DNA of 64,000 bases from Pseudorhodoferax sp. Leaf274 (lineage in GTDB: Bacteria; Pseudomonadota; Gammaproteobacteria; Burkholderiales; Burkholderiaceae_C): NCBI RefSeq assembly GCF_001422445.1, contig NZ_LMNA01000009.1, positions 1 to 64,000 of the forward strand, written 5' to 3'. Position numbers and translations under genes: made by a program. Below are positions 1 to 64,000 of this stretch, in pieces (positions within the stretch are counted from its first letter, which is position 1; every line of letters begins with the position of its first letter). The notes below the pieces were generated by a model. It made no database searches. It was not told where the DNA came from and worked only from the letters and a program-made list of their open reading frames with translations.

Positions 1-229
1 GCCCGAGGAACACTGGCTGCAGGCGCGGTTCTCCAAGCCAGGCGGCCGGCCGCCGGCCGAAAGCGCCGGCCCGGCTTCCGATGTGCAGGCACAGGTGGTG
101 GCACAGCCTGACGGACGCCTGCACGCAGATGGCTACTTCACCTGGAACAAGGGTAAGCGGCCGGCCTACATCGCCGACCAGGGTCTGCCCTGCGACTTCT
201 ATCTGGCGCGCTGGAGCCAACATGGCTGA
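1..229 (+). CDS. Hypothetical protein, C-terminal part only
   Basis: An open frame enters from the left edge (codons start at base 2) and ends at TGA 227-229, giving about 75 residues. The end reads ...CDFYLARWSQHG. It overlaps the ATG of the next gene by a few bases, the tight spacing usual in phage operons. I do not recognise the family, and the start lies outside the window. Confidence 0.5.
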   Translation, partial: PEEHWLQARFSKPGGRPPAESAGPASDVQAQVVAQPDGRLHADGYFTWNKGKRPAYIADQGLPCDFYLARWSQHG

Positions 230-599
230 AGCGATCACCCTGCAACAGCGCATCGCCGAGCTGGCGGAGGATCACGGATCGCTGCGGTCCGCTGCCAGCG
301 CGCTGGGCTGCGATGTCGGCTACCTGTCGCGCCTGGCCAGTGGGCAGAAGACCGAGCCCAGCGACATGACGCTGCACGCCCTGGGCCTTCGCCGCGTCGT
401 CAGCTACGAGCGCGCCGAGCCAAGCCCCACGGCCGGCATGACCCTGGCCCAGCGCATCCTGCACGTCGGTGGCCGCAACAACGCCGCCGGCTACGTGGAG
501 TTCGGCAGCACCCAGGCCGTCGCGGCACTGATCCGCCAGGTGCTGCGCGACCGAGAATTTCTACCCCCAGAGCAGCCACAGCAGAAAGGCGGTGCGTGA
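222..599 (+). CDS. Small HTH DNA-binding protein, Cro/C1-like
   Basis: A protein of about 125 residues. Residues 5-45 look like a helix-turn-helix: LQQRIAELAEDHGSLRSAA, then ALGCDVGYLSRLASG, with the spacing of Cro/C1-type recognition helices. The ATG at 222 was chosen because it overlaps the stop of the preceding gene; a longer in-frame extension to 81 would run through that gene. The stop overlaps the ATG of the HNH gene (TGATG). A regulatory role in the left element is an inference. Confidence 0.55.
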   Translation: MAEAITLQQRIAELAEDHGSLRSAASALGCDVGYLSRLASGQKTEPSDMTLHALGLRRVVSYERAEPSPTAGMTLAQRILHVGGRNNAAGYVEFGSTQAVAALIRQVLRDREFLPPEQPQQKGGA

Positions 600-1042
600 T
601 GCCCATCAAGCCCGAGAACCGCGGCCGCTACCCGGCCAACTGGCCCGAGGTCCGCGCGCGCATCCTGGCCAGGGCCGAGAACTGCTGCGAGCGCTGCCGC
701 GTGCCGAACCGCACGCGCATCGCGCGCGGGACCGGCAGCGATGCCGACACCTACATGCGGGACGACGCCACCGTGTACTGCGCCGACAGCGGCACCTACC
801 TGGGCCAGACCCACATGTCCAACTACCAAGTGCTGCGCATGGTGGACATCGTGCTGACCATCGCGCACCTGGACCACACGCCCGAGAACTGCGCCGACGA
901 CAACCTGGAGGCGCTGTGCCAGCGCTGCCACCTGCGCCTGGATGCCGGCCACCACGCCGAGACCGCCAGGGCCACGCGACACGCCCGCAAGGCCGTAGGT
1001 GACCTGTTCGCAGCTGCAACCAATGGAGACGCCCATGCCTGA
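599..1042 (+). CDS. HNH endonuclease-family protein
   Basis: 147 residues. A zinc-binding pair CCERC near residue 30 is matched by CQRCH near residue 120. The HNH core sits in between (AHLDHTPENCADDN, then LEALCQRCHLRLD): a His-Asp pair, an Asn-rich loop and a final His, as in HNH nucleases. The ATG at 599 overlaps the upstream stop. The family nicks or cuts DNA; phage copies often sit beside packaging or integration genes. The target of this one is unknown. Confidence 0.75.
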   Translation: MPIKPENRGRYPANWPEVRARILARAENCCERCRVPNRTRIARGTGSDADTYMRDDATVYCADSGTYLGQTHMSNYQVLRMVDIVLTIAHLDHTPENCADDNLEALCQRCHLRLDAGHHAETARATRHARKAVGDLFAAATNGDAHA

Positions 1043-1583
1043 CCAGACCCCCAGCATGAAGACCGCGCGCCACCTCGTCCCGCATGACGATGGCCCAGGC
1101 CCTTGGAAGGCAGGGAACGAGTTCCTACCCTATCACCCCAGCGCCAGCCATGTGCGACCGGACTACCGGGATGGCTGGAACCACTGCTACGCGGCGGCCC
1201 AGGCCGTGGCAGATGAGCGGGTGCGGGCAGAGCGCCTAGCTGCCAAAGCCGACGCGCGCCGCTACCGGCAGTTCTTCGATTCGGGCCTGCCCATCACCTT
1301 CGAGGGCGTCGAGTACCGCAGCAAGGCGGATCTTGATGCCGCGATTCGACCACTTCGGCCTGCGGCTCACCATCGACCAACTGGCCGAGGTGCTTCACCT
1401 GTCGTCGCGGACGATCTACAACCAGGTGTCGGCCGGCACCTTCGCCGTGCCGACCTACGTCGACGGCGCAAAGCGCTTCGCGGACTATCGCGATGTCGCT
1501 ACGTACTTGGACGCGTGCCGCGAGCGTGCACGATCTCCGGCTTGAGCTGCGTGTACCGGCGCAGGTGGCGCCAGTCACGGTGA
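1035..1583 (+). CDS. Hypothetical protein with a probable run-on C-terminus
   Basis: The start ATG overlaps the stop of the HNH gene. The first 100 or so residues look like a real protein: an acidic N-terminus, a helical stretch rich in Ala and Arg, then FEGVEYRSKADLDAAI. After about residue 102 the composition turns Arg- and Pro-rich and the frame overlaps the whole excisionase-like gene. The original stop may have been lost by mutation near 1340. The family is not recognised. Confidence 0.4.
   Translation: MPDQTPSMKTARHLVPHDDGPGPWKAGNEFLPYHPSASHVRPDYRDGWNHCYAAAQAVADERVRAERLAAKADARRYRQFFDSGLPITFEGVEYRSKADLDAAIRPLRPAAHHRPTGRGASPVVADDLQPGVGRHLRRADLRRRRKALRGLSRCRYVLGRVPRACTISGLSCVYRRRWRQSR
1336..1545 (+). 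CDS. Excisionase-like helix-turn-helix protein
   Basis: 69 residues. LTIDQLAEVLHLSSRTIYNQ followed by VSAGTFAVPTY is the pattern of the helix_turn_helix_17 (AlpA/excisionase) family, with a winged segment and then YRDVATYLDACRE. Such proteins direct integrase towards excision or act as small activators. The gene lies directly beside the integrase and its 3' end overlaps the integrase 3' end on the other strand. ATG 1336 was preferred to the TTG one codon upstream. Confidence 0.6.
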   Translation: MPRFDHFGLRLTIDQLAEVLHLSSRTIYNQVSAGTFAVPTYVDGAKRFADYRDVATYLDACRERARSPA

Positions 1584-2515
1584 CCAGTGACCAGCGCCAC
1601 CTCCTGGATGGGGAAGCCGTCTTCGAATAGCCGGCTCGTGCCCTCGTGCCGCAGGTCGTGCATGTGCAGGTCCGGGATGCCCAGCGCCACGCACGCCTGC
1701 CGGAAGTACTTGCTGAAGGTTTGAGGGTCGCGCGGGAAAATCCGCGGCTCGCCCTCCTCCCGCGGCTGGAGCTGCAGCAACTCCCAGGCTGCCGGCAGCA
1801 GCGGCACCCACTGGTCGTTGCCGACCTTTTTGCGAGGGTCCTTGCGGTCGCGCACCAGCACCATGCGCTTCTGCGGGTCTACGTCCGACCAGACGATGCG
1901 CGCAATCTCGCCACGGCGCATCGCCGTGAACACAGCGAACATCATCACATCGGCGAAGACTTGGCCGCGCTGCTCGGCAAGCCACGCGACCAGCCGCGCC
2001 AGCTCATCTTCGGTGGGCCTGCGCTCGCGCTTGCCGCCACCGCCGATCAGGCCGAGGTAGCTCAGCTTAGGGCGGGCGGCCCCGATCACATCTGGCAGCC
2101 CGCGGCCAGCGTAGCGCAGCACGGTCCCGAGCTTCGACAGATCGCAGTTGACGGTGTAGGGGCCAGCCCCCTCGTCCTTGCGCTGCTGCGCCCAGCCCAA
2201 CAGATCATCGACCGACATGGCGGCGGCCACCAACCCACCGAGGTCAGCGTCCAGTTGCCGCAACGTGTAGTGCTCGCTGGACGTGTCGAGGATCGGCCTT
2301 GCCAACGAACGCAGCCGCCGATACTCGCGGATCAGGTCCGCCACGGTGTCCCGACCAGCAACCGCCGGCACCTGGCCAGCATCTATCTGCGACTCGATGC
2401 CGCGAGCCCACTCCAAGGCCTTCGCCTTGGTGTCAAATCGCTTGCTGATAGGCTTGTGACCCTTGCGCCGGATCAGCGCACGCCACTTTCCCTCTACCTT
2501 GGAGACACTGGCCAT
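1499..2515 (-). CDS. int: Tyrosine recombinase / integrase of the left element
   Basis: 338 residues. An N-terminal arm-binding-like segment (RRKGHKPISKRFDTKAKALE) and a core-binding domain precede the catalytic domain. Catalytic-type boxes are TAMRRGEIARI (Arg I), LHMHDLRHEGTSRL (His-x-x-Arg) and VTGHRDWRHLRRYTQ (His/Trp region and the nucleophile Tyr). Length is normal for phage integrases. It converges on the excisionase-like gene, and its start faces the tRNA-Arg about 115 bp away. It catalyses site-specific integration and excision of the element to the left, not of the large prophage, which has its own integrase. Confidence 0.9.
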   Translation of the reverse strand: MASVSKVEGKWRALIRRKGHKPISKRFDTKAKALEWARGIESQIDAGQVPAVAGRDTVADLIREYRRLRSLARPILDTSSEHYTLRQLDADLGGLVAAAMSVDDLLGWAQQRKDEGAGPYTVNCDLSKLGTVLRYAGRGLPDVIGAARPKLSYLGLIGGGGKRERRPTEDELARLVAWLAEQRGQVFADVMMFAVFTAMRRGEIARIVWSDVDPQKRMVLVRDRKDPRKKVGNDQWVPLLPAAWELLQLQPREEGEPRIFPRDPQTFSKYFRQACVALGIPDLHMHDLRHEGTSRLFEDGFPIQEVALVTGHRDWRHLRRYTQLKPEIVHARGTRPST

Positions 2516-2521
2516 TTCCTG

Positions 2522-2553
2522 CGACTCACTTCCGTATCACTGCCCGACTCACT
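2522..2553. repeat. Two 9-bp direct repeats upstream of the left integrase
   Basis: CGACTCACT occurs at 2522-2530 and again at 2545-2553, 23 bp apart, just upstream of the integrase start. Short direct repeats here are often arm-type binding sites of the recombinase or its excisionase. This is an inference from position. Confidence 0.35.
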
Positions 2554-2630
2554 GCCGGGGGAAATCGAATGATACAGAGGGCCGCCGATGTGAATGGCGC
2601 CCAGCGAAACAGGGCTAGAATCCGCCGCCG

Positions 2631-2705
2631 CTCCTCGTAGTTCAATGGATAGAACGAGTGCCTCCTAAGCGCTAGATACAGGTTCGATTCCTGTCGAGGG
2701 GACCA
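2631..2705 (+). tRNA. tRNA-Arg (anticodon CCU), prophage integration target
   Basis: A complete cloverleaf can be drawn. The acceptor stem CTCCTCG pairs with CGAGGGG (one G-U), the D stem is GTTC/GAAC, the anticodon stem AGTGC/GCGCT carries the loop CTCCTAA with anticodon CCT, and the T arm has TTCGATT. The discriminator is A and CCA is encoded. A -10-like TAGAAT lies 10 bp upstream (2616-2621), but no good -35 is visible, perhaps because the left element changed the upstream DNA. The 3' end is the attB/attL core of the large prophage. Confidence 0.95.
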
Positions 2706-2706
2706 G
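2681..2706. repeat. attL core of the large prophage
   Basis: The 26 bp covering the tRNA T arm, 3' acceptor strand and CCA are repeated exactly at 54833-54858; flanking bases differ on both sides. Integration into the tRNA 3' end leaves the gene intact at the left border. Beside each copy is a similar pair of CCGGGAC motifs (around 2739-2758 and 54719-54738), possibly arm-type sites. Confidence 0.92.
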
Positions 2707-2768
2707 TAAGTCCCTGATTACAAAGGCATCAAGCCGAAACCGGGACGAGGCCGGGACATGGCGCGCGG

Positions 2769-3005
2769 TCAGGCGCTCTGCGGGCTGATCCAGTGCACCC
2801 ACAGGCCCCGCAACCATGCGAGGCCGTAGACCGCCGACAGCGTAAAGATGCCCCACTGCTCGGCCTTCCAGCTTGCCCAGAACCAGAACGGCGTGCCGAC
2901 TAGGCCGAACACCGACGCCCAGCGGGTGATGGCGCTGCTGCGCTCCTGCGAGCACCACGCCGCCAGGGCGCCGAGGATGGGGATCGCGATCTGGTCGATT
3001 GGCAT
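2769..3005 (-). CDS. Small membrane protein near attL
   Basis: 78 residues with two or three hydrophobic segments (IAIPILGALAAWC; WASVFGLVGTPFWFWASW; IFTLSAVYGLAWLRGLWV). Small membrane proteins of this kind are common in prophage conversion regions next to att sites. No recognised family. It is transcribed away from the immunity region and may be expressed in the lysogen. Confidence 0.55.
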   Translation of the reverse strand: MPIDQIAIPILGALAAWCSQERSSAITRWASVFGLVGTPFWFWASWKAEQWGIFTLSAVYGLAWLRGLWVHWISPQSA

Positions 3006-3095
3006 GTACGGATTCTCAGTGGTGAGGCCCGTTCGTCATCTGGGATGTGAACGGCGACACAACATGAGCTTGTAACGGTCGGTTACCATTTCTGC

Positions 3096-3275
3096 ATGGA
3101 AATGATGATTCCCTGGCAGGTGCTGGCCTTCCTGGCGCTGCTCACGACGATAAGCGCCTGGGCTTGGGCGCCTTGCCGATGGCATGCGGTCACACGGTCC
3201 ACGCGCGCCGGCCGCGCGCTGCCTGCCGTCTTCATCATGCTAACTGTGGCGGTCTATGCCAGCATGCTCGCATGA
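3096..3275 (+). CDS. Small membrane protein (59 aa)
   Basis: Starts MEMMIPWQVLAF and has two hydrophobic segments (VLAFLALLTTISAWAW; LPAVFIMLTVAVYASML) joined by a basic loop (RWHAVTRSTRAGR). Its stop overlaps the start of the next gene as ATGA, which supports real translation. Function unknown; a small two-span membrane protein of the conversion region. Confidence 0.5.
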   Translation: MEMMIPWQVLAFLALLTTISAWAWAPCRWHAVTRSTRAGRALPAVFIMLTVAVYASMLA

Positions 3276-3502
3276 CCACCCCACCCCGCCTTCAGTACAC
3301 CAATGTTCGAACGCGCCTAGTCAACGGCAAGGTAGTGATCGGGCTCCAACACACCATCAAAGATCCTCTGGGCGACCAGCATGAGCTTCCATGGATCGAA
3401 ATGCCGCCCGAAGACCTAGTGCGGCTGATCAAGACGCTGCAGCAGGTGCTGGATGGACTAAGCGGAGCCCCGATCCCTCGCCCAGGCGATCAGCCAGCCT
3501 AG
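3272..3502 (+). CDS. Small hypothetical protein
   Basis: 76 residues starting MTTPPRLQYTNVRTRLVNGK. The start was chosen by the ATGA overlap with the upstream membrane-protein gene. A beta-rich first half is followed by an amphipathic helix (MPPEDLVRLIKTLQQVLDG) and a Pro-rich tail. Not recognised. It converges with a leftward gene, overlapping it by 4 bp. Confidence 0.5.
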   Translation: MTTPPRLQYTNVRTRLVNGKVVIGLQHTIKDPLGDQHELPWIEMPPEDLVRLIKTLQQVLDGLSGAPIPRPGDQPA

Positions 3503-3996
3503 TCTGCTCCCGCTTTGGGTGCGCTGCTACGCTTCTTGCCGGTCCCGAGCCGCTTTCCGCCTTTACTCCCTGGCGTCCGCTCTGCGAGCTTCTCAGCATC
3601 CGGGTCAAGAACTACTGGGAAGCGCGGGACTCGCGTTGTAGCGGGGTAGCCCATGCTCCAAGCCATCGCGTGGCAGCGCTCCATCGCTGTCGTGGCGAGA
3701 GGGATATAAAGCTGGATCATCGCGTCCGGAGTGAGCCGACTCTCGGCATCCGGCATCGTTACTTCGCAGCCTACGGTGCATTCGCACGTGAAGGCGACTT
3801 CTTTTCCTGTCGATGCGTGGCCAGTCAACGTCATCTTGACCGCGACCTCATAAACCGTGTCCGATCCAGCCTTGCGCCTGTGAACGGGCTCTGAATCCTG
3901 AGCCAGTCGCCCCGACCGAGCGGCCTCCACAGACAAAAAGCGCTCACACCGAGCCTGCCAAGTTGCGGGGGCGCTGGTCTTGAAACTCAGTGACAT
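3499..3996 (-). CDS. Hypothetical protein downstream of hicB
   Basis: 165 residues, not recognised. It has a basic N-terminus, a central Cys-containing part (FTCECTVGCEV) and a Lys-rich, probably disordered C-terminus. Its start overlaps the 3' end of hicB, so it looks co-transcribed with the toxin-antitoxin pair. Confidence 0.45.
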   Translation of the reverse strand: MSLSFKTSAPATWQARCERFLSVEAARSGRLAQDSEPVHRRKAGSDTVYEVAVKMTLTGHASTGKEVAFTCECTVGCEVTMPDAESRLTPDAMIQLYIPLATTAMERCHAMAWSMGYPATTRVPRFPVVLDPDAEKLAERTPGSKGGKRLGTGKKRSSAPKAGAD

Positions 3997-4472
3997 ACCT
4001 TGCTCTGCTGGACAACCACGCTTTCCCAGCCTGCTGCAGCAGATTGGTATGTATCGTCAATTAGGACGCTCTCTCCACGAGCAAAGACCTTCATCACAAC
4101 TTCCGAGGGGGATGGCTCCTTCGCTTCCACCTTCGCGGTGCTCTGAAGCCCTCTCTCGCAAGCCTGACGGATCCAGTCGTTAAGCGACGTACCCAGCCTC
4201 ATTGCCTCCAAGGCCATCTGCTGGTGAAGCTCGGGACCAACCCGCACATTGAGCGAGCCTTTGCAGGGCTGCTCAGGAGCTTCGCCAAGCTCCTCGCAAG
4301 TCGCCAAGTAGTCGTCCACAGCCTCTTCGAAAGCAGCCTTCAACGTAGGCGCATCGGTCCCGTGATAAGCCACCACGTCTCGAATAAAAAGTATCCGGCC
4401 ATGGAAGATGTTGTCGTCGAAGTCAGCCTCGACTGAGCCGTGATAGCCCTTGTAGCTGAGGTGCTGTTTCAA
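3987..4472 (-). CDS. hicB: HicB-family antitoxin
   Basis: 161 residues. The N-terminal half has the partial RNase H-like HicB fold (YKGYHGSVEADFDDNIFHGR, then a conserved Tyr-His and an acidic helix EEAVDDYLATCEE). Residues 85-118 form a ribbon-helix-helix (GSLNVRVGPELHQQM, SLNDWIRQACERGL) that would bind the operator. In this family HicB neutralises the HicA mRNA interferase and represses the operon. Here hicB follows hicA with a 4-bp overlap, the usual order. An extra tail of about 40 residues follows the RHH. Confidence 0.82.
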   Translation of the reverse strand: MKQHLSYKGYHGSVEADFDDNIFHGRILFIRDVVAYHGTDAPTLKAAFEEAVDDYLATCEELGEAPEQPCKGSLNVRVGPELHQQMALEAMRLGTSLNDWIRQACERGLQSTAKVEAKEPSPSEVVMKVFARGESVLIDDTYQSAAAGWESVVVQQSKVCH

Positions 4473-4723
4473 TCGATCTCTCCAGAGTTTTTCAAGCCAT
4501 CCAACAGAGCTTGGACCACGTATCCCTTCAGGATGTTCCCGGGATGCGGCTTATGCAAAATCACCTTCACGCGAGTGACTGTGTGAACAAATTTCTTGCC
4601 GGAGCCGCGCGTTGCGTTCAGCTCAGAAAAGTTGTGCATGCCCATGAGGCTCACCGCTTCCTCCCACGTGAAATCCTTGGGCGCAGCTCGCAGGCGGGCT
4701 AGTAGCTTGTCTTTCCGGCTCAC
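4469..4723 (-). CDS. hicA: HicA-family mRNA interferase toxin
   Basis: 84 residues, normal length. The dsRBD-like HicA pattern is seen: a basic N-terminus, TWEEAVSLMGMHNFSE, a GSGKKF turn, and ILHKPHPGNILKGYVVQ, where the His-Pro region corresponds to the conserved HicA C-terminal half. HicA cleaves mRNA and is held in check by HicB. As prophage cargo it could stabilise the lysogen or act in phage exclusion; that role is inferred. A 6-bp inverted repeat lies just upstream and is a likely HicB operator. Confidence 0.78.
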   Translation of the reverse strand: MSRKDKLLARLRAAPKDFTWEEAVSLMGMHNFSELNATRGSGKKFVHTVTRVKVILHKPHPGNILKGYVVQALLDGLKNSGEID

Positions 4724-4742
4724 AGCGAGTTTGCGTCATTAT

Positions 4743-4760
4743 GCAACCGTTTTTGGTTGC
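4743..4760. promoter_or_regulatory. Inverted repeat upstream of hicA, candidate HicB operator
   Basis: GCAACC-GTTTTT-GGTTGC is a perfect 6-bp inverted repeat 20 bp upstream of the hicA start. HicB proteins with RHH domains bind such palindromes and autorepress. Assignment is by position. Confidence 0.5.
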
Positions 4761-4880
4761 AAGTTCTCGTTGGTGTCATCAGGTGTGATTACGTACGGTT
4801 ACGTCCAACGATTGAACCACACGGCATGCGCGCATGCGCAGGACCCGGCTCCAAGCGTAGGCCATTCTGGGGAAGGCGCC

Positions 4881-4900
4881 AAGCCGCCTCCGGGCGGCTT
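4881..4900. terminator. GC-rich hairpin after the SRAP operon
   Basis: AAGCCGCC-TCCG-GGCGGCTT, an 8-bp perfect stem with a 4-nt loop, lies between the 3' end of the leftward SRAP operon and hicA. No long T-run follows on either strand, so termination may be weak. It probably insulates the two operons. Confidence 0.45.
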
Positions 4901-4912
4901 CGTTCATTCTGG

Positions 4913-5323
4913 CTACCAGGGGCTGTAGCTGAACACCGTACGCAGTTGCGTGCGGGCCGGGAGGCCATCAGGGAACACCTCAGCCATGGCCGCAGCGCGC
5001 GCGGCCGTCCAACGGCGCGACCAGTAGGTTTCCGGTCCCGCCCTGCGAGACGCCTTGTGTGCCTCATCGACCGCCTCGGGCGTCACAAGCTCGCGCAGCA
5101 GCACGCGCCCGAAGGCAACCTCCAACAGCTTGCGCTCGGCGCTTTCCAGCGCGCCCTGCCCGTTCATCCGGATATGCAACACCGTCCCGCTGCCGTGCAC
5201 CCCGTCGTGACACCAGCCGGTCCAGAGGAACGCGTCGCGGATGGCATCGCCCGGTGCAGCCGGATGCGCAGCGGCGATCTCGGCGCACAGCTTGGCCAGG
5301 AAGCCTGCGAAGCGCTGCTGCAC
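4913..5323 (-). CDS. Hypothetical protein linked to the SRAP gene
   Basis: About 136 residues, read from a GTG (MQQRFAGFLAKLCAEIAAA) about 16 bp after the SRAP stop, with a GAGGG motif upstream. No annotated start gives a better fit, and a longer frame would overlap SRAP. It is mostly helical and contains WTGWCHDG. Probably co-transcribed with SRAP under the SOS box. Family not recognised. Confidence 0.5.
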   Translation of the reverse strand: MQQRFAGFLAKLCAEIAAAHPAAPGDAIRDAFLWTGWCHDGVHGSGTVLHIRMNGQGALESAERKLLEVAFGRVLLRELVTPEAVDEAHKASRRAGPETYWSRRWTAARAAAMAEVFPDGLPARTQLRTVFSYSPW

Positions 5324-5339
5324 AGGCGTGCCCCAGCCC

Positions 5340-6041
5340 TCACACCGGAGGCCCGGCCCGCTTGGCCGTTTTCGGAATCGGTGCAGCCACTGCCACCAGC
5401 AGCTCAGCCGGGTACTGCTGCATGAATTCCATCGACCGCTCGGGCGGTGCATCGAGCCAGGCGTTGTACTGGTGCTCATGCAAGATCACGACCATGCGTT
5501 TCTCGTCGTCCGGCTTGTGGAAGTGCTTCAGTAGTGCGTGATCGTCAGCGTTCACCGTCAGCATCGTGAAGCTGCGCAGCACGACACCATCCGGGCCGCG
5601 CCATCCAGTCCACAGGCCGGCAATGCCCATGGGCTTGCCGTCGGCGCGGCTGATGCGCGTGGGCACGGCCCGGCCGCTTCGCCAATCCGGCTCGTAGATC
5701 GCTTCGGCTGGAATGATGCAGTGCTGCCCGCGGCGCCAGGCATCGCGGAAGCTGGGTTTCTCCCGCACCGTCTCGGACCTGGCGTTGTACGTGCGCCTTG
5801 CGGCCACCAGCGCCGCCTTCGCGTCACCCGCCTTGGTCCAGTGCGGCACCATGCCGAAGGCCCCGCCAGCTGCCTCTCGCTCCGGCACTGCATCGTCGCC
5901 CGATCCCCATTCCTTGGGCCTGCGGATGAAGATTGACTCATAGCCAGGCCAGACATCGAACTTGACCCCGGCCGGCATGATGACGCCGAAGTGTTCAGCC
6001 AGCCGCTTCGGATCGGAGACGCCTTCATAGTGGGAACACAT
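5340..6041 (-). CDS. SRAP domain protein (SOS response-associated peptidase, YedK/HMCES family)
   Basis: 233 residues beginning Met-Cys-Ser-His-Tyr. After Met removal, Cys2 is the residue that forms the thiazolidine crosslink to abasic sites in single-stranded DNA. Other family marks are GMVPHWTK, RRTYNARSETVREKPSFR, CIIPAEAIYEPDW (catalytic Glu) and MLTVNADDHALLKHFH. The family protects abasic sites at stalled forks. It is divergent from umuDC, and the SOS box between them could control both. Full length, no missing key residue. Confidence 0.9.
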   Translation of the reverse strand: MCSHYEGVSDPKRLAEHFGVIMPAGVKFDVWPGYESIFIRRPKEWGSGDDAVPEREAAGGAFGMVPHWTKAGDAKAALVAARRTYNARSETVREKPSFRDAWRRGQHCIIPAEAIYEPDWRSGRAVPTRISRADGKPMGIAGLWTGWRGPDGVVLRSFTMLTVNADDHALLKHFHKPDDEKRMVVILHEHQYNAWLDAPPERSMEFMQQYPAELLVAVAAPIPKTAKRAGPPV

Positions 6042-6066
6042 GGCCGGATCGTACGACTGCAGCCTA

Positions 6067-6086
6067 TACTGGATGGGTGAACAGTG
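6067..6086. promoter_or_regulatory. SOS (LexA) box between SRAP and umuD
   Basis: TACTGGATGGGTGAACAGTG fits the LexA consensus TACTGT-N8-ACAGTA, with CTGG in place of CTGT in the left half. It lies in the 35-bp gap between the divergent SRAP and umuD genes and even covers the presumed GTG start of umuD. LexA bound here could repress both genes. Confidence 0.72.
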
Positions 6087-6514
6087 TTGATCTTCCCTGC
6101 TACCCCGTCCCGCTGGTCGGCGCCCCTGTGGTGCTGCCGTTGGCAGGCTGTGGTGTGCAGGCCGGGTTTCCGTCGCCAGCCGACGATTTCCTGGTGCAGC
6201 GGATCGACCTCACGCGCGAGCTGATCACCCACCCGCAAGCCACGTTCCTGCTGCGCGTCTCCGGCGAGAGCATGCGCGATGCTGGGATCTTCGACGGCGA
6301 CATGCTGGTGGTGAACAAGGCTGTTAAGCCCAGGCATGGGCATGTCGTGGTCGCGGTCGTGGACGGCGAATTCACGGTGAAGTTTCTGTACCAGCGTGCC
6401 GGCCGCATCAAGCTCAGGCCGGCGAACCCCACCTTTCCCGACATCACGCCGCGGGAAGGCCAGACGCTGGAAGTCTGGGGCGTGGTGACCGCCAGCATCA
6501 AGCGTTTCGCGTGA
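6077..6514 (+). CDS. umuD: UmuD-like subunit of DNA polymerase V
   Basis: 145 residues of the S24/LexA peptidase fold. The self-cleavage site is Ala-Gly in [13 protein letters not shown], the catalytic Ser is in [10 protein letters not shown], and the catalytic Lys is in [10 protein letters not shown]. RecA-stimulated cleavage gives UmuD', which joins UmuC. The GTG start falls inside the SOS box, so the mRNA may be nearly leaderless or translation may start later; the N-terminal segment before the cleavage site is about 29 residues, close to the E. coli protein. umuC follows after 7 bp. Confidence 0.9.
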
Positions 6515-6521
6515 GGCTGCC

Positions 6522-7823
6522 ATGTATGCGCTGGTGGACGGGAACAACTTCTATGTGAGTTGCGAGCGGGTGTTCCGGCCCAGCCTGCAGGGGCGGCCCG
6601 TGGTCGTGCTGTCCAACAACGACGGTTGTGCCATCGCCAGGTCTAATGAGGCCAAGGCCCTCGGCATCAAGATGGGCGCGCCCTGGTTTCAGATCCGGCA
6701 CATGGAGGATTCCGAGGGGCTGGTGGCGCTGTCGGCGAACTTCACCCTATACGGTGACATGAGCGACCGCGTGATGAGCCTGGCTGCCGGCCTGGGGCCA
6801 ACGCAGGAGATCTACAGCATTGACGAGAGCTTCATCGGATTGGCCGGCGTGCGCGGCGATCTGGTAGACCGAGGGCGGCGCATCCGCGCCCGCATCCTTG
6901 CTTGGACCGGTGTCCCGTGTGGCGTCGGCATCGGAAGCACCAAGACGTTGGCCAAGCTGGCCAACCACATCGCGAAAATGGCCGAGCGCAAGCCCGGCGC
7001 CTATCCGCCCGAGTTGGCCCAGGTGTGCAACCTCTCGGCCCTGCCTGCGGCCGATCTGGATAGCGTGCTGTCCGCGACGGAGGTGGGCGAGGTCTGGGGC
7101 GTGGGCCGCAGGATTGGCGCAGCCTTGCAGGAGGCCGGCGTGCGCACTGTGCTGGATCTGGTGCACAGCGATCCGGCCACCATCAGGCGGCGTTGGGGGG
7201 TTGTGCTCGAGCGCACCGTGCGCGAGCTGCAGGGCATGCCTTGCGTCGGCCTGGATGACGCCCCAGCGCCGAAGAAAGAGATTGCCTGCACGCGGTCGTT
7301 CGGTCGGCCCATCACCGACCTGCCGCCGTTGATCGAGGCCGTGAGCGAGTTTGCTGGCCGGGCCGCCGAGAAGCTGCGCAAGCAGGACGGCCATGCCGGC
7401 CAGGTGCTGGTGTTTGCCCACACCTCGCCGCATCGCCCCGGGCCGCGATTCCACCGCAGCGTGATCGTGCCGCTGCGCCGGCCGACAGCGGACACGCCGG
7501 CCCTGGTACGCGCCGCAGTTGCCGGCCTGCACCAGATCTACCAGCCTGGCTACGACCTGATCAAAGCCGGCGTCATGTTGCTGGACCTTACTCCGGCCAG
7601 TCGCGTGCAGCAGGAGCTGGCACTGGAGGACGATTCAGCAGATCCAACGCGGGCGCGTCTCATGGTTGCCATGGATGCGCTGAACGGGCGCTATGGGAAA
7701 GGCACCGTGCACGCCGCCAGTACCGGCATGCACGACAACCGCCGAGAGTGGGGAATGCGACAAGAGCGAAGGACGCCCAACTACACGACGGCATGGGACG
7801 AAGTGCCGGTGGCGCGCGCATGA
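6522..7823 (+). CDS. umuC: UmuC, catalytic subunit of error-prone DNA polymerase V
   Basis: 433 residues, full length for the Y family. The palm motifs are [18 protein letters not shown] and [12 protein letters not shown] (metal-binding Asp and the Asp-Glu pair). The steric region [14 protein letters not shown] and the helix-hairpin-helix region around [13 protein letters not shown] follow; little finger and C-terminus are also intact. It performs translesion synthesis with UmuD' and RecA. Part of a phage SOS cassette with SRAP; its stop overlaps the next small gene. Confidence 0.95.
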
Positions 7824-8044
7824 TGGACAGCGCGATCCCGCCCCATGCCTTCATGGCCGCCATGCTGATCGTGACGCCGGAACTGCAGCGATGGGCCAGC
7901 GAAGCAGTCGCGTCACTGGGTGCCGCGGGACATCAAGTGCCGGCCGACTTGGTGCTGCTGCGCGATGGATGCGCCGTGTCGCAGTTCCGCTGGCTGTGGC
8001 TGGTGGACGAGGTGCGTGCGCCGCGGCGGGCCTGCCCGTTTTAA
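7820..8044 (+). CDS. Small hypothetical protein after umuC
   Basis: 74 residues. Its ATG overlaps the umuC stop (ATGATG), so it is translationally coupled. It contains [20 protein letters not shown] and [11 protein letters not shown]. Not recognised, but its place suggests SOS-regulated expression. Confidence 0.55.
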
Positions 8045-8086
8045 CCCGTACGCCTCTGCGCGGATTTCAACAGCAGGGGCGTGCGA

Positions 8087-8263
8087 TCAGGTCGGGTTGC
8101 CTTTGGACGCATACCGTTTGTGATCATCCGACCCTGGCCTCGTCGGCGCTGTGTTGCTCGGCACATAGGTCTGTCTCATCGCGCTGTTCACATAGGTTCT
8201 TGCCACGACCGCCGTGGCTGGCGAGGGCGCCACTTCGGGGATGCTTGCGATGCGCTCATTCAT
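8087..8263 (-). CDS. Possible small protein (58 aa)
   Basis: An ATG-initiated frame starting MNERIASIPEVAPSPATAVV and ending KRYASKGNPT. Third codon positions are GC-rich like neighbouring genes. No strong ribosome-binding site. Not recognised; it may be spurious. Confidence 0.3.
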   Translation of the reverse strand: MNERIASIPEVAPSPATAVVARTYVNSAMRQTYVPSNTAPTRPGSDDHKRYASKGNPT

Positions 8264-8578
8264 GCGGGAAGCCTTGTCGATGTCTGTGCCTCAGAGTACA
8301 CCAGCGCGGCGACACGTTGACGTGGGATTGGGCCTGGCGGTCTAGCGAACAAGCTGCTTTGGCCTGCTGTCCTACGAACTGGCATGTGCTCCCGCGGCGC
8401 CCTCAACGCGGCGAGCGTGCCCGTTGTCAGAGAAAAAGGCCCTGAAGCGTTTCCTCCCCAGGGTCTAGAGCTTTCAGCCGAGATCGGTCAGGAGACAACC
8501 ACGGTCGATGGGGAGGGGAGCCACTGGTTGGAAACGCGCCATAAATAGCAAATGCGGAACCTGTGGCTTCCTAGTCGC
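8264..8578. other. Non-coding stretch with a leftward terminator
   Basis: No convincing gene is seen. A hairpin at 8439-8464 (stem CCCTG/CAGGG) is followed on the minus strand by CCTTTTTC, consistent with a terminator for the leftward gene that ends at 8579. Confidence 0.45.
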
Positions 8579-8800
8579 TTACCTGGCCTCGGCGCTCCCC
8601 GAGTGGTGTTCGTTGAGCGCCGTGCGCTTCGCTTTTCGAAGCGCTTCCAAACTTGCCCCAAGGTCGGCTTCAGCCTGGGCCAATCGTTTTACGAGGTCAG
8701 TAGGCAAATCAACTCCTTCGTCGACCATCGCACCAATCTGCTTGCGTAGTTCGTCTGCAAGCCTCGTCGCTTCGGCCCAGTCATCGGTCGGGGTGCCCAC
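8579..8800 (-). CDS. Small helical protein
   Basis: 73 residues from a GTG start with a good ribosome-binding site (GGAGAAGAG upstream). It reads MGTPTDDWAEATRLADELR and then a long charged helix (LVKRLAQAEADLGASLEALR), likely a coiled coil. A longer in-frame extension has poor composition. Family unknown. It is isolated between two hairpins, so it may have its own promoter in the lysogen. Confidence 0.55.
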   Translation of the reverse strand: MGTPTDDWAEATRLADELRKQIGAMVDEGVDLPTDLVKRLAQAEADLGASLEALRKAKRTALNEHHSGSAEAR

Positions 8801-8941
8801 TTCTCTTCTCCAGAAAAAAGAGGCCCGGTGCCTCCGTCGCGAACGAGTCTCAAGCGCAGAAATTGGCAGCTTTGTAAGTGCGCATCGCGTTGCCGTGTGC
8901 GCCACGATGGTCACGTCGATCAAACCTTGAGCAGAAATGGC

Positions 8942-8976
8942 GACGGCCCGCGGTGCTGCACACACCGCGGGCCGTC
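8942..8976. terminator. Strong hairpin at the end of the late operon
   Basis: A 14-bp perfect stem (GACGGCCCGCGGTG and its complement) with the loop CTGCACA. It lies downstream of the last leftward lysis-region gene. There is no clear T-run. It could end the late transcript or separate it from the conversion genes. Confidence 0.5.
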
Positions 8977-9150
8977 TGACCGCAGCATGCCCGTTTCTTA
9001 GGAGATGCACGCCGCAGCTGAGCCGATTGTCTGGATGGGATAAGCGATGCATATCCCATGATCACGGCATGCGCGTGATTCACGGCTGATTGGTTCACAT
9101 TGCGCGGTGGCAATCGTTGCTCGCGATCGGCACGTACCTGAAGCCTGAAG

Positions 9151-9339
9151 TCAGAGAACGCCAGGGAGCAGCTGGCGCAACAGCTGCGCGCCGGCCTCGG
9201 GCGGGATGAGCATGGCCTTGCGGCCGCACACGTAGGCCGTGACGCCCCAGGCGGCCGCGGTCAGCAGTACCAGCAGGATCATGGGCACGACGCGGCCCAG
9301 CGCCACGCGCAGGCGGCGGACGAAGCGGCGGCGCGTCAC
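9151..9339 (-). CDS. Small membrane protein at the end of the lysis region
   Basis: 62 residues from a GTG that overlaps the previous stop (GTGA). A basic N-terminus (RRRFVRRLR) precedes one membrane segment (VVPMILLVLLTAAAWGVTA). Possibly a lysis accessory or second holin-like protein. Not recognised. Confidence 0.5.
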   Translation of the reverse strand: MTRRRFVRRLRVALGRVVPMILLVLLTAAAWGVTAYVCGRKAMLIPPEAGAQLLRQLLPGVL

Positions 9340-9674
9340 AGGCCACCGAACCCGGTTTCGGGCGGCCGCTCGACCAGGTCGGCCACCAGCATGACGAAGT
9401 GGCCGCCGCACTCGGAAGGCTTGGCGCGCGGCAGGCGCCGGCCCTCTGCCCGGCGGGCGCGGATCTCGCGCACGCCGCGCTCGGCCAGCGCCTCCACGAA
9501 CTCTCGCCACAGCTTGCGGCTGCCGGCGCCGCGCAGCGCGTGCACCCAGACGATGGTCGGCGTCTCCCATTCCAGCGTGCAGCTGATGGCGAAGTCCGCC
9601 ATCGGCTGCGGGTCGTCCTCGGCGTAGCCGCGCAGGGCCGATGCTGGCCCGGTCAGGTCCTGGATGCGGATCAT
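9336..9674 (-). CDS. Hypothetical protein downstream of Rz
   Basis: 112 residues, MIRIQDLTGPASALRGYAED..., with ECGGHFVMLVADLVERPPE near the C-terminus. It overlaps Rz upstream and the small membrane gene downstream, so it belongs to the late operon. Not recognised. Confidence 0.5.
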   Translation of the reverse strand: MIRIQDLTGPASALRGYAEDDPQPMADFAISCTLEWETPTIVWVHALRGAGSRKLWREFVEALAERGVREIRARRAEGRRLPRAKPSECGGHFVMLVADLVERPPETGFGGL

Positions 9675-10171
9675 GGCGTCAGGGCGTCGCTGATGCGCTC
9701 GCAGGTTTCGCCGGCAACCCGGAGTTGGTCAGCGTACGCTCCGACTCGGACAAGCTCGTCGCTATGCCGCTGGAGCACCCCGACGAGCAGATCGAGGGGA
9801 TCGGCAGCAGCGACACCCGGGCTTGCGGAGGCAGCGGCGGACGCTGCGCGGGTTTGACGGGCTCGGCGGGCGGCATCAGCTGCGGCGATGCGCAGCCGGT
9901 CAGCAGCGCCGCGAGAAGCGGCCAGGTCACCCTGTAGGGCGTTGATCCGGGTCTGTGCATCGACTGCCTCCTTTGCGGCCACCGCGGCCCATTGCTGTTC
10001 TCTGGTCCGCTCGCGCTGCTCGGCGGCGAGTGCCCGGCCGGCCAGCGCCACTTCAGCGTTGGCCTGCTTCACGCGGATGTCTCCTACCTCGGCGGCATGC
10101 CGCGCGTCGAAGTAGCCGTAGACCAGCGCGCCGGCCACGACTGCGACGATGCCGTGCGTGATCAGGGTCAT
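9671..10171 (-). CDS. Rz-like inner-membrane spanin
   Basis: 166 residues: an N-terminal membrane anchor (MTLITHGIVAVVAGALVYGY) and then a long periplasmic coiled coil (AGRALAAEQRERTREQQWAA, RINALQGDLAASRGAADRL). It follows the endolysin with an ATGA overlap. A second gene, Rz1, lies inside it in another frame, the classic spanin arrangement. Spanins join inner and outer membranes in the last step of lysis. Identity rests on architecture and context. Confidence 0.8.
   Translation of the reverse strand: MTLITHGIVAVVAGALVYGYFDARHAAEVGDIRVKQANAEVALAGRALAAEQRERTREQQWAAVAAKEAVDAQTRINALQGDLAASRGAADRLRIAAADAARRARQTRAASAAASASPGVAAADPLDLLVGVLQRHSDELVRVGAYADQLRVAGETCERISDALTP
9679..9960 (-). CDS. Rz1-like outer-membrane spanin lipoprotein, nested within Rz
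   Basis: 93 residues in a different frame inside Rz. A signal peptide with lipobox LLAALLTGCAS (Cys is the lipidation site) is followed by a Pro-rich stretch (PPAEPVKPAQRPPLPP), as in Rz1 proteins. The C-terminal Ser-rich part follows the Rz frame almost to its end. Confidence 0.75.
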   Translation of the reverse strand: MHRPGSTPYRVTWPLLAALLTGCASPQLMPPAEPVKPAQRPPLPPQARVSLLPIPSICSSGCSSGIATSLSESERTLTNSGLPAKPASASATP

Positions 10172-10764
10172 GGCACCAGCAGGCCGGCCGAGAAATGGCC
10201 GTCCTTGCCCCACTCCGCGCACAGCTCGCGCGTCGCGTCGCGCCGCGCTTCCAGGCCGGGCAGTCTCGTGCGCTGTCCCGACACAGTGCCGTAGACCCAG
10301 CGCGGCATCTGCGCGCAGGCGCCGGCCAAGTCGCCGGCGTTGGCCAGCCGCTGGATCGTGGTGCCGTCCAGGGCTCCAGGCCCGAGGTTGAACACCATGT
10401 CGATGAACGACGCGCGCACCCACGCGTTGTAGGTGTCCCAGTACCGCAGTCGGTTCTTGGCTTGCTTCTCGGCCTCACGGTAGCGCGGCAGCTCCATGCG
10501 GTGGCAGTCCTCGCGCGTGTAGTAGCGGCCGGCCTCCACGCCGGGCCCGGTGATGCCGTTGCAGACCGTCAGCGGCTGGCCCTTCCCGAGGTGGTCAACG
10601 TACGGCGTGCCGATGTGCCGGCCGCTGCTCTCGAAGTGGCTGCCGAGTTCCATCGCGAGCACCACCTCGGCGCTGGGCTGCTGGCTGGCAACGTAGGCCG
10701 TGCCGCTGGCCAGCACGGCACTGGCAGCAATGGCCAGCAGCCGATTGCGCAGCGCGGCGTTCAA
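10168..10764 (-). CDS. Phage lysozyme (GH24), SAR-type endolysin
   Basis: 198 residues. The N-terminus (LLAIAASAVLASGTAYVA) is a weakly hydrophobic, Ala/Gly/Ser-rich signal-arrest-release type segment, so the enzyme would be exported and held in the membrane. The catalytic region is HFESSGRHIGTPYVDHLGKG followed by a Thr and Cys, fitting the Glu-Asp-Thr arrangement of GH24 lysozymes. It is followed by Rz and preceded by the holin. It cuts peptidoglycan. Confidence 0.87.
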   Translation of the reverse strand: MNAALRNRLLAIAASAVLASGTAYVASQQPSAEVVLAMELGSHFESSGRHIGTPYVDHLGKGQPLTVCNGITGPGVEAGRYYTREDCHRMELPRYREAEKQAKNRLRYWDTYNAWVRASFIDMVFNLGPGALDGTTIQRLANAGDLAGACAQMPRWVYGTVSGQRTRLPGLEARRDATRELCAEWGKDGHFSAGLLVP

Positions 10765-11087
10765 TCGTCCGCCCCCAGCGGCGCCAGGTCAGTGTCGGTG
10801 CGATGCCCACCCAGGATGCGCTGCATGCGAGCGGCATGCTCTCGCTTGGCCCGCTGCCTGGCGTCCCACTTGAACCACGCATTGAGCGCGAAGCCGGCCA
10901 CTGCCACCGCAAAGCCGGCCCAGCCCAAAAAGTCGCTCGACAACGCCGTACCGCCCACAAGGGACACGCCGGCGCCGGTGTACATGCCCTTCGATGCGGC
11001 GGCTGCGGCGGCGACCTCTGCCTCCGCGCTGCGCGGGGCAAGGAACGCCAGGACCGCAGCAACGGCGGCAGACAACTTCTTCTTCAT
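10761..11087 (-). CDS. Probable holin
   Basis: 108 residues with two or more hydrophobic segments: an N-terminal KKKLSAAVAAVLAFLAP, and FLGWAGFAVAVAGFALNAWF, then a charged C-terminus (KWDARQRAKREHAARMQRIL). It sits directly before the endolysin with overlapping stop and start. The start (MKKKLS) was chosen because it follows a hairpin and has CCGAAAGG upstream. Holin function is inferred from position and topology. Confidence 0.68.
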   Translation of the reverse strand: MKKKLSAAVAAVLAFLAPRSAEAEVAAAAAASKGMYTGAGVSLVGGTALSSDFLGWAGFAVAVAGFALNAWFKWDARQRAKREHAARMQRILGGHRTDTDLAPLGADD

Positions 11088-11101
11088 GGGAGCCTTTCGG
11101 G

Positions 11102-11131
11102 CAAAAGAAAAGCCGCCTCGGTGGGCGGCTT
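11102..11131 (-). terminator. Hairpin with T-run before the holin gene
   Basis: On the minus strand AAGCCGCC-CACCGA-GGCGGCTT is followed by TTCTTTT, then GCCCGAAAGG and the holin ATG. It looks like an intrinsic terminator but sits at the 5' side of a gene in mid-operon. One of several such elements in this phage. Confidence 0.65.
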
Positions 11132-11149
11132 GAGAGGGAGCGGGGTTGC

Positions 11150-11698
11150 TCAGGCGCTGAAGACTTCGTCCCAGGCTCGGCGCATTTGCGCGGCGCACAC
11201 GTCGCCCGGCATGCGACCCGTGGCGGTGGCCAGGCCAGGCATCAAGATGGACTTCAGCCCGATGCGGGTTGCCAGCTGGAGGATGGCTTTCATCGCAAGA
11301 TAGGCATTCTGGGTCTGCGACACGTCCCCTGGTGGCCAGTCCATCGTCGGCGCCATGATCATCAATGGCAGCCGCGAATTGCAGGTGTCGATGGCTGCGG
11401 CATCGCCGATTTCCACGCGGCCACTAGACCCGTTCAACCGCCCTAAATCGTCACGTCCGCCGTGGCTCTCGACCAGATGGTGAGCCAAGCGCGCCTGCAG
11501 CTGCCAGCCGAAGGCACGCACATAGAGACCATCGATCCCACCGTCCATCCGACCGATGCAGTTGGCTGGGCTCACGATGGCATCTGCCGGCGCGCCGTCA
11601 AAGATGTTCCCCACTTCCGCATCCCACTTAGGAAAGGCGTTTTTGACGGCCTGCACCACTCCTGGGTGCAGGTCGCGGAATTTCACATGCGGCCTCAT
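11150..11698 (-). CDS. Macro domain (ADP-ribose-binding) protein
   Basis: 182 residues. ADAIVSPANCIGRMDGGID is the macrodomain loop-1 pattern (Asp, Ala-Asn, then Gly-Gly-Ile-Asp), and ILMPGLATATGRMP corresponds to loop 2. Macrodomains bind or hydrolyse ADP-ribose, its derivatives or ADP-ribosylated proteins. In a phage this could remove ADP-ribosylation or defence signals, an inference. It lies between tail-fibre genes and lysis genes and overlaps the upstream gene by 4 bp. Which activity it has cannot be told from sequence alone. Confidence 0.85.
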   Translation of the reverse strand: MRPHVKFRDLHPGVVQAVKNAFPKWDAEVGNIFDGAPADAIVSPANCIGRMDGGIDGLYVRAFGWQLQARLAHHLVESHGGRDDLGRLNGSSGRVEIGDAAAIDTCNSRLPLMIMAPTMDWPPGDVSQTQNAYLAMKAILQLATRIGLKSILMPGLATATGRMPGDVCAAQMRRAWDEVFSA

Positions 11699-12321
11699 GG
11701 GGCTCCCTCCTCGGCCGATTCTTGCACCGGCGGGGGCGGCGTGAACACAGGCAGCATGGCGATGGCCTCCTCCAAGGATGGAATCTCGGCTCCACCCGCT
11801 TGCACAAGCGCCAGGTGTTCGTAGCAGGCCGCCCACACCAGCGAGCGCCAAGCGCGAAGGGCTTGGCCCTCGGCCTGGAAGCGCGGCACGGCCGGCTCGT
11901 CGGCGTAAGTCACGGCCGTCTTGATGTCGTCGTAGCCGAGCATCTGGGCCATGTCGTCCATGTATTCCTGGATGGCATCCACCAGCGCTTGCCGGACTTG
12001 CTCGGGCGTAGGCGGCACTGGTTCTGGCTCCGGAGCAGGCGCAGGTGGTGCGGGCGGCTGCGGGATGTCGCGCAGCGCCCATGCCACTTTCTCCACGTCG
12101 GGATCACCCTCAGAGGGCTGAATCTCCGCGACGACATACTGACCAGGGCCGGCTACGGGCGGGGCGTCCACCAAACAGTTTCCTGGGATGAGCCAGCGGC
12201 CCGGCTCCAGCGGGTCCATGTCGCCGCGCTCGAAGGCAAGTTCGAAAGGCCCCACGTAGCGGCGGGTGAAGGGGTGGAAAGCAAAAACGATCTTGGGATC
12301 GATGACGGGCATGTCTTCCAT
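11695..12321 (-). CDS. Probable tail fibre assembly protein
   Basis: 208 residues directly after the fibre gene. An N-terminal beta-rich part (FAFHPFTRRYVGPFELAFE) is typical of phage fibre-assembly chaperones. It is followed by a Pro-rich linker (PPAPPAPAPEPEPVPPTP) and a helical C-terminus. Fibre chaperones help trimerise the receptor-binding fibre. Assignment rests mainly on place and the N-terminus. Confidence 0.6.
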   Translation of the reverse strand: MEDMPVIDPKIVFAFHPFTRRYVGPFELAFERGDMDPLEPGRWLIPGNCLVDAPPVAGPGQYVVAEIQPSEGDPDVEKVAWALRDIPQPPAPPAPAPEPEPVPPTPEQVRQALVDAIQEYMDDMAQMLGYDDIKTAVTYADEPAVPRFQAEGQALRAWRSLVWAACYEHLALVQAGGAEIPSLEEAIAMLPVFTPPPPVQESAEEGAP

Positions 12322-12329
12322 GAGGGACC

Positions 12330-13664
12330 TCAGTACTTGATGCAGACCAGGACGGCCCGGTTCCAGGGGCGCGACTCGCCCGCGCCCTCTGCCGCAATGA
12401 CGTGCGCGTGGTCGGACACACCGTTGATGCTCAGCGCGTGCTGGTGGGCGGCCGCCGCGGCGATGGACAGTGCGTGGCCGTGGTCGCCGCCGACGCCCGT
12501 GGAGATGTCCACGCCTGCGGTGTCCTCGCTCTTGAGCGCGCTGGCGGGCCCGCCGCCGCCCGCGACGCGGTTCTGCGGCACGCCGTGCGTGTGCGCTCCG
12601 GCGTTGAGCGCGGTCCCAGTGTGCGCGTGGCTGCCGGCCAGGTCCGCAGTGCCGGAGTGCGTGTGGCCCCCTGCAACCCCGGTGCTGCCACCATGGCTGT
12701 GCGACATGTTGGCAGGAGCCTGCAGCGACCCGAAGGCTCGGGCCGGGTCGTAGGTGCCGAACTCATCCCAGCCACGCGCAAACAGGCCGTTGTCGTTCGG
12801 AAGGTTGAACGTGGTGGAACCGTCGCCCGCACCGTAGAACGTGCCGATCCGCGCGAACAGACGCGCGTGTGTCGTGCGGGACACCGGGGCGCCATTGGCC
12901 TTGAGCCAGCCCGGCGGCGGCGCATTCATGTAGAACTCGCCGCGCTTACCGGGCGGCGCCGCCTCCTGCACTTCCCAGTCGCCGGCCAGTCCGCCCCAGT
13001 GCCCGCCATCCACAGACACCAGCGGGCGCACGATTCCTTCGGCTCCGGCCCCCCATCCGATGGACAGCAACTGCGTTCCCTGACCAGGCCCTGCACCGAG
13101 CAGCACCACGCCGTCGTGCGAGCCGGTCACGGAGATGTTCCAGCCGGCGTTGGTGCCGCTGCCCCGGAAGCCCCCAGGCGGCACGACGACCCCGAGCAGG
13201 CCGGTGCTGCCGTTGTAGTCGTTCACGATGCCGTACAAGCGCTTTCCGACCGGATCGGTCTGGGACGCGACGACGACCGCCTCACCGCCGATCCAGCTCT
13301 TGCCGGGCTGGGTCGCGAACCACTTCTGGCCAGCGCTGATGGCCTCGTTCGTCGCAGATGTGGCCCGCGTGGCCGGCGCGTTGATGGCCGACTGTGCTGC
13401 AGCGGCAGCCTGATCACGCGCAGCGAGTGCTACGTCACGCGCTGTCACGGCTGCCGCTGCGCTGCCCTGGGCCCCGGTCGCCCGCTCCTCTGCAGCGACA
13501 GCGTTCTGTCGCGTCGCGGCGGCAGACTGATTGGTTTGCGTGATGAACGCCGGGAAAGCGCCGACCGTTGCGAAAGCTTTGCTGTTGAAGTCCGCCTGCG
13601 TGTCCGTCAGCTGCGGCGCCGGCGGCATCGCCGCAATGGTGGGTGGAGTCACGATGTCGGTCAC
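12330..13664 (-). CDS. Tail fibre protein with collar domain and His-rich tip
   Basis: 444 residues. An Ala-rich helical shaft occupies about residues 60-130. A Phage_Collar-like domain occupies about residues 255-320 (MNAPPPGWLKANGAP, FYGAGDGSTTFNLPN, GLFARGWDE). A C-terminal tip has repeated His-x-His pairs (SHSHGG, GHTHSG, SHAHTG, AHTHG, DHGHAL). His pairs of this type bind metal along trimeric phage needles such as T4 gp12. The last segment NRAVLVCIKY is a usual ending for collar-domain fibres. It probably contacts the host receptor. Confidence 0.85.
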   Translation of the reverse strand: MTDIVTPPTIAAMPPAPQLTDTQADFNSKAFATVGAFPAFITQTNQSAAATRQNAVAAEERATGAQGSAAAAVTARDVALAARDQAAAAAQSAINAPATRATSATNEAISAGQKWFATQPGKSWIGGEAVVVASQTDPVGKRLYGIVNDYNGSTGLLGVVVPPGGFRGSGTNAGWNISVTGSHDGVVLLGAGPGQGTQLLSIGWGAGAEGIVRPLVSVDGGHWGGLAGDWEVQEAAPPGKRGEFYMNAPPPGWLKANGAPVSRTTHARLFARIGTFYGAGDGSTTFNLPNDNGLFARGWDEFGTYDPARAFGSLQAPANMSHSHGGSTGVAGGHTHSGTADLAGSHAHTGTALNAGAHTHGVPQNRVAGGGGPASALKSEDTAGVDISTGVGGDHGHALSIAAAAAHQHALSINGVSDHAHVIAAEGAGESRPWNRAVLVCIKY

Positions 13665-14572
13665 GTCAAGCCTTCCAGTTCGAGGTCACAGGTGGAGATG
13701 TCGTCGTAGGCGATCAGCACGTCGAACGCCTTGTAAATGCCGTAGACCGTCATGGCCTCGTACCGGTCGGAGCCGATCCATAGGCACGGCTGCGCGCGGA
13801 TCTCGGCCATGAAGTCCACGAAGGCATCCACTTCGCTTGCCTTGAGAACCGGCGACCAGTTCGCGCGCCGAGCGAACGGGCGCTCGACCAGCACGGTGTC
13901 GCCGAACTCCGTGCGCTCCTTGCGCGAGTAGTCCGTGATGCCGATGCGCGCGCCCTTCCGGATACCCTCGGAGAAGGCGCGCGTCTGACCCATCAGGATC
14001 ACGCCGACCGCCAGGCCCTGCGTGCCTGCGATGTCCACGGTGATCGTGGCCGCTGGCGCGCTGGGGATGTCTCCATAGATGCACTGCTTGGGCTCTGTGC
14101 GTGGCCCAAGGAACCAGTCCCACCAGGTCGAGTTCAGCAGTTGCCCCGACAGATTGACCGTCTTGTCATAGATGAGGCCCAGGCCGGGGTCGGTCACCCG
14201 CACGCGCATGGCCGTCGCCTCGGTCAAGTTCAAGGCGGCGACGCTGTGGATGGCTTGCCCAGGACGGATGGTGTACGTCAGGAAGTTCTGCGCGCGGGTC
14301 TGCGTGCTGTTGCTCTGGTCGAACGCCTTCCAGCGATTCGTGGGCCCCACTTCGGCCCATGCCAGCGGCGACGTCAGCGGCGACTGCCCGACGTTGCCCG
14401 CGACACTGCTCTGGTAAACCTTGTGCGCCGAGGTCACGATTACGCGCTGGCCCAGCGGGTAGGAAGCGCCGCCGTTCCACTCGACGTACTCGTTCTCGGG
14501 CACGTTGGTGCTCACCAGCATGGCCGGCGTGATCACCTGCGGCCGGACGATGCGCAGCGTGTTCAGCTTCAT
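13661..14572 (-). CDS. Tail protein following the tape measure
   Basis: 303 residues. About residues 25-75 look like a carbohydrate-binding module (YPLGQRVIVTSAHKVYQSSV, then SPLAWAEVG). A beta-rich part with two Trp clusters (TWWDWFLGPR) follows, then an ending with LWIGSDRYEAMTVYGIYKAF. It overlaps both neighbours by 4 bp. It takes the place where lambda-like phages have several tip genes, so it may be the distal tail or tip protein. The exact role is not certain. Confidence 0.55.
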   Translation of the reverse strand: MKLNTLRIVRPQVITPAMLVSTNVPENEYVEWNGGASYPLGQRVIVTSAHKVYQSSVAGNVGQSPLTSPLAWAEVGPTNRWKAFDQSNSTQTRAQNFLTYTIRPGQAIHSVAALNLTEATAMRVRVTDPGLGLIYDKTVNLSGQLLNSTWWDWFLGPRTEPKQCIYGDIPSAPAATITVDIAGTQGLAVGVILMGQTRAFSEGIRKGARIGITDYSRKERTEFGDTVLVERPFARRANWSPVLKASEVDAFVDFMAEIRAQPCLWIGSDRYEAMTVYGIYKAFDVLIAYDDISTCDLELEGLT

Positions 14573-17500
14573 GCTCCCACTCCTTGCCGCACCGCCGGCA
14601 TGCCGTCGACATCCCACTGATCCACCACGCCCGCGGTCTTCTCCGCAGCGCGCGCGCCGCGCAGTTGAAAGCCGGCGATTGCCTCGTTCGCCTGGCGCAG
14701 CTCCTGACGCAGCTGACGCAGCTCTTCGCGGATCCCCTGCGCATCGCTCAGCGCTCCGGCTGCCTGGCCGGCCGAATAGATCTGCGCCGGCGGCAGCGCG
14801 ACCAGGCCAGCGCCGCCGGACGACGCCCCGCCTGCCAAGGCGCTTGCAGCGAACGACTCGACGTTGATGCCCTGCGACGCCGCGATCCCCTGGGCGGTCT
14901 CCGCCAAGCTGGCGGCGATCTGCGCTTGGAAGATCCGCAGGTCTGTCGAGCTGCTGGCCTGCGTGCGGTACAAGTCCTCCAGCGAGCGGCTGAGTTCGGG
15001 CAGAGACGATGCGGCGTCTTGGTCACCCGCACGTGCCTGCGCCGTCGCGATGGCGAACTGGCTCTGCGCGCTGGCCAGGCCTGCGGCGCTGTCGCCGGTC
15101 ACCACACCCAGCAAGCGCTTGATCTCCTCTGCCAGGGTGTCGCCGACCGACTGCCATGCCGCCTTCACCTGCTCCGCGGCGTTGGCGGCGGCCTGCGCTG
15201 CTGCCTCGGCCGTCTGCTTGTCCTGCAGGTCGTAGATGGCCTGCTGGATGGCGCGGCTCTCGTCGCTCAGCAGCGCATTCAGCGAGCGCTTGCGCAGCTC
15301 GGCCGTGTTGCCCTGCAGCTGCAGCAGCTGGCTCTCCAGCGTCAGCCGCTCCTGCAGCTCGGATGCGGCAGCCTGGGCCGCCTGGGCCGTCGTGTCGATG
15401 ATCGGGGTCAGATTCGCGAACGCGCCTTGCAGGCCCAGAAGGCCAGCGTACTGTTGCGCTCCCTTCTCGGAATTGATGTCGATGCTCTCGACCAGCGCAC
15501 GGAACTGCGCGCGCGCAGCATCGGCCGACTGGGTGACATCCGGCATGGCCAGGCCCAGCGCCTTGAACGCCGCCGAGGTCTGGTCGATGGCAACCTTGCG
15601 TTGCTCCTCTTCGCTGAAGTAGTTCGACAGGTAGCCAGCCATGCTGGTGTTCAGCGCTTCCAGACCACCGGCCGCAGCCAGCAGGCCGTCTGCCGCGTCG
15701 AACGACAGATCGCGCAGATTTGGGAACGGCAGCAGGTCGATGGCCTTGCGCAGTTCCTTCACGAACTCGATCTGCTGGCTGATGGTGGTCAGCAACTCGG
15801 TGGCGGCCTCATCGGTCAGCTTCTCGGCGTCCACGCCCTTCAGCTGGGCGGCGATGGACTTCGGCAGGTCGGTCGCCGCCTGCAGGGCCTGGATGGTCAC
15901 CTGCAGCATGTCGGTGGCAAAGTTCTTGACCGCCTCTTCCGCGTTCGGGCTGCGGCTGCTCGTGGACTCCCACGGCCGACCGCCTCCTTGACCCGATTCA
16001 CCGAAAGTGATGCCACCGGTCAGCGTGCCACCCGAGAAGACACCACCGCGGCCCTTGCCCGAAGTCTCCAGGCCCGCCTGAAAGCCGGTGAGCGAGAGGC
16101 CGGACCCCAGGTCGCTCAGCAGCGTGTTGATGCCCTTGGTCGTCCCGGTCATCAGCTCAGTGACGTACTCCTTGGCGAACTCACCGCCCGACGGGCCGAC
16201 CACATAGGTCACCTCACCGGCCTTGCTGTCGATGTAGCCGCCTCGGCGGTAGTCCAACACCCCGTCGCCTTCGAAGTTGATCCCGTAGTGGCCGCCGTAG
16301 CGCTTCTCTCCCTTGCCGGCAAAGGCTGCGATCGCCAGGATGACGGCGGCTGCAATCCAGCCGTAGGGGCCCATACCAGCTGCTGCGCCCGCAGCGCTGC
16401 TGCCACCGGCCGCTCCGCCTGCGGCGGCCGCCGATCCAGCCGCCGCGCCGGCAGATGCACCAGCAGCAGCACCCGCAGCGGCTTCGGCGGCGACCGCGCC
16501 CACCGAGACACCGGCCCAGCTGCCGTTCGCTGCAATCAGCGCACCCAGCGCGTCGCCGCCGAGCATGCCGACAGCGTTGGCACCGACAAGCGAGGCGGTC
16601 GATGCGCCAACCGCGTACCCGCCGTAGGCTTGCACCGCCGCACCCAGCAGGCCGGAGTTGTTCGCAAGGGTGTTGAGGGTGCCTGCGCCATTGGCAGCCG
16701 TCCGCACGCCGGTCAGCGCGCCAATGGCTTCGGACACCGGGCTGAGCGTCGCCGAGATGACCGGGCGCAGCACCAGCGTGTTGAACATGTTCTTGAGCGT
16801 GTCGCGGAAGTTCTCCGCGATGCCTTTGCCGCTCTCGAAGCCGCGCAGCAGCGCATCGGTCAGCGACTTGTTGATGTCCTCGGTGTAGCGCCGCCACTCC
16901 TCCGAAGCCTTCTTCGCGGCATCGCCAGCGGCCTTCGCGGTCTCGGCCGCCTCCTGCTTGCCGGAAGTGACGCGCTTGGCGGCGGCCAGGTCGCGCAGCG
17001 CCTTGGCCTCGTCGCGGTAGGTCTTGGCCAGCGCGCCCGACAGGTCGAGTTCGTCGGCCAGCACGGCAAGCCGGTCTTTGGAGGTGGCGGACTCCTCCAG
17101 CTTGGCGACCTCCAGCAGCGTGACCTCGCTGCGCGCCAGGCCGACAGCCGCTGCGACATCCTGCTCGCGCTGGATCTGCGTCTGGATCGTGGCGACCGAG
17201 TTCTGCCGAGCGGTGATCAGATCGGCGTAGGCCTTGGTGGCCTCGCCAGCCTCCTTCGCCTCGGCCTGCGCGGTCTTGCGGCTCTTCTCCACCGTCGACA
17301 GTTGGTCCACCAACTGCAGAGCGTTGGCGCGGCGCGCACCGGAAAGGTCCTGCTCGATCTTGACCCGCAGGCGCTGGCTCTCCGTCAGCTTCTCGCCGCT
17401 TTCGAGCTCCAGCTTCTCAAGGGCGATCTTCTCCTTGATGGAGTCGATCAAGTTCTTGTAGGCGGTCTCGGCTTTCTTGTCCACGTCCGCGGCGGGCTTG

Positions 17501-18969
17501 CCGCCCACCAGCGCCGCAGCGGGCAGTGTCAGGCCGAAATCGGACGCACCCAGCTGCTTGCCGTTGTCGTTCTGGTTCGCGAAGCGCTTGAGCGCATCCG
17601 CGGCTCCTTCGGCCTGGCGTCGTGCCTCGGTTAGAAGGTCGCGCGTCTTCTCCAGACGCGCAGTGTTGAACTCGACGTTGCTGCCGCGGCCGATGGCCTC
17701 CTGAAACCGCTCGGCCTGCTCGGCCAGACGCTGCACGCGCGCGGAGGCTGTCTCCGCGTTCTTGGTCATCAGGCCGAACTCGTCAACGCCGGCCAGCATG
17801 GCCTCGCGGTTTGTGGCGGTCCGAAAGGCGGCAAAGTTGCCGGCCACCTTGGCGAAGACCGTGACTGCATCGGTCGCCAGGCTGATGAAGCTCTGGAACG
17901 CGGTCCGTGTCTCTTCCGACCCGAGGACGGTGATCAGGCCCTCGACGCTCTGGCGCATGCCCTTCATGCCGCTGCTTTCGCCAGTCAGAAGGTCATCGAT
18001 CGTGTTCTGCAGCGCCGTCAGTGCACCACCGAACGTGTCGCGCGCAGCGGCAGCGGCCCCGGCATAGGAAGACTCGACGGACTGCAGGATGATGGCCTGC
18101 GCCTCACCGACCTTGCCGGTCTTCTCCAACTGCTCGACCAGCTTTTTCTGCTCCTCGGTGAACCGGAAGCCTTGGCGCTGCAAAGCGGTCAGGCCTTCGC
18201 TCGGCACGTCCAGTGCGCGGCCGATCGTCTCGGCCGACTGCGTGACGCTCATCCCCATGCGCGCGGACATGTCGATGACCGTCTGCATGGCGCGCGGGAA
18301 CTGGTTGCCCACGATGTTGGTGTAGCTGAGCAGCCGGGTCTGGGCCTGCGTGATCTCACCAGCCGAGAAGGTGCTGCGGCTGGCGAGCCGGTCCGCCATC
18401 TTGTTCAACTGGTCAGCGGACCAGCCGGCTGCCTCGCCGGTCGATCGCAGCGCCGCCGCGAGCTGGGCCTGCTCTTGCTCGGCCTGGATCGTTTCGGTGA
18501 TGACCTTGCGGAAGGAGAACGCGCCGGCAATGACGGCGGCGGCGGCGCCAGCCGCGCGGCCCACGCCCTCCCACACCGTCGCCATGCCCTGCGCCGACGA
18601 CTTGGCGTCCTCGGTCTTGGCGCGCACCGCATCCAGTTGGTCCAGCAGCGGGCGCAGGGTCTGCGAGTTCACACCGCGCTGGTTCGCGATGGCCTCCCAG
18701 TACTCGCGGCTCTCGCGCGAGCCAGCCTGCATCGAGACGATCTGGCGCTGGATCTGCTGCTCCAGGCTCCGCGTCGCGCGCTCGACCGTGCGGGCGGCGT
18801 TGTCGCCGCCACGGCCGATGCCGGACAGGCCTTCTTCGGCGCGGCGGCCGGTGCGCTCGACGGTGCTGCCGACATCCTCGACAGCCCGCTTGGCGCGCGC
18901 CATCCCGGATTCGACGCCCGCGACATCGGCGCCCATGACGATGTTGGACTGCAGGTCGTTGTTGGCCAT
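14569..18969 (-). CDS. Tape measure protein
   Basis: 1466 residues from ATG 18969 (MANNDLQSNIVMGADVAGV); a GTG 24 bp earlier would lie in a hairpin and was rejected. The N-terminal pattern GMARAKRAVEDVGSTVERTG is typical of tape measure proteins. Long coiled coils and a large hydrophobic Gly/Ala-rich centre follow (around residues 780-900, e.g. AAAGASAGAAAGSAAAAGGA), then another long coiled coil. It sets tail length and is ejected with DNA; 1466 residues predicts a tail of roughly 200 nm by the usual rule. It directly follows the G/GT chaperones. Confidence 0.93.
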   Translation of the reverse strand: MANNDLQSNIVMGADVAGVESGMARAKRAVEDVGSTVERTGRRAEEGLSGIGRGGDNAARTVERATRSLEQQIQRQIVSMQAGSRESREYWEAIANQRGVNSQTLRPLLDQLDAVRAKTEDAKSSAQGMATVWEGVGRAAGAAAAVIAGAFSFRKVITETIQAEQEQAQLAAALRSTGEAAGWSADQLNKMADRLASRSTFSAGEITQAQTRLLSYTNIVGNQFPRAMQTVIDMSARMGMSVTQSAETIGRALDVPSEGLTALQRQGFRFTEEQKKLVEQLEKTGKVGEAQAIILQSVESSYAGAAAAARDTFGGALTALQNTIDDLLTGESSGMKGMRQSVEGLITVLGSEETRTAFQSFISLATDAVTVFAKVAGNFAAFRTATNREAMLAGVDEFGLMTKNAETASARVQRLAEQAERFQEAIGRGSNVEFNTARLEKTRDLLTEARRQAEGAADALKRFANQNDNGKQLGASDFGLTLPAAALVGGKPAADVDKKAETAYKNLIDSIKEKIALEKLELESGEKLTESQRLRVKIEQDLSGARRANALQLVDQLSTVEKSRKTAQAEAKEAGEATKAYADLITARQNSVATIQTQIQREQDVAAAVGLARSEVTLLEVAKLEESATSKDRLAVLADELDLSGALAKTYRDEAKALRDLAAAKRVTSGKQEAAETAKAAGDAAKKASEEWRRYTEDINKSLTDALLRGFESGKGIAENFRDTLKNMFNTLVLRPVISATLSPVSEAIGALTGVRTAANGAGTLNTLANNSGLLGAAVQAYGGYAVGASTASLVGANAVGMLGGDALGALIAANGSWAGVSVGAVAAEAAAGAAAGASAGAAAGSAAAAGGAAGGSSAAGAAAGMGPYGWIAAAVILAIAAFAGKGEKRYGGHYGINFEGDGVLDYRRGGYIDSKAGEVTYVVGPSGGEFAKEYVTELMTGTTKGINTLLSDLGSGLSLTGFQAGLETSGKGRGGVFSGGTLTGGITFGESGQGGGRPWESTSSRSPNAEEAVKNFATDMLQVTIQALQAATDLPKSIAAQLKGVDAEKLTDEAATELLTTISQQIEFVKELRKAIDLLPFPNLRDLSFDAADGLLAAAGGLEALNTSMAGYLSNYFSEEEQRKVAIDQTSAAFKALGLAMPDVTQSADAARAQFRALVESIDINSEKGAQQYAGLLGLQGAFANLTPIIDTTAQAAQAAASELQERLTLESQLLQLQGNTAELRKRSLNALLSDESRAIQQAIYDLQDKQTAEAAAQAAANAAEQVKAAWQSVGDTLAEEIKRLLGVVTGDSAAGLASAQSQFAIATAQARAGDQDAASSLPELSRSLEDLYRTQASSSTDLRIFQAQIAASLAETAQGIAASQGINVESFAASALAGGASSGGAGLVALPPAQIYSAGQAAGALSDAQGIREELRQLRQELRQANEAIAGFQLRGARAAEKTAGVVDQWDVDGMPAVRQGVGA

Positions 18970-18982
18970 TCGACGCCCAATG

Positions 18983-19011
18983 AAAAGGCCCACGGGGAAA
19001 GACGTGGGCCT
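18983..19011 (-). terminator. Hairpin with T-run before the tape measure gene
   Basis: On the minus strand AGGCCCACG and CGTGGGCCT flank an 8-nt loop and are followed by TTTTC. It stands between the GT stop and the tape measure start, so it could lower tape measure transcription relative to the tail tube. Confidence 0.62.
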
Positions 19012-19039
19012 GAAAGTGCTGTGCGCGCCGCAGCGTTCT

Positions 19040-19674
19040 TCAGCGTTTGGCTTGTGAGATCTTGCGCAGCGCAGCGCGCTCCATCTCGCGGATGCGGCGG
19101 TACAGGTCGTCCGCCTCTGCCTTCGGCAGCTCCAACCGTGCCAGGTCGGCCAGCACGACGCCCCGGTCCAGGCCGGTGGGCCCCGAAGGCCCCATGCGCC
19201 ACTGCGTGAAGCAGTAGTCCGTGAAGAACGCCACCGCGCGCTGGTTGCAGGGCCACACCGCGACAGCGTCGTCCTCGTAGTCCTCGCGGCTCAGGCCGTG
19301 GGCTTCGAGGTGCGCGTCGCTGGGGATCTCGTCGTACAGCGCCGCAGTGGCCTCTCTCAGTTTCCCAGTTCGGCGCCGGAGTTCACCAGGGCGTACTTGT
19401 CGATGATGGCCTTGGCCGAGCCGAGGTAGCGTTTGACCAGCTTCTCGACGTTCTCGCGCTCCCACGGCTGCTCCAAGTCCCAGCCGCACGCGATATCCAT
19501 CACGGCGTCCGTGTCGTTCTTGTAGCTCTTGAGCTTCTTGCCGAATTCCTTGAAAGCGTCCTCGTCGCGGTGCTTGAAGGTGAACTCGATAGGGTGCGCG
19601 GACTTGCCGGGCACGGGAATCTTGACGGTGGCCGTGAAGGTCGGTTCGATGTCCAGGGAAAAAGGCTTGAGCAT
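19040..19674 (-). CDS. Tail assembly chaperone G-T fusion made by -1 frameshift
   Basis: The G frame is extended by a -1 slip on GGGAAAC at 19366-19360 (minus strand). After ...GAELGK the ribosome enters LREATAALYDEIPSDAHLEA and continues to LRKISQAKR, about 210 residues in all. The T part has no good start of its own, which supports frameshift expression as in lambda gpG/gpGT. GT holds the tape measure during tail assembly. The coordinates span both frames. Confidence 0.85.
19357..19674 (-). CDS. Tail assembly chaperone, gpG-like
   Basis: 105 residues, MLKPFSLDIEPTFTATVKIP..., acidic and helical, stopping three bases after the slippery heptamer. It lies between the tail tube and tape measure genes, the conserved place for this chaperone. 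Start chosen at the ATG after a long non-coding lead; an upstream extension has no good composition. Confidence 0.82.
   Translation of the reverse strand: MLKPFSLDIEPTFTATVKIPVPGKSAHPIEFTFKHRDEDAFKEFGKKLKSYKNDTDAVMDIACGWDLEQPWERENVEKLVKRYLGSAKAIIDKYALVNSGAELGN
19360..19366 (-). promoter_or_regulatory. Programmed -1 frameshift site GGGAAAC
   Basis: Read on the minus strand in frame 0 as CTG GGA AAC TGA. X XXY YYZ fits the -1 slippery consensus, and the zero-frame stop is directly downstream. The lambda site is GGGAAAG in the same place. Slipping joins the G frame to the T frame. Confidence 0.88.
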
Positions 19675-19767
19675 GATGTTGTAGTGGTTGCTTGGAAAAA
19701 GACCCCGGCCGCATACGGTCGGCGGGGCATGGAAAGACCCCGAAGGGCCAGGAGACACCAGGCGGTG

Positions 19768-20433
19768 TTAGGCGATGACCGTGCCCGTGAACCGGGTCGG
19801 CCGGGCGCGGCCGTTGAACGCGACGCGCAGGCGGTTGATCTGGCCTTCCTGCAGGACGGGCATGGGGTTCATCGCCACGTTGCAGGCCAGGTAAGTCGGG
19901 TTCTTTCCGCCCTTCATCAGGATGCGGACCGCGGTGTCGGTCTGCTCCTCGGTGGCCTTCATCAGCGCCGCGTAGCCGGGCGTGGTGATGTCGTCATCAA
20001 TCTCGATCGTGTAGCCCACGGCGGTGAAACCGTTGTTGATCTGGTACTCGTTCTCGTCTTCCAGGAACTCGTACGTCACGTTCTTGGGCTCGCCGCCGCT
20101 GGTCTGCGGGTTCATCACGCGCGGGATCTGCGTCCAGGCCGTGACCTTGCGGAACGAGCCTGCGCCCTGGCCGGTGCCGTTCGGGTACAGCGCCACGTTC
20201 TGCGTGTCGATGGTGTCCAGCGAGAAGGTGCTGGCCGACAGCTGCGTAACGCGGAAGAACCGGCGGTTCAGGCGCGTGAAGCTGGTGGACAGCTCGATGA
20301 TGTCGCCTGTCGTCAGGCCGTGCGCGGGCGCGGTGACAACGGCTTCGGCCGCGTTGGTGATGGAGTTGACGACCACCGCAGCTGCGAAGGTCGTGGCGAT
20401 TGCGAAGGTCGAGCCTTTGGGGAGTTGTGCCAT
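19768..20433 (-). CDS. Major tail tube protein
   Basis: 221 residues, MAQLPKGSTFAIATTF..., beta-rich (GDIIELSTSFTRLNRRFFRV; ASTFSLDTIDTQ). It is encoded directly before the G/GT chaperones and after the tail terminator, the conserved slot for the tube subunit of siphovirus tails. Length fits. It would form the stacked hexameric tail tube. Confidence 0.82.
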   Translation of the reverse strand: MAQLPKGSTFAIATTFAAAVVVNSITNAAEAVVTAPAHGLTTGDIIELSTSFTRLNRRFFRVTQLSASTFSLDTIDTQNVALYPNGTGQGAGSFRKVTAWTQIPRVMNPQTSGGEPKNVTYEFLEDENEYQINNGFTAVGYTIEIDDDITTPGYAALMKATEEQTDTAVRILMKGGKNPTYLACNVAMNPMPVLQEGQINRLRVAFNGRARPTRFTGTVIA

Positions 20434-20453
20434 GGTGGGCCTCGGTGAAATGA

Positions 20454-20467
20454 GCCCCTGGCGGGGC
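20454..20467 (-). terminator. Short hairpin before the tail tube gene
   Basis: GCCCC-GCCA-GGGGC on the minus strand, followed by TCATTTC and then the tail tube start about 20 nt on. A weak member of the family of hairpins found in front of late genes. Confidence 0.35.
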
Positions 20468-20544
20468 GGATTTCTGCGAGGCGCATGGCGTCGAGGCCCG
20501 AAGGCGAGGACTGCCGGCGAGGCAGGGTTGGGAAAGGGTCAGCG

Positions 20545-20646
20545 TCAGCGTTGGGTTTGGTGCTCCAGCCACTTTTCCCAGGCGCTGATGCAGCCTTTGA
20601 TCAGGCGGATCAGCGTCTGGTGCAGCTCACGGGTAGCGGGATTCAT
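20545..20646 (-). CDS. Very small protein between tail terminator and tail tube
   Basis: 33 residues, MNPATRELHQTLIRLIKGCI..., ending EHQTQR. Its ATG overlaps the stop of the tail terminator gene (ATGA), and it sits in an otherwise empty gap. It would form one amphipathic helix. Function unknown. Confidence 0.5.
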   Translation of the reverse strand: MNPATRELHQTLIRLIKGCISAWEKWLEHQTQR

Positions 20647-20999
20647 CGGTCGCTCCAGATGGAAAAGTCTTGGTACGAGCCATACAGGCCCGTGTCTTCT
20701 TCGAAATGGCTGATCGACGCCCCTGCGGGCTCGACCTGCAGCGCACCGGCCTGGATCAGCGCAGCTTCGGCCTGCTTGATCAACGTCTTGGCCTCCGCGC
20801 GTGTGCGGGCCCAGGCGGCGATCTGCATGCGCGCGTTCTCCAGGTCCGGCAGCTCGTTGCCGACGAACGACAACGCCCGGCCGCCAACCTGCTGGTAGAC
20901 CAGGCGCGGCAGCGGCGAGGCCTCGGGCGCCACGTCCGGAAACACGCGGCCTTCCACGAGGGGCTTCAGCACGGTGACCATCAGGACTTCGAGCGTCAT
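20643..20999 (-). CDS. Tail terminator / DUF3168-like protein
   Basis: 118 residues, MTLEVLMVTVLKPLVEGRVF, with PRLVYQQVGGRALSFVGNEL and later QDFSIWSDR. This fits the family of siphovirus tail terminators (DUF3168, like lambda gpU) that cap the tail tube. It lies between a gp10-like protein and the tail tube and overlaps both neighbours. Confidence 0.8.
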   Translation of the reverse strand: MTLEVLMVTVLKPLVEGRVFPDVAPEASPLPRLVYQQVGGRALSFVGNELPDLENARMQIAAWARTRAEAKTLIKQAEAALIQAGALQVEPAGASISHFEEDTGLYGSYQDFSIWSDR

Positions 21000-21424
21000 T
21001 TCATCTCCCGGGCAATGCCTTGTTGCAGCGTGCGCAGCGCCGTGGCTTCAGCCACGTCTTTGACCGCGTCATAGGTCGGGCGGATGGTGGGCTTCGCCGC
21101 CATCTTGCTGGTGCCACGCTCCAGGAACCCGCCGTAGAAGGCCTTCTTCTTGTTCCAGCCAACACGGTATTTGTCCACGCCCTCGCCCGACTCCTCCTTC
21201 ATGTGCGCCTGGTAGATCGCGTTGCGGAAGTTGCCCGGCTGGAACGTCTGCTTCTTGCCCTTGGTGCTGTGCGGCTTCGCCGACACCGGCGCGCGGGTCT
21301 GCGCTTCGTCCTGATAGACCTGGGCGCCGGCCTGGGCGGCCGGCCGGGTGTGCTTCTTCGCGGCGGCCGTGATGCGGTCCATCTTGCCCAGCAGCTTCAG
21401 AAAGTCGGTGGACATCTTGATCAC
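20996..21424 (-). CDS. HK97 gp10-like tail completion protein
   Basis: 142 residues (or 139 from the next Met). RPAAQAGAQVYQDEAQTRAP, then the ending GFLERGTSKMAAKPTIRPTY, which is the hallmark of HK97 gp10/tail-component proteins. It joins head and tail during assembly. Confidence 0.83.
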   Translation of the reverse strand: MIKMSTDFLKLLGKMDRITAAAKKHTRPAAQAGAQVYQDEAQTRAPVSAKPHSTKGKKQTFQPGNFRNAIYQAHMKEESGEGVDKYRVGWNKKKAFYGGFLERGTSKMAAKPTIRPTYDAVKDVAEATALRTLQQGIAREMK

Positions 21425-21744
21425 GGCAACACCTCGCAGACCAGGTCGACATGCTCCCGCTTGACCTCGTCGGGCACTGCGGCCTTGATGTCGTAGACCT
21501 TGCCCTTGAACACCACTCGCATGTCAGCGTCGATGTCGGTGCGGTAGCGAATGCGAATCGAGGCGCGCAGCACGCTGGTCGGGGCATCTGCCTTGATCGT
21601 CTGAACGCCGTTCAGGTGCTGGATGTTGGCCCACAGCTTGATGTGCGGCACCCAGGATTCAGGCGCGGGCTGGCCCCAGTCGTCCACGGCCGGGCCGCGC
21701 TTCTCGATCTGGATGCGCTTGTTCAGGCTACCGGAGTCCATCAC
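21421..21744 (-). CDS. Head closure / head-tail joining protein
   Basis: 107 residues, SGSLNKRIQIEKRGPAVDDW, then IKLWANIQHLNGVQ and RYRTDIDADMRVVFKGKVYD. This is the phage head-tail joining family (SPP1 gp16-like, Phage_H_T_join). It seals the connector below the portal. Order and overlaps support this. Confidence 0.83.
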   Translation of the reverse strand: MMDSGSLNKRIQIEKRGPAVDDWGQPAPESWVPHIKLWANIQHLNGVQTIKADAPTSVLRASIRIRYRTDIDADMRVVFKGKVYDIKAAVPDEVKREHVDLVCEVLP

Positions 21745-22109
21745 GCCGCCGTCGGTGTGCGCAGGTCGTACAGGATGGCCGTGACGCCGGCCGGCAGGTA
21801 GTTGGCGTCGCCGTTCTTGTTGCTGCCGTCACGCTCGTTGTAGAGGTACGCCACCATGAGCAGCGTGCCCATCTGCAGCTCGGTCCGTACGATCTTCTTG
21901 CCGTCGTCGCCGGTGGCCGGCGTCTCATGGCCGTCGGCGTCCAGCACCGGCACGCCGTCCTCATCGCGCACGGGCTCCCACCGGGACACGGTGACGTAGC
22001 GCAGCACCGCCGCGCTAGCGGCCGAGATCTTGAGCTCGAGGTCGGCGTTGTCGTCGGTGTCGTCGCTGCGCAGATGCTCGCGGGCCTGCTCAACGGTGAC
22101 CAGCTTCAC
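21741..22109 (-). CDS. Head-tail connector protein, HK97 gp6-like
   Basis: 122 residues: [20 protein letters not shown], then [17 protein letters not shown], typical of the gp6 / DnaT-like connector family that forms a ring under the portal. A longer than usual middle loop ([15 protein letters not shown]) is present. Confidence 0.82.
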
Positions 22110-22966
22110 AGCGCCACCCCGGCTGTCCTGTCGATGCCGTTACGGCCGTCCTTGCCGTCGCGGCCCTTCTTTACCGCCAGGCGCCAGCCGCTGTCGGGGC
22201 TGTCGGGCTTGGCGCTGGTGTCCTTTTGCGCGACCCAGAACGACCCGCCCCAGGTCACGGCATCGCCGGGCGTGTAGCCCTTGCCCTCGACGTAGATGCC
22301 GCGGTCCACGACCACCGGCAGCACCAGCGAGAACTCCTTGGAGACCTCGCCGCGCTCCAGCTTGAAGGTGACCGTCTTCTCGCCGTCGAACTCGACGGCC
22401 AGGTCATCGAAGCCCACGCCGTCCCGGCCATCCTTGCCATCGGCACCGTCTCGGCCATCCTTGGGTCTGGGCATGCGCTCAATCGCCTTCTGGAGCGTGT
22501 CCTGCGCGCGGCGCTCGAACTCCAAGGCCCATTTCGCAACGAAGCCGTCGAGCATCGGGGCCAGGTCCTCGAGCGTCACGCTCTTGCCGTCAAGGCCATC
22601 GCGCCCGTCACGGCCGGGCGATCCGTCAGCTCCGCGCTCGCCCTTCTCGCCACGCATTCCAGCTTCCCCCTTCTCCCCTGGAACGCCGGGAATGCCTGGA
22701 TCGCCCTGCCGGCCTGGCTCGCCGTCCGCACCCGGCAGGCCCCGCTCGCCATCGCGGCCGGGCGCACCGTCCTGACCACGCGCACCGGGAGCACCGTCTG
22801 AACCCGGCTTGCCATCTACACCGTCGCGCGGTGCGGGCGCGCTCTTCAGCTGCGCCTCGAGGGCTTCGAGCCGGTCGGCCAGCGTGCGGAAGGCGCGCGA
22901 GACGTGCTCCTTGACCACTTCGCTCAGCGCCTTGGCGATGGGCTCCAGGCCCTTAATACTCAGCAT
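22106..22966 (-). CDS. Collagen-like protein with a carbohydrate-binding module
   Basis: 286 residues. The N-terminal helix (residues 1-40) is probably a trimerisation or anchoring part. Residues 45-125 are Gly-X-Y repeats (e.g. [19 protein letters not shown]), with two short collagen stretches later ([23 protein letters not shown]). Residues 225-265 resemble a CBM5/12-type module ([19 protein letters not shown]). It is encoded between portal and connector, an unusual place for a fibre, so a neck or capsid fibre is possible. Overlaps both neighbours. Confidence 0.78.
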
Positions 22967-24329
22967 CGTGGAGTTCCTTGGTCATGAACGCGGCGAGGAC
23001 TTTCGCGGCGTCCTCGATGTCGTCGGCGTCGTCGCTGGGCTCAGGGGGCGCCGCGGGCGGGGGCGCGGGCGGCGGCGCGTCTGTCGGGATCTTGTTGTGC
23101 CGGACCTGGTCCAGCGGGTAGTCCTGCTGCTGCATGTAGACCGTGTCGCCACCCTTGAGCGGCGGCAGGTTCAGCTGGCGGCGGCCCTCGTTAATGGCCA
23201 GCAGACCCTTGTCGGTGCCGACGCCCAGCGCCTCGTACTGGGTCTTCGTGTCCATGCGCATCAAGCCGTTCAGGTCCAGCTCGACGCCGATGCTCACGCC
23301 GTCATGTCCCAGGCCATCGTCCCAGCACGCTTCCATTTCCTCGATGAGGGACTGCAGGCAGCCGCTGTAGTAGCCCCGGTCGAGCGCTTCGATGTTGTTG
23401 AAGCTGGGCGCGGCGCCCACGCCGACCTTGTACGCCGGCATGTGGAAGACCGAGCACACGCGTTCGTCGGTCCAGCGCAGGGTCTCGACCAGCTGCGAGT
23501 CCGAAGCCGTCTGGTGCATGGGCTCGAACTTGAGGCCGTCGCCGAGCACGGCCACCTTGCCGGCATTGGCGCCCGTGTAGCCGGTGTCCCAGGCCTCCTT
23601 GAGAGCCTGCGCGTTGTCCTTGCTGATCGGGCCCGGCGCCACCAGGATGCCGCCAGGCGTAGAGCGGTTGCCGAAGAACTGCGCGGTGTTGCCCTGGATC
23701 TTCACGCCCACGCCGGCCGCCAACGCAGCTGCGTACAGCGGCGAGATGCCCACCAGCGGGTGGTACAGGCAGTTCATGCGGTCGTGGATGATCTCGCTGG
23801 CCGGCACGGTCACCGAGGTGGCCTGCAGGCCCGCCAGGTTGTCCTGCGCCAGCTGGTAGAACACCGAACCGTCATCGGCCACCAGCGGCGTGACGCGGCT
23901 CGGGTCCAGCACGTAGATCCTGATGACGATTCCTCGCGAGTCACGCTCTTTCAGCCCGTAGGTGTTGCCCGAGCGCAGCTTGGACATCACCCACCACTGC
24001 TTGAACTGCACATGGTTCTGGTAGCGGTTGGGCTTGCGCAGGACCTGCCAATGCGGCGACTTGCGTTCGACCTCGTTCCAGATTCCCAGGGCATCGATCT
24101 CGACCAGGCGCGCGCGCAGCTTGCCGATGTCGTTGGAGATGCGCGTCATGCATGCGTAGACCATCGGCGAGCCGACGAGCTCGTCCTGCGACAGTTCCTG
24201 GTTGCGCTGCCATGCGCCAGCGTACGGCTCACGGACCAGCGGAAACCAGCCGCCGCGGCCGCTGGCGACAGGCGCAAGCACGCCCGCCGCCTTGCGCACA
24301 GCGGACGCGACGCGGGCGAAGACGTTCAT
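22953..24329 (-). CDS. Portal protein, HK97 family
   Basis: 458 residues. HK97-type portal marks are [61 protein letters not shown] and [12 protein letters not shown]. It ends in an acidic, Pro-rich tail ([15 protein letters not shown]). It forms the dodecameric DNA channel at one capsid vertex. Unusually, it is separated from the capsid gene by two extra genes. Confidence 0.94.
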
Positions 24330-24589
24330 TGCTGCTCGGTCTTCTTTGGGCGGCCGGGCTTCTTCTTGGCTTCCGCGGCGCCGGCGACCGGCAGCGGCGC
24401 GGCAGCGGGCGCGTGCACGGGCGCGAGGGGCGCCGCTGGCGGCTGCAGGCTCGCGCCGTCGGCGGCCGCCTGCATGTCGCGCGTCAGGTAGCGCCCGCGC
24501 GGCAGGAGCCGGGTGAAGACAGCGGCTTCCCGACGGGACACGCTGCGCTCCTTGCTCGTCTTGGTGTCGGTGAGAAGTACTTTGGTCAT
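24326..24589 (-). CDS. Small basic-tailed protein with an AT-hook-like motif
   Basis: 87 residues overlapping the portal start. N-terminal TKVLLTDTKTSKERSVSRRE, a Pro/Ala-rich middle, and a C-terminal [13 protein letters not shown] that matches an AT-hook (GRP core with Lys). It may bind DNA or pack inside the head; not recognised as a known family. Confidence 0.5.
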   Translation of the reverse strand: MTKVLLTDTKTSKERSVSRREAAVFTRLLPRGRYLTRDMQAAADGASLQPPAAPLAPVHAPAAAPLPVAGAAEAKKKPGRPKKTEQQ

Positions 24590-24608
24590 TTGAGCCTTTC
24601 GGACAGAT

Positions 24609-24635
24609 GACGGGCCGCTCTGTGGGCGGCCCGTC
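24609..24635 (-). terminator. Hairpin before the small portal-linked gene
   Basis: A 10-bp stem (GACGGGCCGC with its complement) and 7-nt loop, lying directly after the stop of the giant Ig/FN3 gene and about 20 nt before the next ATG. It lacks a T-run; CCGAAAGG follows as in front of the holin gene. Confidence 0.5.
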
Positions 24636-24647
24636 GGTGTCGCGGTG

Positions 24648-27600
24648 TCACGCCGCCTGTTGCGTCAGGTTGTAGGTGGACGGGTTGTTCACCTGCCTCT
24701 GGTTCGGCGTCACGCCGGTCGAGTACGTGCTGTGGAACCGGATGTAGTACTGACCCGGCAGCGCCGCGCCAATGGCTGCGATGTCGGTCCATCCCGTCTC
24801 GCCGTCCGCCGAGCGCTGCACGTACCAGATGTTGTCCGACTTGCGCCACAGGCGAGCCCAGTGCCCGGCCGTCATCGTGTAGCCCGTCGACACGTCGCCG
24901 CCCGCGTCCGTCACGGTCGAGATCCCACCGGTGGCGGTGATCTTGAACGCGCGCGCGGACGCATAGAACGCCGGATCCGTCTTCGAGGCGCCGGCCGACA
25001 CCGCTGCCGATTCCGTTCCGTCGCCGAGGTACTGGACCCGCCCGCCGCCGACTTGCCCGTTGTCGAGCGTCTGGAGCGTCTGGATCGCGCCGGCCCACGA
25101 CCCTGCAGAGGACGTGGACTGGAACTTGCCGGCGCTCAGCTTCGTCATGTTGACGAGCGCGATTTCCGACGCAGCGACCCAGGTGGTTCCGGTCGCTGCC
25201 GCCGGCGTGACCGCGTTCGACGCAGCGGACTCCGCGCCCCAACCGACGCTGTTGAAGGCCTGCAGCTTGAAGGTGTAGGCCGTGCCATTGGTCAGGCCCG
25301 TCACAGCCACGGGCAGCGTCGCGCTTTCCACCGGCGTGCCGGCCGTGCTGCCCACGTAGGGGATCGCACGGTACTTGGTGATGGCGGCGCCGCCGTTGCT
25401 GGCTGGCGCGGTGCCGGCGACGCTCGCAGACCCGTCGCCCGCTGTGGCCGTACCGATGGTCGGAGCACCGGGCGCCGTCACGGCAGCTGTCGGCGTCACG
25501 CTGTTCGACGGGTCGGAGTACGGACCCCAGCCGCTGATGTTGCGTGCCCGCACGCGGCTCGTGACCGCCGAACCGTTGGCGCTGGCCACGGCGATGGGGC
25601 TTGCCGTGGGCGTGCCCGTGTTCGCGTTGTTGTTGCTGAGCTGGACGCCGTACTCCAGGATCGGTGCGCCGCCGGTGCTCGGTGCGGTGAAGGCCGTGCT
25701 GACCGTGCCGTCTCCCGCCGTCGCCGTCGGCGCATCGGGCTTGCCCGGCACAGTGCTGGCCGCGACGCTCGGCTCCTTGGTCCACTGGAGCGCCGGGTAA
25801 GGGACGCTGCTGATGAAGCCCTGGAAGTTGTCGAAGTACGGGTAGGAGGTGAACTCGGTCCAGTAGATGCGGCCCTCGTGGCAGTTGATCCGCATGATGA
25901 TGTTGGCCGTCGTGCGAATCGTCTCGATGACCTGGTAGCTGGCGCCGTTGTCGTCGGTCCGCAGGATGCGCAACGCCCAGCTGCCGACGCCCACGTTGGG
26001 CCCCAGGTTGACACTGATGGCTGCGTGGGTCGCATCCAGCTTGAGACAGCTGCCGTAGTAGCCCGTCACGCTGGACAGCGAAGGCAGGCCGGTGGCGCCC
26101 AGGTCGACGGACACGTATTCGCCGGTCGTGCCGATCCGCTTGCCCAGCCGGTAGGTGCCCGAGCTTTGGATGTCCGGCATGACCTGGTAGGACACGGTCT
26201 CGCCGTCGAACTCATACATGCGGCTCGTGCCCGAAACGACAGAGATCGCTTTGCGCATGTTCGCGCTCGGGATCGTGGCGCCTGCGCTGTAGGCATTGCC
26301 CAGCGACGCGCCGCCGGCCGTGATGTCGCCTGTGTCCAGGTTGATCACGAATTCGAAGATGTTGTGTTGCGAGCCGTTCAGCGGATGCAGGTACGCGAGC
26401 GAGCGCAGCTCGTTGCCGACCTTCGCGGAGGTCTGGTAGGTGAGGCCGTGCAGTTGGCGCTCGGCGCTCCAGGTGCGGCCACCGTTGTCGGAGTAGCGCA
26501 GGACGTTCCAGCCGCCCGACGAGGTGCCAATGCGGTACGTGACGATGAGCCGCTGGCCGTGCATGAACACCTGGTTGTAGGTGCTCTGGTAGTCGGCCGT
26601 CGTGCCGCCGCCCGCGACGTACTGGACCGCGCCGAAGTCCATGCCATGCGGTGTCGCAGTGACCGCGTAGCGGAATCCGTACTGACCGGTGATGCCGTGC
26701 CTGTTCCAGATCGCCATCCAGGCGCCATTCCAGAGCTGGACAAAGGACGGTTCGTTGTGGTCATCGATCTCGTTGGTGTCGAGCACGACCGTCGATTGCG
26801 GGACGCCGTTGACGAGCTTCGTGACGTAGAACTGCCCGCCTTGGCCCGCCGAACCCATCATCGTGTAGTCGCCCGCCGTGCTGCGGTCGATGGTGTTGGT
26901 GCGGTACAGGGGCTTGGCCCATTGGCCCTGCGCGGCGCCGGCGCGCGCGACCAGTGGCGTGGGCTCGACGTAGGACGCCGAAGGCGTGACGCTGTTCGAT
27001 GCGGCCGACGCGACGCTCTCGCCGGCAGAGTTGATGGCGTAGGCGACGGCGGTGCCGGCCTGGCCGTTCGTCACGCCCGTGATGCGGCCCGAAAGAACGT
27101 TGCCGACGGTGGCCTGCTGACCCCCGGACCAGACGAGGCGGTAGCCGGTGATCGCAGACCCGCCATTGCTGGAAGGCGCCAGCCAGGCGAGATCGACATA
27201 CCCGTCGCCCGCCGTGGCGGTCACGCCAGTCGGGGCGCCAGGCGCGACAACGCCAGCCGACACCGCCAAGTTGAAGCTGGCCAGCGTGGCCGTGGCACCC
27301 ACGTTGTCCGTGACGCGGATCGATAGACCAGAGGCCGTGCCGGCGCTCGTGGGCGTGCCCGTGATGGCGCCGGTGCCCGTGTTGAACGACAGACCGGCGG
27401 GCAGCGTGCCGGCCACCAGCGAGAAGGTGCGCGGCGTGACGCCGCCGGATGCCACCGGCGTGAAGCTGTAGGCGGTGCCCACGGTCGCGCTCGTGGCTGG
27501 CGTGCCGCTGATGGTCAGGGTGGCCGGCGCGGCCGCGACGACGATGGTGAAAGGCGCCAGGCTGACGGTCTCGTTCGCCGCGTCGGTCACGCGCAGGACG

Positions 27601-28202
27601 ATGTTCGCGGACGTGCCCGTGGAGGTCGGCGAGCCGCTGACGAGGCCCGTGTTGGCGTTGATCGACACGCCGGCCGGCAGGCTGCCAGACGCCACTGCGA
27701 AGGTGTACGGTTGCACGCCGCCGGATGCGCCCAGCTGCAGCGAGTACGGCACGCCGACGGCTGCGTTCAGCACAGGGTCCCCGTAGATCGCCAGCACCGA
27801 GCCGGTGGCGGCCACGCGCACGGTGAAGGGGCCGATGGTGGCTGCCTCGCCATTGGCGTCCACCGCGCGGACCGAGAACGTGCTCGACCCCGCGGTGGTC
27901 AGGATGCCGCTGATCACACCGGTGCTGGCGTTGATCGCCAGGCCGGCCGGCAGCGAGCCGGACACAACGGAGAACGTCTTGGCACCGGTGCCGCTCACGA
28001 CGACCGGGTAGAACACGTACGGCTCGCCGACGTTGGCAGCCGGCTTGGGCCACCCCTCCAGCACCATCGGCGGTGGGACGATGGTGCCGCTGCCGCCGAC
28101 GAGCCGCGCGTTGCCGTCCTTGTCCACCACGTACGGGCCCGAGCGGTCGCCCAGACGCCAGTAGTACCCGGCCTTGAGCCGGAAGCCTTGTGGGAATGCC
28201 AT
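24648..28202 (-). CDS. Giant Ig/FN3/Asp-box protein encoded between capsid and portal
   Basis: 1184 residues with a good ribosome-binding site (AAGGAG). After about 50 N-terminal residues come three putative Ig (He_PIG) domains to about residue 325, each with the pattern SGSLPAGxxINAxTG or a close variant. One FN3-like domain follows (APGAPTGVTATAGDGYVDL). Then comes about 400 residues resembling a beta-propeller with Asp-boxes (YSDNGGRTWSAE; RTDDNGASYQV) as in sialidases and other BNR proteins, two more FN3 domains, and a C-terminal beta domain of about 150 residues. No membrane segment is visible. It probably decorates the virion and binds glycans. Catalysis cannot be judged from sequence. 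Confidence 0.8.
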   Translation of the reverse strand: MAFPQGFRLKAGYYWRLGDRSGPYVVDKDGNARLVGGSGTIVPPPMVLEGWPKPAANVGEPYVFYPVVVSGTGAKTFSVVSGSLPAGLAINASTGVISGILTTAGSSTFSVRAVDANGEAATIGPFTVRVAATGSVLAIYGDPVLNAAVGVPYSLQLGASGGVQPYTFAVASGSLPAGVSINANTGLVSGSPTSTGTSANIVLRVTDAANETVSLAPFTIVVAAAPATLTISGTPATSATVGTAYSFTPVASGGVTPRTFSLVAGTLPAGLSFNTGTGAITGTPTSAGTASGLSIRVTDNVGATATLASFNLAVSAGVVAPGAPTGVTATAGDGYVDLAWLAPSSNGGSAITGYRLVWSGGQQATVGNVLSGRITGVTNGQAGTAVAYAINSAGESVASAASNSVTPSASYVEPTPLVARAGAAQGQWAKPLYRTNTIDRSTAGDYTMMGSAGQGGQFYVTKLVNGVPQSTVVLDTNEIDDHNEPSFVQLWNGAWMAIWNRHGITGQYGFRYAVTATPHGMDFGAVQYVAGGGTTADYQSTYNQVFMHGQRLIVTYRIGTSSGGWNVLRYSDNGGRTWSAERQLHGLTYQTSAKVGNELRSLAYLHPLNGSQHNIFEFVINLDTGDITAGGASLGNAYSAGATIPSANMRKAISVVSGTSRMYEFDGETVSYQVMPDIQSSGTYRLGKRIGTTGEYVSVDLGATGLPSLSSVTGYYGSCLKLDATHAAISVNLGPNVGVGSWALRILRTDDNGASYQVIETIRTTANIIMRINCHEGRIYWTEFTSYPYFDNFQGFISSVPYPALQWTKEPSVAASTVPGKPDAPTATAGDGTVSTAFTAPSTGGAPILEYGVQLSNNNANTGTPTASPIAVASANGSAVTSRVRARNISGWGPYSDPSNSVTPTAAVTAPGAPTIGTATAGDGSASVAGTAPASNGGAAITKYRAIPYVGSTAGTPVESATLPVAVTGLTNGTAYTFKLQAFNSVGWGAESAASNAVTPAAATGTTWVAASEIALVNMTKLSAGKFQSTSSAGSWAGAIQTLQTLDNGQVGGGRVQYLGDGTESAAVSAGASKTDPAFYASARAFKITATGGISTVTDAGGDVSTGYTMTAGHWARLWRKSDNIWYVQRSADGETGWTDIAAIGAALPGQYYIRFHSTYSTGVTPNQRQVNNPSTYNLTQQAA

Positions 28203-28233
28203 GCTTTCTCCTTCGCCGTCACCGGCCTAGCTG

Positions 28234-28257
28234 AAAGGGCCTCCCGCAGGAGGCCCC
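28234..28257 (-). terminator. Hairpin between capsid gene and the Ig/FN3 gene
   Basis: On the minus strand GGGCCTCC-TGCG-GGAGGCCC is followed by TTTCAG, 20 bp after the capsid stop. A good place for a partial terminator lowering expression of the giant protein relative to capsid. Confidence 0.6.
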
Positions 28258-28276
28258 TTGGACTAAGCGGCGAGGC

Positions 28277-30271
28277 TTAGACGGAACCCCACTTCACAGC
28301 GGACAGGTGGGCGGCGGCCGACGCGCGGCGCTTGGCCCAGTTGATGGCGCGCTCGGCGCGGAAGCCGACCAGGTTGCGCTGCCACAGGCTGACCAGCACC
28401 GTGGTGGCGGTGGTCGGGTTGTCCGGAGCGCTGTCCATCTGCAGGGAGGCCTCGCGGCTCAGATCGACGGCGAAGCCGCCCTCGTCGCCCAGGTAGATGT
28501 CCGAGGCGTTCACCAGCGCAACGGTCGAACCGGCGCTCACCGTGGGCACGTACTGCGAGACGATGACGGGCAGGCCCGCGAAGGTGCCGCCGCGCATCGT
28601 GATGCCGGGGTGCACGGTCTGGCCCAGCGCGTTCTTCATCAGCGACAGCGCCAGGGCGACGGTGGCAGGCATGATCCAAACGCCGGCGGTCGGGGCGTTG
28701 TTGGCTGCGATGAAGGCGCCGAAGATGGCCTTCACGTCCGCATTGACCGCGTCCTCGTCCACGCCGCTGGACACGATCGGCGTCACGCCGTTGAGTACCG
28801 ATGCGGGCGAGACGCCGGCGGCGGCTGCCTTGGCCGGGTCGATGAAGTCGAGGTCCAGGCGTTCGCGCAGTGCGTCCACCAACGCGTCGCGGATGACCGC
28901 ATCGGCCGACGGGGAGCTGTCGCGCAGGATCTCCTCGGTGACCACCGCGATGTTGGCGACCTTCAGCGGCTCCAGCGTCTTGCGCTCGAAGTCGAACTTG
29001 GTCAGCGGCTTGGCCTGGCCTTCGCCGACCCAGTAGCCCGCGCCGCCCGACGTCTGGCCGACCATGGGCACGCGGAACGGCGTGGAGCGCAGCGCCGGCA
29101 CTCCGTTCTGGCCGAACTTGCCGATGATGGTTTCGGGGCGCAGGTACTCCACGAAGTCGGCGTACACGGTCGTTTCGTCCCCGACCAGCGCGCCGGCCCA
29201 GGCGTCGCTCGACGTGGAACCGGCGGCGACGGCCGCCTTCAGCACGTTCTGCACGCGCGGGTCGAGCCGCTGGTCGGCCTGGGCCAGGTTCAGCGCGCCC
29301 AGGTGGTTGCCCTGGGCCTTCGCGATGAGGCGCGCCATCTGCGCCAGCGCCAGGCCCTTGCCCACGATGCGGTTGTCACGCACCTGGATCGAGGGCTGAC
29401 GCGACTCGCTGCCTTCCTTGCCGTTCTGGCCGGCGGCAGGCTTGGCCGTCTTGACCAGGTCGCTTTCCATCACGCGCAGGTCCTCGAGCTCTTGGTCGAT
29501 GCCCTTGATCTCGGCGGTGATCTCGGCGAAGCGTTCCTGCTCCGCAGCGTCCTTCGTGCGGCCGGCGTCAACGGCCTTGGTCTGGATGGAGGTGCGCTCG
29601 TCGGTCAGCGCCTTGCGCTTCGCTTCGAGGGCTTGGATTTGTTCTTGGACGTTCATGGTGGCCCCTTTCCGGGCATAAAAAAACCCGCCAGAGGCGGGCT
29701 GTTGCTGGGTTCCCGAAGCGCCGGGAGGGGGTGCGGCCGGCTGGCCGCGCTGTTCGCCGCCCTGCGCGGCGCCAGACGAGGCACGCAGGGCGGTGTCGAG
29801 GGACTTAATGGCGGTGATGGACGCCTCGGCGTTGGCGGGCACCGTCACTGCGCTCAACTCATGCCAGTTCCAGCGCAGGAAGCGGATGCCGTCGTCCATG
29901 AACGCGTACTCCAGCGGCGAGAAGCCGATGGACAGCCCGCGCACCAGGCCGGTCTTGATGGACTGCCATGCTTCCTCCAGACGTGCAATCAGCTGGCTCG
30001 GCATGTCAGGCGTCGGCTTGACCAACGCAGCGCGGATCTCGATGCCTTTCGCCGTGACGCGCGCAGCGGTCACGTTGCCGATGGGTTGCGAGTGGTCGTG
30101 CTGCCACAGCAGCGGCACGGGCAACAGGAACTCCGCGCCGCCGGGCTCCACGATGTCGCCCATGCGATCGGTGCCTGGGGTGCTGGCGATGCCGTTGATT
30201 TCGCGCTTGTCTTCATCGACGGCCTTGAGGACCATCGTGGAATAGACGCGGTTGATGCTCTTGGGGTCCAT
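28277..30271 (-). CDS. Fused HK97-type prohead protease and major capsid protein
   Basis: 664 residues from an ATG with a GGAGGG site. Residues 1-185 are a U35-type prohead protease: GIASTPGTDRMGDIVEPGG, LLWQHDHSQPIGN with the catalytic His, GLVRGLSIGF with the catalytic Ser region. Residues 206-664 are an HK97 major capsid protein: a helical delta/scaffold segment (QIQALEAKRKALTDER), then VGETTVYADF-like and PFRVPMVGQTSGGAGYWVGE blocks. The linker of about 20 residues (PASGGFFYARKGAT) is encoded by a terminator-like hairpin. Internal initiation at Met206 (AAAGGGG upstream) could also give free capsid protein. Confidence 0.9.
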   Translation of the reverse strand: MDPKSINRVYSTMVLKAVDEDKREINGIASTPGTDRMGDIVEPGGAEFLLPVPLLWQHDHSQPIGNVTAARVTAKGIEIRAALVKPTPDMPSQLIARLEEAWQSIKTGLVRGLSIGFSPLEYAFMDDGIRFLRWNWHELSAVTVPANAEASITAIKSLDTALRASSGAAQGGEQRGQPAAPPPGASGTQQQPASGGFFYARKGATMNVQEQIQALEAKRKALTDERTSIQTKAVDAGRTKDAAEQERFAEITAEIKGIDQELEDLRVMESDLVKTAKPAAGQNGKEGSESRQPSIQVRDNRIVGKGLALAQMARLIAKAQGNHLGALNLAQADQRLDPRVQNVLKAAVAAGSTSSDAWAGALVGDETTVYADFVEYLRPETIIGKFGQNGVPALRSTPFRVPMVGQTSGGAGYWVGEGQAKPLTKFDFERKTLEPLKVANIAVVTEEILRDSSPSADAVIRDALVDALRERLDLDFIDPAKAAAAGVSPASVLNGVTPIVSSGVDEDAVNADVKAIFGAFIAANNAPTAGVWIMPATVALALSLMKNALGQTVHPGITMRGGTFAGLPVIVSQYVPTVSAGSTVALVNASDIYLGDEGGFAVDLSREASLQMDSAPDNPTTATTVLVSLWQRNLVGFRAERAINWAKRRASAAAHLSAVKWGSV
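29677..29701 (-). terminator. Terminator-like hairpin inside the protease-capsid frame
   Basis: On the minus strand AGCCCGCC-TCT-GGCGGGTT is followed by a run of seven T, then GCCCGGAAAGGGG and the ATG of the capsid part. It has every mark of an intrinsic terminator, yet it is translated as the linker of the fusion protein. Confidence 0.72.
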
Positions 30272-30279
30272 GAGCCCTC

Positions 30280-30813
30280 CTAAACGGAAACGGTGTGGAA
30301 AGGGCCGCGGACGCCCGCAGAGTGCGACTCCGCAGCCGCCAGCGCCATGTCGATGCGGTCCGCTGGTGTGTGCTTTGCCGTGGCAAACAGTGCCCCCTTT
30401 GCATAGCCCTCGCCGCATCCGACCGCGTCGTAGCCGCAGGTCGCCTCTGCCACCTGGTAGTCGCCGTGGATGGCAAACAAGCGTCCTGCATGGCCCACCA
30501 GGAAGCTGCCGCCTTGCTCGACTTCGCTGTCCTTTCGAGCGAAGCCACCTGCCTTCAGGCAGCTGCGCAGCGCATCCACGAAGTCGGTGACCATGTAGGC
30601 CATCAGGTCCTTCTCGGGATGGCGCTTCGGCGGCTCGAACGCGTACTGGATGAGCTGTCCCATCCGGAACGAGGTGGTGAAGCCGAAGGCGAAGCCGCTC
30701 TTCACGCTGACCTTTTGATCTCGCCGCACGTTGAGGTCGAGCCCCGACACGCCGGCGCTGTCACCGCCGATATAGACGCGACCTTCATGGACCAGCCCGA
30801 CAATGCAAGTCAT
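30280..30813 (-). CDS. Proteasome/HslV-like Ntn hydrolase
   Basis: 177 residues beginning Met-Thr-Cys-Ile-Val-Gly. After Met removal, Thr would be the N-terminal nucleophile as in HslV. VYIGGDSAG matches the HslV strand with Asp17, RRDQKVSVKSGFAFGF matches the Lys33 region, and YDAVGCGEGYAKGALFA matches GSGGPYAQAAA with Cys in place of Ser. HslV is a self-compartmentalised protease. Here the gene sits between the large terminase and the prohead protease-capsid gene, so a role in head maturation or host protein turnover is possible. Context and motifs agree; activity is inferred. Confidence 0.75.
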   Translation of the reverse strand: MTCIVGLVHEGRVYIGGDSAGVSGLDLNVRRDQKVSVKSGFAFGFTTSFRMGQLIQYAFEPPKRHPEKDLMAYMVTDFVDALRSCLKAGGFARKDSEVEQGGSFLVGHAGRLFAIHGDYQVAEATCGYDAVGCGEGYAKGALFATAKHTPADRIDMALAAAESHSAGVRGPFHTVSV

Positions 30814-30830
30814 TCATGCTCCAGAAATGC

Positions 30831-30852
30831 GAAAGCCCGCGCGCGGCGGGCT
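30831..30852 (-). terminator. Hairpin between large terminase and Ntn hydrolase
   Basis: AGCCCGC-CGCGC-GCGGGCT followed by TTCGC on the minus strand, 20 bp after the terminase stop and about 20 bp before the next ATG. Same layout as the other hairpins in this operon. Confidence 0.55.
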
Positions 30853-30872
30853 CGGGGGATGTCCGACGGGGG

Positions 30873-32573
30873 TCAGACAAAGGTGATGCTGTACTCGGGC
30901 TGCTTTTCGGGCGGGACCAGCAACTGGCCGACGCCCATGATCAGCGTCACGGCACCGTCGATCTTGTTGTCCTTGCCCTGCTTGATCGGGCGCACCACGT
31001 CGTCATTCCCAGCTACGTGCTTGCCGATGACGTTCGCGATGCACCAGGTCATGATCGGGTGACCGTCGTGATGGAACCGGCCTGACGCGATCGCGGCCTC
31101 CAGCTCCTTCATGGGGTCGGACATGTTGGTGTAGTTCTGCGTGATGGTGATGGGGCTGAGCCCTTCATCATCGAGTTGGTGCGACAGGTTCGTGGCCCCG
31201 AACGGGTCCATCGGGCTTGCCTGCACCGGGTTCAGTTTGTTGGCGTCCTTGGCCTCGCCCAAGATCTCGCGGTAGTCCACCTCGGCGCCATCGGTCTGCA
31301 GCAGCAGACCAGCATTTACCCACTTCTGATACCGCTCGGCCATTCGCCGGTTGTCCATGTTGTTCACGGTGTCCTCGGGCACCCAGAACCGCGGCGCCAC
31401 GCTGTAGTAGTGCCGCTTACCGTCAATGTCCCGCCAGAACAGGCGGCCCATGCTGTTCATGTCCAGCTTGCGCGCCAGGTCGAATGCGAGCACGCAGGGC
31501 TGGCCCTCGAACTGCTCGAGCGTCAGCGTCGTGTCCTTCAGAGCCTCCCACTGCGCGACGTTGAAGTAGCCTTCCTTGGCCGTGACCCACAGGCCCAGGT
31601 GCTTGGTCTTGAAGACATTAGTGAACCGCGCGCGCTGTATTGCGCGGCGCTGCTGGCTCTCCAGGTACTGCTGGTTGACCGAGACACCGATGTTCGGGTT
31701 GGCCTTGGCCAGGACCTTCGGGTCCTTCCAGTCGTCGCCCTCGTCAATGGTCCAGATCCAGCCGAACAGCTCGTCGTTCGGCACGATGCCTTCCAGCATC
31801 TCGATGACCTCGCGCCGCTTGTCGTAGCAAGGCCCCTCAATGTTCGCGCCGGCCGTGGTGATGATGAACATCAGCGGCTGCTTGCGCGCGCCCATGCCGG
31901 TCAACATGGTGGTGTAGAGCGCGTCGCTGTCGTGCTCGTGGTACTCGTCCACTATGGAGCACGACGGGCTGGAACCGTCACCAGGGTTGCCGATCAGCGG
32001 TTCGAACCGGCTGCCGTCTGCGGGTTTGCTCAGGTTGCTGGCGTTGACCTCGATGCCGGCCGCGTCCTTGAGCAGCGGCGTGCGGGCGACCATCAGCCGG
32101 GCCGGCCGGAACACCTCCCAGGCCTGCTTCTCCGTCGTAGCGCCCGAGTACACCTCGGCGCCGAACTCGTTGTCCTGCGTGAACATCGACAGGCCCACGC
32201 CTGCCGCGATCACGCTCTTGCCGTTCTTGCGGTTGACTTCCCAATAGGACTCGCGGAACCGGCGCGTGTCATCGCTCTTGCGCCTCCAGCCGAAGGTGCA
32301 GACGATCCCGAACTTCTGCCAGCGCTCCAGCGTGACCAACTGCCGCTTGAAGGCCCACTCGCCTTTGGTGTGCGGCAGCATTTCGATGAAGTCCACCCGA
32401 CGCTGGGCTTCCTTCTCATCGAAGTAGTACGGGTAGGCCGGGTCCTTCGCCGCCTCCAGGTCATCGAGGTGGCGCTGGCAAGCCAGCTTGACGTAGCGGC
32501 ACGCCGGGATCTTGCCGGCGATGATGGCCTTGGCGAACTCGACCGCCTCGCGGCCTGCACCGGCCTTAGCCAT
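30873..32573 (-). CDS. Terminase large subunit
   Basis: 566 residues. The ATPase part has a Walker-type loop ([18 protein letters not shown]) and [12 protein letters not shown] as Walker B with the coupling residue. The nuclease part has [14 protein letters not shown] (metal Asp) and later [10 protein letters not shown]. Phage terminase_1 family, HK97/phiC31-type. It cuts and pumps DNA into the prohead. It overlaps the small terminase gene by 8 bp. Confidence 0.95.
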
Positions 32574-33048
32574 TCAGTAGCGCCCCGAACGGGTTGGCCT
32601 GGCCCGGGTCTTTGGTCTTGCCGGTGAGGCGCTGGCGGCTGGATGGGTCCAGCCCGAGCATGCCGCCATAGGTCGCCATGACCGCGACCGACTCCTTGAC
32701 CACCGTCGCGGCCGGGTTCTTGACCACGCCACCCTGAGCGCCCAGTACCGTCACGCCCTTGGTGCGCACCTCCTCGCGCGCCAAGCGGAATCGGTCGTAC
32801 GCATCGCAGTACACCTCAATGTTCTGCACGTCCGCTGCCGACAGGACTTTCTGGCCACAGAGCATCGGCACAACGTGCTCCCACAAAGCCCGTCCGAACT
32901 CGCCCATCCAATCCGGGCAATCGATGTTGGTGACCTGGCCGAAGTCCGGGGCTGAAGTATTCAGCGCGCGCTTGCCCGGGTTGCCGGCCAGCTGCTTCTG
33001 CGCCACCGGCTTCGGACGGCGCCCGGATCGTCCTGCGGCACCCGCCAT
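32566..33048 (-). CDS. Terminase small subunit, P27 family
   Basis: 160 residues: [20 protein letters not shown] at the N-terminus, [20 protein letters not shown], then [20 protein letters not shown] and [11 protein letters not shown]. These are the usual marks of P27/HK97-type small terminases that recognise the packaging site. Encoded directly before the large subunit. Confidence 0.9.
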
Positions 33049-33188
33049 GGCGTTCTCCTGCCCTAGGGGCTAAATTCCATATTTCGCGGTCGTGGAAATG
33101 GACCGGACAGGGCGGTTTCCAGCTCGAAAGTCCGGTTGGCCGGACCCCTCCCCCCTGGCCTACCCTGGTGCGTTACGCCTGCTCGACG
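33049..33188. other. Intergenic region, candidate cos site
   Basis: 140 bp between the HNH gene and the small terminase. In HK97-type phages with this gene order the cos site lies here. A 6-bp inverted repeat (GTCCGG-TTGG-CCGGAC, 33130-33145), another CCGGAC at 33104-33109 and a C-rich run at about 33146-33153 are visible. The cut position cannot be given from sequence alone. Confidence 0.35.
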
Positions 33189-33578
33189 TCAGCCGCGGCG
33201 CTGCTCCCTAGACGTTTTCTCCGCATGGCATCCGACCTTCACGCCGGCCTCGTCGCGCGACACGCACAGCACCTGGCAGTTCTGGTCTGTGTCTTCGCCA
33301 CCATCAGCGAGCCGCACCTTGTGATCGAGCTCGAAACGCAAGCGGGCGCTCGGAGCGATGTCGGTTAGCCGGCCGCACCCAGCGCAAAGCGGGCTCTTGG
33401 ACCAGATGCGCATGCGGCGTGCCTGCAGTGCCCGGCCTGTCAGCCGAGTGGCCGCGCTGTCCGGGGTGCGCGCCCAGGCCTTGGCATCGTCCTGGTGGGC
33501 GTCACAGAAGCCGTTCGCGTTGCGGTGTAGCTCTCGGCAGCCCTTGTGCCTGCACGGGCGCTGTGGGCGCTGTGGCAT
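33189..33578 (-). CDS. HNH endonuclease linked to packaging
   Basis: 129 residues. CRHKGCRELHRNANGFCDAH at the N-terminus is a zinc-ribbon. The HNH core is CAGCGRLTDIAPS, FELDHKVRLADGGEDTDQNC (His-Lys and Asn) and GCHAEKTSREQ. In HK97 the homologous gp74 lies beside terminase and stimulates cos cleavage. Same position here. Confidence 0.88.
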   Translation of the reverse strand: MPQRPQRPCRHKGCRELHRNANGFCDAHQDDAKAWARTPDSAATRLTGRALQARRMRIWSKSPLCAGCGRLTDIAPSARLRFELDHKVRLADGGEDTDQNCQVLCVSRDEAGVKVGCHAEKTSREQRRG

Positions 33579-33839
33579 TCAGCCCTGGACCTGCAAAGGG
33601 CGGATCACCTCCCACACACCGTCCTGCAGGATCCTGACCTCTGTCCCGACGGGCAGGCGCACGCCCTTCACGCCGTCGGGCTTGGTGCGGTCCTGGATGT
33701 GCTCCTGGTAGATCGGCTCGCCACCGGGCTTAGCGTCCCAGATCTGCAGGGCGCCTTGACCGCTCACAGCCAGCTGCACGCCGTGCTCCACGCACAGGGC
33801 CTTCAGCGCCTGCTCGAACGCCTCGGCCCTCTTGCTCAT
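33579..33839 (-). CDS. Small hypothetical protein
   Basis: 86 residues from MSKRAEAFEQALKALCVEHG, ending VRILQDGVWEVIRPLQVQG. Beta-rich C-terminus. The start was chosen by overlap with the stop of the upstream gene. Not recognised; late operon. Confidence 0.55.
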   Translation of the reverse strand: MSKRAEAFEQALKALCVEHGVQLAVSGQGALQIWDAKPGGEPIYQEHIQDRTKPDGVKGVRLPVGTEVRILQDGVWEVIRPLQVQG

Positions 33840-34042
33840 GCCTTCACCGTCATGCCGCCCAGCTCGACGGTCACCGCTCCCACACGGGTCTCGGAACAGT
33901 CGGCCTCCACGCGGGTAAAGGTCACCCACTCGATGGATACGCCGGCCTGCATTCCGGTCTGGGCAGTGAACGCGCGAGCGGCTTCACGCACCGCATCGGC
34001 CAGCTTGCGGGCCTCGCCTTCCAGGTCGTGCTTGATCGTCAC
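33836..34042 (-). CDS. Small hypothetical protein
   Basis: 68 residues from a GTG overlapping the upstream stop (GTGA). MTIKHDLEGEARKLADAVRE, then VSIEWVTFTRVEADCSE: one helix and a beta sheet. Not recognised. Confidence 0.5.
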   Translation of the reverse strand: MTIKHDLEGEARKLADAVREAARAFTAQTGMQAGVSIEWVTFTRVEADCSETRVGAVTVELGGMTVKA

Positions 34043-34389
34043 GCGGCAACCTGCCGTTCGGCGTGCTCCTTGGCCCACACGGCATGGGTGGCCATCCCGA
34101 GTACCGCGGTGACGAAGAAGGTCGCAGCCAGCCAGCCATGGCCGAACCACACCATAGCGCCGACGAAAGCCAGGCTCAACGACCGCGTGATCTGCTTCGG
34201 CAGGCCCTTGGGCTTGGTGTACGGCTTCGACGTGTCCAACGTGAAGATGGTCACGAGCGTGAGGACGAACAACACGACGATCCAGGCCGTGAGCAGGTTG
34301 CCGGCGCCCTCAATGCCCAGGAACTCCCAGGCGTACAGCGCGGCGATCTGGAGGGCCCACAGTGCGAGGCCGACAAGTGCGTGGTTCAT
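34039..34389 (-). CDS. Membrane protein, first gene of the leftward late block
   Basis: 116 residues with about four hydrophobic segments (LVGLALWALQIAALYAW, LLTAWIVVLFVLTLVTIFTL, SLSLAFVGAMVWFGHGW, ATFFVTAVLGMATHAVW). Start at MNHALVG; AAAAGGAAC lies upstream. Function unknown; a holin-like or exclusion role is possible but unproved. Confidence 0.55.
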   Translation of the reverse strand: MNHALVGLALWALQIAALYAWEFLGIEGAGNLLTAWIVVLFVLTLVTIFTLDTSKPYTKPKGLPKQITRSLSLAFVGAMVWFGHGWLAATFFVTAVLGMATHAVWAKEHAERQVAA

Positions 34390-34782
34390 AGAGTTCCTTT
34401 TCTGGTTGAGGGATGCAGCCATCGGACCTACCGGGCTTGGTCGGCCCCGGCTGGATTCTTCCGTTATCCGATCGCACGGGTCCGCCAAGCTTGCGAGGCA
34501 AACTCTCGCCGCCCGCAGTTGGCGGCTTACAGTAAAGACCGATCACCCCAGCCGCGTTGAAGTCAACTGACGGCATCCGCAGTTTTGACTAGGCGGAGTT
34601 TTTTACACGCAAGAGCCCGTGGCATATGCAACCCGTTGACATGAAGCAAAAGTTCTTCAGTGGCACACGAGTTGCTGTCGGTCGATGCTCCGCGCTAGAA
34701 CAAGCGATGGCCCATCATTTCTGGCGCGGTTGCAATCGCCTTCTTTGAACGGATCTGTCTTCACCATAAGGAACCGAAGTCC
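34390..34782. other. 393-bp intergenic region with divergent regulatory sequence
   Basis: No convincing gene. It separates the leftward late block from the rightward PEP-CTERM gene and is AT-richer on its right half. It has a GC hairpin (CCGCC-CGCAGTT-GGCGG region near 34510-34527), a small palindrome GTTGA-AG-TCAAC at 34556-34567, and a sigma-54 type promoter listed separately. Confidence 0.5.
34661..34676 (+). promoter_or_regulatory. Sigma-54 (-24/-12) promoter of the PEP-CTERM gene
   Basis: TGGCACACGAGTTGCT matches the RpoN consensus TGGCAC-N5-TTGC(A/T) with GG and GC separated by exactly 10 bp. It points at the PEP-CTERM gene; the predicted transcript would start near 34687, about 95 nt before the ATG. 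Known PEP-CTERM genes in floc-forming betaproteobacteria are driven by RpoN with the PrsK/PrsR pair. Confidence 0.72.
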
Positions 34783-35706
34783 ATGACTTTCATCCGGCCT
34801 ACCTTGGGCGCCCTTGCCTTAATCGCCGCAACTCTTGCCTCTGGAGTCGCCAATGCCGCTCCTACCACGTTTTATTCGACAGCGAATGTTCTCGCTGGAA
34901 ATAGCGATGGATCGGGAGACTGGGTGGTTGGTGCGGCGAACACAAGCATCAAGGACAGCTTGTCGAACACCTCCGGCTCTGTCACCTACTCTGGAACGAA
35001 TGTTGGCGGCTCTGCCGCCGCAATGACCTTCTCCTATGCGGCTCGCTCTATCTCGGGTTCTGGCGGACTGAAAGCGCAAGCATCGGCCAACGTTTCGACC
35101 CCTTTCGACGACCGGTCCCCAGTTGTTGGGCTTGATCTAACCCCAAACTACTTCTTCACGGTCGCCACTGCTGAGATGAATGACACTTTGACCGTCCAGT
35201 CCGACATTCCTCTCAGCTATGTGACTGTTTCGATCCGCTTTCACGGAGATGCCCTTAAATCCACCAGTGATGAACGAGTCCTGTCTTATGGAACGCTTAG
35301 CGGCTGGAATGGTGCGCTCGCGAATTCAACAGAAGGAGCAAACGACTTTACTGTTAACTCGGGTCGTTTGGCGGTAACAAATGGAACCTTTGATCTGTAC
35401 CTTCATTTGCGAGCAGCGCTGTACATCGATATCACGCAGAAGGAGGGCGATGTCCTCAACGATTTCTACATAGGTAACGCCGACTTCTTCAACACCGCGA
35501 CAATTGAAAGAATTTCTGGCTTTGATGCCGCAGGAAAACCGCTTGACGTTGCGACCGTAACTGGAACCGACGGATTCAGCTACCAAACTGTGCGCGTGGT
35601 CGATCCAACTAATCCGGGAAACGAGGTTCCCGAGCCTGGTTCGCTGGCACTGATCGGGATTGGTGTCGCGAGCATCGCCGCAATTCGGCGCCGGACACGC
35701 CGCTGA
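34783..35706 (+). CDS. PEP-CTERM sorting domain protein, prophage cargo
   Basis: 307 residues. Signal peptide: LGALALIAATLASGVANA. The mature part is Ser/Thr/Asn/Gly-rich and beta-rich (GSVTYSGTNVGGSAAAMTFS). The C-terminus is the PEP-CTERM tripartite signal: VPEPGSLALIGIG, a short membrane helix and RRRTRR. Such proteins are exported, cut or anchored by a host exosortase and usually act in exopolysaccharide matrix or flocs. AAGGA lies upstream of the start. The gene is opposite to the late operon and AT-richer than neighbours, both signs of a transferred moron. Confidence 0.88.
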   Translation: MTFIRPTLGALALIAATLASGVANAAPTTFYSTANVLAGNSDGSGDWVVGAANTSIKDSLSNTSGSVTYSGTNVGGSAAAMTFSYAARSISGSGGLKAQASANVSTPFDDRSPVVGLDLTPNYFFTVATAEMNDTLTVQSDIPLSYVTVSIRFHGDALKSTSDERVLSYGTLSGWNGALANSTEGANDFTVNSGRLAVTNGTFDLYLHLRAALYIDITQKEGDVLNDFYIGNADFFNTATIERISGFDAAGKPLDVATVTGTDGFSYQTVRVVDPTNPGNEVPEPGSLALIGIGVASIAAIRRRTRR

Positions 35707-36000
35707 TCTCAGATCTAGTAACTCCCAACCGAGCCCACCAGCCGCCAGGTTGCATGATCCATCCCTTAAGCTTTGACATGCAATGAGTGCGCAACGGTCA
35801 ACTCGGGCGGTCCGTCCTGTCGCATCGGGGAAGTTTGGACTTGAAGCCTGATGCCGAGGCAGAGCTGGGACGGGCAGGCCAATCGGCTCCGGCGCACGAA
35901 AGTCGCGAAGCCGACGCCATCGGTCCCAGGTCCGCAGCCTTGCATGGACAGCCTCCAGAAAAGGAGACGCCCGTCCTGCTTTGAAGGGGCGAGCCTGAAT
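35707..36000. other. Non-coding stretch after the PEP-CTERM gene
   Basis: About 300 bp with no convincing frame. It contains GACGCCCGTCCTGC-type GC patches but no clear terminator. It runs into the tRNA-like sequence on the minus strand. Confidence 0.4.
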
Positions 36001-36084
36001 TGGGGTGGCGACCGGAATCGAACCAGCGGCCTCAACGCGCTGTGATGCAGCTGCGGAGCGCTCTACCTGCTGAGCTACACCACC
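36001..36084 (-). tRNA. Degenerate tRNA-like sequence without a normal anticodon loop
   Basis: On the minus strand the acceptor stem GGTGGTG/CGCCACC, D arm GCTC/GAGC and T arm with TTCGATTC are intact, and CCA follows. The region between D and T arms is 32 nt instead of 23 and folds as an extended hairpin with loop CATCA, so there is no 7-nt loop with U33 and no readable anticodon. The discriminator base also seems missing. Probably a tRNA relic (Met-like outline) or a tRNA mimic. Confidence 0.5.
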
Positions 36085-36197
36085 GAATGGAATGACGCCT
36101 TTGGATCAAGCCAAGCGGAATTCTTCGACCAATTCTAAGACCTAAACTTGAAGCCTCAACGCGAGGCGTTGCGGGCACTTGACATTAGTGACTTGCG

Positions 36198-36725
36198 CTA
36201 CTTCAATAAAGCGATGTAACGCATACCCTCACCCGCTTGAATTGACTGCCTTGCAAGAACTTCTTCGAAATAGCCCTCGTGAAGGTTGTAGGTCAGTCGG
36301 GCACCCTCCGCAAAAAAGGTCTTTGCGGTTCCTTTATCGCAAACCCCCTCTTTGACGCAAACTGCGAGATCGTCGTAGAACTCTGAGACAAGCAACAGCG
36401 CCGATCGACTTTGGGCCTCCTGCAATACGTCAGCGACGTAAGTAGCGAAAACCGCCCTCGTGGTGTTCTTGTCACGCAGTTTGGAAGCCAATGCCAGTTG
36501 ACGGGTGGTCCAAGTTTCGGCAACTTTGGCCGATGCCTCAGCAACGTTCCCTGTGCGGAACTCATCCCGAAACTTCATGGTTCGCTCTACACGATCGCCA
36601 TGCAGCTTCCCGGCGTACTGCCAAAGACCGAATACACCACCCACAATCAGGGCGACGACCCCCACCCACGGCACTAGCACCTCCGTCAACACCTTACGCC
36701 GAGCCCACATCACATCTGAAGCCAT
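36198..36725 (-). CDS. Membrane-anchored hypothetical protein
   Basis: 175 residues: a short cytoplasmic N-terminus, one membrane segment (VLVPWVGVVALIVGGVFGLW), then a helical soluble domain with VKEGVCDKGTAKTFF and a Tyr-rich end (LTYNLHEGYFEEV). It resembles DUF4760-type proteins in outline. GAGGAG precedes the ATG. It follows the 48-aa exported protein by 13 bp, so the two are one operon. An exclusion function is possible but unproved. Confidence 0.6.
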   Translation of the reverse strand: MASDVMWARRKVLTEVLVPWVGVVALIVGGVFGLWQYAGKLHGDRVERTMKFRDEFRTGNVAEASAKVAETWTTRQLALASKLRDKNTTRAVFATYVADVLQEAQSRSALLLVSEFYDDLAVCVKEGVCDKGTAKTFFAEGARLTYNLHEGYFEEVLARQSIQAGEGMRYIALLK

Positions 36726-36738
36726 CCGAATGGCTCCT

Positions 36739-36885
36739 CTATTTCTTGATCTTGCAGAAGTCCGTCCGATCCTGGCAAATGTCGGGGACTTTCAACTGGC
36801 TGCGATGCCCTTCCGGAGGAGGGGCCGACGCAAGAGCTGTGACTACAACGCCAGAGAACAAAACAACAGCAGATAACCAACGCAT
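36739..36885 (-). CDS. Small exported protein (48 aa)
   Basis: MRWLSAVVLFSGVVVTALAS is a clear signal peptide, cut probably after ALASA; about 27 residues remain, with two Cys (DICQDRTDFCKIKK) that could form a disulfide. GGAGAA stands 6 nt before the ATG. First gene of a two-gene leftward operon with the membrane-anchored protein. Family unknown. Confidence 0.6.
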   Translation of the reverse strand: MRWLSAVVLFSGVVVTALASAPPPEGHRSQLKVPDICQDRTDFCKIKK

Positions 36886-37078
36886 CTAAATTCTCCAAAA
36901 GGAGTAGTTGGTCAATCTTGCTCTCTTGTAGTCCTAAGGTCAACACGGCCTAGCAAAAATGCAAGGGAAGGACGAAACCGACGCCGGGCCAGCGTTGGGG
37001 CGCCGCGTACTCCTGGTCATGCTGCCGCTGACATGGGATGCCGTTAGCCCACGTCTTCGAGCAGCGAGTTGATGCTGA

Positions 37079-37417
37079 CTAGTCCAGATCGTGATTCCGG
37101 CGCAGGTGCTCACCCAGCTGAGACGCCATCTTCGAACGGCGCCCTTCGCTGTCACCTGCACCTTCGTCCACGTAACGGTTGTGCTCAACGATCTGCAGAT
37201 CGAGATACCGATCGCCGATTACCTCGAACGATTCGCCGCCAGGAAAGCGCAGAAAGAGCATTCCGCTCTCATCGTCGTCACCACCAACGACTGCGGTGAC
37301 GCTGACCCCCGTAATGACGTTGATCGCCATTTCTTCGCTTGAACTGCGGGCAGCGGTGAACTGCTCCAACTCGTTCAACGCGTTGATCACTCTTCGGCCT
37401 CGGCCCAATTTGCTCAT
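37079..37417 (-). CDS. Hypothetical protein
   Basis: 112 residues from MSKLGRGRRVINALNELEQF. Middle part GDDDESGMLFLRFPGGESFE looks beta-rich; the end has RRSKMASQLGEHLRRNHDLD. AAGGGG precedes the ATG. Not recognised. A hairpin lies about 55 nt upstream. Confidence 0.5.
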   Translation of the reverse strand: MSKLGRGRRVINALNELEQFTAARSSSEEMAINVITGVSVTAVVGGDDDESGMLFLRFPGGESFEVIGDRYLDLQIVEHNRYVDEGAGDSEGRRSKMASQLGEHLRRNHDLD

Positions 37418-37467
37418 GTCGTCCCCTTGAAAGGCTCCAACATACTCGCCGGCAAGGTCCCAGAACG

Positions 37468-37492
37468 CAAAAGCCCTCCACATGGGAGGGCT
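37468..37492 (-). terminator. Hairpin with short T-run upstream of a leftward gene
   Basis: AGCCCTCC-CATGT-GGAGGGCT followed by TTTGCG on the minus strand. Intrinsic-terminator-like, in the gap in front of the gene starting at 37417. With the Q-like regulator encoded upstream, it may be the site where late transcripts need antitermination. Confidence 0.55.
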
Positions 37493-37752
37493 CGTTCACC
37501 GAGCTTACCGACACCGCCGCCTCCAACATGGATGGGCGACCCTGGTTATGCGTTTTCGCTCAGTCGTTGGGGCGCACGATATCAGAAGTTGGGATTTGAA
37601 ACAAGGGTCTTTCATCCAGACCACAGGATCGGCCAATGACGCCGATAAATCTTTTGATGTGGTGCAAGCGGGTCATCCAAAACATACTTTCGCTGCGATT
37701 CAAGTTCAAGAGATTTCCGCTAGTCCTGCAGCGGGACGATAAGGAGGTCGAC

Positions 37753-37953
37753 TTGGCCAGTGTTGAAGATTTGGGGGACCAGTGGGAGGATGCGGCACGC
37801 CGGGCTGACCAGCTGGCCGGCCAGGTGCAGGCACTTGTCAAAGCAGGCGAGACTCCTCCAGGGGAACTACTTGCCTTGGTGGCCGCCGCGGAAGAAGACG
37901 TACAGAGAAAGCTCCTCGACATCGAAGCGGCTCGCCGCGCGCAGAGAACCTGA
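37753..37953 (+). CDS. Small helical protein on the opposite strand
   Basis: 66 residues from TTG with an almost perfect ribosome-binding site (AAGGAGGTCGAC directly upstream): MASVEDLGDQWEDAARRADQ, then a charged helix ending LLDIEAARRAQRT. An ATG at 37636 in the same frame would add 39 residues but has a poor site. The gene faces leftward neighbours, so it probably has its own promoter. Unknown function. The 335 bp before it hold only the hairpin at 37468-37492. Confidence 0.55.
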   Translation: MASVEDLGDQWEDAARRADQLAGQVQALVKAGETPPGELLALVAAAEEDVQRKLLDIEAARRAQRT

Positions 37954-37984
37954 ACTGCAGCGGCGGGCAGCCGTTGAAGACCCA

Positions 37985-38404
37985 TCACTCCGCTTCCCGG
38001 TTGATCAACATCTGCCGGCCGTCGCGCACCAGCTTGGCAAGGCCCTCCATGGTGGTGCCGAGCGCCTGGCACGCGCGTTTCGGGCTGACGGGCTTGACGT
38101 AGTGCCAGTTGATCGCCGTCCGGTTTGACTGCGGCAGCGCGGCCACGGCTTTGGCCATCTTCGTGGCGTCTGCCGTGTCCAGCACATCCGAGATCTGGTA
38201 GGCCATGTCGGCCCGCACACGAGGGGGCGGCGGCGTCATGCGGAACATGGGCGAGGTCATCGGCGCCGATGTGCCGTTGCACCAGCGCGCCCAGTTGGCC
38301 AAGCGGCGATCCATGAGACGCTGATGCGGCTCCACCGCGTGGAAATCGATGGGCGCCCGGCCGCGGCGCTCGGTGTTCTGGGTTCGTTCTGCGATTGCGT
38401 TCAT
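37985..38404 (-). CDS. Q-like late gene regulator (antiterminator or sigma-like)
   Basis: 139 residues. The C-terminal half has an HTH-like pattern as in phage antitermination Q / sigma region 4 proteins: VAALPQSNRTAINWHYVKPV, then PKRACQALGTTMEGLAKLVR. The protein ends LINREAE. It is the last gene of the leftward early operon, the place of Q in lambdoid phages, and late genes follow in the same direction. Family inferred from pattern and position. Confidence 0.55.
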   Translation of the reverse strand: MNAIAERTQNTERRGRAPIDFHAVEPHQRLMDRRLANWARWCNGTSAPMTSPMFRMTPPPPRVRADMAYQISDVLDTADATKMAKAVAALPQSNRTAINWHYVKPVSPKRACQALGTTMEGLAKLVRDGRQMLINREAE

Positions 38405-38746
38405 GGCTTCCTTCTGGTCTAACAAGGTGGTCAAGGACGGGGAAGAACAAGGGTCAGTTCTCTAAGGCAAGGCTGAAGACCCGGTGGGCTGCGCATACCA
38501 CCCCTTACCCAGGGGAGACCTGGGAGGCGTGGCATGCGCATGAGGCAGTGGCAGTGAGCCCAGCGTTCAGCGCCCTGGTGGTGGCCGATGCGCCCCAACA
38601 GGTAGCCCAGACTTACAGCCCCGCATCGGGACCCTGCGCACGCTCTAGGCGATCCACCCACGTTTCGGCTTTGCACAGACCGGGTAGCCGAGGTCTTGGC
38701 CCTTGCCCCCGCGTATCGAGCCGCTGGCAAGGGTTGCGAGGCTGCC
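38405..38746. other. 342-bp gap between primase and Q-like gene, possible gene relic
   Basis: No intact gene. Downstream of the primase stop, which directly follows a strong AGGAGGTGGCCATG motif, the minus strand can be read in another frame as ...LCKAETWVDRLERAQGPDAGL-stop, protein-like in composition but without a start. This may be a small gene damaged by frameshift. Confidence 0.35.
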
Positions 38747-39640
38747 CTAGGGCATGGCCACCTCCTGCGTACGAACGCGCATCAGGAGCCCGCAGACGGC
38801 CAGCAAGCCAGCGCGCACGTGCATATCGTTGGCATCCTCACCGAGTACGGGGCTCATGCAGTACGGCAGGCCTGTGGCCTGCGCTGCGCGCTCCCCTGCC
38901 CCGCTCTTGTCGTTGTCGGCGAACACGTAGCGCTTGCCCTGCTTCGTCTGCCCAGCGACCAGCGCCATGTTCAAGTCGCTGAAGCACACCAGCACCGCAG
39001 CGTTGAGCCGCATCTGGCGCGCGGCCGCCTCGACCGACAGGCCCGTGGCGTACCCCTCGCAGTAAATCGTCTCCATGGCGCGCGGCGAGCCCAGGCGCAG
39101 CACTGCGCCCTGAGCCCGCATGCCATAGGTCATCTTCTTGACCCAGCGCATCACGCCGGGCTCCTCCTCGGTGTCCGCCCACCGGATGACCTGGGCGCCG
39201 CGCAGTTCGTTGGTCTTCCAATCGCGCATGGGCACCAGCAGGCCGCCGTCTGGCAGCACCAGGCCCTCAGCGTTCGGGAAGCCCTTGCGGTACAGGTAGT
39301 CGTGATGGTGCGGCTGCGTCTCGCGCAGCAGCTCGGCGGCGCGGTGCGCAGCCCGTTGCTGCAGGCGCAGCTGGTCCTCGCGCGCCGCCTGGCGCTTGGC
39401 CTGCCATGCGCGCTTCTCTTCCTCGGTCCAAGGCTTGGCGTTCGGATCGTTGAACCAGTGCGTGCGCTTCTCGCCATCCCAGGCGAAGACCCAGCCGCGC
39501 TGCCCGTCCCAGAAGTACGCGCCGTTCGTGCTCTTCGGGTGCTCGACCGTGGGGCACCGCTTGACCTTTTCGCTCGGGTTGAACTTGGAGAGGTTGATCT
39601 CCAGCCCGTGCACCCGCGCGAAGTTGATGAAGTCCATCAT
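38747..39640 (-). CDS. Toprim-domain DNA primase-like protein
   Basis: 297 residues. The N-terminal part (EHPKSTNGAYFWDGQRGWVF) resembles primase zinc or lead domains without the full Cys set. The Toprim part has METIYCEGYATGLSVEAA (Glu) and YVFADNDKSGAGERAAQ (Asp-x-Asp) and ends VLGEDANDMH. P4-alpha-type Toprim proteins prime phage replication. It overlaps the helicase gene by 4 bp. Confidence 0.83.
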   Translation of the reverse strand: MMDFINFARVHGLEINLSKFNPSEKVKRCPTVEHPKSTNGAYFWDGQRGWVFAWDGEKRTHWFNDPNAKPWTEEEKRAWQAKRQAAREDQLRLQQRAAHRAAELLRETQPHHHDYLYRKGFPNAEGLVLPDGGLLVPMRDWKTNELRGAQVIRWADTEEEPGVMRWVKKMTYGMRAQGAVLRLGSPRAMETIYCEGYATGLSVEAAARQMRLNAAVLVCFSDLNMALVAGQTKQGKRYVFADNDKSGAGERAAQATGLPYCMSPVLGEDANDMHVRAGLLAVCGLLMRVRTQEVAMP

Positions 39641-41184
39641 GCGGCGGCGGCCTCCGCACGCCGGCGATGCGCGTTCGCAATCTGTCTGGCCTTCTGCTTG
39701 CCGTTAAGACCTGCCGTCAGCGCGGCCGGCACGTCCACCGGTCGCGCGTCATCGAAGCGCGGGAAGCGCGGCGGCTCGCGGCCCGTCAGCTCCTTGAACT
39801 GCATGTAGGCATAGCCGGCCTTCTTTTGCACCCAGCTGGTCTGACGCGCAAAGCTGCACAGCTGCAGCCACAGGTCGGAATCGCTGCTCTTCAGCTTGTG
39901 CTTGCCGATGCTGATTTCCTGCATCACGCCGGCCTCGTGCGAGATCAGCGAGCGGTCTTGGATCTCGTGCCCGCAGGACATGCACCGTTGACGGAACGGC
40001 TTGTAGCCGCACTTCGGGCAACCCTTGCGCTCGCGTTCGTCCTGGTCGTCGTAGCGGACCTTTTTGTCCAGGGCCTCGCCCATGTCCAAGGTCTTCAGAC
40101 CGTTGAAAAAGATCTCGGTGTAGTCCTCGGCGAAGCGCGTGATGTTGCCGCTGTGGTCCAGCAGGATGCAGTCGGCTTTCCCGGTGTCGAGCGAAGAGCG
40201 CAGGCCGCGCCCCCACATCTGAATGGCGGTCGACAGCGACCTGCGCAGCGGACGGCAGTCCACCACGCAGCCCACGTCCTGCACGTCGAAGCCCTTGGCC
40301 AGGGCCTCCACGCTGATCAGGATGCGGATCATCGAGTCGGGCTTGGCGAACTCCCTCACCAGCTCATCGCGCACCGGCTTCGGCGTGTCCTGCGTGAATG
40401 TCGCCGCGTAGACGCCCACCTCGCTGAAGCGACGGCACAGCTCTTCGCAGTGCGCGATGGTGGCGCCGAACACGATGGTCTTGCGGCCTTCTGCATGGCG
40501 CAGCCATTCGGCCACCACGTCGCCGATGATCTCCATGCCCCGTTCCTCGGCCGCTGCATGAGTCCATTCCCCGTCGCTGCCGATCTTGGCGCCGGCCATG
40601 TCCGGGCGGCGCGCGGACAGCACGCGCATGGGCACCAGGATGCCCTCCTGCGTCAGCTGGTGCATCGTGGTGTTGCTGATCAGGTTCGTGAAGATCTTCC
40701 CGAGCCCGCGCGAGAACGGCGTCGCGGACAGGCCGAACACGCGCGCCTCGCTCTCCATGGCGAACTTCACCCAGGCCTCGCGCTGGGTGTGCGCCTCATC
40801 CACGATGACGACATCGAGGTTCTTCGGCCAGCCGCGGCTCTCGATGCTCTGGATGCTCGCGATCTGGAAAGGCCGGCTCCAGTCCTGGCGCGGGTGGTCG
40901 CCCTGGATCACGCCGTGGTCACGCAGGCCGTATTCGTCGGCCCGCGCGCTGGTCTGGTCGATCAGCGTGATGCGGTCGCAGATGAACGCGACGCGCTTGC
41001 CGGCCTTCAGGGCCTTGTGGCACAGGCGCAGACCCAGGTAGGTTTTGCCGGCACCGGTGGGAGCCATCACCATCTGATTCTTGTGCCCGTCCACCAGGCC
41101 CTGCGCCACCAGCTTCATAGCCTCGGACTGGAATGGGCGTGGCGGCTTGAAGCCGGCGGGCGCGGTGTCGAACAGCTCCATCAC
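39637..41184 (-). CDS. Superfamily 2 DNA helicase (DEAH)
   Basis: 515 residues. Motif I APTGAGKTYLGLRL, motif II VVIVDEAHTQREAW, motif III LSATPFSRG, motif VI IQMWGRGLRSS. A zinc-finger-like part follows (CPKCGYKPFRQRCMSCGHE). It belongs to the phage SSL2/ERCC3-like helicases, and with the Toprim primase it would unwind the phage origin. Full length; overlaps both neighbours. Confidence 0.93.
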   Translation of the reverse strand: MMELFDTAPAGFKPPRPFQSEAMKLVAQGLVDGHKNQMVMAPTGAGKTYLGLRLCHKALKAGKRVAFICDRITLIDQTSARADEYGLRDHGVIQGDHPRQDWSRPFQIASIQSIESRGWPKNLDVVIVDEAHTQREAWVKFAMESEARVFGLSATPFSRGLGKIFTNLISNTTMHQLTQEGILVPMRVLSARRPDMAGAKIGSDGEWTHAAAEERGMEIIGDVVAEWLRHAEGRKTIVFGATIAHCEELCRRFSEVGVYAATFTQDTPKPVRDELVREFAKPDSMIRILISVEALAKGFDVQDVGCVVDCRPLRRSLSTAIQMWGRGLRSSLDTGKADCILLDHSGNITRFAEDYTEIFFNGLKTLDMGEALDKKVRYDDQDERERKGCPKCGYKPFRQRCMSCGHEIQDRSLISHEAGVMQEISIGKHKLKSSDSDLWLQLCSFARQTSWVQKKAGYAYMQFKELTGREPPRFPRFDDARPVDVPAALTAGLNGKQKARQIANAHRRRAEAAAA

Positions 41185-42116
41185 GCGCCGCCCTTCTCCG
41201 CCTTGTTCTTCCAGAACTTCAACGACTTGGTCAGCTCAGAGATCTCGGTGAGCATGCTGTCGAGACGAGCCTGCAGGCCCTGCGCCAGCTTGCGGTACTT
41301 CGAAGCCTCAGCCACCGCGGCGGCGAGCCTGTCCTCGGCGCCCACCACGGCGGCCAGGGTGTTTGCGTCCTCCTGGGCACTGGTCAGCTGCTCGCGCAGC
41401 GCCGCGTTCTCCTGCTCGAGCATGTGCTGGCGGTCTTCCGCTTCGGTCTTCGCCTGCGTGGCTTGAGCAGCCTTGATCTCGGCGTTGACCAGCTTCACGG
41501 CGGGCACCTTCTTGGGCTTGCCGCGATGCTTGGCCGCATTGCCAATGTTGGACGTCTGCATGACGGCGGTGGTGCCATGCTTGGTCGTGTAGATGCGCGG
41601 CACACCTCCCGACTGCTGAATTTCCTCAAACCGCTCTCTGACGTGCGCGGGCGTCTCCGGCGGCGGAACGAGGGTCACATGTTTTTCCGCATGTGAGCGC
41701 TCTTCTTTCACGGCGCGCACGAGATCGCGTGACACAGAACATTGGCGGGCCAACTCGGCGTCTGGCCAAGCGGCCCATTCGGCGTCGTCCAAGAGCGTGT
41801 TGAGCGCTTTGCGCTTGTCAGCGCTTGTGCGCTTCAGGCCGTGGGTGGCGTTGGCCTTGACCGAATGCAGGATGGCATCACGGCGTGTGCCGGGGACGAC
41901 GTTCTCGTAGATCTGCGTCAGCCCGGCCTTCTTCGCGCCGAAGAACCGGTGGAAGCCATCAGCCAGCCAGCGGTCAGTGCCGTCGAAGTACACGATCACG
42001 GGCGGAAACTGCGCGCCGGCCAGAAAACCATCTGCGTACTCGTCCACGACGGACTGGTTGAGCTCGACGCGCGCCTGCGTGCCGCCGTCGATGCGGATCA
42101 GGTCGAGGTCAAGCAT
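41181..42116 (-). CDS. ParB/Srx-fold protein with coiled coil
   Basis: 311 residues from MLDLDLIRIDGGTQARVELN. Residues 1-75 fit the ParB N-terminal nuclease-like domain (FPPVIVYFDGTDRWLADGFH). An HTH-like part follows (DAELARQCSVSRDLVRAVKE), then a long coiled coil (about residues 205-300). Phage proteins of this kind occur beside helicase and primase and may act in replication or as a nuclease. A role in partition is less likely, as there is no ParA. Confidence 0.78.
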   Translation of the reverse strand: MLDLDLIRIDGGTQARVELNQSVVDEYADGFLAGAQFPPVIVYFDGTDRWLADGFHRFFGAKKAGLTQIYENVVPGTRRDAILHSVKANATHGLKRTSADKRKALNTLLDDAEWAAWPDAELARQCSVSRDLVRAVKEERSHAEKHVTLVPPPETPAHVRERFEEIQQSGGVPRIYTTKHGTTAVMQTSNIGNAAKHRGKPKKVPAVKLVNAEIKAAQATQAKTEAEDRQHMLEQENAALREQLTSAQEDANTLAAVVGAEDRLAAAVAEASKYRKLAQGLQARLDSMLTEISELTKSLKFWKNKAEKGGA

Positions 42117-42399
42117 GCATCGCCTTCCGAACCGCCAGTTGCGCAACCTCCGCCCGATACTGCGGGGACTGCGTGCTCCGCCTGCGGACGTACTGGTTGC
42201 TGCCACGCGCAAGCCAGTGGCACCAGGTCGCGGCATATGCAACCCGCTGCGACGTCTTCATAGCCTTGAACCACTCGGTCTCGACGAGAACATCGAAGAT
42301 TCGTGCCGGCATCGGGATCACGGCATCGCGATAGGCCTCGAACTCTTCGACCGTCATTGCAGGAAATGCCGCGCTCAACGGGTGTTGCTGGTACGTCAT
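42109..42399 (-). CDS. Hypothetical protein of the replication operon
   Basis: 96 residues: PAMTVEEFEAYRDAVIPMPA, FKAMKTSQRVAYAATWCHWL, ending VAQLAVRKAMHA. Helical. Overlaps both the CII-family gene and the ParB-like gene. Not recognised. Confidence 0.6.
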   Translation of the reverse strand: MTYQQHPLSAAFPAMTVEEFEAYRDAVIPMPARIFDVLVETEWFKAMKTSQRVAYAATWCHWLARGSNQYVRRRSTQSPQYRAEVAQLAVRKAMHA

Positions 42400-42917
42400 G
42401 CAGCCTCCCGGACCGCAAGATCAACGACCGCACGGCGGCGCTGGCCCTCGGGCTTGCCGGCGTCGTGCGCTGCCTGCAGGTGCGCGAACAGCGCAGCCTG
42501 GGCAGCCATCGATTCGGCGAACTCCTTGGTGATGCGCACCATGTCGGCGTCCTTGATGCCTTTGGCGCCAGCGTTGGCCGCTGCCTGCGAAAGGAACTCG
42601 CCGAACTCCTTGGCCGACTCAGCGATGCGGCATGCATCGGCGGCGCTCATGGTGCTGGTCGACTCGATGGGCACCAGCACATAGCCAAGCTGGAAAGCCA
42701 TGGCCTGCAAGGGCGAGTGGTCGCCCGTCAACCGGCAGATGTCCACCACCTCCTCGGGGCTGCAATGGGCACTGGGGTGATTGGGTGCGACCTTGTGGCT
42801 CAGGCTGGTCGGCGAGACGCTCATGTACGCGGCCAAGCCGGTCGCGCCGTTCGAATCGTCGGGGCCTGCGCCGCGGAAGCCGCGCACAGCAGCGTGAAGA
42901 AGACCTCGGACGTTCAT
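42396..42917 (-). CDS. Phage regulatory protein, CII family
   Basis: 173 residues. The N-terminal half fits the Phage_CP76/CII pattern: LLHAAVRGFRGAGPDDSNGA, GLAAYMSVSPTSLSHKVAPN, then EEVVDICRLTGDHSPLQAMA. It probably controls the lysogeny decision and follows Cro in the early leftward operon, as in lambdoid phages. Confidence 0.78.
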   Translation of the reverse strand: MNVRGLLHAAVRGFRGAGPDDSNGATGLAAYMSVSPTSLSHKVAPNHPSAHCSPEEVVDICRLTGDHSPLQAMAFQLGYVLVPIESTSTMSAADACRIAESAKEFGEFLSQAAANAGAKGIKDADMVRITKEFAESMAAQAALFAHLQAAHDAGKPEGQRRRAVVDLAVREAA

Positions 42918-42989
42918 GCGCGAGCTCCTGGCAGATTGGGCGACTTGTTGGCAGTGACTTCGCTGGGTTCGCTCGGCACACTGGCGCCA

Positions 42990-43244
42990 ATGAACTCACC
43001 AGAAAGACCAGACAGGTTCGACCCCGTTGCAGCCATGCCGCATGCAGACGGCACGCTCGTGATCAACGGGTCGGTGACGCTGCGTGTGCGTGCGCAGCCA
43101 GGCATCCCTGAGCAAAGGCTGCTGTCCGTGATGACGGGCCGCGTCGTCGGCGGGAAGTTGCTGATGAAGTTCAGGTCGGTGCCGCTGCCCGATATTCGCC
43201 AGCAGTTCGAGGCGCGGATGCGGCGCCAGCGTACGCAGCGATGA
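42990..43244 (+). CDS. Small hypothetical protein opposite the cro-cII interval
   Basis: 84 residues, MNSPERPDRFDPVAAMPHAD, then a beta-rich GTLVINGSVTLRVRAQPG and GRVVGGKLLMKFRSV. Composition is protein-like. There is no strong ribosome-binding site, and a minus-strand frame (42914-43258) overlaps cro and cII at both ends, so the coding strand here is uncertain. If real, it would run against the early leftward transcript. Confidence 0.42.
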   Translation: MNSPERPDRFDPVAAMPHADGTLVINGSVTLRVRAQPGIPEQRLLSVMTGRVVGGKLLMKFRSVPLPDIRQQFEARMRRQRTQR

Positions 43245-43250
43245 GCGATG

Positions 43251-43451
43251 TCACGCATGGGCCGGCACCTTCGCGGTCGTCAGCTCGATGTACAGCGCCT
43301 GCAGCGCGCAGTAGGTGCGTGCCCGCACGTTGACGACTTCGCCGCGCTCAATCTTGCTGATCGTGGATTGCGGGATCTTGGTGCGGATGGCGATCTGCAC
43401 CTGAGTCAACTTCATCGCCCGCAGCGCGGCCAGGTAGTCTTTGGCGTCCAT
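43251..43451 (-). CDS. Cro-like repressor
   Basis: 66 residues: MDAKDYLAALRAMKLTQVQI, AIRTKIPQSTISKIERGEVV, then the dimer part. An HTH_3 domain divergent from CI with a short shared control region, as for Cro in lambdoid phages. AAAGGA precedes the start. Confidence 0.8.
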   Translation of the reverse strand: MDAKDYLAALRAMKLTQVQIAIRTKIPQSTISKIERGEVVNVRARTYCALQALYIELTTAKVPAHA

Positions 43452-43469
43452 GAATAGTCCTTTGCGCTC

Positions 43470-43498
43470 ATTGTTTCATGGCGCCAAAGAATATGCAA
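43470..43498 (-). promoter_or_regulatory. Early leftward promoter (PR-like)
   Basis: On the minus strand TTGCAT (43498-43493) and AACAAT (43475-43470) are 17 bp apart, reading into cro. The promoter covers a possible upstream ATG of CI at 43478, so CI more likely starts at 43517. CI operators should lie in 43452-43516 but I cannot define them. Confidence 0.55.
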
Positions 43499-43516
43499 GT
43501 CAGATTAAATGATGGG

Positions 43517-44293
43517 ATGCCAGACTCACCCCGCCTTGACACCCTCGGCCAGCGGATACGTCACGCGCGCGGAGTTGCGGGCTTGACCCAGATGCAGCTC
43601 GCTGAAGCGTCTGGGGTGAAGCAGTCGGATATCTCCAAGCTGGAGCGCGGCGACAGTCGTTCGACTACGGGCTTGGTCGCACTGGCTCGCGCGCTTAAGG
43701 TCGATCCCAACTGGCTGGACGATGGCGACACCGGTCCCGTGCTTTCTCTTGAGCTCAAGCGCCGCATCGCGGAGATCGACATCAAAGAACGTCAAGCCCG
43801 GCTCGGCCTGTCTCCTGTGGAGGCCATTAAGGCGCTGCCGGATGCAGCCTTAAGAGGTATTGATGTGGTGATCCCCCAGTTCGAGACTGGAGGCTCAATG
43901 GGAAGGGGCGTTGTTTTGGCAGATCAGCCAGGCGTGATCAAGGAGTGGCGCGTTTCCGAGCAGTGGGCGCAACAGAACATCCACCGGATCACGTCCATCA
44001 AGAACCTGGCCATCGTCACCGGCTTCGGGCCGTCGATGCAGCCACTGTTCAATCCGGGCGATCCGCTGCTCGTAGACCGCGGCGTGACGCGCGCGGACGT
44101 GGACGGTATCTACTTCTTCCGCGTGGGCGACGAGGGCTTCGTGAAGCAGCTGCAGCGCATCCCCACAGTAGCCGGTCTGGTGCTGCGGGCCAAGAGCTAC
44201 AACACGCTGTACGACCCGTTCGACATCACGACGGGCATGGATTTCGAGGTCTTCGCGAGAGTCGTGAAGGTCTGGAAGGGCGAAGAGTTCTAA
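43517..44293 (+). CDS. CI-like prophage repressor (HTH plus S24 domain)
   Basis: 258 residues from MPDSPRLDTLGQ. HTH: LTQMQLAEASGVKQSDISKL. The C-terminal S24/LexA fold has FGPSMQPLFNPGD (Ser) and GDEGFVKQLQRI (Lys). No Ala-Gly or Cys-Gly site is evident in the linker (QFETGGSMGRGVVL); Gly-Gly or Gly-Ser may serve, or it is not self-cleaved, and the phage also has an antirepressor. It maintains lysogeny. Confidence 0.9.
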   Translation: MPDSPRLDTLGQRIRHARGVAGLTQMQLAEASGVKQSDISKLERGDSRSTTGLVALARALKVDPNWLDDGDTGPVLSLELKRRIAEIDIKERQARLGLSPVEAIKALPDAALRGIDVVIPQFETGGSMGRGVVLADQPGVIKEWRVSEQWAQQNIHRITSIKNLAIVTGFGPSMQPLFNPGDPLLVDRGVTRADVDGIYFFRVGDEGFVKQLQRIPTVAGLVLRAKSYNTLYDPFDITTGMDFEVFARVVKVWKGEEF

Positions 44294-44307
44294 CCCCAGG
44301 AGCACCC

Positions 44308-44421
44308 ATGAGCAACAACAGCGAGACTTCCCCACCGCCGCCTCCACCGCCGCCGCCCAGTCCCCCTCCTGGGCCTCAGCCGCTAAAGAACGAGTACTTC
44401 AAAAAGAGCTTCGGGCAATGA
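44308..44421 (+). CDS. Tiny polyproline protein downstream of CI
   Basis: 37 residues: MSNNSETS, nine Pro in a row, SPPPGPQPLKNEYFKKSFGQ. CAGGAG lies 7 nt before the ATG and the gap to the CI stop is 14 bp, so it is probably in the CI transcript. A run of nine Pro should stall ribosomes without EF-P. The last 23 bp overlap the end of a converging gene. Function unknown. Confidence 0.55.
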   Translation: MSNNSETSPPPPPPPPPSPPPGPQPLKNEYFKKSFGQ

Positions 44422-44959
44422 AGACGAGGTGCTTCACGGTCGCATACGTCACAGGAGCGAGCGATATGGCAGCCGACGCCATCAACGCCCACCAAGGCGC
44501 CTTGACGGCAACTAACTTGTACGCTTCGTCGATCACCACGGACCGTTGGCTGCACGCGTCGGCATAGACCTGCACGCGCTCTTCTTCGAGCCTGATCTCC
44601 TCGCGTCTCGTCCGCTCTAGAGCATCGTCTGCGGTCGTGCCGGCTTTCAGCCATCCGTCGTAGTAACTAAGCAGCTTGGCGGGCCCAACCCCATAGGGAA
44701 CGTCCTTCGATGTCGCACCGCCCCGCACTAGGGACGCCGCGCCGTAGAACCAGACTACAGCAAGGACGGCAATGCCTGCCCATTGTGCCAAGGGGTCCTT
44801 CGCACCGGCCTTTCCGAGTGCAAAGGCTGCCATCGCACCGCCACCAGCAATCAAAAGCGTAGCAAGCTTCACGGCACGATCGTGCAGATCGTCATAGCTC
44901 TTCCGAACAACCTCAAAGGTGCGCCCGCCGCGCTCTTCGACGAACTTCAAAGCGTCCAT
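44399..44959 (-). CDS. Membrane protein next to CI, possible exclusion protein
   Basis: 186 residues: a cytoplasmic N-terminal helix (VVRKSYDDLHDRAVKLATLL), two membrane helices (LLIAGGGAMAAFALG; WAGIAVLAVVWFYGAA), a charged helical loop (RREEIRLEEERVQVYADACS) and a third membrane segment (APWWALMASAAISLAPV). AAGGAGG-like site upstream. Genes in this place are often expressed from the lysogen and exclude other phages; that is inferred from position and topology. Confidence 0.6.
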   Translation of the reverse strand: MDALKFVEERGGRTFEVVRKSYDDLHDRAVKLATLLIAGGGAMAAFALGKAGAKDPLAQWAGIAVLAVVWFYGAASLVRGGATSKDVPYGVGPAKLLSYYDGWLKAGTTADDALERTRREEIRLEEERVQVYADACSQRSVVIDEAYKLVAVKAPWWALMASAAISLAPVTYATVKHLVFIARSSF

Positions 44960-45029
44960 GTGACCTCCTTCGCCAATTGTCGCCCATCCTCAGACGCGAC
45001 GACACAAGCAATTAATTATTCTATTACGC

Positions 45030-45059
45030 TTGACTTAATCATAATCTCAGATGAATAAT
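45030..45059 (+). promoter_or_regulatory. Early rightward promoter (PL-like)
   Basis: TTGACT and AATAAT separated by 18 bp, in an AT-rich stretch between the exclusion-like gene and the first rightward early gene. It would drive the rightward early genes. Confidence 0.55.
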
Positions 45060-45094
45060 GGCTCCAGGCCGGCACGGTGCCGGCAGGAGCAGAG

Positions 45095-45388
45095 ATGGTT
45101 TCCAACCCCACCGAATACGCAGAGATCGCGGCCGCAGCTGAAAGCTGTGCCACGCTGACCATCGACCGCGGCCCGGTCAGCCTGCGGTGCCTGTACCTGC
45201 CGAACGTGGCCGAGGCCCAGGATGCCTACGACTTCGCATCAGCCGTGGCTCGCAGGAGCCGCGGCCGCAACTTCGGCGCCGCGGTGCACCTCTGCACGTT
45301 GGCGCGCATGGACGTCAACGAATGCGTCGAGCGGGTCGTGATCCGCGGGGGCCTGCTGCACATCGGTGTCCGGGGGCTGAGGGCATGA
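45095..45388 (+). CDS. Small early protein
   Basis: 97 residues from MVSNPTEYAEIAAAAESC with CAGGAG upstream. It contains LRCLYLPNVAEAQDAYDFAS and ends GLLHIGVRGLRA. First gene of the rightward early operon. Not recognised. Confidence 0.6.
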   Translation: MVSNPTEYAEIAAAAESCATLTIDRGPVSLRCLYLPNVAEAQDAYDFASAVARRSRGRNFGAAVHLCTLARMDVNECVERVVIRGGLLHIGVRGLRA

Positions 45389-45468
45389 ACACGCTCGCTG
45401 ACGTCGCAACCGCCACCCTCTTGGGCATCGGCCTGGCATGTGCACTCGTGGCTTGGTGGGCCCAATGA
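45385..45468 (+). CDS. Very small membrane peptide (27 aa)
   Basis: MNTLADVATATLLGIGLACA and then LVAWWAQ: a single membrane helix. The start overlaps the upstream stop and the stop overlaps the next start (ATGA on both sides), which supports translation. Function unknown. Confidence 0.55.
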   Translation: MNTLADVATATLLGIGLACALVAWWAQ

Positions 45469-45698
45469 GCCTGTTCCTGCACGCCCAGTTCGTCCGCCTG
45501 GACGACGCCGTTCGCATCCGCCATCTGGAAGAGGTGCGGGAAGCCTACGAACGCCGTCGGTACGCCGAACTCGAGGCAGCTGGCGTGTCGCTCAAGGAAG
45601 CCATCTTCACCGTTGACGACGAGATCCGCGCCGGCGCTGCGCTGCAGGCCAAGCCGGTGCGCGTCGTGCGGACAGCGGGAGGCGATGATGAAGTTTGA
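45465..45698 (+). CDS. Small early protein
   Basis: 77 residues, MSLFLHAQFVRLDDAVRIRH, a charged helix (LEEVREAYERRRYAELEAAG), then KEAIFTVDDEIRAGAALQAK. Coupled to the membrane peptide before it. Not recognised. Confidence 0.6.
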   Translation: MSLFLHAQFVRLDDAVRIRHLEEVREAYERRRYAELEAAGVSLKEAIFTVDDEIRAGAALQAKPVRVVRTAGGDDEV

Positions 45699-46203
45699 GC
45701 TCGCGGCATCGAAACGGCCGACCAATCGATCAAGCAGCTGGTGGGCCTGCAACCCCAACGTGTTCAAAATGAACCGTCATCATGATGCGACGCCTGTCGC
45801 CCTGATTCACGACAGAGAAGTGCCGCATTCGAATGGGGACCGTCTGCAGCTGCGCGTCGATGGGGCCATGCATCATCGCCGTGCCAGCAGCGTGGAGGAA
45901 TCGCTCTTCACCGATCAACTGCACACTGAGAAGGCCCGGTTCGAGCAGGATGGCCACGATCTCCCCGAAGCCATCAAGCTCTTCGAACCTCGGGACGGTC
46001 AATTTCACAGACAAAGCGTTGCACTTCCACCACGAGCAAGCGGTGGAGCGATCTTGGCCTGGGGATCGCCTGCGGTCTGTCAGCCAGAGGGCCGAAAGCT
46101 CTCTCCATCAGGTGAACATGAAAACTCGCAGCCGGGCAGCATCGCGGAACAAGCACTGGCGCGGCCTGCGGGCCGACATGGGGCCGATTTGCCAGCAGGT
46201 AAG
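45699..46203. other. 505-bp stretch with only weak coding candidates
   Basis: Possible frames are a leftward one at 45730-46014 (listed separately), a rightward one continuing from ATG 45685 that is His-rich and probably antisense, and a 31-residue Arg-rich frame MKTRSRAASRNKHWRGLRAD at 46118-46213 with AGGTG upstream. No terminator is clear. Confidence 0.4.
45730..46014 (-). CDS. Possible hypothetical protein
   Basis: 94 residues from a TTG or GTG start: LTVPRFEELDGFGEIVAILL, then GLLSVQLIGEERFLHAAG, ending VHFEHVGVAGPPAA. Composition is protein-like, but the start codon is weak and it opposes the early operon. Not recognised. Confidence 0.35.
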   Translation of the reverse strand: MSVKLTVPRFEELDGFGEIVAILLEPGLLSVQLIGEERFLHAAGTAMMHGPIDAQLQTVPIRMRHFSVVNQGDRRRIMMTVHFEHVGVAGPPAA

Positions 46204-46809
46204 TCATTTCTGACTTATTCGTTTGCGCACAGTTTTAGGCGTCGCTACCTTTGCACGATCATCATCCCGCAAGTATTCGTGCAGGAGAGTTCGCTTAGCT
46301 TCGGAGTGAAGACGAACCCTGGCGACCTTGTCCAAGGCTGCTGGCTGTTTTGGCTCAAGCATCCTCTTAGCAGCAGCCAAATTCTTCTCTGCTTCTTCTG
46401 TCTTCACGACCAAGCCCATGTAGACATCTGGGCTGATGGCAGTGATAGCCGCAATAGCCTGAGAAGCAATTTCGTCGAACTCCTCGCGCTCTCCCCGCGT
46501 CATCAGTTCCTGGCCAAGAAGTTCGTTGGCATCCAATGCCTCCTGCAGATGCTGGGAGACAAGGGCCAAGTCCAACTGATGGGCATGGCTGCTCAAGGCG
46601 AACTGCGCCGCCCGGTGTTCCGCCTCGGCAAGCCTGTACGCGAGATGCTTGACAACGTCACCCGACTGCCCCGCCGGCTCGAAGGAGGAAGTCAGTCGAG
46701 CCACGATCTCCGCGTTCATGCTGCGGCCCGCCTCGTCCGAGGCAGCCTCTATCCGGTCCTTCAGTTCTGCAGGCAGTCGGATTTTGAGTTGCGGATCTTC
46801 ACGGGACAT
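46204..46809 (-). CDS. Ribbon-helix-helix repressor with long helical tail
   Basis: 201 residues. An Arc/Mnt-type RHH at the N-terminus: PQLKIRLPAELKDRIEAASD, EAGRSMNAEIVARLTSSFE. The rest is helical and charged (AEAEHRAAQFALSS; VVKTEEAEKNLAAAKRM) and is not part of classical Arc or Mnt. Divergent from a second RHH gene over a repeat-rich operator, as arc and mnt are in the P22 immI region. It probably represses the antirepressor promoter. Confidence 0.78.
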   Translation of the reverse strand: MSREDPQLKIRLPAELKDRIEAASDEAGRSMNAEIVARLTSSFEPAGQSGDVVKHLAYRLAEAEHRAAQFALSSHAHQLDLALVSQHLQEALDANELLGQELMTRGEREEFDEIASQAIAAITAISPDVYMGLVVKTEEAEKNLAAAKRMLEPKQPAALDKVARVRLHSEAKRTLLHEYLRDDDRAKVATPKTVRKRISQK

Positions 46810-46821
46810 ACCCCCTAATTT

Positions 46822-46890
46822 AAACCACCGTGGTGCTTGCGCAATGGACCACGGTGGTCTATCATCAGATCAATGGACCACGGTGGTTTA
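46822..46890. promoter_or_regulatory. Operator array with overlapping divergent promoters
   Basis: Three copies of ACCACGGTGGT: one inverted (46824-46834) and two direct (46848-46858, 46877-46887), the direct ones inside a 17-bp repeat CAATGGACCACGGTGGT 29 bp apart. Between copies 1 and 2 lies the palindrome TTGCGCAA, which gives a TTGCGC -35 on each strand. Rightward: 17-bp spacer holding copy 2, then TATCAT. Leftward: 16-bp spacer holding copy 1, then TAAATT. Arc in P22 also binds between -35 and -10 of Pant. Confidence 0.75.
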
Positions 46891-46902
46891 TTAAGGTAAA
46901 AA

Positions 46903-47094
46903 ATGGATGCTGAGAAATCTGATGCCCAAGTGAAGATCCGGCTACCCGCCTCGATTCGAGACCGCCTGAAGGCAAGCGCCGCACTCAATCGTCGCTCGCT
47001 CATGCGCGAGATCGAGTTCCGAGTCATCCAAAGCATGAGCCGGGACGAAGTGCACCGGTGCACCCCAGGAGACACACAAGGAGTGGCGGCATGA
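46903..47094 (+). CDS. Arc-like ribbon-helix-helix repressor
   Basis: 63 residues, close to Arc or Mnt size: DAQVKIRLPASIRDRLKASA, ALNRRSLMREIEFRVIQSMS. The stop overlaps the start of the antirepressor gene (ATGA), so repressor and antirepressor are made from one mRNA, as Arc and Ant are in P22. It would bind the operator array just upstream and shut the operon. Confidence 0.85.
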   Translation: MDAEKSDAQVKIRLPASIRDRLKASAALNRRSLMREIEFRVIQSMSRDEVHRCTPGDTQGVAA

Positions 47095-47861
47095 GCAACA
47101 TCGTTCCTTTCAACTTCGACGGCCATCGCGTGACCGTCATCTCTGATGAAAGCGGCGAGCCGCTCTTCGTGGCCAAGGAGGTTGCCTCCATCCTCGGCTA
47201 CAGCGACGCAGAAGCGATGACCCGTCGCCTGGATGAAGACGAAAAGCAAAACCGACAGATCGTAGGTTTTGGCCCGCGAGGCGTCACCGTCATCAACGAG
47301 TCTGGCCTGTACTCCGCAATCCTTGCCAGCCAAAAGACCGAAGCAGGCCCGTTCAAGAAGTGGGTGACGAAGGAGGTGCTGCCCTCGATCCGCAAGACCG
47401 GCAGCTACACCGCGAAGAACGCCGTCGGCCCGCTCAAGGCCACGGCCGAAGCTGCGAAGGCCTTCCCCGCCCTGGCCCGCGTTGCTCGCATGTTGGGCTG
47501 CGACAAGAACGCGGCCGCCATCGCGGCAAACCAGGCGATCTTTGGGCTGACCAACATCAACCTGATGAAGCAGCTGGGCACGACGCACCTGGAGGCCGAG
47601 AAGCAGGACACGCTGTGGTTCACGCCGACCGAGTTGGGCCAGCGCTTCCACAACACCAGCGCCCGCGGCATGAACCTGCTGCTGGCCGAGGCCGGCCTGC
47701 AGGCCAAGATCAACGACAAGTGGGAACCGACCCAGGTCGGCCGCGAGTTCTGCCGCCTGTTCGACACCAGCAAGAAGCACGGCAGCGGCGTTCCGGTCAT
47801 GCAGGTGAAGTGGTCGATCAACGTGCTGCCGATGCTCGGCGAGAGCAAGGAAGCAGCATGA
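47091..47861 (+). CDS. Phage antirepressor with Bro-N domain
   Basis: 256 residues. Bro-N: FNFDGHRVTVISDESGEPLF, VAKEVASILGYSDAEAMTRR, then GVTVINESGLYSAILASQKT and FKKWVTKEVLPSIRKTGSY. The C-terminal domain (TPTELGQRFHNTSARGMNLL) is of the phage antirepressor (ANT/KilAC-like) type. In P22, Ant inactivates phage repressors. Here it could inactivate this phage's CI or those of other prophages, which is an inference. Confidence 0.9.
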   Translation: MSNIVPFNFDGHRVTVISDESGEPLFVAKEVASILGYSDAEAMTRRLDEDEKQNRQIVGFGPRGVTVINESGLYSAILASQKTEAGPFKKWVTKEVLPSIRKTGSYTAKNAVGPLKATAEAAKAFPALARVARMLGCDKNAAAIAANQAIFGLTNINLMKQLGTTHLEAEKQDTLWFTPTELGQRFHNTSARGMNLLLAEAGLQAKINDKWEPTQVGREFCRLFDTSKKHGSGVPVMQVKWSINVLPMLGESKEAA

Positions 47862-48295
47862 ATGCCGCTGAGCACATCAACGGCCCGCCGCGAAGACGAC
47901 GGGCCAACGTAGGTGAGGCCATGTTCGCGCCAACGAACACGGCCTCGATGAAGCACCCACCCGATTCAAGAGAGGACGTTCACATGCCGGACGATAGCAC
48001 CGTTACGCCTACGCGCGCCACAACTGAGGAAATGACCAGCAGCCGCCAAGTGGTTGCTGATCTGGACATCGACCACGTAGCGCGCAATGCTCTGCTCAAG
48101 ATCGCAGGCCACGCCTGCGACATCCAGAACCTGATCGACATCACTTCGTCCCGCAAAGCCGAAGACTACCAGCGCGACGCCGCAACAAGCGCAGTGCGCG
48201 GCTTAGCCACCCTGATCGGTGCTACCTGCGTCGCGGCCACCAGCGATTCGGCCTCGTCCAGCATTAGCCTGTGGCTTCTGGGAGGTCAAGCATGA
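47858..48295 (+). CDS. Hypothetical protein 1 of the operon behind the antirepressor
   Basis: 145 residues; the ATG overlaps the antirepressor stop. A disordered N-terminus (about 60 residues, with NGPPRRRRANVGEAMF) precedes a helical domain (HVARNALLKIAGHACDIQNL; SAVRGLATLIGATCVAATS). Several later Met codons could also be the start. The helical part resembles the other proteins of this operon. Function unknown. Confidence 0.6.
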   Translation: MNAAEHINGPPRRRRANVGEAMFAPTNTASMKHPPDSREDVHMPDDSTVTPTRATTEEMTSSRQVVADLDIDHVARNALLKIAGHACDIQNLIDITSSRKAEDYQRDAATSAVRGLATLIGATCVAATSDSASSSISLWLLGGQA

Positions 48296-48636
48296 TCGCC
48301 GACGTTATCAAGCACTCGACGCCGGTGGCCACGCACGAGACCGTCATCACCTGGGACACGCCGCAAGACGACGCCAGGGAAAAGGCGTCGCGGTTGGCGC
48401 TGGTCTGCACCGACGACATCGATGAAGCCTGCAGCTTGATGCTGCACCACGCAGCGCGCCTTCGTTTTGGCAGCTGCGACGAAGCGGAGTGTGCCAGCGC
48501 CCTGCGCCTGTATGCCGTGCGCATCAAGCAGCTGAACCGGGTGGTCGCCGACCACTTGGGCGTCGGCGAGATGCTGCTGCGCGACGCCTACATTGAGGTG
48601 CACGGCACGTTCCCCGCCGAAGGAGAGCTGCCATGA
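48292..48636 (+). CDS. Hypothetical protein 2 of the operon
   Basis: 114 residues, MIADVIKHSTPVATHETVIT, then all-helical: DEACSLMLHHAARLRFGSCD, CASALRLYAVRIKQLNRVVA. It overlaps both neighbours by 4 bp. Not recognised. Confidence 0.62.
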   Translation: MIADVIKHSTPVATHETVITWDTPQDDAREKASRLALVCTDDIDEACSLMLHHAARLRFGSCDEAECASALRLYAVRIKQLNRVVADHLGVGEMLLRDAYIEVHGTFPAEGELP

Positions 48637-49091
48637 CCACCTCCACCATCACCCTGGAGCGTCCCGTGTCGCCGTCTGCTGAAATCGAAGCTCCGGCGGC
48701 GCCGAATGCCTATGTGACGACACAAGAAGAGGTGCTGTTGGATCACCTCCAGCGCGCGGAAACTGTCGCCTGCTTGCTGTTCATGAACTACGGCGGCGAA
48801 GGCGCCTTCGAGAAAGCTGACGACGCACCCGGCGCTAAGGGCATGTGCGCACTGGTGGACTCCGAGCTGCAGGCCGCTGTGAAGATCGCGGCCCAGCTGA
48901 AGATCATGCACGGCGCCATCACCCAAGCTGCCGCAGTTGCGCAACACATGGCGGCCCTGTCGGTGGAACAGCTCTGCAGCGGCGCGCGCGGCTTCCGCCT
49001 CGGCGACCAGTTGATCGGCATGGCGTACTGGACGGTCGAAACCCTGGCCAAGCAGGCCTTCAACGACTTGACTTCGGGGGAATCGGCATGA
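48633..49091 (+). CDS. Hypothetical protein 3 of the operon
   Basis: 152 residues. A short disordered start is followed by EVLLDHLQRAETVACLLFMN, CALVDSELQAAVKIAAQLKI, and an end GDQLIGMAYWTVETLAKQAF. The last pattern resembles DUF3077-type helix pairs found in phage and accessory genes. Coupled to both neighbours. Confidence 0.62.
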   Translation: MTTSTITLERPVSPSAEIEAPAAPNAYVTTQEEVLLDHLQRAETVACLLFMNYGGEGAFEKADDAPGAKGMCALVDSELQAAVKIAAQLKIMHGAITQAAAVAQHMAALSVEQLCSGARGFRLGDQLIGMAYWTVETLAKQAFNDLTSGESA

Positions 49092-49843
49092 CCGCAGCCA
49101 CCATCAAAAAGCCGGCCAAGGCTCCGGCAACCGTCGTGGCCGCCGAGCCGATGACGCTGGCCCAGGCCACGGGCGTAGCAATGACCGAGCTGTCCCAGGC
49201 GCTGGCCTTGATCGCGTCGGCACGGTCCACCGCTCAGCCTGGCCACTATTTGGAACGCACGCTGCGCATGGCAGAAGAGATCGGGCTCGATGTGATGGGC
49301 TGGATGGACCACGACCAGGAAGACCGCAACACGTGGACGGACCGCCTATATGACAGCCAATCCCTACTCATGTGCGCCGTGGCGTACAACGAGGGGCCGG
49401 CTAGCACCCTCTTGGCCCAACAGGCGGCCAAGCTGCTGGACAAGATCACCGACGACCTGGGGCAACCGTGCCAGGACCACCCGTCGGCCGTCATGGCAGC
49501 AAAGCCCGTCCGGGTGGAACTGGCGGAGGAGCAGGATCCCGAGCACATGGCCAACATGGCGCTGAGCATCGTGGAGGCGCTTTCGACCGCAACCGCCGAC
49601 CACCTGATGTATGGCCTGGAGCGGATGACAACGCAGCTGACGGAGGAGGTCCACGACGCAGTGCGGGACCGCACCGAGAAAAGCGGCACCAGCGCCGCAG
49701 TACAGCTGGACGAGGTCATGGCGCTGGTGTCCTTCATGCATACCAAGCAAAGCGACCGCAACTGGAATGCACTCGGCGCAGTGACGCACTGCCTCAAGCA
49801 GACGCAGCGCCTGTTGGACGAGATGCGGGGAGATTGGAAATGA
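49088..49843 (+). CDS. Hypothetical protein 4 of the operon
   Basis: 251 residues, Lys/Ala-rich at the N-terminus, then helical: TLRMAEEIGLDVMGWMDHDQ, NTWTDRLYDSQSLLMCAVAY, ALSIVEALSTATADHLMYGL. It appears to contain two units of the helix-pair type seen in neighbouring proteins. Coupled to both neighbours. Unknown. Confidence 0.62.
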   Translation: MTAATIKKPAKAPATVVAAEPMTLAQATGVAMTELSQALALIASARSTAQPGHYLERTLRMAEEIGLDVMGWMDHDQEDRNTWTDRLYDSQSLLMCAVAYNEGPASTLLAQQAAKLLDKITDDLGQPCQDHPSAVMAAKPVRVELAEEQDPEHMANMALSIVEALSTATADHLMYGLERMTTQLTEEVHDAVRDRTEKSGTSAAVQLDEVMALVSFMHTKQSDRNWNALGAVTHCLKQTQRLLDEMRGDWK

Positions 49844-50709
49844 GCGCCGTCATCACGAAGAAGCGTGCGAGGGTCAAGACCTCCACCGCGGCCGAGGCGG
49901 CCGATCTGGCCCGTTACCTTGCGGGCCACCTGGGCGCGACCATCTCCATTTCTGAGAGCGCGTTCCACAACTGGCCTTTGCGGGAGCAGCTCGACCGTGC
50001 AGTGTGCATCCTGGGTCGCGTGTCGGATCCCCTCACGTTCGAGGCCATGCACGGGACACCCGACGGGGACTTGTCCGCGATGCTGCAGGAAGCCAAGGAG
50101 ACGCTGGACCTGGAGATCGTGGCCATCGAACGCGATGCCGGCAGGAGCCTGAGCGGCGCGCTGCACGATGGCAGTTTGGCCCGCCACGTTCGGGACTGCT
50201 TGGTCGAACTGATCGACGCCTACGAAAGCGGTGCCGAGGGAATCGATAGTCTGCGCCGGCTGGCGACGTACGACGGCGCCATGGCGTCGATGTTCTCGCC
50301 CCGCAGCGCCGAGCCGCGCATCAGGGCGGAGGAGCCCGTCCATATTGCACCGCTTGCGCGTGCAGAGGTGGACGAGAACCCGCACTTCCTCATGGGCCAG
50401 GCCTTGGCTGTGCTCCAGTCGGCAGCCGAAAGCGATGGCACGTCGGACTCGCTCTGGGGACTGCGCAATCTGGCGATCTTCTGCGGCCAATGCGTTGACC
50501 AAGCGTTGGAGGATCGGCAGCCGCGCTCTTACAGCGAAGCCAGCGCAGCCATCGCGTCTCTGATCGACCTCATGGGTCTTCTGGGCGCCGTCGCGCCAGC
50601 CGACACGCTCGTCCACGCTGCTCAGTCTCTGCTGCAGCTGGCGAAGACCGAGTTCGATGGGCAGTGGCACGCGCTGGAGCAAGCCGAGAAGGACGCCGCA
50701 CATGCATAG
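49840..50709 (+). CDS. Hypothetical protein 5 of the operon
   Basis: 289 residues, a basic N-terminus (MSAVITKKRARVKTSTAAEA), then several helical units: NWPLREQLDRAVCILGRVSD, ALAVLQSAAESDGTSDSLWG followed by LRNLAIFCGQCVDQALEDRQ (close in pattern to DUF3077-type pairs), and an end AAQSLLQLAKTEFDGQWHAL. Last of five coupled genes. Unknown. Confidence 0.62.
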   Translation: MSAVITKKRARVKTSTAAEAADLARYLAGHLGATISISESAFHNWPLREQLDRAVCILGRVSDPLTFEAMHGTPDGDLSAMLQEAKETLDLEIVAIERDAGRSLSGALHDGSLARHVRDCLVELIDAYESGAEGIDSLRRLATYDGAMASMFSPRSAEPRIRAEEPVHIAPLARAEVDENPHFLMGQALAVLQSAAESDGTSDSLWGLRNLAIFCGQCVDQALEDRQPRSYSEASAAIASLIDLMGLLGAVAPADTLVHAAQSLLQLAKTEFDGQWHALEQAEKDAAHA

Positions 50710-50781
50710 CACCGACGGACTGCGATCCACCGTGGCGCCGCGCCACGGCCTCGAAACTCAAGGCGCCGCAAGTAGCAGTGT

Positions 50782-51021
50782 TCAGCTCGTTATCCGCGGC
50801 GTGGGTGCTTTGCGCGCATGCTCGGACCAGGCGGCGTTGGCGAGCTCCACCTGCGACCGGGCAAACCGCCAAACGGTCCAGTCGTCGGCGCCGGGCCAAT
50901 CGTCCGTGGCCATCTTCTCCTCGACGCGCTGCGTCGCGACCGCGGCCTCCTGCACGGCTTCATCGAAACGAGTCTGCAGCTCAAGAAACCGGCTGCGCCA
51001 AGATTGGCTGTCCATCGGCAA
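50782..51021 (-). CDS. Small coiled-coil protein
   Basis: 79 residues (or 77 from the next Met): DSQSWRSRFLELQTRFDEAV, QEAAVATQRVEEKMATDDWP, then WTVWRFARSQVELANAAWSE. Helical with conserved-looking Trp. It converges on the operon from the left. Not recognised. Confidence 0.5.
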   Translation of the reverse strand: MPMDSQSWRSRFLELQTRFDEAVQEAAVATQRVEEKMATDDWPGADDWTVWRFARSQVELANAAWSEHARKAPTPRITS

Positions 51022-51155
51022 TCCCCCTGGTGTACGTTGTTCGTCCCACGTCCTCTTTGATCGACGCGACTCTACCCTGACAGAACTACCAGGGCGTACG
51101 CATCGCTTTTCGACGGACGTCAGAGCGGTACTTGGCTCCGCGCAGGAGAACGGCC

Positions 51156-51554
51156 ATGCATGACCGCATCGAAGTTGCGCCCGGCGTGTTCCGCCGCGTC
51201 CAGCAGAGCCGCGCCGTCTATTGCGGTGACGCAGACGATCTCCAGGCGGCGGGCCTGATCACTCAGGACATGCTGCCCGGCCAGCACGGCAATCCGCGCG
51301 GCATGTGCAGCTACCTGCGCAATGGGACGCGGGTCAAGCGCGGGGCCATCAGCCAGACCGCGCCCGGCCACACCAGGATCGTGCAGATTAAGGGCAAGGG
51401 CGGCACGTTCTTCGAGGTCTGGGTGCTGCTCAGTGCCCAGCGTCTCGAGGCCATCGACGCAGAGCGTGCGGCCACGCGCAACCTGCCTGCCATCGAGATC
51501 GGTGCCATGGTGTTCGCTGGCCTGCAATCGTCGCTTGAAGGAGTCGCAGCATGA
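51156..51554 (+). CDS. Hypothetical protein
   Basis: 132 residues with AGGAG upstream: MHDRIEVAPGVFRRVQQSRA, a middle with LITQDMLPGQHGNPRGMCSY, and a C-terminus like a short substrate-binding sheet (TFFEVWVLLSAQRLEAIDAE). Overlaps the next gene by 4 bp. Not recognised. Confidence 0.6.
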   Translation: MHDRIEVAPGVFRRVQQSRAVYCGDADDLQAAGLITQDMLPGQHGNPRGMCSYLRNGTRVKRGAISQTAPGHTRIVQIKGKGGTFFEVWVLLSAQRLEAIDAERAATRNLPAIEIGAMVFAGLQSSLEGVAA

Positions 51555-52519
51555 CCTACCGCCCCAACCCCGAGAGCCTGGCCGCCAAGGTCTGCTGCTG
51601 GTTCGCCCTGCATCCGGAATCGACCCTGACGCTTGCCGACATCGTTGACCGGTTCGTCATGCCTGGCGACAGTCGCAACGTGCACGCCCAGCTGGTCATG
51701 GCCATGGACCACGACCTGATCACCTTCAACGGCGAGGACAAGATGTTCCGCAAGGGCCCGGCCGACTTGCCAGGTCGCGCCCTGCCCGATGACGACAACG
51801 AGGATCCCGATGACGAAGCGCCTATGGACCGCGGAGGAAGACGCACGGCTGCGAGCCATGTACACGACGGCCACGGTGAAGCAGATCGCGGAGCTGTTGA
51901 ACCGCACGGAAATGTCGATCCGCATTCGGGCCTGGGAACAGGGTCTTCGGAAGCACCACAAACCGGCTTGCAACTGGAAGCCGATCGGCTCGGAGCGGAT
52001 GGACCGCGGGATCCTGATCAGGAAGGTGACGGACACCGGCCGCGACAAGAAGGACTGGAAGCGGGTGGACGTGATCGAGTGGGAGGCCAAGAACGGCCCG
52101 ATTCCCCCGGGGTACAGCCTGATGCTCAAGGACGGGAACGGCCCGAGGACGCAAGACAACCTGGCGCTGTTCACGAAGAGCGAGCACTTCAAGCGGGCGA
52201 GCGTGCACGCCATGCCCCCGGAGATCGCAGCGCTGTATCAGCTCAAGGGGCAGATCACGCAAGCCATCAACAGGCGGACGCGGACGGAGCAGCAAGCCCC
52301 ATCGGAGCCATCCGACGACACCTGATGGCGACTCTGGCAGACCTGCGTGACCGCGAGAACCCGATGCCCATCGACCGCGCCAAGGCTGTGGCCGAGGTGG
52401 CCACGGTGCTGATCAACAGCGCCAAGGTCGAAGTCGAGTACCTGAAAGTGACCAAGCGCAAGACCGGCGAGTTCTTCCGGCCGGGAAAGGTGGTCGAGAA
52501 CGGAGGCCCCAATGGATGA
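51551..52519 (+). CDS. Open frame joining two genes across an overprinted HNH gene
   Basis: 322 codons without a stop. The first 95 or so residues are protein-like (NPESLAAKVCCWFALHPEST, then TLADIVDRFVMPGDSRNVHA, an HTH-like pattern, ending DDDNEDPDDEAPMD). The middle reads against the HNH gene in another frame, His/Gly/Arg-rich. The end equals the separate 64-aa gene. Probably the first gene lost its stop near 51830 or ends in a run-on tail. Confidence 0.45.
   Translation: MTYRPNPESLAAKVCCWFALHPESTLTLADIVDRFVMPGDSRNVHAQLVMAMDHDLITFNGEDKMFRKGPADLPGRALPDDDNEDPDDEAPMDRGGRRTAASHVHDGHGEADRGAVEPHGNVDPHSGLGTGSSEAPQTGLQLEADRLGADGPRDPDQEGDGHRPRQEGLEAGGRDRVGGQERPDSPGVQPDAQGRERPEDARQPGAVHEERALQAGERARHAPGDRSAVSAQGADHASHQQADADGAASPIGAIRRHLMATLADLRDRENPMPIDRAKAVAEVATVLINSAKVEVEYLKVTKRKTGEFFRPGKVVENGGPNG
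51810..52325 (+). CDS. HNH-type nuclease with Myb/SANT-like N-terminus
   Basis: 171 residues: MTKRLWTAEEDARLRAMYTT with VKQIAELLNRTEMSIRIRAW is a SANT/HTH-type DNA-binding start. The C-terminal half (GYSLMLKDGNGPRTQDNLAL followed by FTKSEH) resembles the HNH_3 family of phage homing-type nucleases, though the first His of the HNH core seems replaced. GAGGA precedes the ATG. It may be a degenerate homing endonuclease. Confidence 0.68.
   Translation: MTKRLWTAEEDARLRAMYTTATVKQIAELLNRTEMSIRIRAWEQGLRKHHKPACNWKPIGSERMDRGILIRKVTDTGRDKKDWKRVDVIEWEAKNGPIPPGYSLMLKDGNGPRTQDNLALFTKSEHFKRASVHAMPPEIAALYQLKGQITQAINRRTRTEQQAPSEPSDDT
52325..52519 (+). CDS. Small hypothetical protein
   Basis: 64 residues, MATLADLRDRENPMPIDRAK, AVAEVATVLINSAKVEVEYL, then KVTKRKTGEFFRP. 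The ATG overlaps the HNH stop (TGATG). The pattern is known from phage proteins next to recombination genes, but I cannot name it. Confidence 0.6.
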   Translation: MATLADLRDRENPMPIDRAKAVAEVATVLINSAKVEVEYLKVTKRKTGEFFRPGKVVENGGPNG

Positions 52520-52574
52520 AGAACGCAGCGCTACGGCCACGGTTCGGGCCGCGGGGAGCTACGAGCCCTATGCC

Positions 52575-52829
52575 CTAGCGTGGCTCAACATCGCGCGACA
52601 GCAGAAAAACTGCCCCGTCAGGAAACTCTCGCTGCGAACGCGCAAGCCGATGTATCACCTCCCAGTGCAAGCGATAGGCCATGACAGGGGCCTCCCCACC
52701 GGTGAGGCTTCGTCCCGCCAGCATTTCCAAGGCCGGAACGCTGATCAGACAGGGACGATCTCTACCTCCGACAAAAAACTCAACCCGGCGCGGATTGATC
52801 CTGTACTGGGCGTGCTGGTCGGCGTTCAC
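52575..52829 (-). CDS. Small hypothetical protein
   Basis: 84 residues: INPRRVEFFVGGRDRPCLIS, VPALEMLAGRSLTGGEAPVM, then AYRLHWEVIHRLARSQREFP. Resembles DUF1488-type small proteins in outline. A rightward 289-codon frame on the other strand here looks spurious. Confidence 0.55.
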   Translation of the reverse strand: MNADQHAQYRINPRRVEFFVGGRDRPCLISVPALEMLAGRSLTGGEAPVMAYRLHWEVIHRLARSQREFPDGAVFLLSRDVEPR

Positions 52830-53002
52830 TGCGTTTTCTGCGGCGGCTCATTAGTTCAGCCAAAAATTCTGACCGAAGAATCAAACGCCCGGTACATCAA
52901 AAGACATGTGCCAGGGCCAGCCGGAGCGAACGCTAAACAGAGTCGGCGAGAGGCATCTGTGCTTTTTCAACGAGCTGGTGCCGCCGCCTCGAGCGCATCA
53001 AC

Positions 53003-53194
53003 TCACATATTGGAGTTGCGTGCTTTCAGCGCGGTGTTTTGGTGGAGGAGCCACCCCTGCGCCCAGGCAAGCTCGGTTCGCTTCGCCGGAGCATCCTGCC
53101 AGTCGGAAACGGCATGTGGATTGAAGTGGAAGCAAACGCCTCGCCTAAACGCCTGCCATCCCTCAAGTTTTGCATTGGTCACGCTAAGAGTCAT
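53003..53194 (-). CDS. Rmf/CrpP-like small protein
   Basis: 63 residues. LEGWQAFRRGVCFHFNPHAV and ELAWAQGWLLHQ follow the pattern of ribosome modulation factor and phage CrpP-like proteins (Gly-x-x-Ala-x-x-x-Gly ... Asn-Pro ... Ala-Trp-x-x-Gly-Trp). Rmf dimerises ribosomes; CrpP was described as a plasmid- and phage-type relative. Function in this phage is unknown. Confidence 0.55.
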   Translation of the reverse strand: MTLSVTNAKLEGWQAFRRGVCFHFNPHAVSDWQDAPAKRTELAWAQGWLLHQNTALKARNSNM

Positions 53195-53246
53195 AGGGCA
53201 TCCGAAGGGACTGGCGCGCCTGGGGAGCCCCGCGCGTAATCGACGG

Positions 53247-53381
53247 ATGTTCTACCTCATCCGTGGCCACGTCAACGACGCCGACCCGACGCGGTTGGTC
53301 GAGGCCGCTGCCAGGACCTCTCCAACGCATGACGAAGCGCGCGATCGGCCAGTTCTCCGGCACGCGGAGGTGTTTGCGTGA
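53247..53381 (+). CDS. Small hypothetical protein before the excisionase
   Basis: 44 residues, MFYLIRGHVNDADPTRLVEA, ending RDRPVLRHAEVFA. Its stop overlaps the GTG of the excisionase-like gene (GTGA). Not recognised. Confidence 0.45.
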   Translation: MFYLIRGHVNDADPTRLVEAAARTSPTHDEARDRPVLRHAEVFA

Positions 53382-53623
53382 CTGCCGCCGTTCGTTGGGT
53401 CACTGTCGGGCTGGCGTCGGAACTGACAGGCTTCACCGAGGAGTTCTTCCAAGAGCACTCCCGGGGTGGCCTTTGGATTGAGGGCAAGGTCTGGAAGTGG
53501 GTGCAGGGCCGCAAGCTGTTTGACCTGCAGGCGCTGTACGACTGGATCGACCATCAGCCCAGCATTCCCTCGCGGCGAGGCCGTAAACCGAAGGACGAGG
53601 CCTGCCAGGTGATCGACGCATGA
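53378..53623 (+). CDS. Excisionase-like protein
   Basis: 81 residues from GTG: VRWVTVGLASELTGFTEEFF, a winged part LWIEGKVWKWVQGRKLFDLQ, then LYDWIDHQPS and a basic tail RRGRKPKDE. Typical of the small excisionase family (DUF-type Xis) encoded before phage integrases; its stop overlaps the integrase start. It would guide excision. Confidence 0.72.
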   Translation: MTAAVRWVTVGLASELTGFTEEFFQEHSRGGLWIEGKVWKWVQGRKLFDLQALYDWIDHQPSIPSRRGRKPKDEACQVIDA

Positions 53624-54741
53624 GCGGCGTGATCGTTCGCGACCGGCACCTGCAGATCGATCTGCGCGCGCAGGGCTTCGGCCGTGAGCGCCTGGAGATC
53701 GAGCCGACACCGGTCAACATCAAGTATGCCGAACGACTTCGCCTGGAGATCCTGGGCAAGATCGAGCGTGGCACCTTCGCGCTGGGGGACTACTTCCCGA
53801 ACTCTCCGCGGGTGGCGAAGGATGCGCCGAGCATGACCTGGGCTGAGGTGGCGGCCGAGTGGAAGAAGGTGAAGCGCGGCGAGATCGAGCACAGCACCGC
53901 GCACAGCTACGCCCAGACGCTTTCGTCCAAGCACTTCACCGACTGGCAGGGCCTGCGCATGAACGCGCTGGACTACCGTGCGCTGATGGCCAAACTGGCC
54001 GCGCTGCCGCAACACCCGAAGACCTGGAACAACATCGCCAGCGTGCTCAGCATGGTGCTGGAGTACGCGAGCAAGGCGAAGCTGCTGCGCGAGCCGCTGC
54101 ACCAGCACGTTGAGATGCGCCGTGCCAAGAAGCCGCTTCCGGACCCGTTCACCCTGGAAGAGGTCGAGCTGATGCTGTCCAAGATGCGCAACGACCGCGG
54201 CCGGCTGTACTACGAGTTCGCCTTCTTCAGCGGCCTTCGGCCAAGCGAGCAGATCGCATTGCGTTGGTCGAAGGTGGACTTCAAGCGGGGGACGGTGACG
54301 ATCGACACTGCATTCACGCGCAGTGCGGAGAAGGGCACCAAGACGGGAGTGTCGCGCGAAGTCGAGCTGACAGGGCGAGCCCTGGCCGTCCTCGAAGAGC
54401 AGCGCGCCGTGAGCCATCTTGCCGGCGACCATGTGTTTCTTGGCATGGACAACCTGTTCTACACGACGACGAAGGGGCCGCTGGATGGCTGGTGGAAGCC
54501 AGCGATGAAGCTTTCCGGCCTACGCCACCGCGACGCGCGTCAGACGCGACACACCTTCGCGACGGTTTGTCTGCACGCCGGCAGCACGCCGGCCTGGGTG
54601 GCGCGTCAGCTCGGGCACTCGGTGGAGATGTTCTACCGTGTCTACTCCAAGTGGATCGAGGCGGCCGACGCGGGGTCCGAAGTCAGGCGGCTGAACAGCT
54701 TTCTGTCGGGTCAGAAAACCGGGACACAGACCGGGACATGA
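53620..54741 (+). CDS. int: Tyrosine integrase of the large prophage
   Basis: 373 residues. An N-terminal arm-binding part with DUF3596-like start (MSGVIVRDRHLQIDLRAQGF), a SAM-like core-binding domain, then catalytic motifs SGLRPSEQIALRW (Arg I), DARQTRHTFATVCLH (Arg II region), RQLGHSVEMFYRVYSKWIE (His and nucleophilic Tyr). It ends about 90 bp from attR, as expected for an integrase next to its attachment site. Confidence 0.95.
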   Translation: MSGVIVRDRHLQIDLRAQGFGRERLEIEPTPVNIKYAERLRLEILGKIERGTFALGDYFPNSPRVAKDAPSMTWAEVAAEWKKVKRGEIEHSTAHSYAQTLSSKHFTDWQGLRMNALDYRALMAKLAALPQHPKTWNNIASVLSMVLEYASKAKLLREPLHQHVEMRRAKKPLPDPFTLEEVELMLSKMRNDRGRLYYEFAFFSGLRPSEQIALRWSKVDFKRGTVTIDTAFTRSAEKGTKTGVSREVELTGRALAVLEEQRAVSHLAGDHVFLGMDNLFYTTTKGPLDGWWKPAMKLSGLRHRDARQTRHTFATVCLHAGSTPAWVARQLGHSVEMFYRVYSKWIEAADAGSEVRRLNSFLSGQKTGTQTGT

Positions 54742-54832
54742 CCCGCTTTTTCGGTGGTGTTCGCCGACCGCTTCCAGAGGGAGAATGGGGGGGTCAAGAA
54801 ATTCGGCTGTTTTCCCTCTGCCTATAGGACCG

Positions 54833-54858
54833 GGTTCGATTCCTGTCGAGGGGACCAG
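54833..54858. repeat. attR core of the large prophage
   Basis: An exact 26-bp copy of the 3' end of tRNA-Arg(CCU), without the rest of the tRNA. It marks the right end of the prophage; typical chromosomal genes follow. Confidence 0.92.
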
Positions 54859-54881
54859 CCTGAACCAACCAGGACTCCACC

Positions 54882-55325
54882 ATGGCCCGCCTTCGCCTGC
54901 GCACCTCCACACTCGCCCTCGTGCTGCTGACCGCCCTGTCGGCGCAGGGCGCCAGCCCGCTCGACCAGCTCAAGAGCGCCGCCGGCGAACAACTGGGTGG
55001 TGGCAGTGGCGGCGCGGCCGGCATGCTCGGCGGCTTGGGCCTGCCCAGCATCGGCAGCGGCACGGCCAGCAATGCGGCCGGCGTGCTGCAGTACTGCATC
55101 GAGCGCAAGTACCTGGCCGGCGGTGCGGCCGGCATCAAGGACAAGCTGCTGGGCAAGGTCGGCCTGGGCGGCGGCAAGGAGACGCAGGACAAGGGCTACC
55201 AGAGCGGCCTGTCCGGCATCCTGAACGGCAGCGACGGCAAGTCCTTCGACATGGGCAAGATCCAGGACCAGCTCAAGGACAAGGCCTGCGGCTACGTGCT
55301 GGACAACGCCAAGTCGCTGGTCTGA
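54882..55325 (+). CDS. DUF2501 exported protein
   Basis: 147 residues. Signal peptide: LRTSTLALVLLTALSAQGAS. A Gly-rich middle (GEQLGGGSGGAAGMLGG), a conserved Cys pair (LQYCIERKYLAGG; DKACGYVLDNAKSLV) and GYQSGLSGILNG are typical of the DUF2501 family (E. coli YjjA-like) of periplasmic proteins of unknown role. First chromosomal gene right of attR. Confidence 0.85.
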   Translation: MARLRLRTSTLALVLLTALSAQGASPLDQLKSAAGEQLGGGSGGAAGMLGGLGLPSIGSGTASNAAGVLQYCIERKYLAGGAAGIKDKLLGKVGLGGGKETQDKGYQSGLSGILNGSDGKSFDMGKIQDQLKDKACGYVLDNAKSLV

Positions 55326-55356
55326 GGCACCCCGGCTTGGGCGGCCGGCCTGCCAC

Positions 55357-55836
55357 TCAGTGCCAGGCCCCTGGGAACGCCCACACCAGCGATCCCGTCA
55401 TCGCCAGGTAGCGCAGGAACTTGCCGATGGCCATGTAGAACAGGCAAGGCCAGAACGGCAACTTCAGCCAACCCGCCACGGCGCACAGCGGATCGCCCAC
55501 CGCCGGCAGCCAGGCCAGCAGGCAGGCCTTGGGCCCCAGCCGCTTCAGCCAGCCCAGCACGCGCACGTGGTGCGATGAATGGCTGTAGCGGTCAGCCACC
55601 TTGTGTGCGCCGTAGCCCATCCACCAGTCCACCGCACCGCCCAGCGTGTTTCCCACGGTGGCGACCAGGATGGCTGGCCAGAACATCTCGGGATTGAGCT
55701 TGACCAGGCCGAACACGACCGGCTCGGAGCCCAGCGGCAGCAGCGTCGCCGAGATGAACGACACGACGAACACCGTGCTCAGGCCGAACTCGGGCAGCGC
55801 CAGCGCGCTCAACAATTGGTTCAGCCAGGCTTCCAT
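55357..55836 (-). CDS. YqaA-family membrane protein (DedA/SNARE-associated)
   Basis: 159 residues with four to five membrane segments. STVFVVSFISATLLPLGSEP and VGNTLGGAVDWWMGYG are characteristic of YqaA/VTT-domain proteins; a C-terminal AWLPAVGDPLCAVAGWL follows. Relatives take part in membrane lipid handling; the precise role is not known. Confidence 0.85.
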   Translation of the reverse strand: MEAWLNQLLSALALPEFGLSTVFVVSFISATLLPLGSEPVVFGLVKLNPEMFWPAILVATVGNTLGGAVDWWMGYGAHKVADRYSHSSHHVRVLGWLKRLGPKACLLAWLPAVGDPLCAVAGWLKLPFWPCLFYMAIGKFLRYLAMTGSLVWAFPGAWH

Positions 55837-55957
55837 GAGCGGGCCAGTATAGGGATCCGGCGCATGGCGTCTGTAGGCGGGCGGATTGTTTCAATTGCTG
55901 AAATATGAGGCAGCTAGAATCGCTCCCCCGCCTCCGCCCCCACCCCTTCGCCCCACC

Positions 55958-56998
55958 ATGCAGATCGGCCAGTTCCCATTGGCGAACAACGTGTTTGCCG
56001 CCCCCATGGCCGGGGTGACGGACCGCCCGTTCCGCCAGCTGTGCAAGCAGCTCGGGGCCGGCTATGCGGTGAGCGAGATGGTGACCTCGCGGCGCGACCT
56101 GTGGAATTCGTTGAAGACCTCGCGCCGCGCCGACCACACCGGCGAGGCCGCCCCGATCGCCGTGCAGATCGCCGGCACTGATCCGGACATGATGGCCGAG
56201 GCCGCCGCCTACAACGTGGACCGCGGCGCCCAGATCATCGACATCAACATGGGCTGCCCGGCCAAGAAGGTCTGCAACAAGTGGGCCGGCTCGGCCCTGA
56301 TGCAGAACGAGGCACTGGCGGTGTCCATCGCCGAGGCCGTGGTGGCCGTCTGCGCGCCGCGCAACGTGCCGGTCACGCTGAAGATGCGCACCGGCTGGTG
56401 CGCACAGCACCGCAATGCCGTGGTGCTGGCGCGCGCCTTCGAAGGCGTGGGCGTGCAGATGCTGACCGTGCACGGCCGCACGCGCGAGCAGGGCTACAGC
56501 GGCCATGCCGAGTACGACACCATCGCCGCGGTGAAGGCCGCCGTGCGCGTGCCGGTGGTGGCCAACGGCGACATCGCCACGCCGGAGCAGGCGCGCGCGG
56601 TGCTGGCCGCCACGGGCGCGGACGCCGTCATGATCGGCCGCGCGGCCCAGGGCCGGCCCTGGATCTTCCGCGAGGTGGCGCACTTCCTGGCCACCGGCGA
56701 ACACCTGGCGCCGCCGCTGGTGGCCGAGGTCCGCCGCCTGCTGCTGGACCACCTGGCCGAGCACTATGCGCTTTACGGCGAGTACACCGGCGTGCGCTCG
56801 GCGCGCAAGCACATCGGCTGGTATGTGCGCCAGCTGCCGGGTGGGGAAGATTTCCGCCAGCGCATGAACCGGCTGGAGCAGCCGGACGAACAACTGGCCG
56901 CCGTGGCCGCATTCATGGACGAGATGGGCAGCCGCCACGAGCGCATGCCCACGCCCGAACCGGGCAGCGCAGAACTTCTGGAGGAGACCGCAGCGTGA
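55958..56998 (+). CDS. dusB: tRNA-dihydrouridine synthase B
   Basis: 346 residues. FMN-binding TIM barrel: NNVFAAPMAGVTDRPFRQLC, IDINMGCPAKKVCNKWAGSA with the active-site Cys, TVHGRTREQGYSGHA, VVANGDIATPEQA, MIGRAAQGRPWIF. It reduces uridine in tRNA. In many gammas and betas dusB precedes fis in one operon, as here (the stop overlaps the fis start). Start at MQIGQF. Confidence 0.95.
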   Translation: MQIGQFPLANNVFAAPMAGVTDRPFRQLCKQLGAGYAVSEMVTSRRDLWNSLKTSRRADHTGEAAPIAVQIAGTDPDMMAEAAAYNVDRGAQIIDINMGCPAKKVCNKWAGSALMQNEALAVSIAEAVVAVCAPRNVPVTLKMRTGWCAQHRNAVVLARAFEGVGVQMLTVHGRTREQGYSGHAEYDTIAAVKAAVRVPVVANGDIATPEQARAVLAATGADAVMIGRAAQGRPWIFREVAHFLATGEHLAPPLVAEVRRLLLDHLAEHYALYGEYTGVRSARKHIGWYVRQLPGGEDFRQRMNRLEQPDEQLAAVAAFMDEMGSRHERMPTPEPGSAELLEETAA

Positions 56999-57231
56999 GC
57001 AAGAAAAGTATCGAAGAGTGCGTGCGCAGCAGCCTGGAAACCTACCTGAAGGACCTGCACGGGATAGAGCCGGGCGGGGTCTACGAGATGATGATCCGCG
57101 CCGTCGAGAAGCCCATGCTCGAGGTCGTCATGCAGCACGCCGAGCACAACCAGTCGCGCGCGGCCGAATGGCTGGGCCTGAACCGCAACACGCTGCGCAA
57201 GAAGCTGGTCGACCACAAGCTCATCAAGTGA
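56995..57231 (+). CDS. fis: Fis family DNA-binding protein
   Basis: 78 residues from GTG overlapping the dusB stop. Betaproteobacterial Fis size. The C-terminal HTH is [20 protein letters not shown] followed by LVDHKLIK; the rest forms the dimer helices. It bends DNA and controls growth-linked promoters and site-specific recombination. Confidence 0.93.
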
Positions 57232-57268
57232 GCCCCTTCCCTTTCTCTCGCCTTTTCCCCTCCATCCG

Positions 57269-58900
<1,632 letters not shown>

Positions 58901-58919
58901 GCCCAGGCCTGCGCCAACG

Positions 58920-58952
58920 AAAAAAGCCCGCTCTTGGCAAGCGGGCTTTTTT
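58920..58952. terminator. Bidirectional intrinsic terminator
   Basis: AAAAAAGCCCGCT-CTTGGCA-AGCGGGCTTTTTT: a perfect GC stem flanked by A-run and T-run, between purH and the converging glycine-zipper gene. It can serve both. Confidence 0.93.
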
Positions 58953-58967
58953 GTGGGGCGGTGGCTC

Positions 58968-59714
58968 TCAGCGCCAGTACGGCCGCGGGCCGTAGTAGCG
59001 TGGCGGCGGCCCGTAGTAGCGCGGCGCCGGCGCATAGTGGCGGTGGGACAGGTTGGCACCGATCACGCCCAGGCCGATGCCGATGGCCAGCGGGGCCACA
59101 TAGGACGAGGACGGCGTGCTGTAGACAGGCGCCGACTCATAGACCGTGGTCACCGGCTCGGTCTGGTAGACCGCCGTGGCCGGCTGCACGTAGGTGGTGC
59201 TGGAGATGATGCGGGCCGGCGCGCGCACCGGCGCCTGCTGCGGCGGCACGCTGCCGATGGGCGTGACCTGCAGCGGCACGCTCGGGCCCGGGTCGTTGGC
59301 CATCTGCACCTGGTAGCGGCGGCCGGCGTACTCGTAGACCACGTCGTAATAGGCGGCCTGGTTCTGGTAGAAGGTCTGCGTGCTGCAGTTCTGCACGGTC
59401 TGGACCTGGTCGGGCTGCTGGCCCTCGACCTGGTTGCCGACCACGGCACCGCCCAGGGCGCCGATCGCGGTCGCCGCGGCGTGGCCGCTGCCACCGCCGA
59501 AGGCACTGCCGATCACGCCACCGGCAATCGCTCCGATCACGGCGCCGGCCCCCGAGGGCCGCGAGGCCGTGACCACCTGCTGGTTGTTGCAGACCAGGCG
59601 CGGCACGGCCACCTGCTGCATCACGGGCGTGGCCGAGATCACCGTGCCGTACTCCTGGGCAAGCACCGTGGCGCTCAGCAGGCTGGCGCCGGTGAGAAGC
59701 AAAAGCTTTTTCAT
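58968..59714 (-). CDS. Exported glycine-zipper 2TM domain protein
   Basis: 248 residues. Signal peptide KKLLLLTGASLLSATVLAQ. The glycine-zipper part is GAGAVIGAIAGGVIGSAFGG, then AATAIGALGGAVVGNQVEG. A low-complexity middle follows, and a Tyr/Pro/Arg-rich end (APAPRYYGPPPRYYGPRPYW). Outer-membrane-associated proteins of the Rickettsia 17-kDa type share the zipper. Function unknown. Confidence 0.85.
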   Translation of the reverse strand: MKKLLLLTGASLLSATVLAQEYGTVISATPVMQQVAVPRLVCNNQQVVTASRPSGAGAVIGAIAGGVIGSAFGGGSGHAAATAIGALGGAVVGNQVEGQQPDQVQTVQNCSTQTFYQNQAAYYDVVYEYAGRRYQVQMANDPGPSVPLQVTPIGSVPPQQAPVRAPARIISSTTYVQPATAVYQTEPVTTVYESAPVYSTPSSSYVAPLAIGIGLGVIGANLSHRHYAPAPRYYGPPPRYYGPRPYWR

Positions 59715-59806
59715 GGTGATCCTTACGATCTGCGGGCCTGCGAAAAGTTTAGGCCTTTACACAGGCTTTTCAACGTCCGGGACGCGCCCGGCGTTGACGG
59801 GCTGGA

Positions 59807-61108
59807 TCAGCCCCCAGCCAACGTGCGGAACACGGCGCGCGCGGCGTCCACCGTCTGCGCGATGTCGTCTTCGCTGTGGGCGGCGCTGACGAAACCGGCT
59901 TCGTACAGGGCGGGCGCGATGTACACACCACGCTCCAGCAAGCCATGAAACAGTTTGTTAAAGCGCGGGCCGTCGGTGGTCATGACGGTGCGGTATTTCT
60001 GCGGCAGCGCATCGAGCAGGAAGAAACCGAACATGCCGCCTTCGCTGTCGCCGCTGAACGGCACGCCTTCGTCGGCCGCGGCCTGGCGCAGCCCGGCCAC
60101 CAGGGCCTGCGTGTGCCGTGCCAGCGCCTCGTAGAAGCCCGGCTTGCCGATCTCGTGCAGCGTGGCGAGGCCGCAGGCCGTGGCCACCGGGTTGCCCGAC
60201 AGCGTGCCGGCCTGGTAGACGGGCCCCAGCGGCGCCAGCTGCTCCATGACGGCACGGCGCCCGCCGAAGGCCGCCAGCGGCATGCCGCCGCCGATGACCT
60301 TGCCCAGCACCGTGATGTCGGGCACGAAGCCGGGGATGTCCTTGGCGTAGACGCTCTGGGCCCCGCCCAGCGCCACGCGGAAACCCGTCATGACCTCGTC
60401 GAACACCAGCAGCGCGCCGTGCTGCGTGCACAGCTCGCGGCAGCGCCGCATGAAGGGCACGCTGGCGCGCACGAAGTTCATGTTGCCCGCGATCGGCTCG
60501 ATCATGAGGCAGGCCAGCGCAGCGCCGTGCTCGGCAAAGGCCTGCTCCAGGCCCGCGAGGTCGTTGTACTCGAGCACCAGCGTGTCCTGCACCACCTCGG
60601 GCGGCACGCCGGCGCTGGTCGGGTTGCCGAAGGTCGCCAGGCCCGAGCCGGCCTTGACCAGCAGCGCATCCGCATGGCCGTGGTAGCAGCCCTCGAACTT
60701 GATGATCTTCTTGCGCCCGGTGGCGCCGCGCGCCAGCCGGATCGCGCTCATCGCGGCCTCGGTGCCGGAGCTGACCAGGCGCACCATGTCCATGGACGGC
60801 AGGTGCGCCAGGATGGCTTCGGCCAGCTCGATCTCGCGCTCGGTCGGCGCGCCGAACGAGAAGCCCTGCACGGCCGCTTCCTGCACGGCCGCGAGCACCG
60901 CCGGGTGGCCGTGGCCGAGGATCATCGGGCCCCAGGAGCCGATGTAGTCGGTGTAGCGCCTGCCTTCGGCATCCCAGAAGTAGGCGCCCTGGGCGCGTTG
61001 CACGAAGCGTGGCACGCCGCCCACCGCGCGGAAGGCGCGCACGGGCGAGTTGACGCCGCCGGGAATCACGCGCTGCGCGCGTGCGAACAGTTCTTCGTTG
61101 GTGCTCAT
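59807..61108 (-). CDS. hemL: Glutamate-1-semialdehyde 2,1-aminomutase
   Basis: 433 residues. PLP type III fold: [99 protein letters not shown] with the PLP Lys. It makes 5-aminolevulinate for tetrapyrroles. It sits 6 bp from thiD and is transcribed with it. Confidence 0.97.
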
Positions 61109-61113
61109 GGTGG

Positions 61114-62049
61114 TCAGTGGCGCACGGCGCCGTCGTCGTTGTCGGCCTCGGTTCCAGCCTCTTCCTCGCCGCCCTCACCCTCTTCGCCATCCTCGGGCTG
61201 GGCCCAGAACATGCGGTCCGGCAGCACATGGCCCATGCCGGGGCGGAAACCGCCGTCCAGGCTCTGGTCCAGGTAGGTCAGCGCCTCGCCCACGGCCTCG
61301 CCGAGTTCCGCGCCGCTGGCCAGCAGCGCGGCCAGGGCGGCCGACAGCGTGTCGCCCGCGCCCGTGAACTGGGCCTCGAACAGCTCGAAGCGCGCACTGG
61401 CCAGCACGGTCTGCGGCGTGGCCAGCACGTTGTCCACGTGCTGCTCGGGCAGCAGGATGCCGGTGACCAGCGTGTACGGCGCGCCCTTGTCGGCCGCGGC
61501 CTTGGCGATGTCGCGCGGCGAGGGGCTGCGCTGGGCGCTCCAGTCCGGCAGCAGCCAGCGCCACAGCGTGCTGTGGTTGCCCACGAGCACGGTGGTCTGC
61601 GGCAGCAGCAGCTCCTGGAAGGCATCGAGGTAGGCGTCGATCTGGTCCTCTTCCCACCACGACAGGTTGGGCATGTAGGCCACGACGGGCACGTCGGCGT
61701 AGTCGGCCGTCAGCTCGGCGATGGCCGACAGGTTCTCGGGGCTGCCGACGAAGCCGACCTTGATGACCTGCACCGCCATGTCCTCGAGCACGGCGCGCGC
61801 CTGCTCGGTCACGGCCTCCTCGTCGAAGCTGAAGTGGTCGAAGATCTCGGCGCTGTCGCGCGCATAGCTGCCCGTCACCACCGGCAGGGCATGCGCGCCC
61901 ACCGATGCGATGGCCACCGCGTCGGCCGACAAACCGCCCGCGCCGCTGGGGTCGTTGGCGTTGAAGACCAGCACGCAGGCCGGACCGGCGTCCTCGTCCG
62001 TGGCAGACGCGTCGGGCTCGGAACCAGGGGATGCGTCAGGGTCGTTCAT
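61114..62049 (-). CDS. thiD: Hydroxymethylpyrimidine/phosphomethylpyrimidine kinase
   Basis: 311 residues from [14 protein letters not shown]. Ribokinase-like fold: [38 protein letters not shown], and the catalytic [19 protein letters not shown]. It acts in thiamine synthesis. An acidic C-terminal tail of about 25 residues ([19 protein letters not shown]) is unusual. The gene is upstream of hemL in the same direction. Confidence 0.88.
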
Positions 62050-62173
62050 GCGGATGGCGGCGGGGCCTTGGGAGGGGGGTGGAGGGGCGTGCGCTGGAGC
62101 CTTGCCACCGGGCATTGCGCCCGGGACGCCTCTATACAATCGCCGGCATTCTATTGGAACGCCCCCGAACACT

Positions 62174-62347
62174 GTGACCGACCCTAAAACCTGGATGTGC
62201 CTGATCTGCGGCTGGATTTACGACGAAGCGGCAGGCGCGCCGGACGACGGCATCGCGCCGGGCACGCTGTGGGCCGATGTCCCGATGAACTGGACCTGCC
62301 CCGAGTGCGGCGCCCGCAAGGAAGACTTCGAGATGGTCCAGATCTGA
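62174..62347 (+). CDS. Rubredoxin
   Basis: 57 residues from GTG. CLICGWIYDEAAG and CPECGARKEDFE give the four iron-binding Cys. Small electron carrier. Divergent from thiD and followed at 25 bp by the response regulator gene, the usual order before pilG in Comamonadaceae. Confidence 0.95.
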   Translation: MTDPKTWMCLICGWIYDEAAGAPDDGIAPGTLWADVPMNWTCPECGARKEDFEMVQI

Positions 62348-62372
62348 GCGCCGGAACAGGACTCGCGGAACC

Positions 62373-62762
62373 ATGACGACCACCACCCCCAGCCTGCGCG
62401 TGATGGTGGTCGACGACAGCAACACCATCCGCCGCAGCGCCGAGATCTTCCTCAAGCAGGCCGGCCACGAGGTGCTGCTGGCCGAAGACGGTTTCGACGC
62501 GCTGGCCAAGGTCAACGACCACGCGCCGCAGCTGATCTTCTGCGACATCCTGATGCCCAGGCTCGATGGCTACCAGACCTGCGCCATCATCAAGCGCAAC
62601 GCGCGCTTCGCCGACATCCCGGTGGTCATGCTGTCGTCCAAGGACAGCGTGTTCGACAAGGCCCGCGGCCGCATGGTCGGCTCGCTCGACCACCTGACCA
62701 AGCCGTTCACCAAGGACCAGCTGCTGCAGGCCGTGCTGCAGTACGGGCGCCCTGGCGCGTGA
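62373..62762 (+). CDS. pilG: Response regulator PilG/PilH type
   Basis: 129 residues, a receiver domain only: RVMVVDDSNTIRRSAEIFLK (acid pair), LIFCDILMPRLDGY (phospho-acceptor Asp), VVMLSSKDS, and LTKPFTKDQLLQAV (Lys). It belongs to the twitching-motility chemosensory system. The stop overlaps the GTG of the CheW-like gene. Confidence 0.9.
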   Translation: MTTTTPSLRVMVVDDSNTIRRSAEIFLKQAGHEVLLAEDGFDALAKVNDHAPQLIFCDILMPRLDGYQTCAIIKRNARFADIPVVMLSSKDSVFDKARGRMVGSLDHLTKPFTKDQLLQAVLQYGRPGA

Positions 62763-63268
62763 CCCCGGTCGCCACCGGCTGCGCCATGGCTCCGCACGAC
62801 ACCGCCCCCACCCTGCCGCCCGCGCACTGGCTGGCCGTGCAGGCCGGCGGCCAGCGCTGCCTGGTGCCGCTGGCCCAGGCCGGCGAGATCTTCCCGTGGA
62901 CCGCCGTGCAGCCCACCCCGTACACGCGCGCGTGGTTCCTGGGCGTGGCCAACCTGCGCGGCGACCTGTGCGGCGTGGTCGACCTGGGGCGCTTCCTGCA
63001 GCGCGATGCGCCACGCAGCGAGGACACCGCGACGCCCGATGCCAAGCTGCTGGGCTTTCACCCCGCCATCGGCCTGAACTGCGCGCTGCGCATCGACCGG
63101 CTGCTGGGCCTGCGCAGCGCGGACGCCTTCGGGCCGGCAGCGCCCGGCACGCCGGACGTGCCGGCCTGGCTCGGCCCGCAGCACACCGACGCCGAAGGCC
63201 TCGTTTGGCAGACCCTGGACCTGCAGGCGCTGGCGCATTCGCCCGCCTTCCTGGCCATCGATGCCTGA
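62759..63268 (+). CDS. pilI: CheW-like adaptor, PilI
   Basis: 169 residues from GTG, or 160 from the later Met. CheW-like pattern: CLVPLAQAGEIFPWTAVQPT, FLGVANLRGDLCGVVDLGRF, CALRIDRLLGLRSADAFG. It would couple the receptor to the ChpA kinase. Confidence 0.87.
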   Translation: MTPVATGCAMAPHDTAPTLPPAHWLAVQAGGQRCLVPLAQAGEIFPWTAVQPTPYTRAWFLGVANLRGDLCGVVDLGRFLQRDAPRSEDTATPDAKLLGFHPAIGLNCALRIDRLLGLRSADAFGPAAPGTPDVPAWLGPQHTDAEGLVWQTLDLQALAHSPAFLAIDA

Positions 63269-63683
63269 GCGCCTGCACAGCGCCACTGGCGCCATGGACA
63301 CGGTGCGCGTGCAGATCCAGGACGCCGCCAAACGCATCAAGCGCCTGGGCGAATCGTCCCAGCAGATGGGCGAGATCACCGCCCTGGCCGCCGACCTGGC
63401 CGAGCAGGCCCAGGTGCTGGCGTTGAACGCCGCCATCCAGGCCGCCTCGGCCCCGGCATGCGGACAGGGCTTCGCGACGGTGGCCAGCGAGGCGCAACGC
63501 CTGGCGGCGTGCTCGGCCGACGCCGCCAGCCTGATCGCCGGGCTCGTGCAGGCGCTGCAGTCCGACACGCACGACGCCATGGCCGCGATGGATCGCGCCA
63601 CCCAGGGCGTGGTGGCCGGTGCGCGGCTGCTCGAAGGCCCCGCCACCCCCTTCCCCGTGCCCAGCCCCACCGAACCGACGTGA
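63261..63683 (+). CDS. Short methyl-accepting-type protein (PilJ-like signalling tip only)
   Basis: 140 residues. VLALNAAIQAASAPACGQGF, ATVASEAQRLAACSADAASL is the conserved hairpin tip of chemoreceptors, with a short helix on each side. There is no membrane segment, sensor or HAMP domain, and the protein ends in a Pro-rich tail. PilJ in related bacteria is much longer, so this is either a reduced soluble receptor or a remnant. It overlaps both neighbours, which argues for expression. Confidence 0.75.
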   Translation: MPERLHSATGAMDTVRVQIQDAAKRIKRLGESSQQMGEITALAADLAEQAQVLALNAAIQAASAPACGQGFATVASEAQRLAACSADAASLIAGLVQALQSDTHDAMAAMDRATQGVVAGARLLEGPATPFPVPSPTEPT

Positions 63684-64000
63684 ACGACACCACCGCCCAG
63701 CCGGCCACGCCTGCGCACGCCCCCGACCATCCCCACGACCTGGGGCCCGTGGCCTGGGTGCTCGAAGAGCTGCGCCGCACGCTGGATGCCGCCGCGAAAT
63801 GCCTGCAGCGCTACCGCCGCGAGGCCGACGCCGCCGGCGGTGGGTTCCACGTGCCGGGCCTGCAGCACCTGCTCCAGGCCGGTCAGCTGCTGCACCAGTG
63901 CGCCGGCGCGCTGCACCTGGTGGAACAACCTGCCTGCGCGGCGCTGGCGGGCGCCATGGAAGCCGCCATCCAGCGCTTCGCCGAACAGCGCCAGCCCTGC
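63680..64000 (+). CDS. N-terminus of ChpA-like chemotaxis hybrid kinase (partial)
   Basis: The GTG start overlaps the stop of the receptor gene. 107 residues are inside the window: VAWVLEELRRTLDAAAKCLQ, LQHLLQAGQLLHQCAGALHL. It resembles the helical N-terminus of ChpA/PilL hybrid sensor kinases by position and pattern. It continues beyond the window end. Confidence 0.65.
   Translation, partial: MNDTTAQPATPAHAPDHPHDLGPVAWVLEELRRTLDAAAKCLQRYRREADAAGGGFHVPGLQHLLQAGQLLHQCAGALHLVEQPACAALAGAMEAAIQRFAEQRQPC

Follow-up and report, generated by a model that had tools for sequence, protein, structure and literature searches.

What is a gene for a PEP-CTERM exported protein doing among the genes of a tailed phage, and which regulator would decide when it is used? 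The question is raised by a 64,000-nucleotide stretch of the genome of Pseudorhodoferax sp. Leaf274, the whole of which was analysed and is referred to here as the window. We suggest that this gene is a lysogenic-conversion gene (moron) wired into the matrix regulon of the host, a reading to which we assign a probability of roughly 0.6. The gene and the elements next to it are the following.

34510 to 35835, no strand: swapped cassette (promoter region and gene), with conserved stretches on either side in the related phage contig L351, where the gene is absent
34591 to 34607, plus strand: PrsR enhancer-like motif 1, AGGCGGAGTTTTTTACA, 53 nt 5' of the -24 box and weaker than the host sites
34661 to 34676, plus strand: predicted sigma-54 promoter (-24/-12), TGGCACACGAGTTGCT, with the top score in the window
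34768 to 34773, plus strand: ribosome-binding site AAGGAA, 9 nt 5' of the ATG, read from the sequence
34783 to 35706, plus strand: PEP-CTERM exported protein gene, 307 aa, from the open reading frame and profile matches

The preliminary description claimed that the gene encodes an exported PEP-CTERM protein, and both ends of the 307-aa protein bear this out. Its C terminus, VPEPGSLALIGIGVASIAAIRRRTRR, scores above two curated cut-offs (Pfam PF07589, 27.6 bits against 20.7; TIGR02595, 20.2 bits against 16), and its N terminus looks like a signal peptide on inspection and under a simple test of hydrophobicity. The product is, thus, likely to be an exosortase substrate, as predicted from these signals. 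By sequence comparison, the body between them is an orphan. Without the tail, the protein has zero NCBIfam matches at E ≤ 10, and it matches neither a PHROG nor a PADLOC model at E ≤ 0.01. Within the family of the host, 399 genomes were compared; the protein has a match at E ≤ 1e-5 in 11, one of them the host's own, and in the 10 non-self genomes the match covers the C-terminal part only. An initial scan of genome contigs returned no relative. A second scan, which bears on the 14-member viral family described below, listed at least 77 loci, most of them matching only in the last 25 to 50 residues, i.e., the tail motif. A tblastn search of phage records with four proteins, including that of the window, gave no match. 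The same was true of a 26-aa PEP-CTERM peptide searched against phages and plasmids, a search that is uninformative because a query of this kind may be masked as low-complexity sequence. The best hit in a PDB sequence search had an E of 0.57, and the structure predicted for the protein alone has a mean pLDDT of 32.6.

Similarity to a known floc protein is limited to the tail and its setting. Like PepA of Zoogloea and Aquincola (NF033554; PMC9850573 in its available text), the gene combines a PEP-CTERM tail with an RpoN-type promoter, with TGGCAC in both, and an exosortase-bearing host. In Aquincola, according to the same text, pepA is RpoN1-dependent, and of several PEP-CTERM genes tested, pepA alone rescued flocs (PMC9850573). 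Unlike PepA, the window protein reaches 27.4 bits against the NF033554 cut-off of 80, and with the tail removed there is no match; identity with PepA is not supported.

The preliminary description also placed the gene inside a prophage, and this placement is supported by att sites that repeat exactly and by an integrase at the end of the element. The landmarks of the prophage are listed below.

2681 to 54858, no strand: prophage of about 52.2 kb, from the att repeat, the integrase and an empty-site comparison
2681 to 2706, plus strand: attL, a 26-bp repeat in the 3' end of tRNA-Arg (tRNA at 2631 to 2705)
12330 to 13664, minus strand: tail collar/fibre protein
14569 to 18993, minus strand: tape measure protein
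22953 to 24329, minus strand: portal protein
28277 to 30418, minus strand: major head protein with prohead protease
30873 to 32573, minus strand: terminase large subunit
32566 to 33048, minus strand: terminase small subunit
33189 to 33578, minus strand: HNH endonuclease
38747 to 39640, minus strand: primase
39637 to 41184, minus strand: helicase
43478 to 44293, plus strand: CI-like repressor
53620 to 54741, plus strand: phage integrase with arm-binding domain, ending 91 nt before attR
54833 to 54858, plus strand: attR, an exact 26-bp copy

Tailed-phage genes, together with a ParB-like gene, fill the att-bounded interval, and the PEP-CTERM gene lies far from either end. The right host flank, beside purH, aligns at 86 to 91% in five other genomes of the genus; the distance from tRNA-Arg to this flank is ∼1.5 kb in genome G001 and ∼2.9 kb in genome G002, versus 52 kb here. 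The same gene is present at 100% in the viral record IMGVR_UViG_2643221867_000001 (54,740 bp). The possibility that the gene belongs to a chromosomal segment outside the prophage is ruled out by the exact att repeat, the terminal integrase, the flank comparison and L351. In the related genome G004, this tRNA-Arg site was also used by a related phage, as judged from an attR near the start of contig C17 (L055) that has the same 26-bp core and is, over 148 nt, 84% identical to the end of the present prophage. The prophage carries further genes of note: a SRAP-domain gene and a UmuC-type polymerase gene form an SOS mutagenesis cargo at 5340 to 7823, and a protein of 1184 aa that contains Ig-like, fibronectin III and BNR repeats is encoded between the portal and capsid genes (24648 to 28202, minus strand). 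Outside the att sites, just left of tRNA-Arg, lies a second phage-type integrase (1499 to 2515, minus strand), and related sequence adjoins the tRNA in G002. An open reading frame at 37560 to 38450, at first counted as a gene, is probably not real.

Phage morons are typically single AT-rich genes that run opposite to their neighbours, have their own promoter and occur in one phage but not in a relative. Several lines of evidence indicate that the PEP-CTERM gene conforms to this pattern, and they support the moron-like traits, i.e., opposite strand and lower GC, that were claimed beforehand. First, the gene is oriented against the terminase and late genes. Second, its GC content is 54.3% and its GC3 is 56%, versus a GC3 of 80 to 90% in nine genes of the phage core (tape measure, portal, capsid, large and small terminase subunits, HNH, primase, helicase and integrase), 75% in the CI gene and 73 to 96% in the 25 other PEP-CTERM genes of the host. 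Third, the related phage contig L351, with a 95% identical primase, aligns with the window at 34405 to 34509 (77%) and 35836 to 35961 (83%) and has between these flanks 0.68 kb of GC-richer DNA with no blastn match to the window. Given these conserved flanks around other DNA, the gene in its att-bounded prophage looks like a swapped-in, AT-rich moron with its own predicted promoter. It differs from usual morons in that it is predicted to need a protein-sorting enzyme of the host and, very likely, a sigma-54 enhancer regulon of the host as well. Beside the cassette, an AT-rich segment at 35962 to 37459 encoding a DUF4760-like membrane protein is absent from L351, whose two sides abut there, and it is, therefore, taken as a second insert. 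Of the related phages compared, this one alone carries the gene: when 80 viral loci whose terminases are related (70 to 86% identical), many of them short, were scanned for the tail motif, no PEP-CTERM gene emerged, the regular-expression hits in two of them (L097 and L138) being judged spurious by eye; a protein comparison of 20 of these 80 loci also yielded none; and among 20 loci with related primases, a PEP-CTERM gene occurs only in the window's own copy. The location of the gene between the packaging and replication genes might suggest a virion or lytic-stage protein with a tail that merely resembles PEP-CTERM. We regard this as highly improbable, because the gene runs opposite to the late genes, has its own sigma-54 site, encodes a tail above curated cut-offs, matches no PHROG and is missing from a related phage in which the neighbouring genes are the same.

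The region upstream of the gene points to a host regulator. A TGGCAC-N5-TTGCT element with GG-N10-GC spacing lies at 34661 to 34676, the ATG being about 106 to 107 nt downstream. A sigma-54 matrix of consensus weights gives TGGCACACGAGTTGCT a score of 19.1, the highest on either strand of the window, the runner-up reaching 12.4. The preliminary description called this promoter perfect; its rank and its spacing stand, but near-perfect is the correct term, because an A follows TGGCAC where we take the consensus base to be G. The regulatory link is stronger than that description could know, because a PrsR-type enhancer-like site is also present. In the main text of Haft et al. 2006 (PMC1569441), motif 1 is described as 17 nt ending in TTTACA, the spacer to the sigma-54 site averages 62.8 nt (32 to 92) and the distance from the sigma-54 site to the start codon averages 71 nt (s.d. 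38.5). At 34591 to 34607, AGGCGGAGTTTTTTACA has the TTTACA end and a spacer of 53 nt, inside the published range. Its score of 9.4 lies below that of every one of the 14 host and genus sites from which the motif 1 matrix was built, whose own scores of 14.5 to 22.7 are inflated because the sites were chosen by likeness to GTCG...TTTACA. A score of 9.4 or more is obtained at 0.44% of positions drawn at random from the window, at 0.94% of those with low GC and in 1.2% of mononucleotide shuffles. Because of this score and these null rates, the predicted motif 1 is probable, not certain. The host has 25 other PEP-CTERM matches, one of which falls short of the Pfam cut-off; at 7 of the 25, a sigma-54 site scoring above 11 lies within 500 nt of the chosen start.

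Upstream of 33 PEP-CTERM genes, represented by distinct motif 1/sigma-54 pairs (15 from the genus, 3 from the family and 15 viral, the window excluded), the spacers are 31, 41 to 43, 51, 62 to 67, 72 to 75 and 104 nt, i.e., they are quantised in steps of ∼10.5 nt. A Rayleigh test at a 10.5-nt period gives 1e-9 for all 33 pairs, 1.4e-4 for the 13 pairs outside 60 to 67 nt and 4e-6 for the 15 viral pairs, which had no part in training the motif 1 matrix; these values are guides, because related sequences are not fully independent. This phasing fits an activator that has to bind on one face of the DNA. The window spacer of 53 nt is 0.6 nt off the mean helical phase of the 33 other pairs, which alone adds little, because ∼1 in 9 phases would be this close by chance; a spacer near 53 nt is uncommon, with 1 of the 33 pairs at 51 nt.

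The host has the machinery that such a cassette would call on. A search for exosortase, prsK and prsR, as had been proposed, returned proteins over the cut-offs for exosortase A joined to EpsI (XrtA, 355 bits against 208), exosortase Q (XrtQ), PrsK, PrsR, PrsT and EpsB_2; XrtA-associated kinase, ATPase, chain-length and amidotransferase proteins also pass their cut-offs, and with them the XrtA/PEP-CTERM gene set of the host is complete. The prsK, prsR and prsT genes are adjacent, and RpoN has one match. The locus, thus, resembles the XrtA/PEP-CTERM and PrsK/PrsR/sigma-54 system as set out in the main text of PMC1569441 in its tail, signal peptide, single gene and long upstream region. It also resembles the PrsR cis element described there in its probable motif 1-like site with a TTTACA end, its spacer within 32 to 92 nt, its sigma-54 site and the PrsK, PrsR and PrsT of the genome; it differs in being prophage-borne and in its degenerate motif 1. 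The host has many NtrC-like regulators, with 14 places, PrsR itself among them, scoring above 260 bits against the PrsR model, and motif 1 is imperfect; the promoter might, then, be used via another RpoN activator. The TTTACA end, the published spacer range and the helical phase, all of which match the PrsR element, argue against such an activator, as does a combined score of 28 that is reached by none of 834 control open reading frames (ORFs; see below), and we consider it quite improbable. On these sequence features, the cassette very probably belongs to the PrsR/sigma-54 regulon of the host.

The preliminary description implied that a phage PEP-CTERM gene is singular and proposed a search of viral databases. 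The search was productive and the singularity is not upheld, as PEP-CTERM genes recur in dozens of IMG/VR contigs. Back-translated PEP-CTERM patterns match 8, 11 and 62 IMG/VR stretches in overlapping sets, one stretch being the phage of the window; two out-of-frame versions, which serve as rough controls, gave 1 and 0 matches, and the one (L159) holds a PEP-CTERM ORF. In total, 73 loci (L151 to L223) contain 84 PEP-CTERM ORFs, the window copy included, and 75 of these have a signal-like start. The records of 50 of the 73 loci were tested at E ≤ 0.001 with PF03237 (matched in 13), PF03354 (9) and PF04860 (12). A terminase or portal profile is matched in 22 of the 50 records (21 counting over-cut-off matches only) and both in 9, while 28 match none of the three profiles, by which a phage is neither confirmed nor excluded. 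The PEP-CTERM ORFs of L171, L181, L205, L212 and L213 are truncated or lack a clear signal peptide. Phage hallmark genes flank the PEP-CTERM gene on both sides in L199, where an integrase adjoins it, L206 and L218. In L166, the order terminase (minus), PEP-CTERM gene (plus), DnaB (minus) reproduces the slot and orientation of the window gene. L201 and L184 carry virion proteins, and in L184 a host flank is not excluded because the gene is at the contig end.

The regulatory pair recurs together with the genes. Of the viral PEP-CTERM ORFs, 72 begin with a signal-like stretch and have 150 nt or more of sequence before the start; 16 of these 72 have the pair (sigma-54 score ≥7, motif 1 score ≥11), versus 3 of 834 control ORFs, which are long open frames of the same loci, many of them not real genes. 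A combined score of at least 28, that of the window gene, is found at 8 of the 72 and at 0 of the 834. The motif 1 of the window alone misses the threshold of 11, so that this gene stands out by the combined score only. At chromosomal loci of other genera, the pair is present in at least 3 of 29, versus 0 of 580 shuffles. By BLASTP of trimmed cores, two viral families of 14 and 13 members form without any of the host or genus proteins compared, and the window protein groups with neither. For the 14-member family, the model (13 members aligned) predicts, with a pLDDT of 78.9, that the part flanked by the signal peptide and the tail helix is a beta-rich domain; a fold search with it in PDB and BFVD gave no match at E ≤ 0.001. 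Tandem PEP-CTERM pairs are frequent in the viral loci, e.g., L155, L180, L182, L188, L196 and L218.

This recurrence also bears on whether the gene is a neutral passenger, i.e., a PEP-CTERM gene of host type that was captured not long ago together with its former promoter, brings no benefit to phage or lysogen and is decaying. Its foreign composition, orphan body and weakened motif 1, and its being private to this phage among the relatives, would fit such a history. Against it, the frame, signal peptide, tail, ribosome-binding site and sigma-54 site are all undamaged, and PEP-CTERM genes with the same regulatory pair are present in other viral contigs, making a passenger improbable. Beyond the single gene, we lean towards the view that PEP-CTERM morons are a widespread, undescribed lysogenic-conversion class, i.e., exosortase substrates behind a host PrsR enhancer and sigma-54 promoter in temperate phages of matrix-forming proteobacteria. 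Among the open-access papers covered by our searches, we found no description of a phage-borne PEP-CTERM gene with its regulation and one passing hint: according to the available text of PMC11003980, viral contigs from hot springs encode proteins that end in a putative exosortase-interaction tail (TIGR03118). These proteins (n = 13) resemble the window protein in having an exosortase-type tail on a virus-borne, host-derived protein; unlike the window gene, they are given one sentence there, with no promoter, regulon or function. The word "phage" is absent from the main text of PMC1569441, and passages of PMC12642866, PMC4886054 and PMC9012009 mention no phage-borne PEP-CTERM gene with regulation.

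Altogether, these findings confirm the observation in the preliminary description and partly support its interpretation. We infer the following for expression, processing, location and phenotype of the product. The prophage carries a self-standing cassette: one gene preceded by a probable PrsR-type enhancer, a predicted sigma-54 promoter and a ribosome-binding site. Within a lysogen, PrsK/PrsR and RpoN of the host would switch the cassette on together with the host's matrix genes and independently of the phage repressor. The signal peptide would export the product, and exosortase A of the host would hold and process it at its PEP-CTERM end. The product would then join the exopolysaccharide or surface layer and thereby affect how the lysogen binds matrix, adheres or aggregates. 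Given this mechanism, a role in the matrix or in aggregation has slightly less than an even chance, and receptor masking or superinfection exclusion is a less probable outcome. Prophage-encoded exported surface proteins often mask a receptor or exclude superinfection, and a private gene that varies between related phages fits phage–phage rivalry. The sorted product may, thus, have been selected for hiding or altering a receptor and blocking related phages, with any matrix effect incidental. We consider this rather unlikely as the explanation of the gene, because a gene controlled by the host matrix regulon, and not expressed constantly, would give cells no protection while PrsR is off, and because no PADLOC model is matched. 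We retain lysogenic conversion through the host matrix regulon as the preferred reading and hypothesize that the gene has a floc or biofilm effect.

Activated-sludge treatment depends centrally on the flocs that exosortase-bearing bacteria form (PMC9850573 and PMC9012009, in their available passages). A prophage gene that answers to the matrix regulator of the host would let the virus alter aggregation, adhesion or phage access. To our knowledge, the effect of prophages on activated-sludge flocs is an open question. The combination of enhancer, phased spacer and sigma-54 site offers a sequence test for finding more such genes, and the wider pattern in viral contigs is a more important result than the single gene. 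Because similar genes are present in dozens of viral sequences, such viruses may change the clumping or biofilm formation of their hosts. If this is true, prophages would add their own proteins to the extracellular matrix of the host whenever the host builds matrix.
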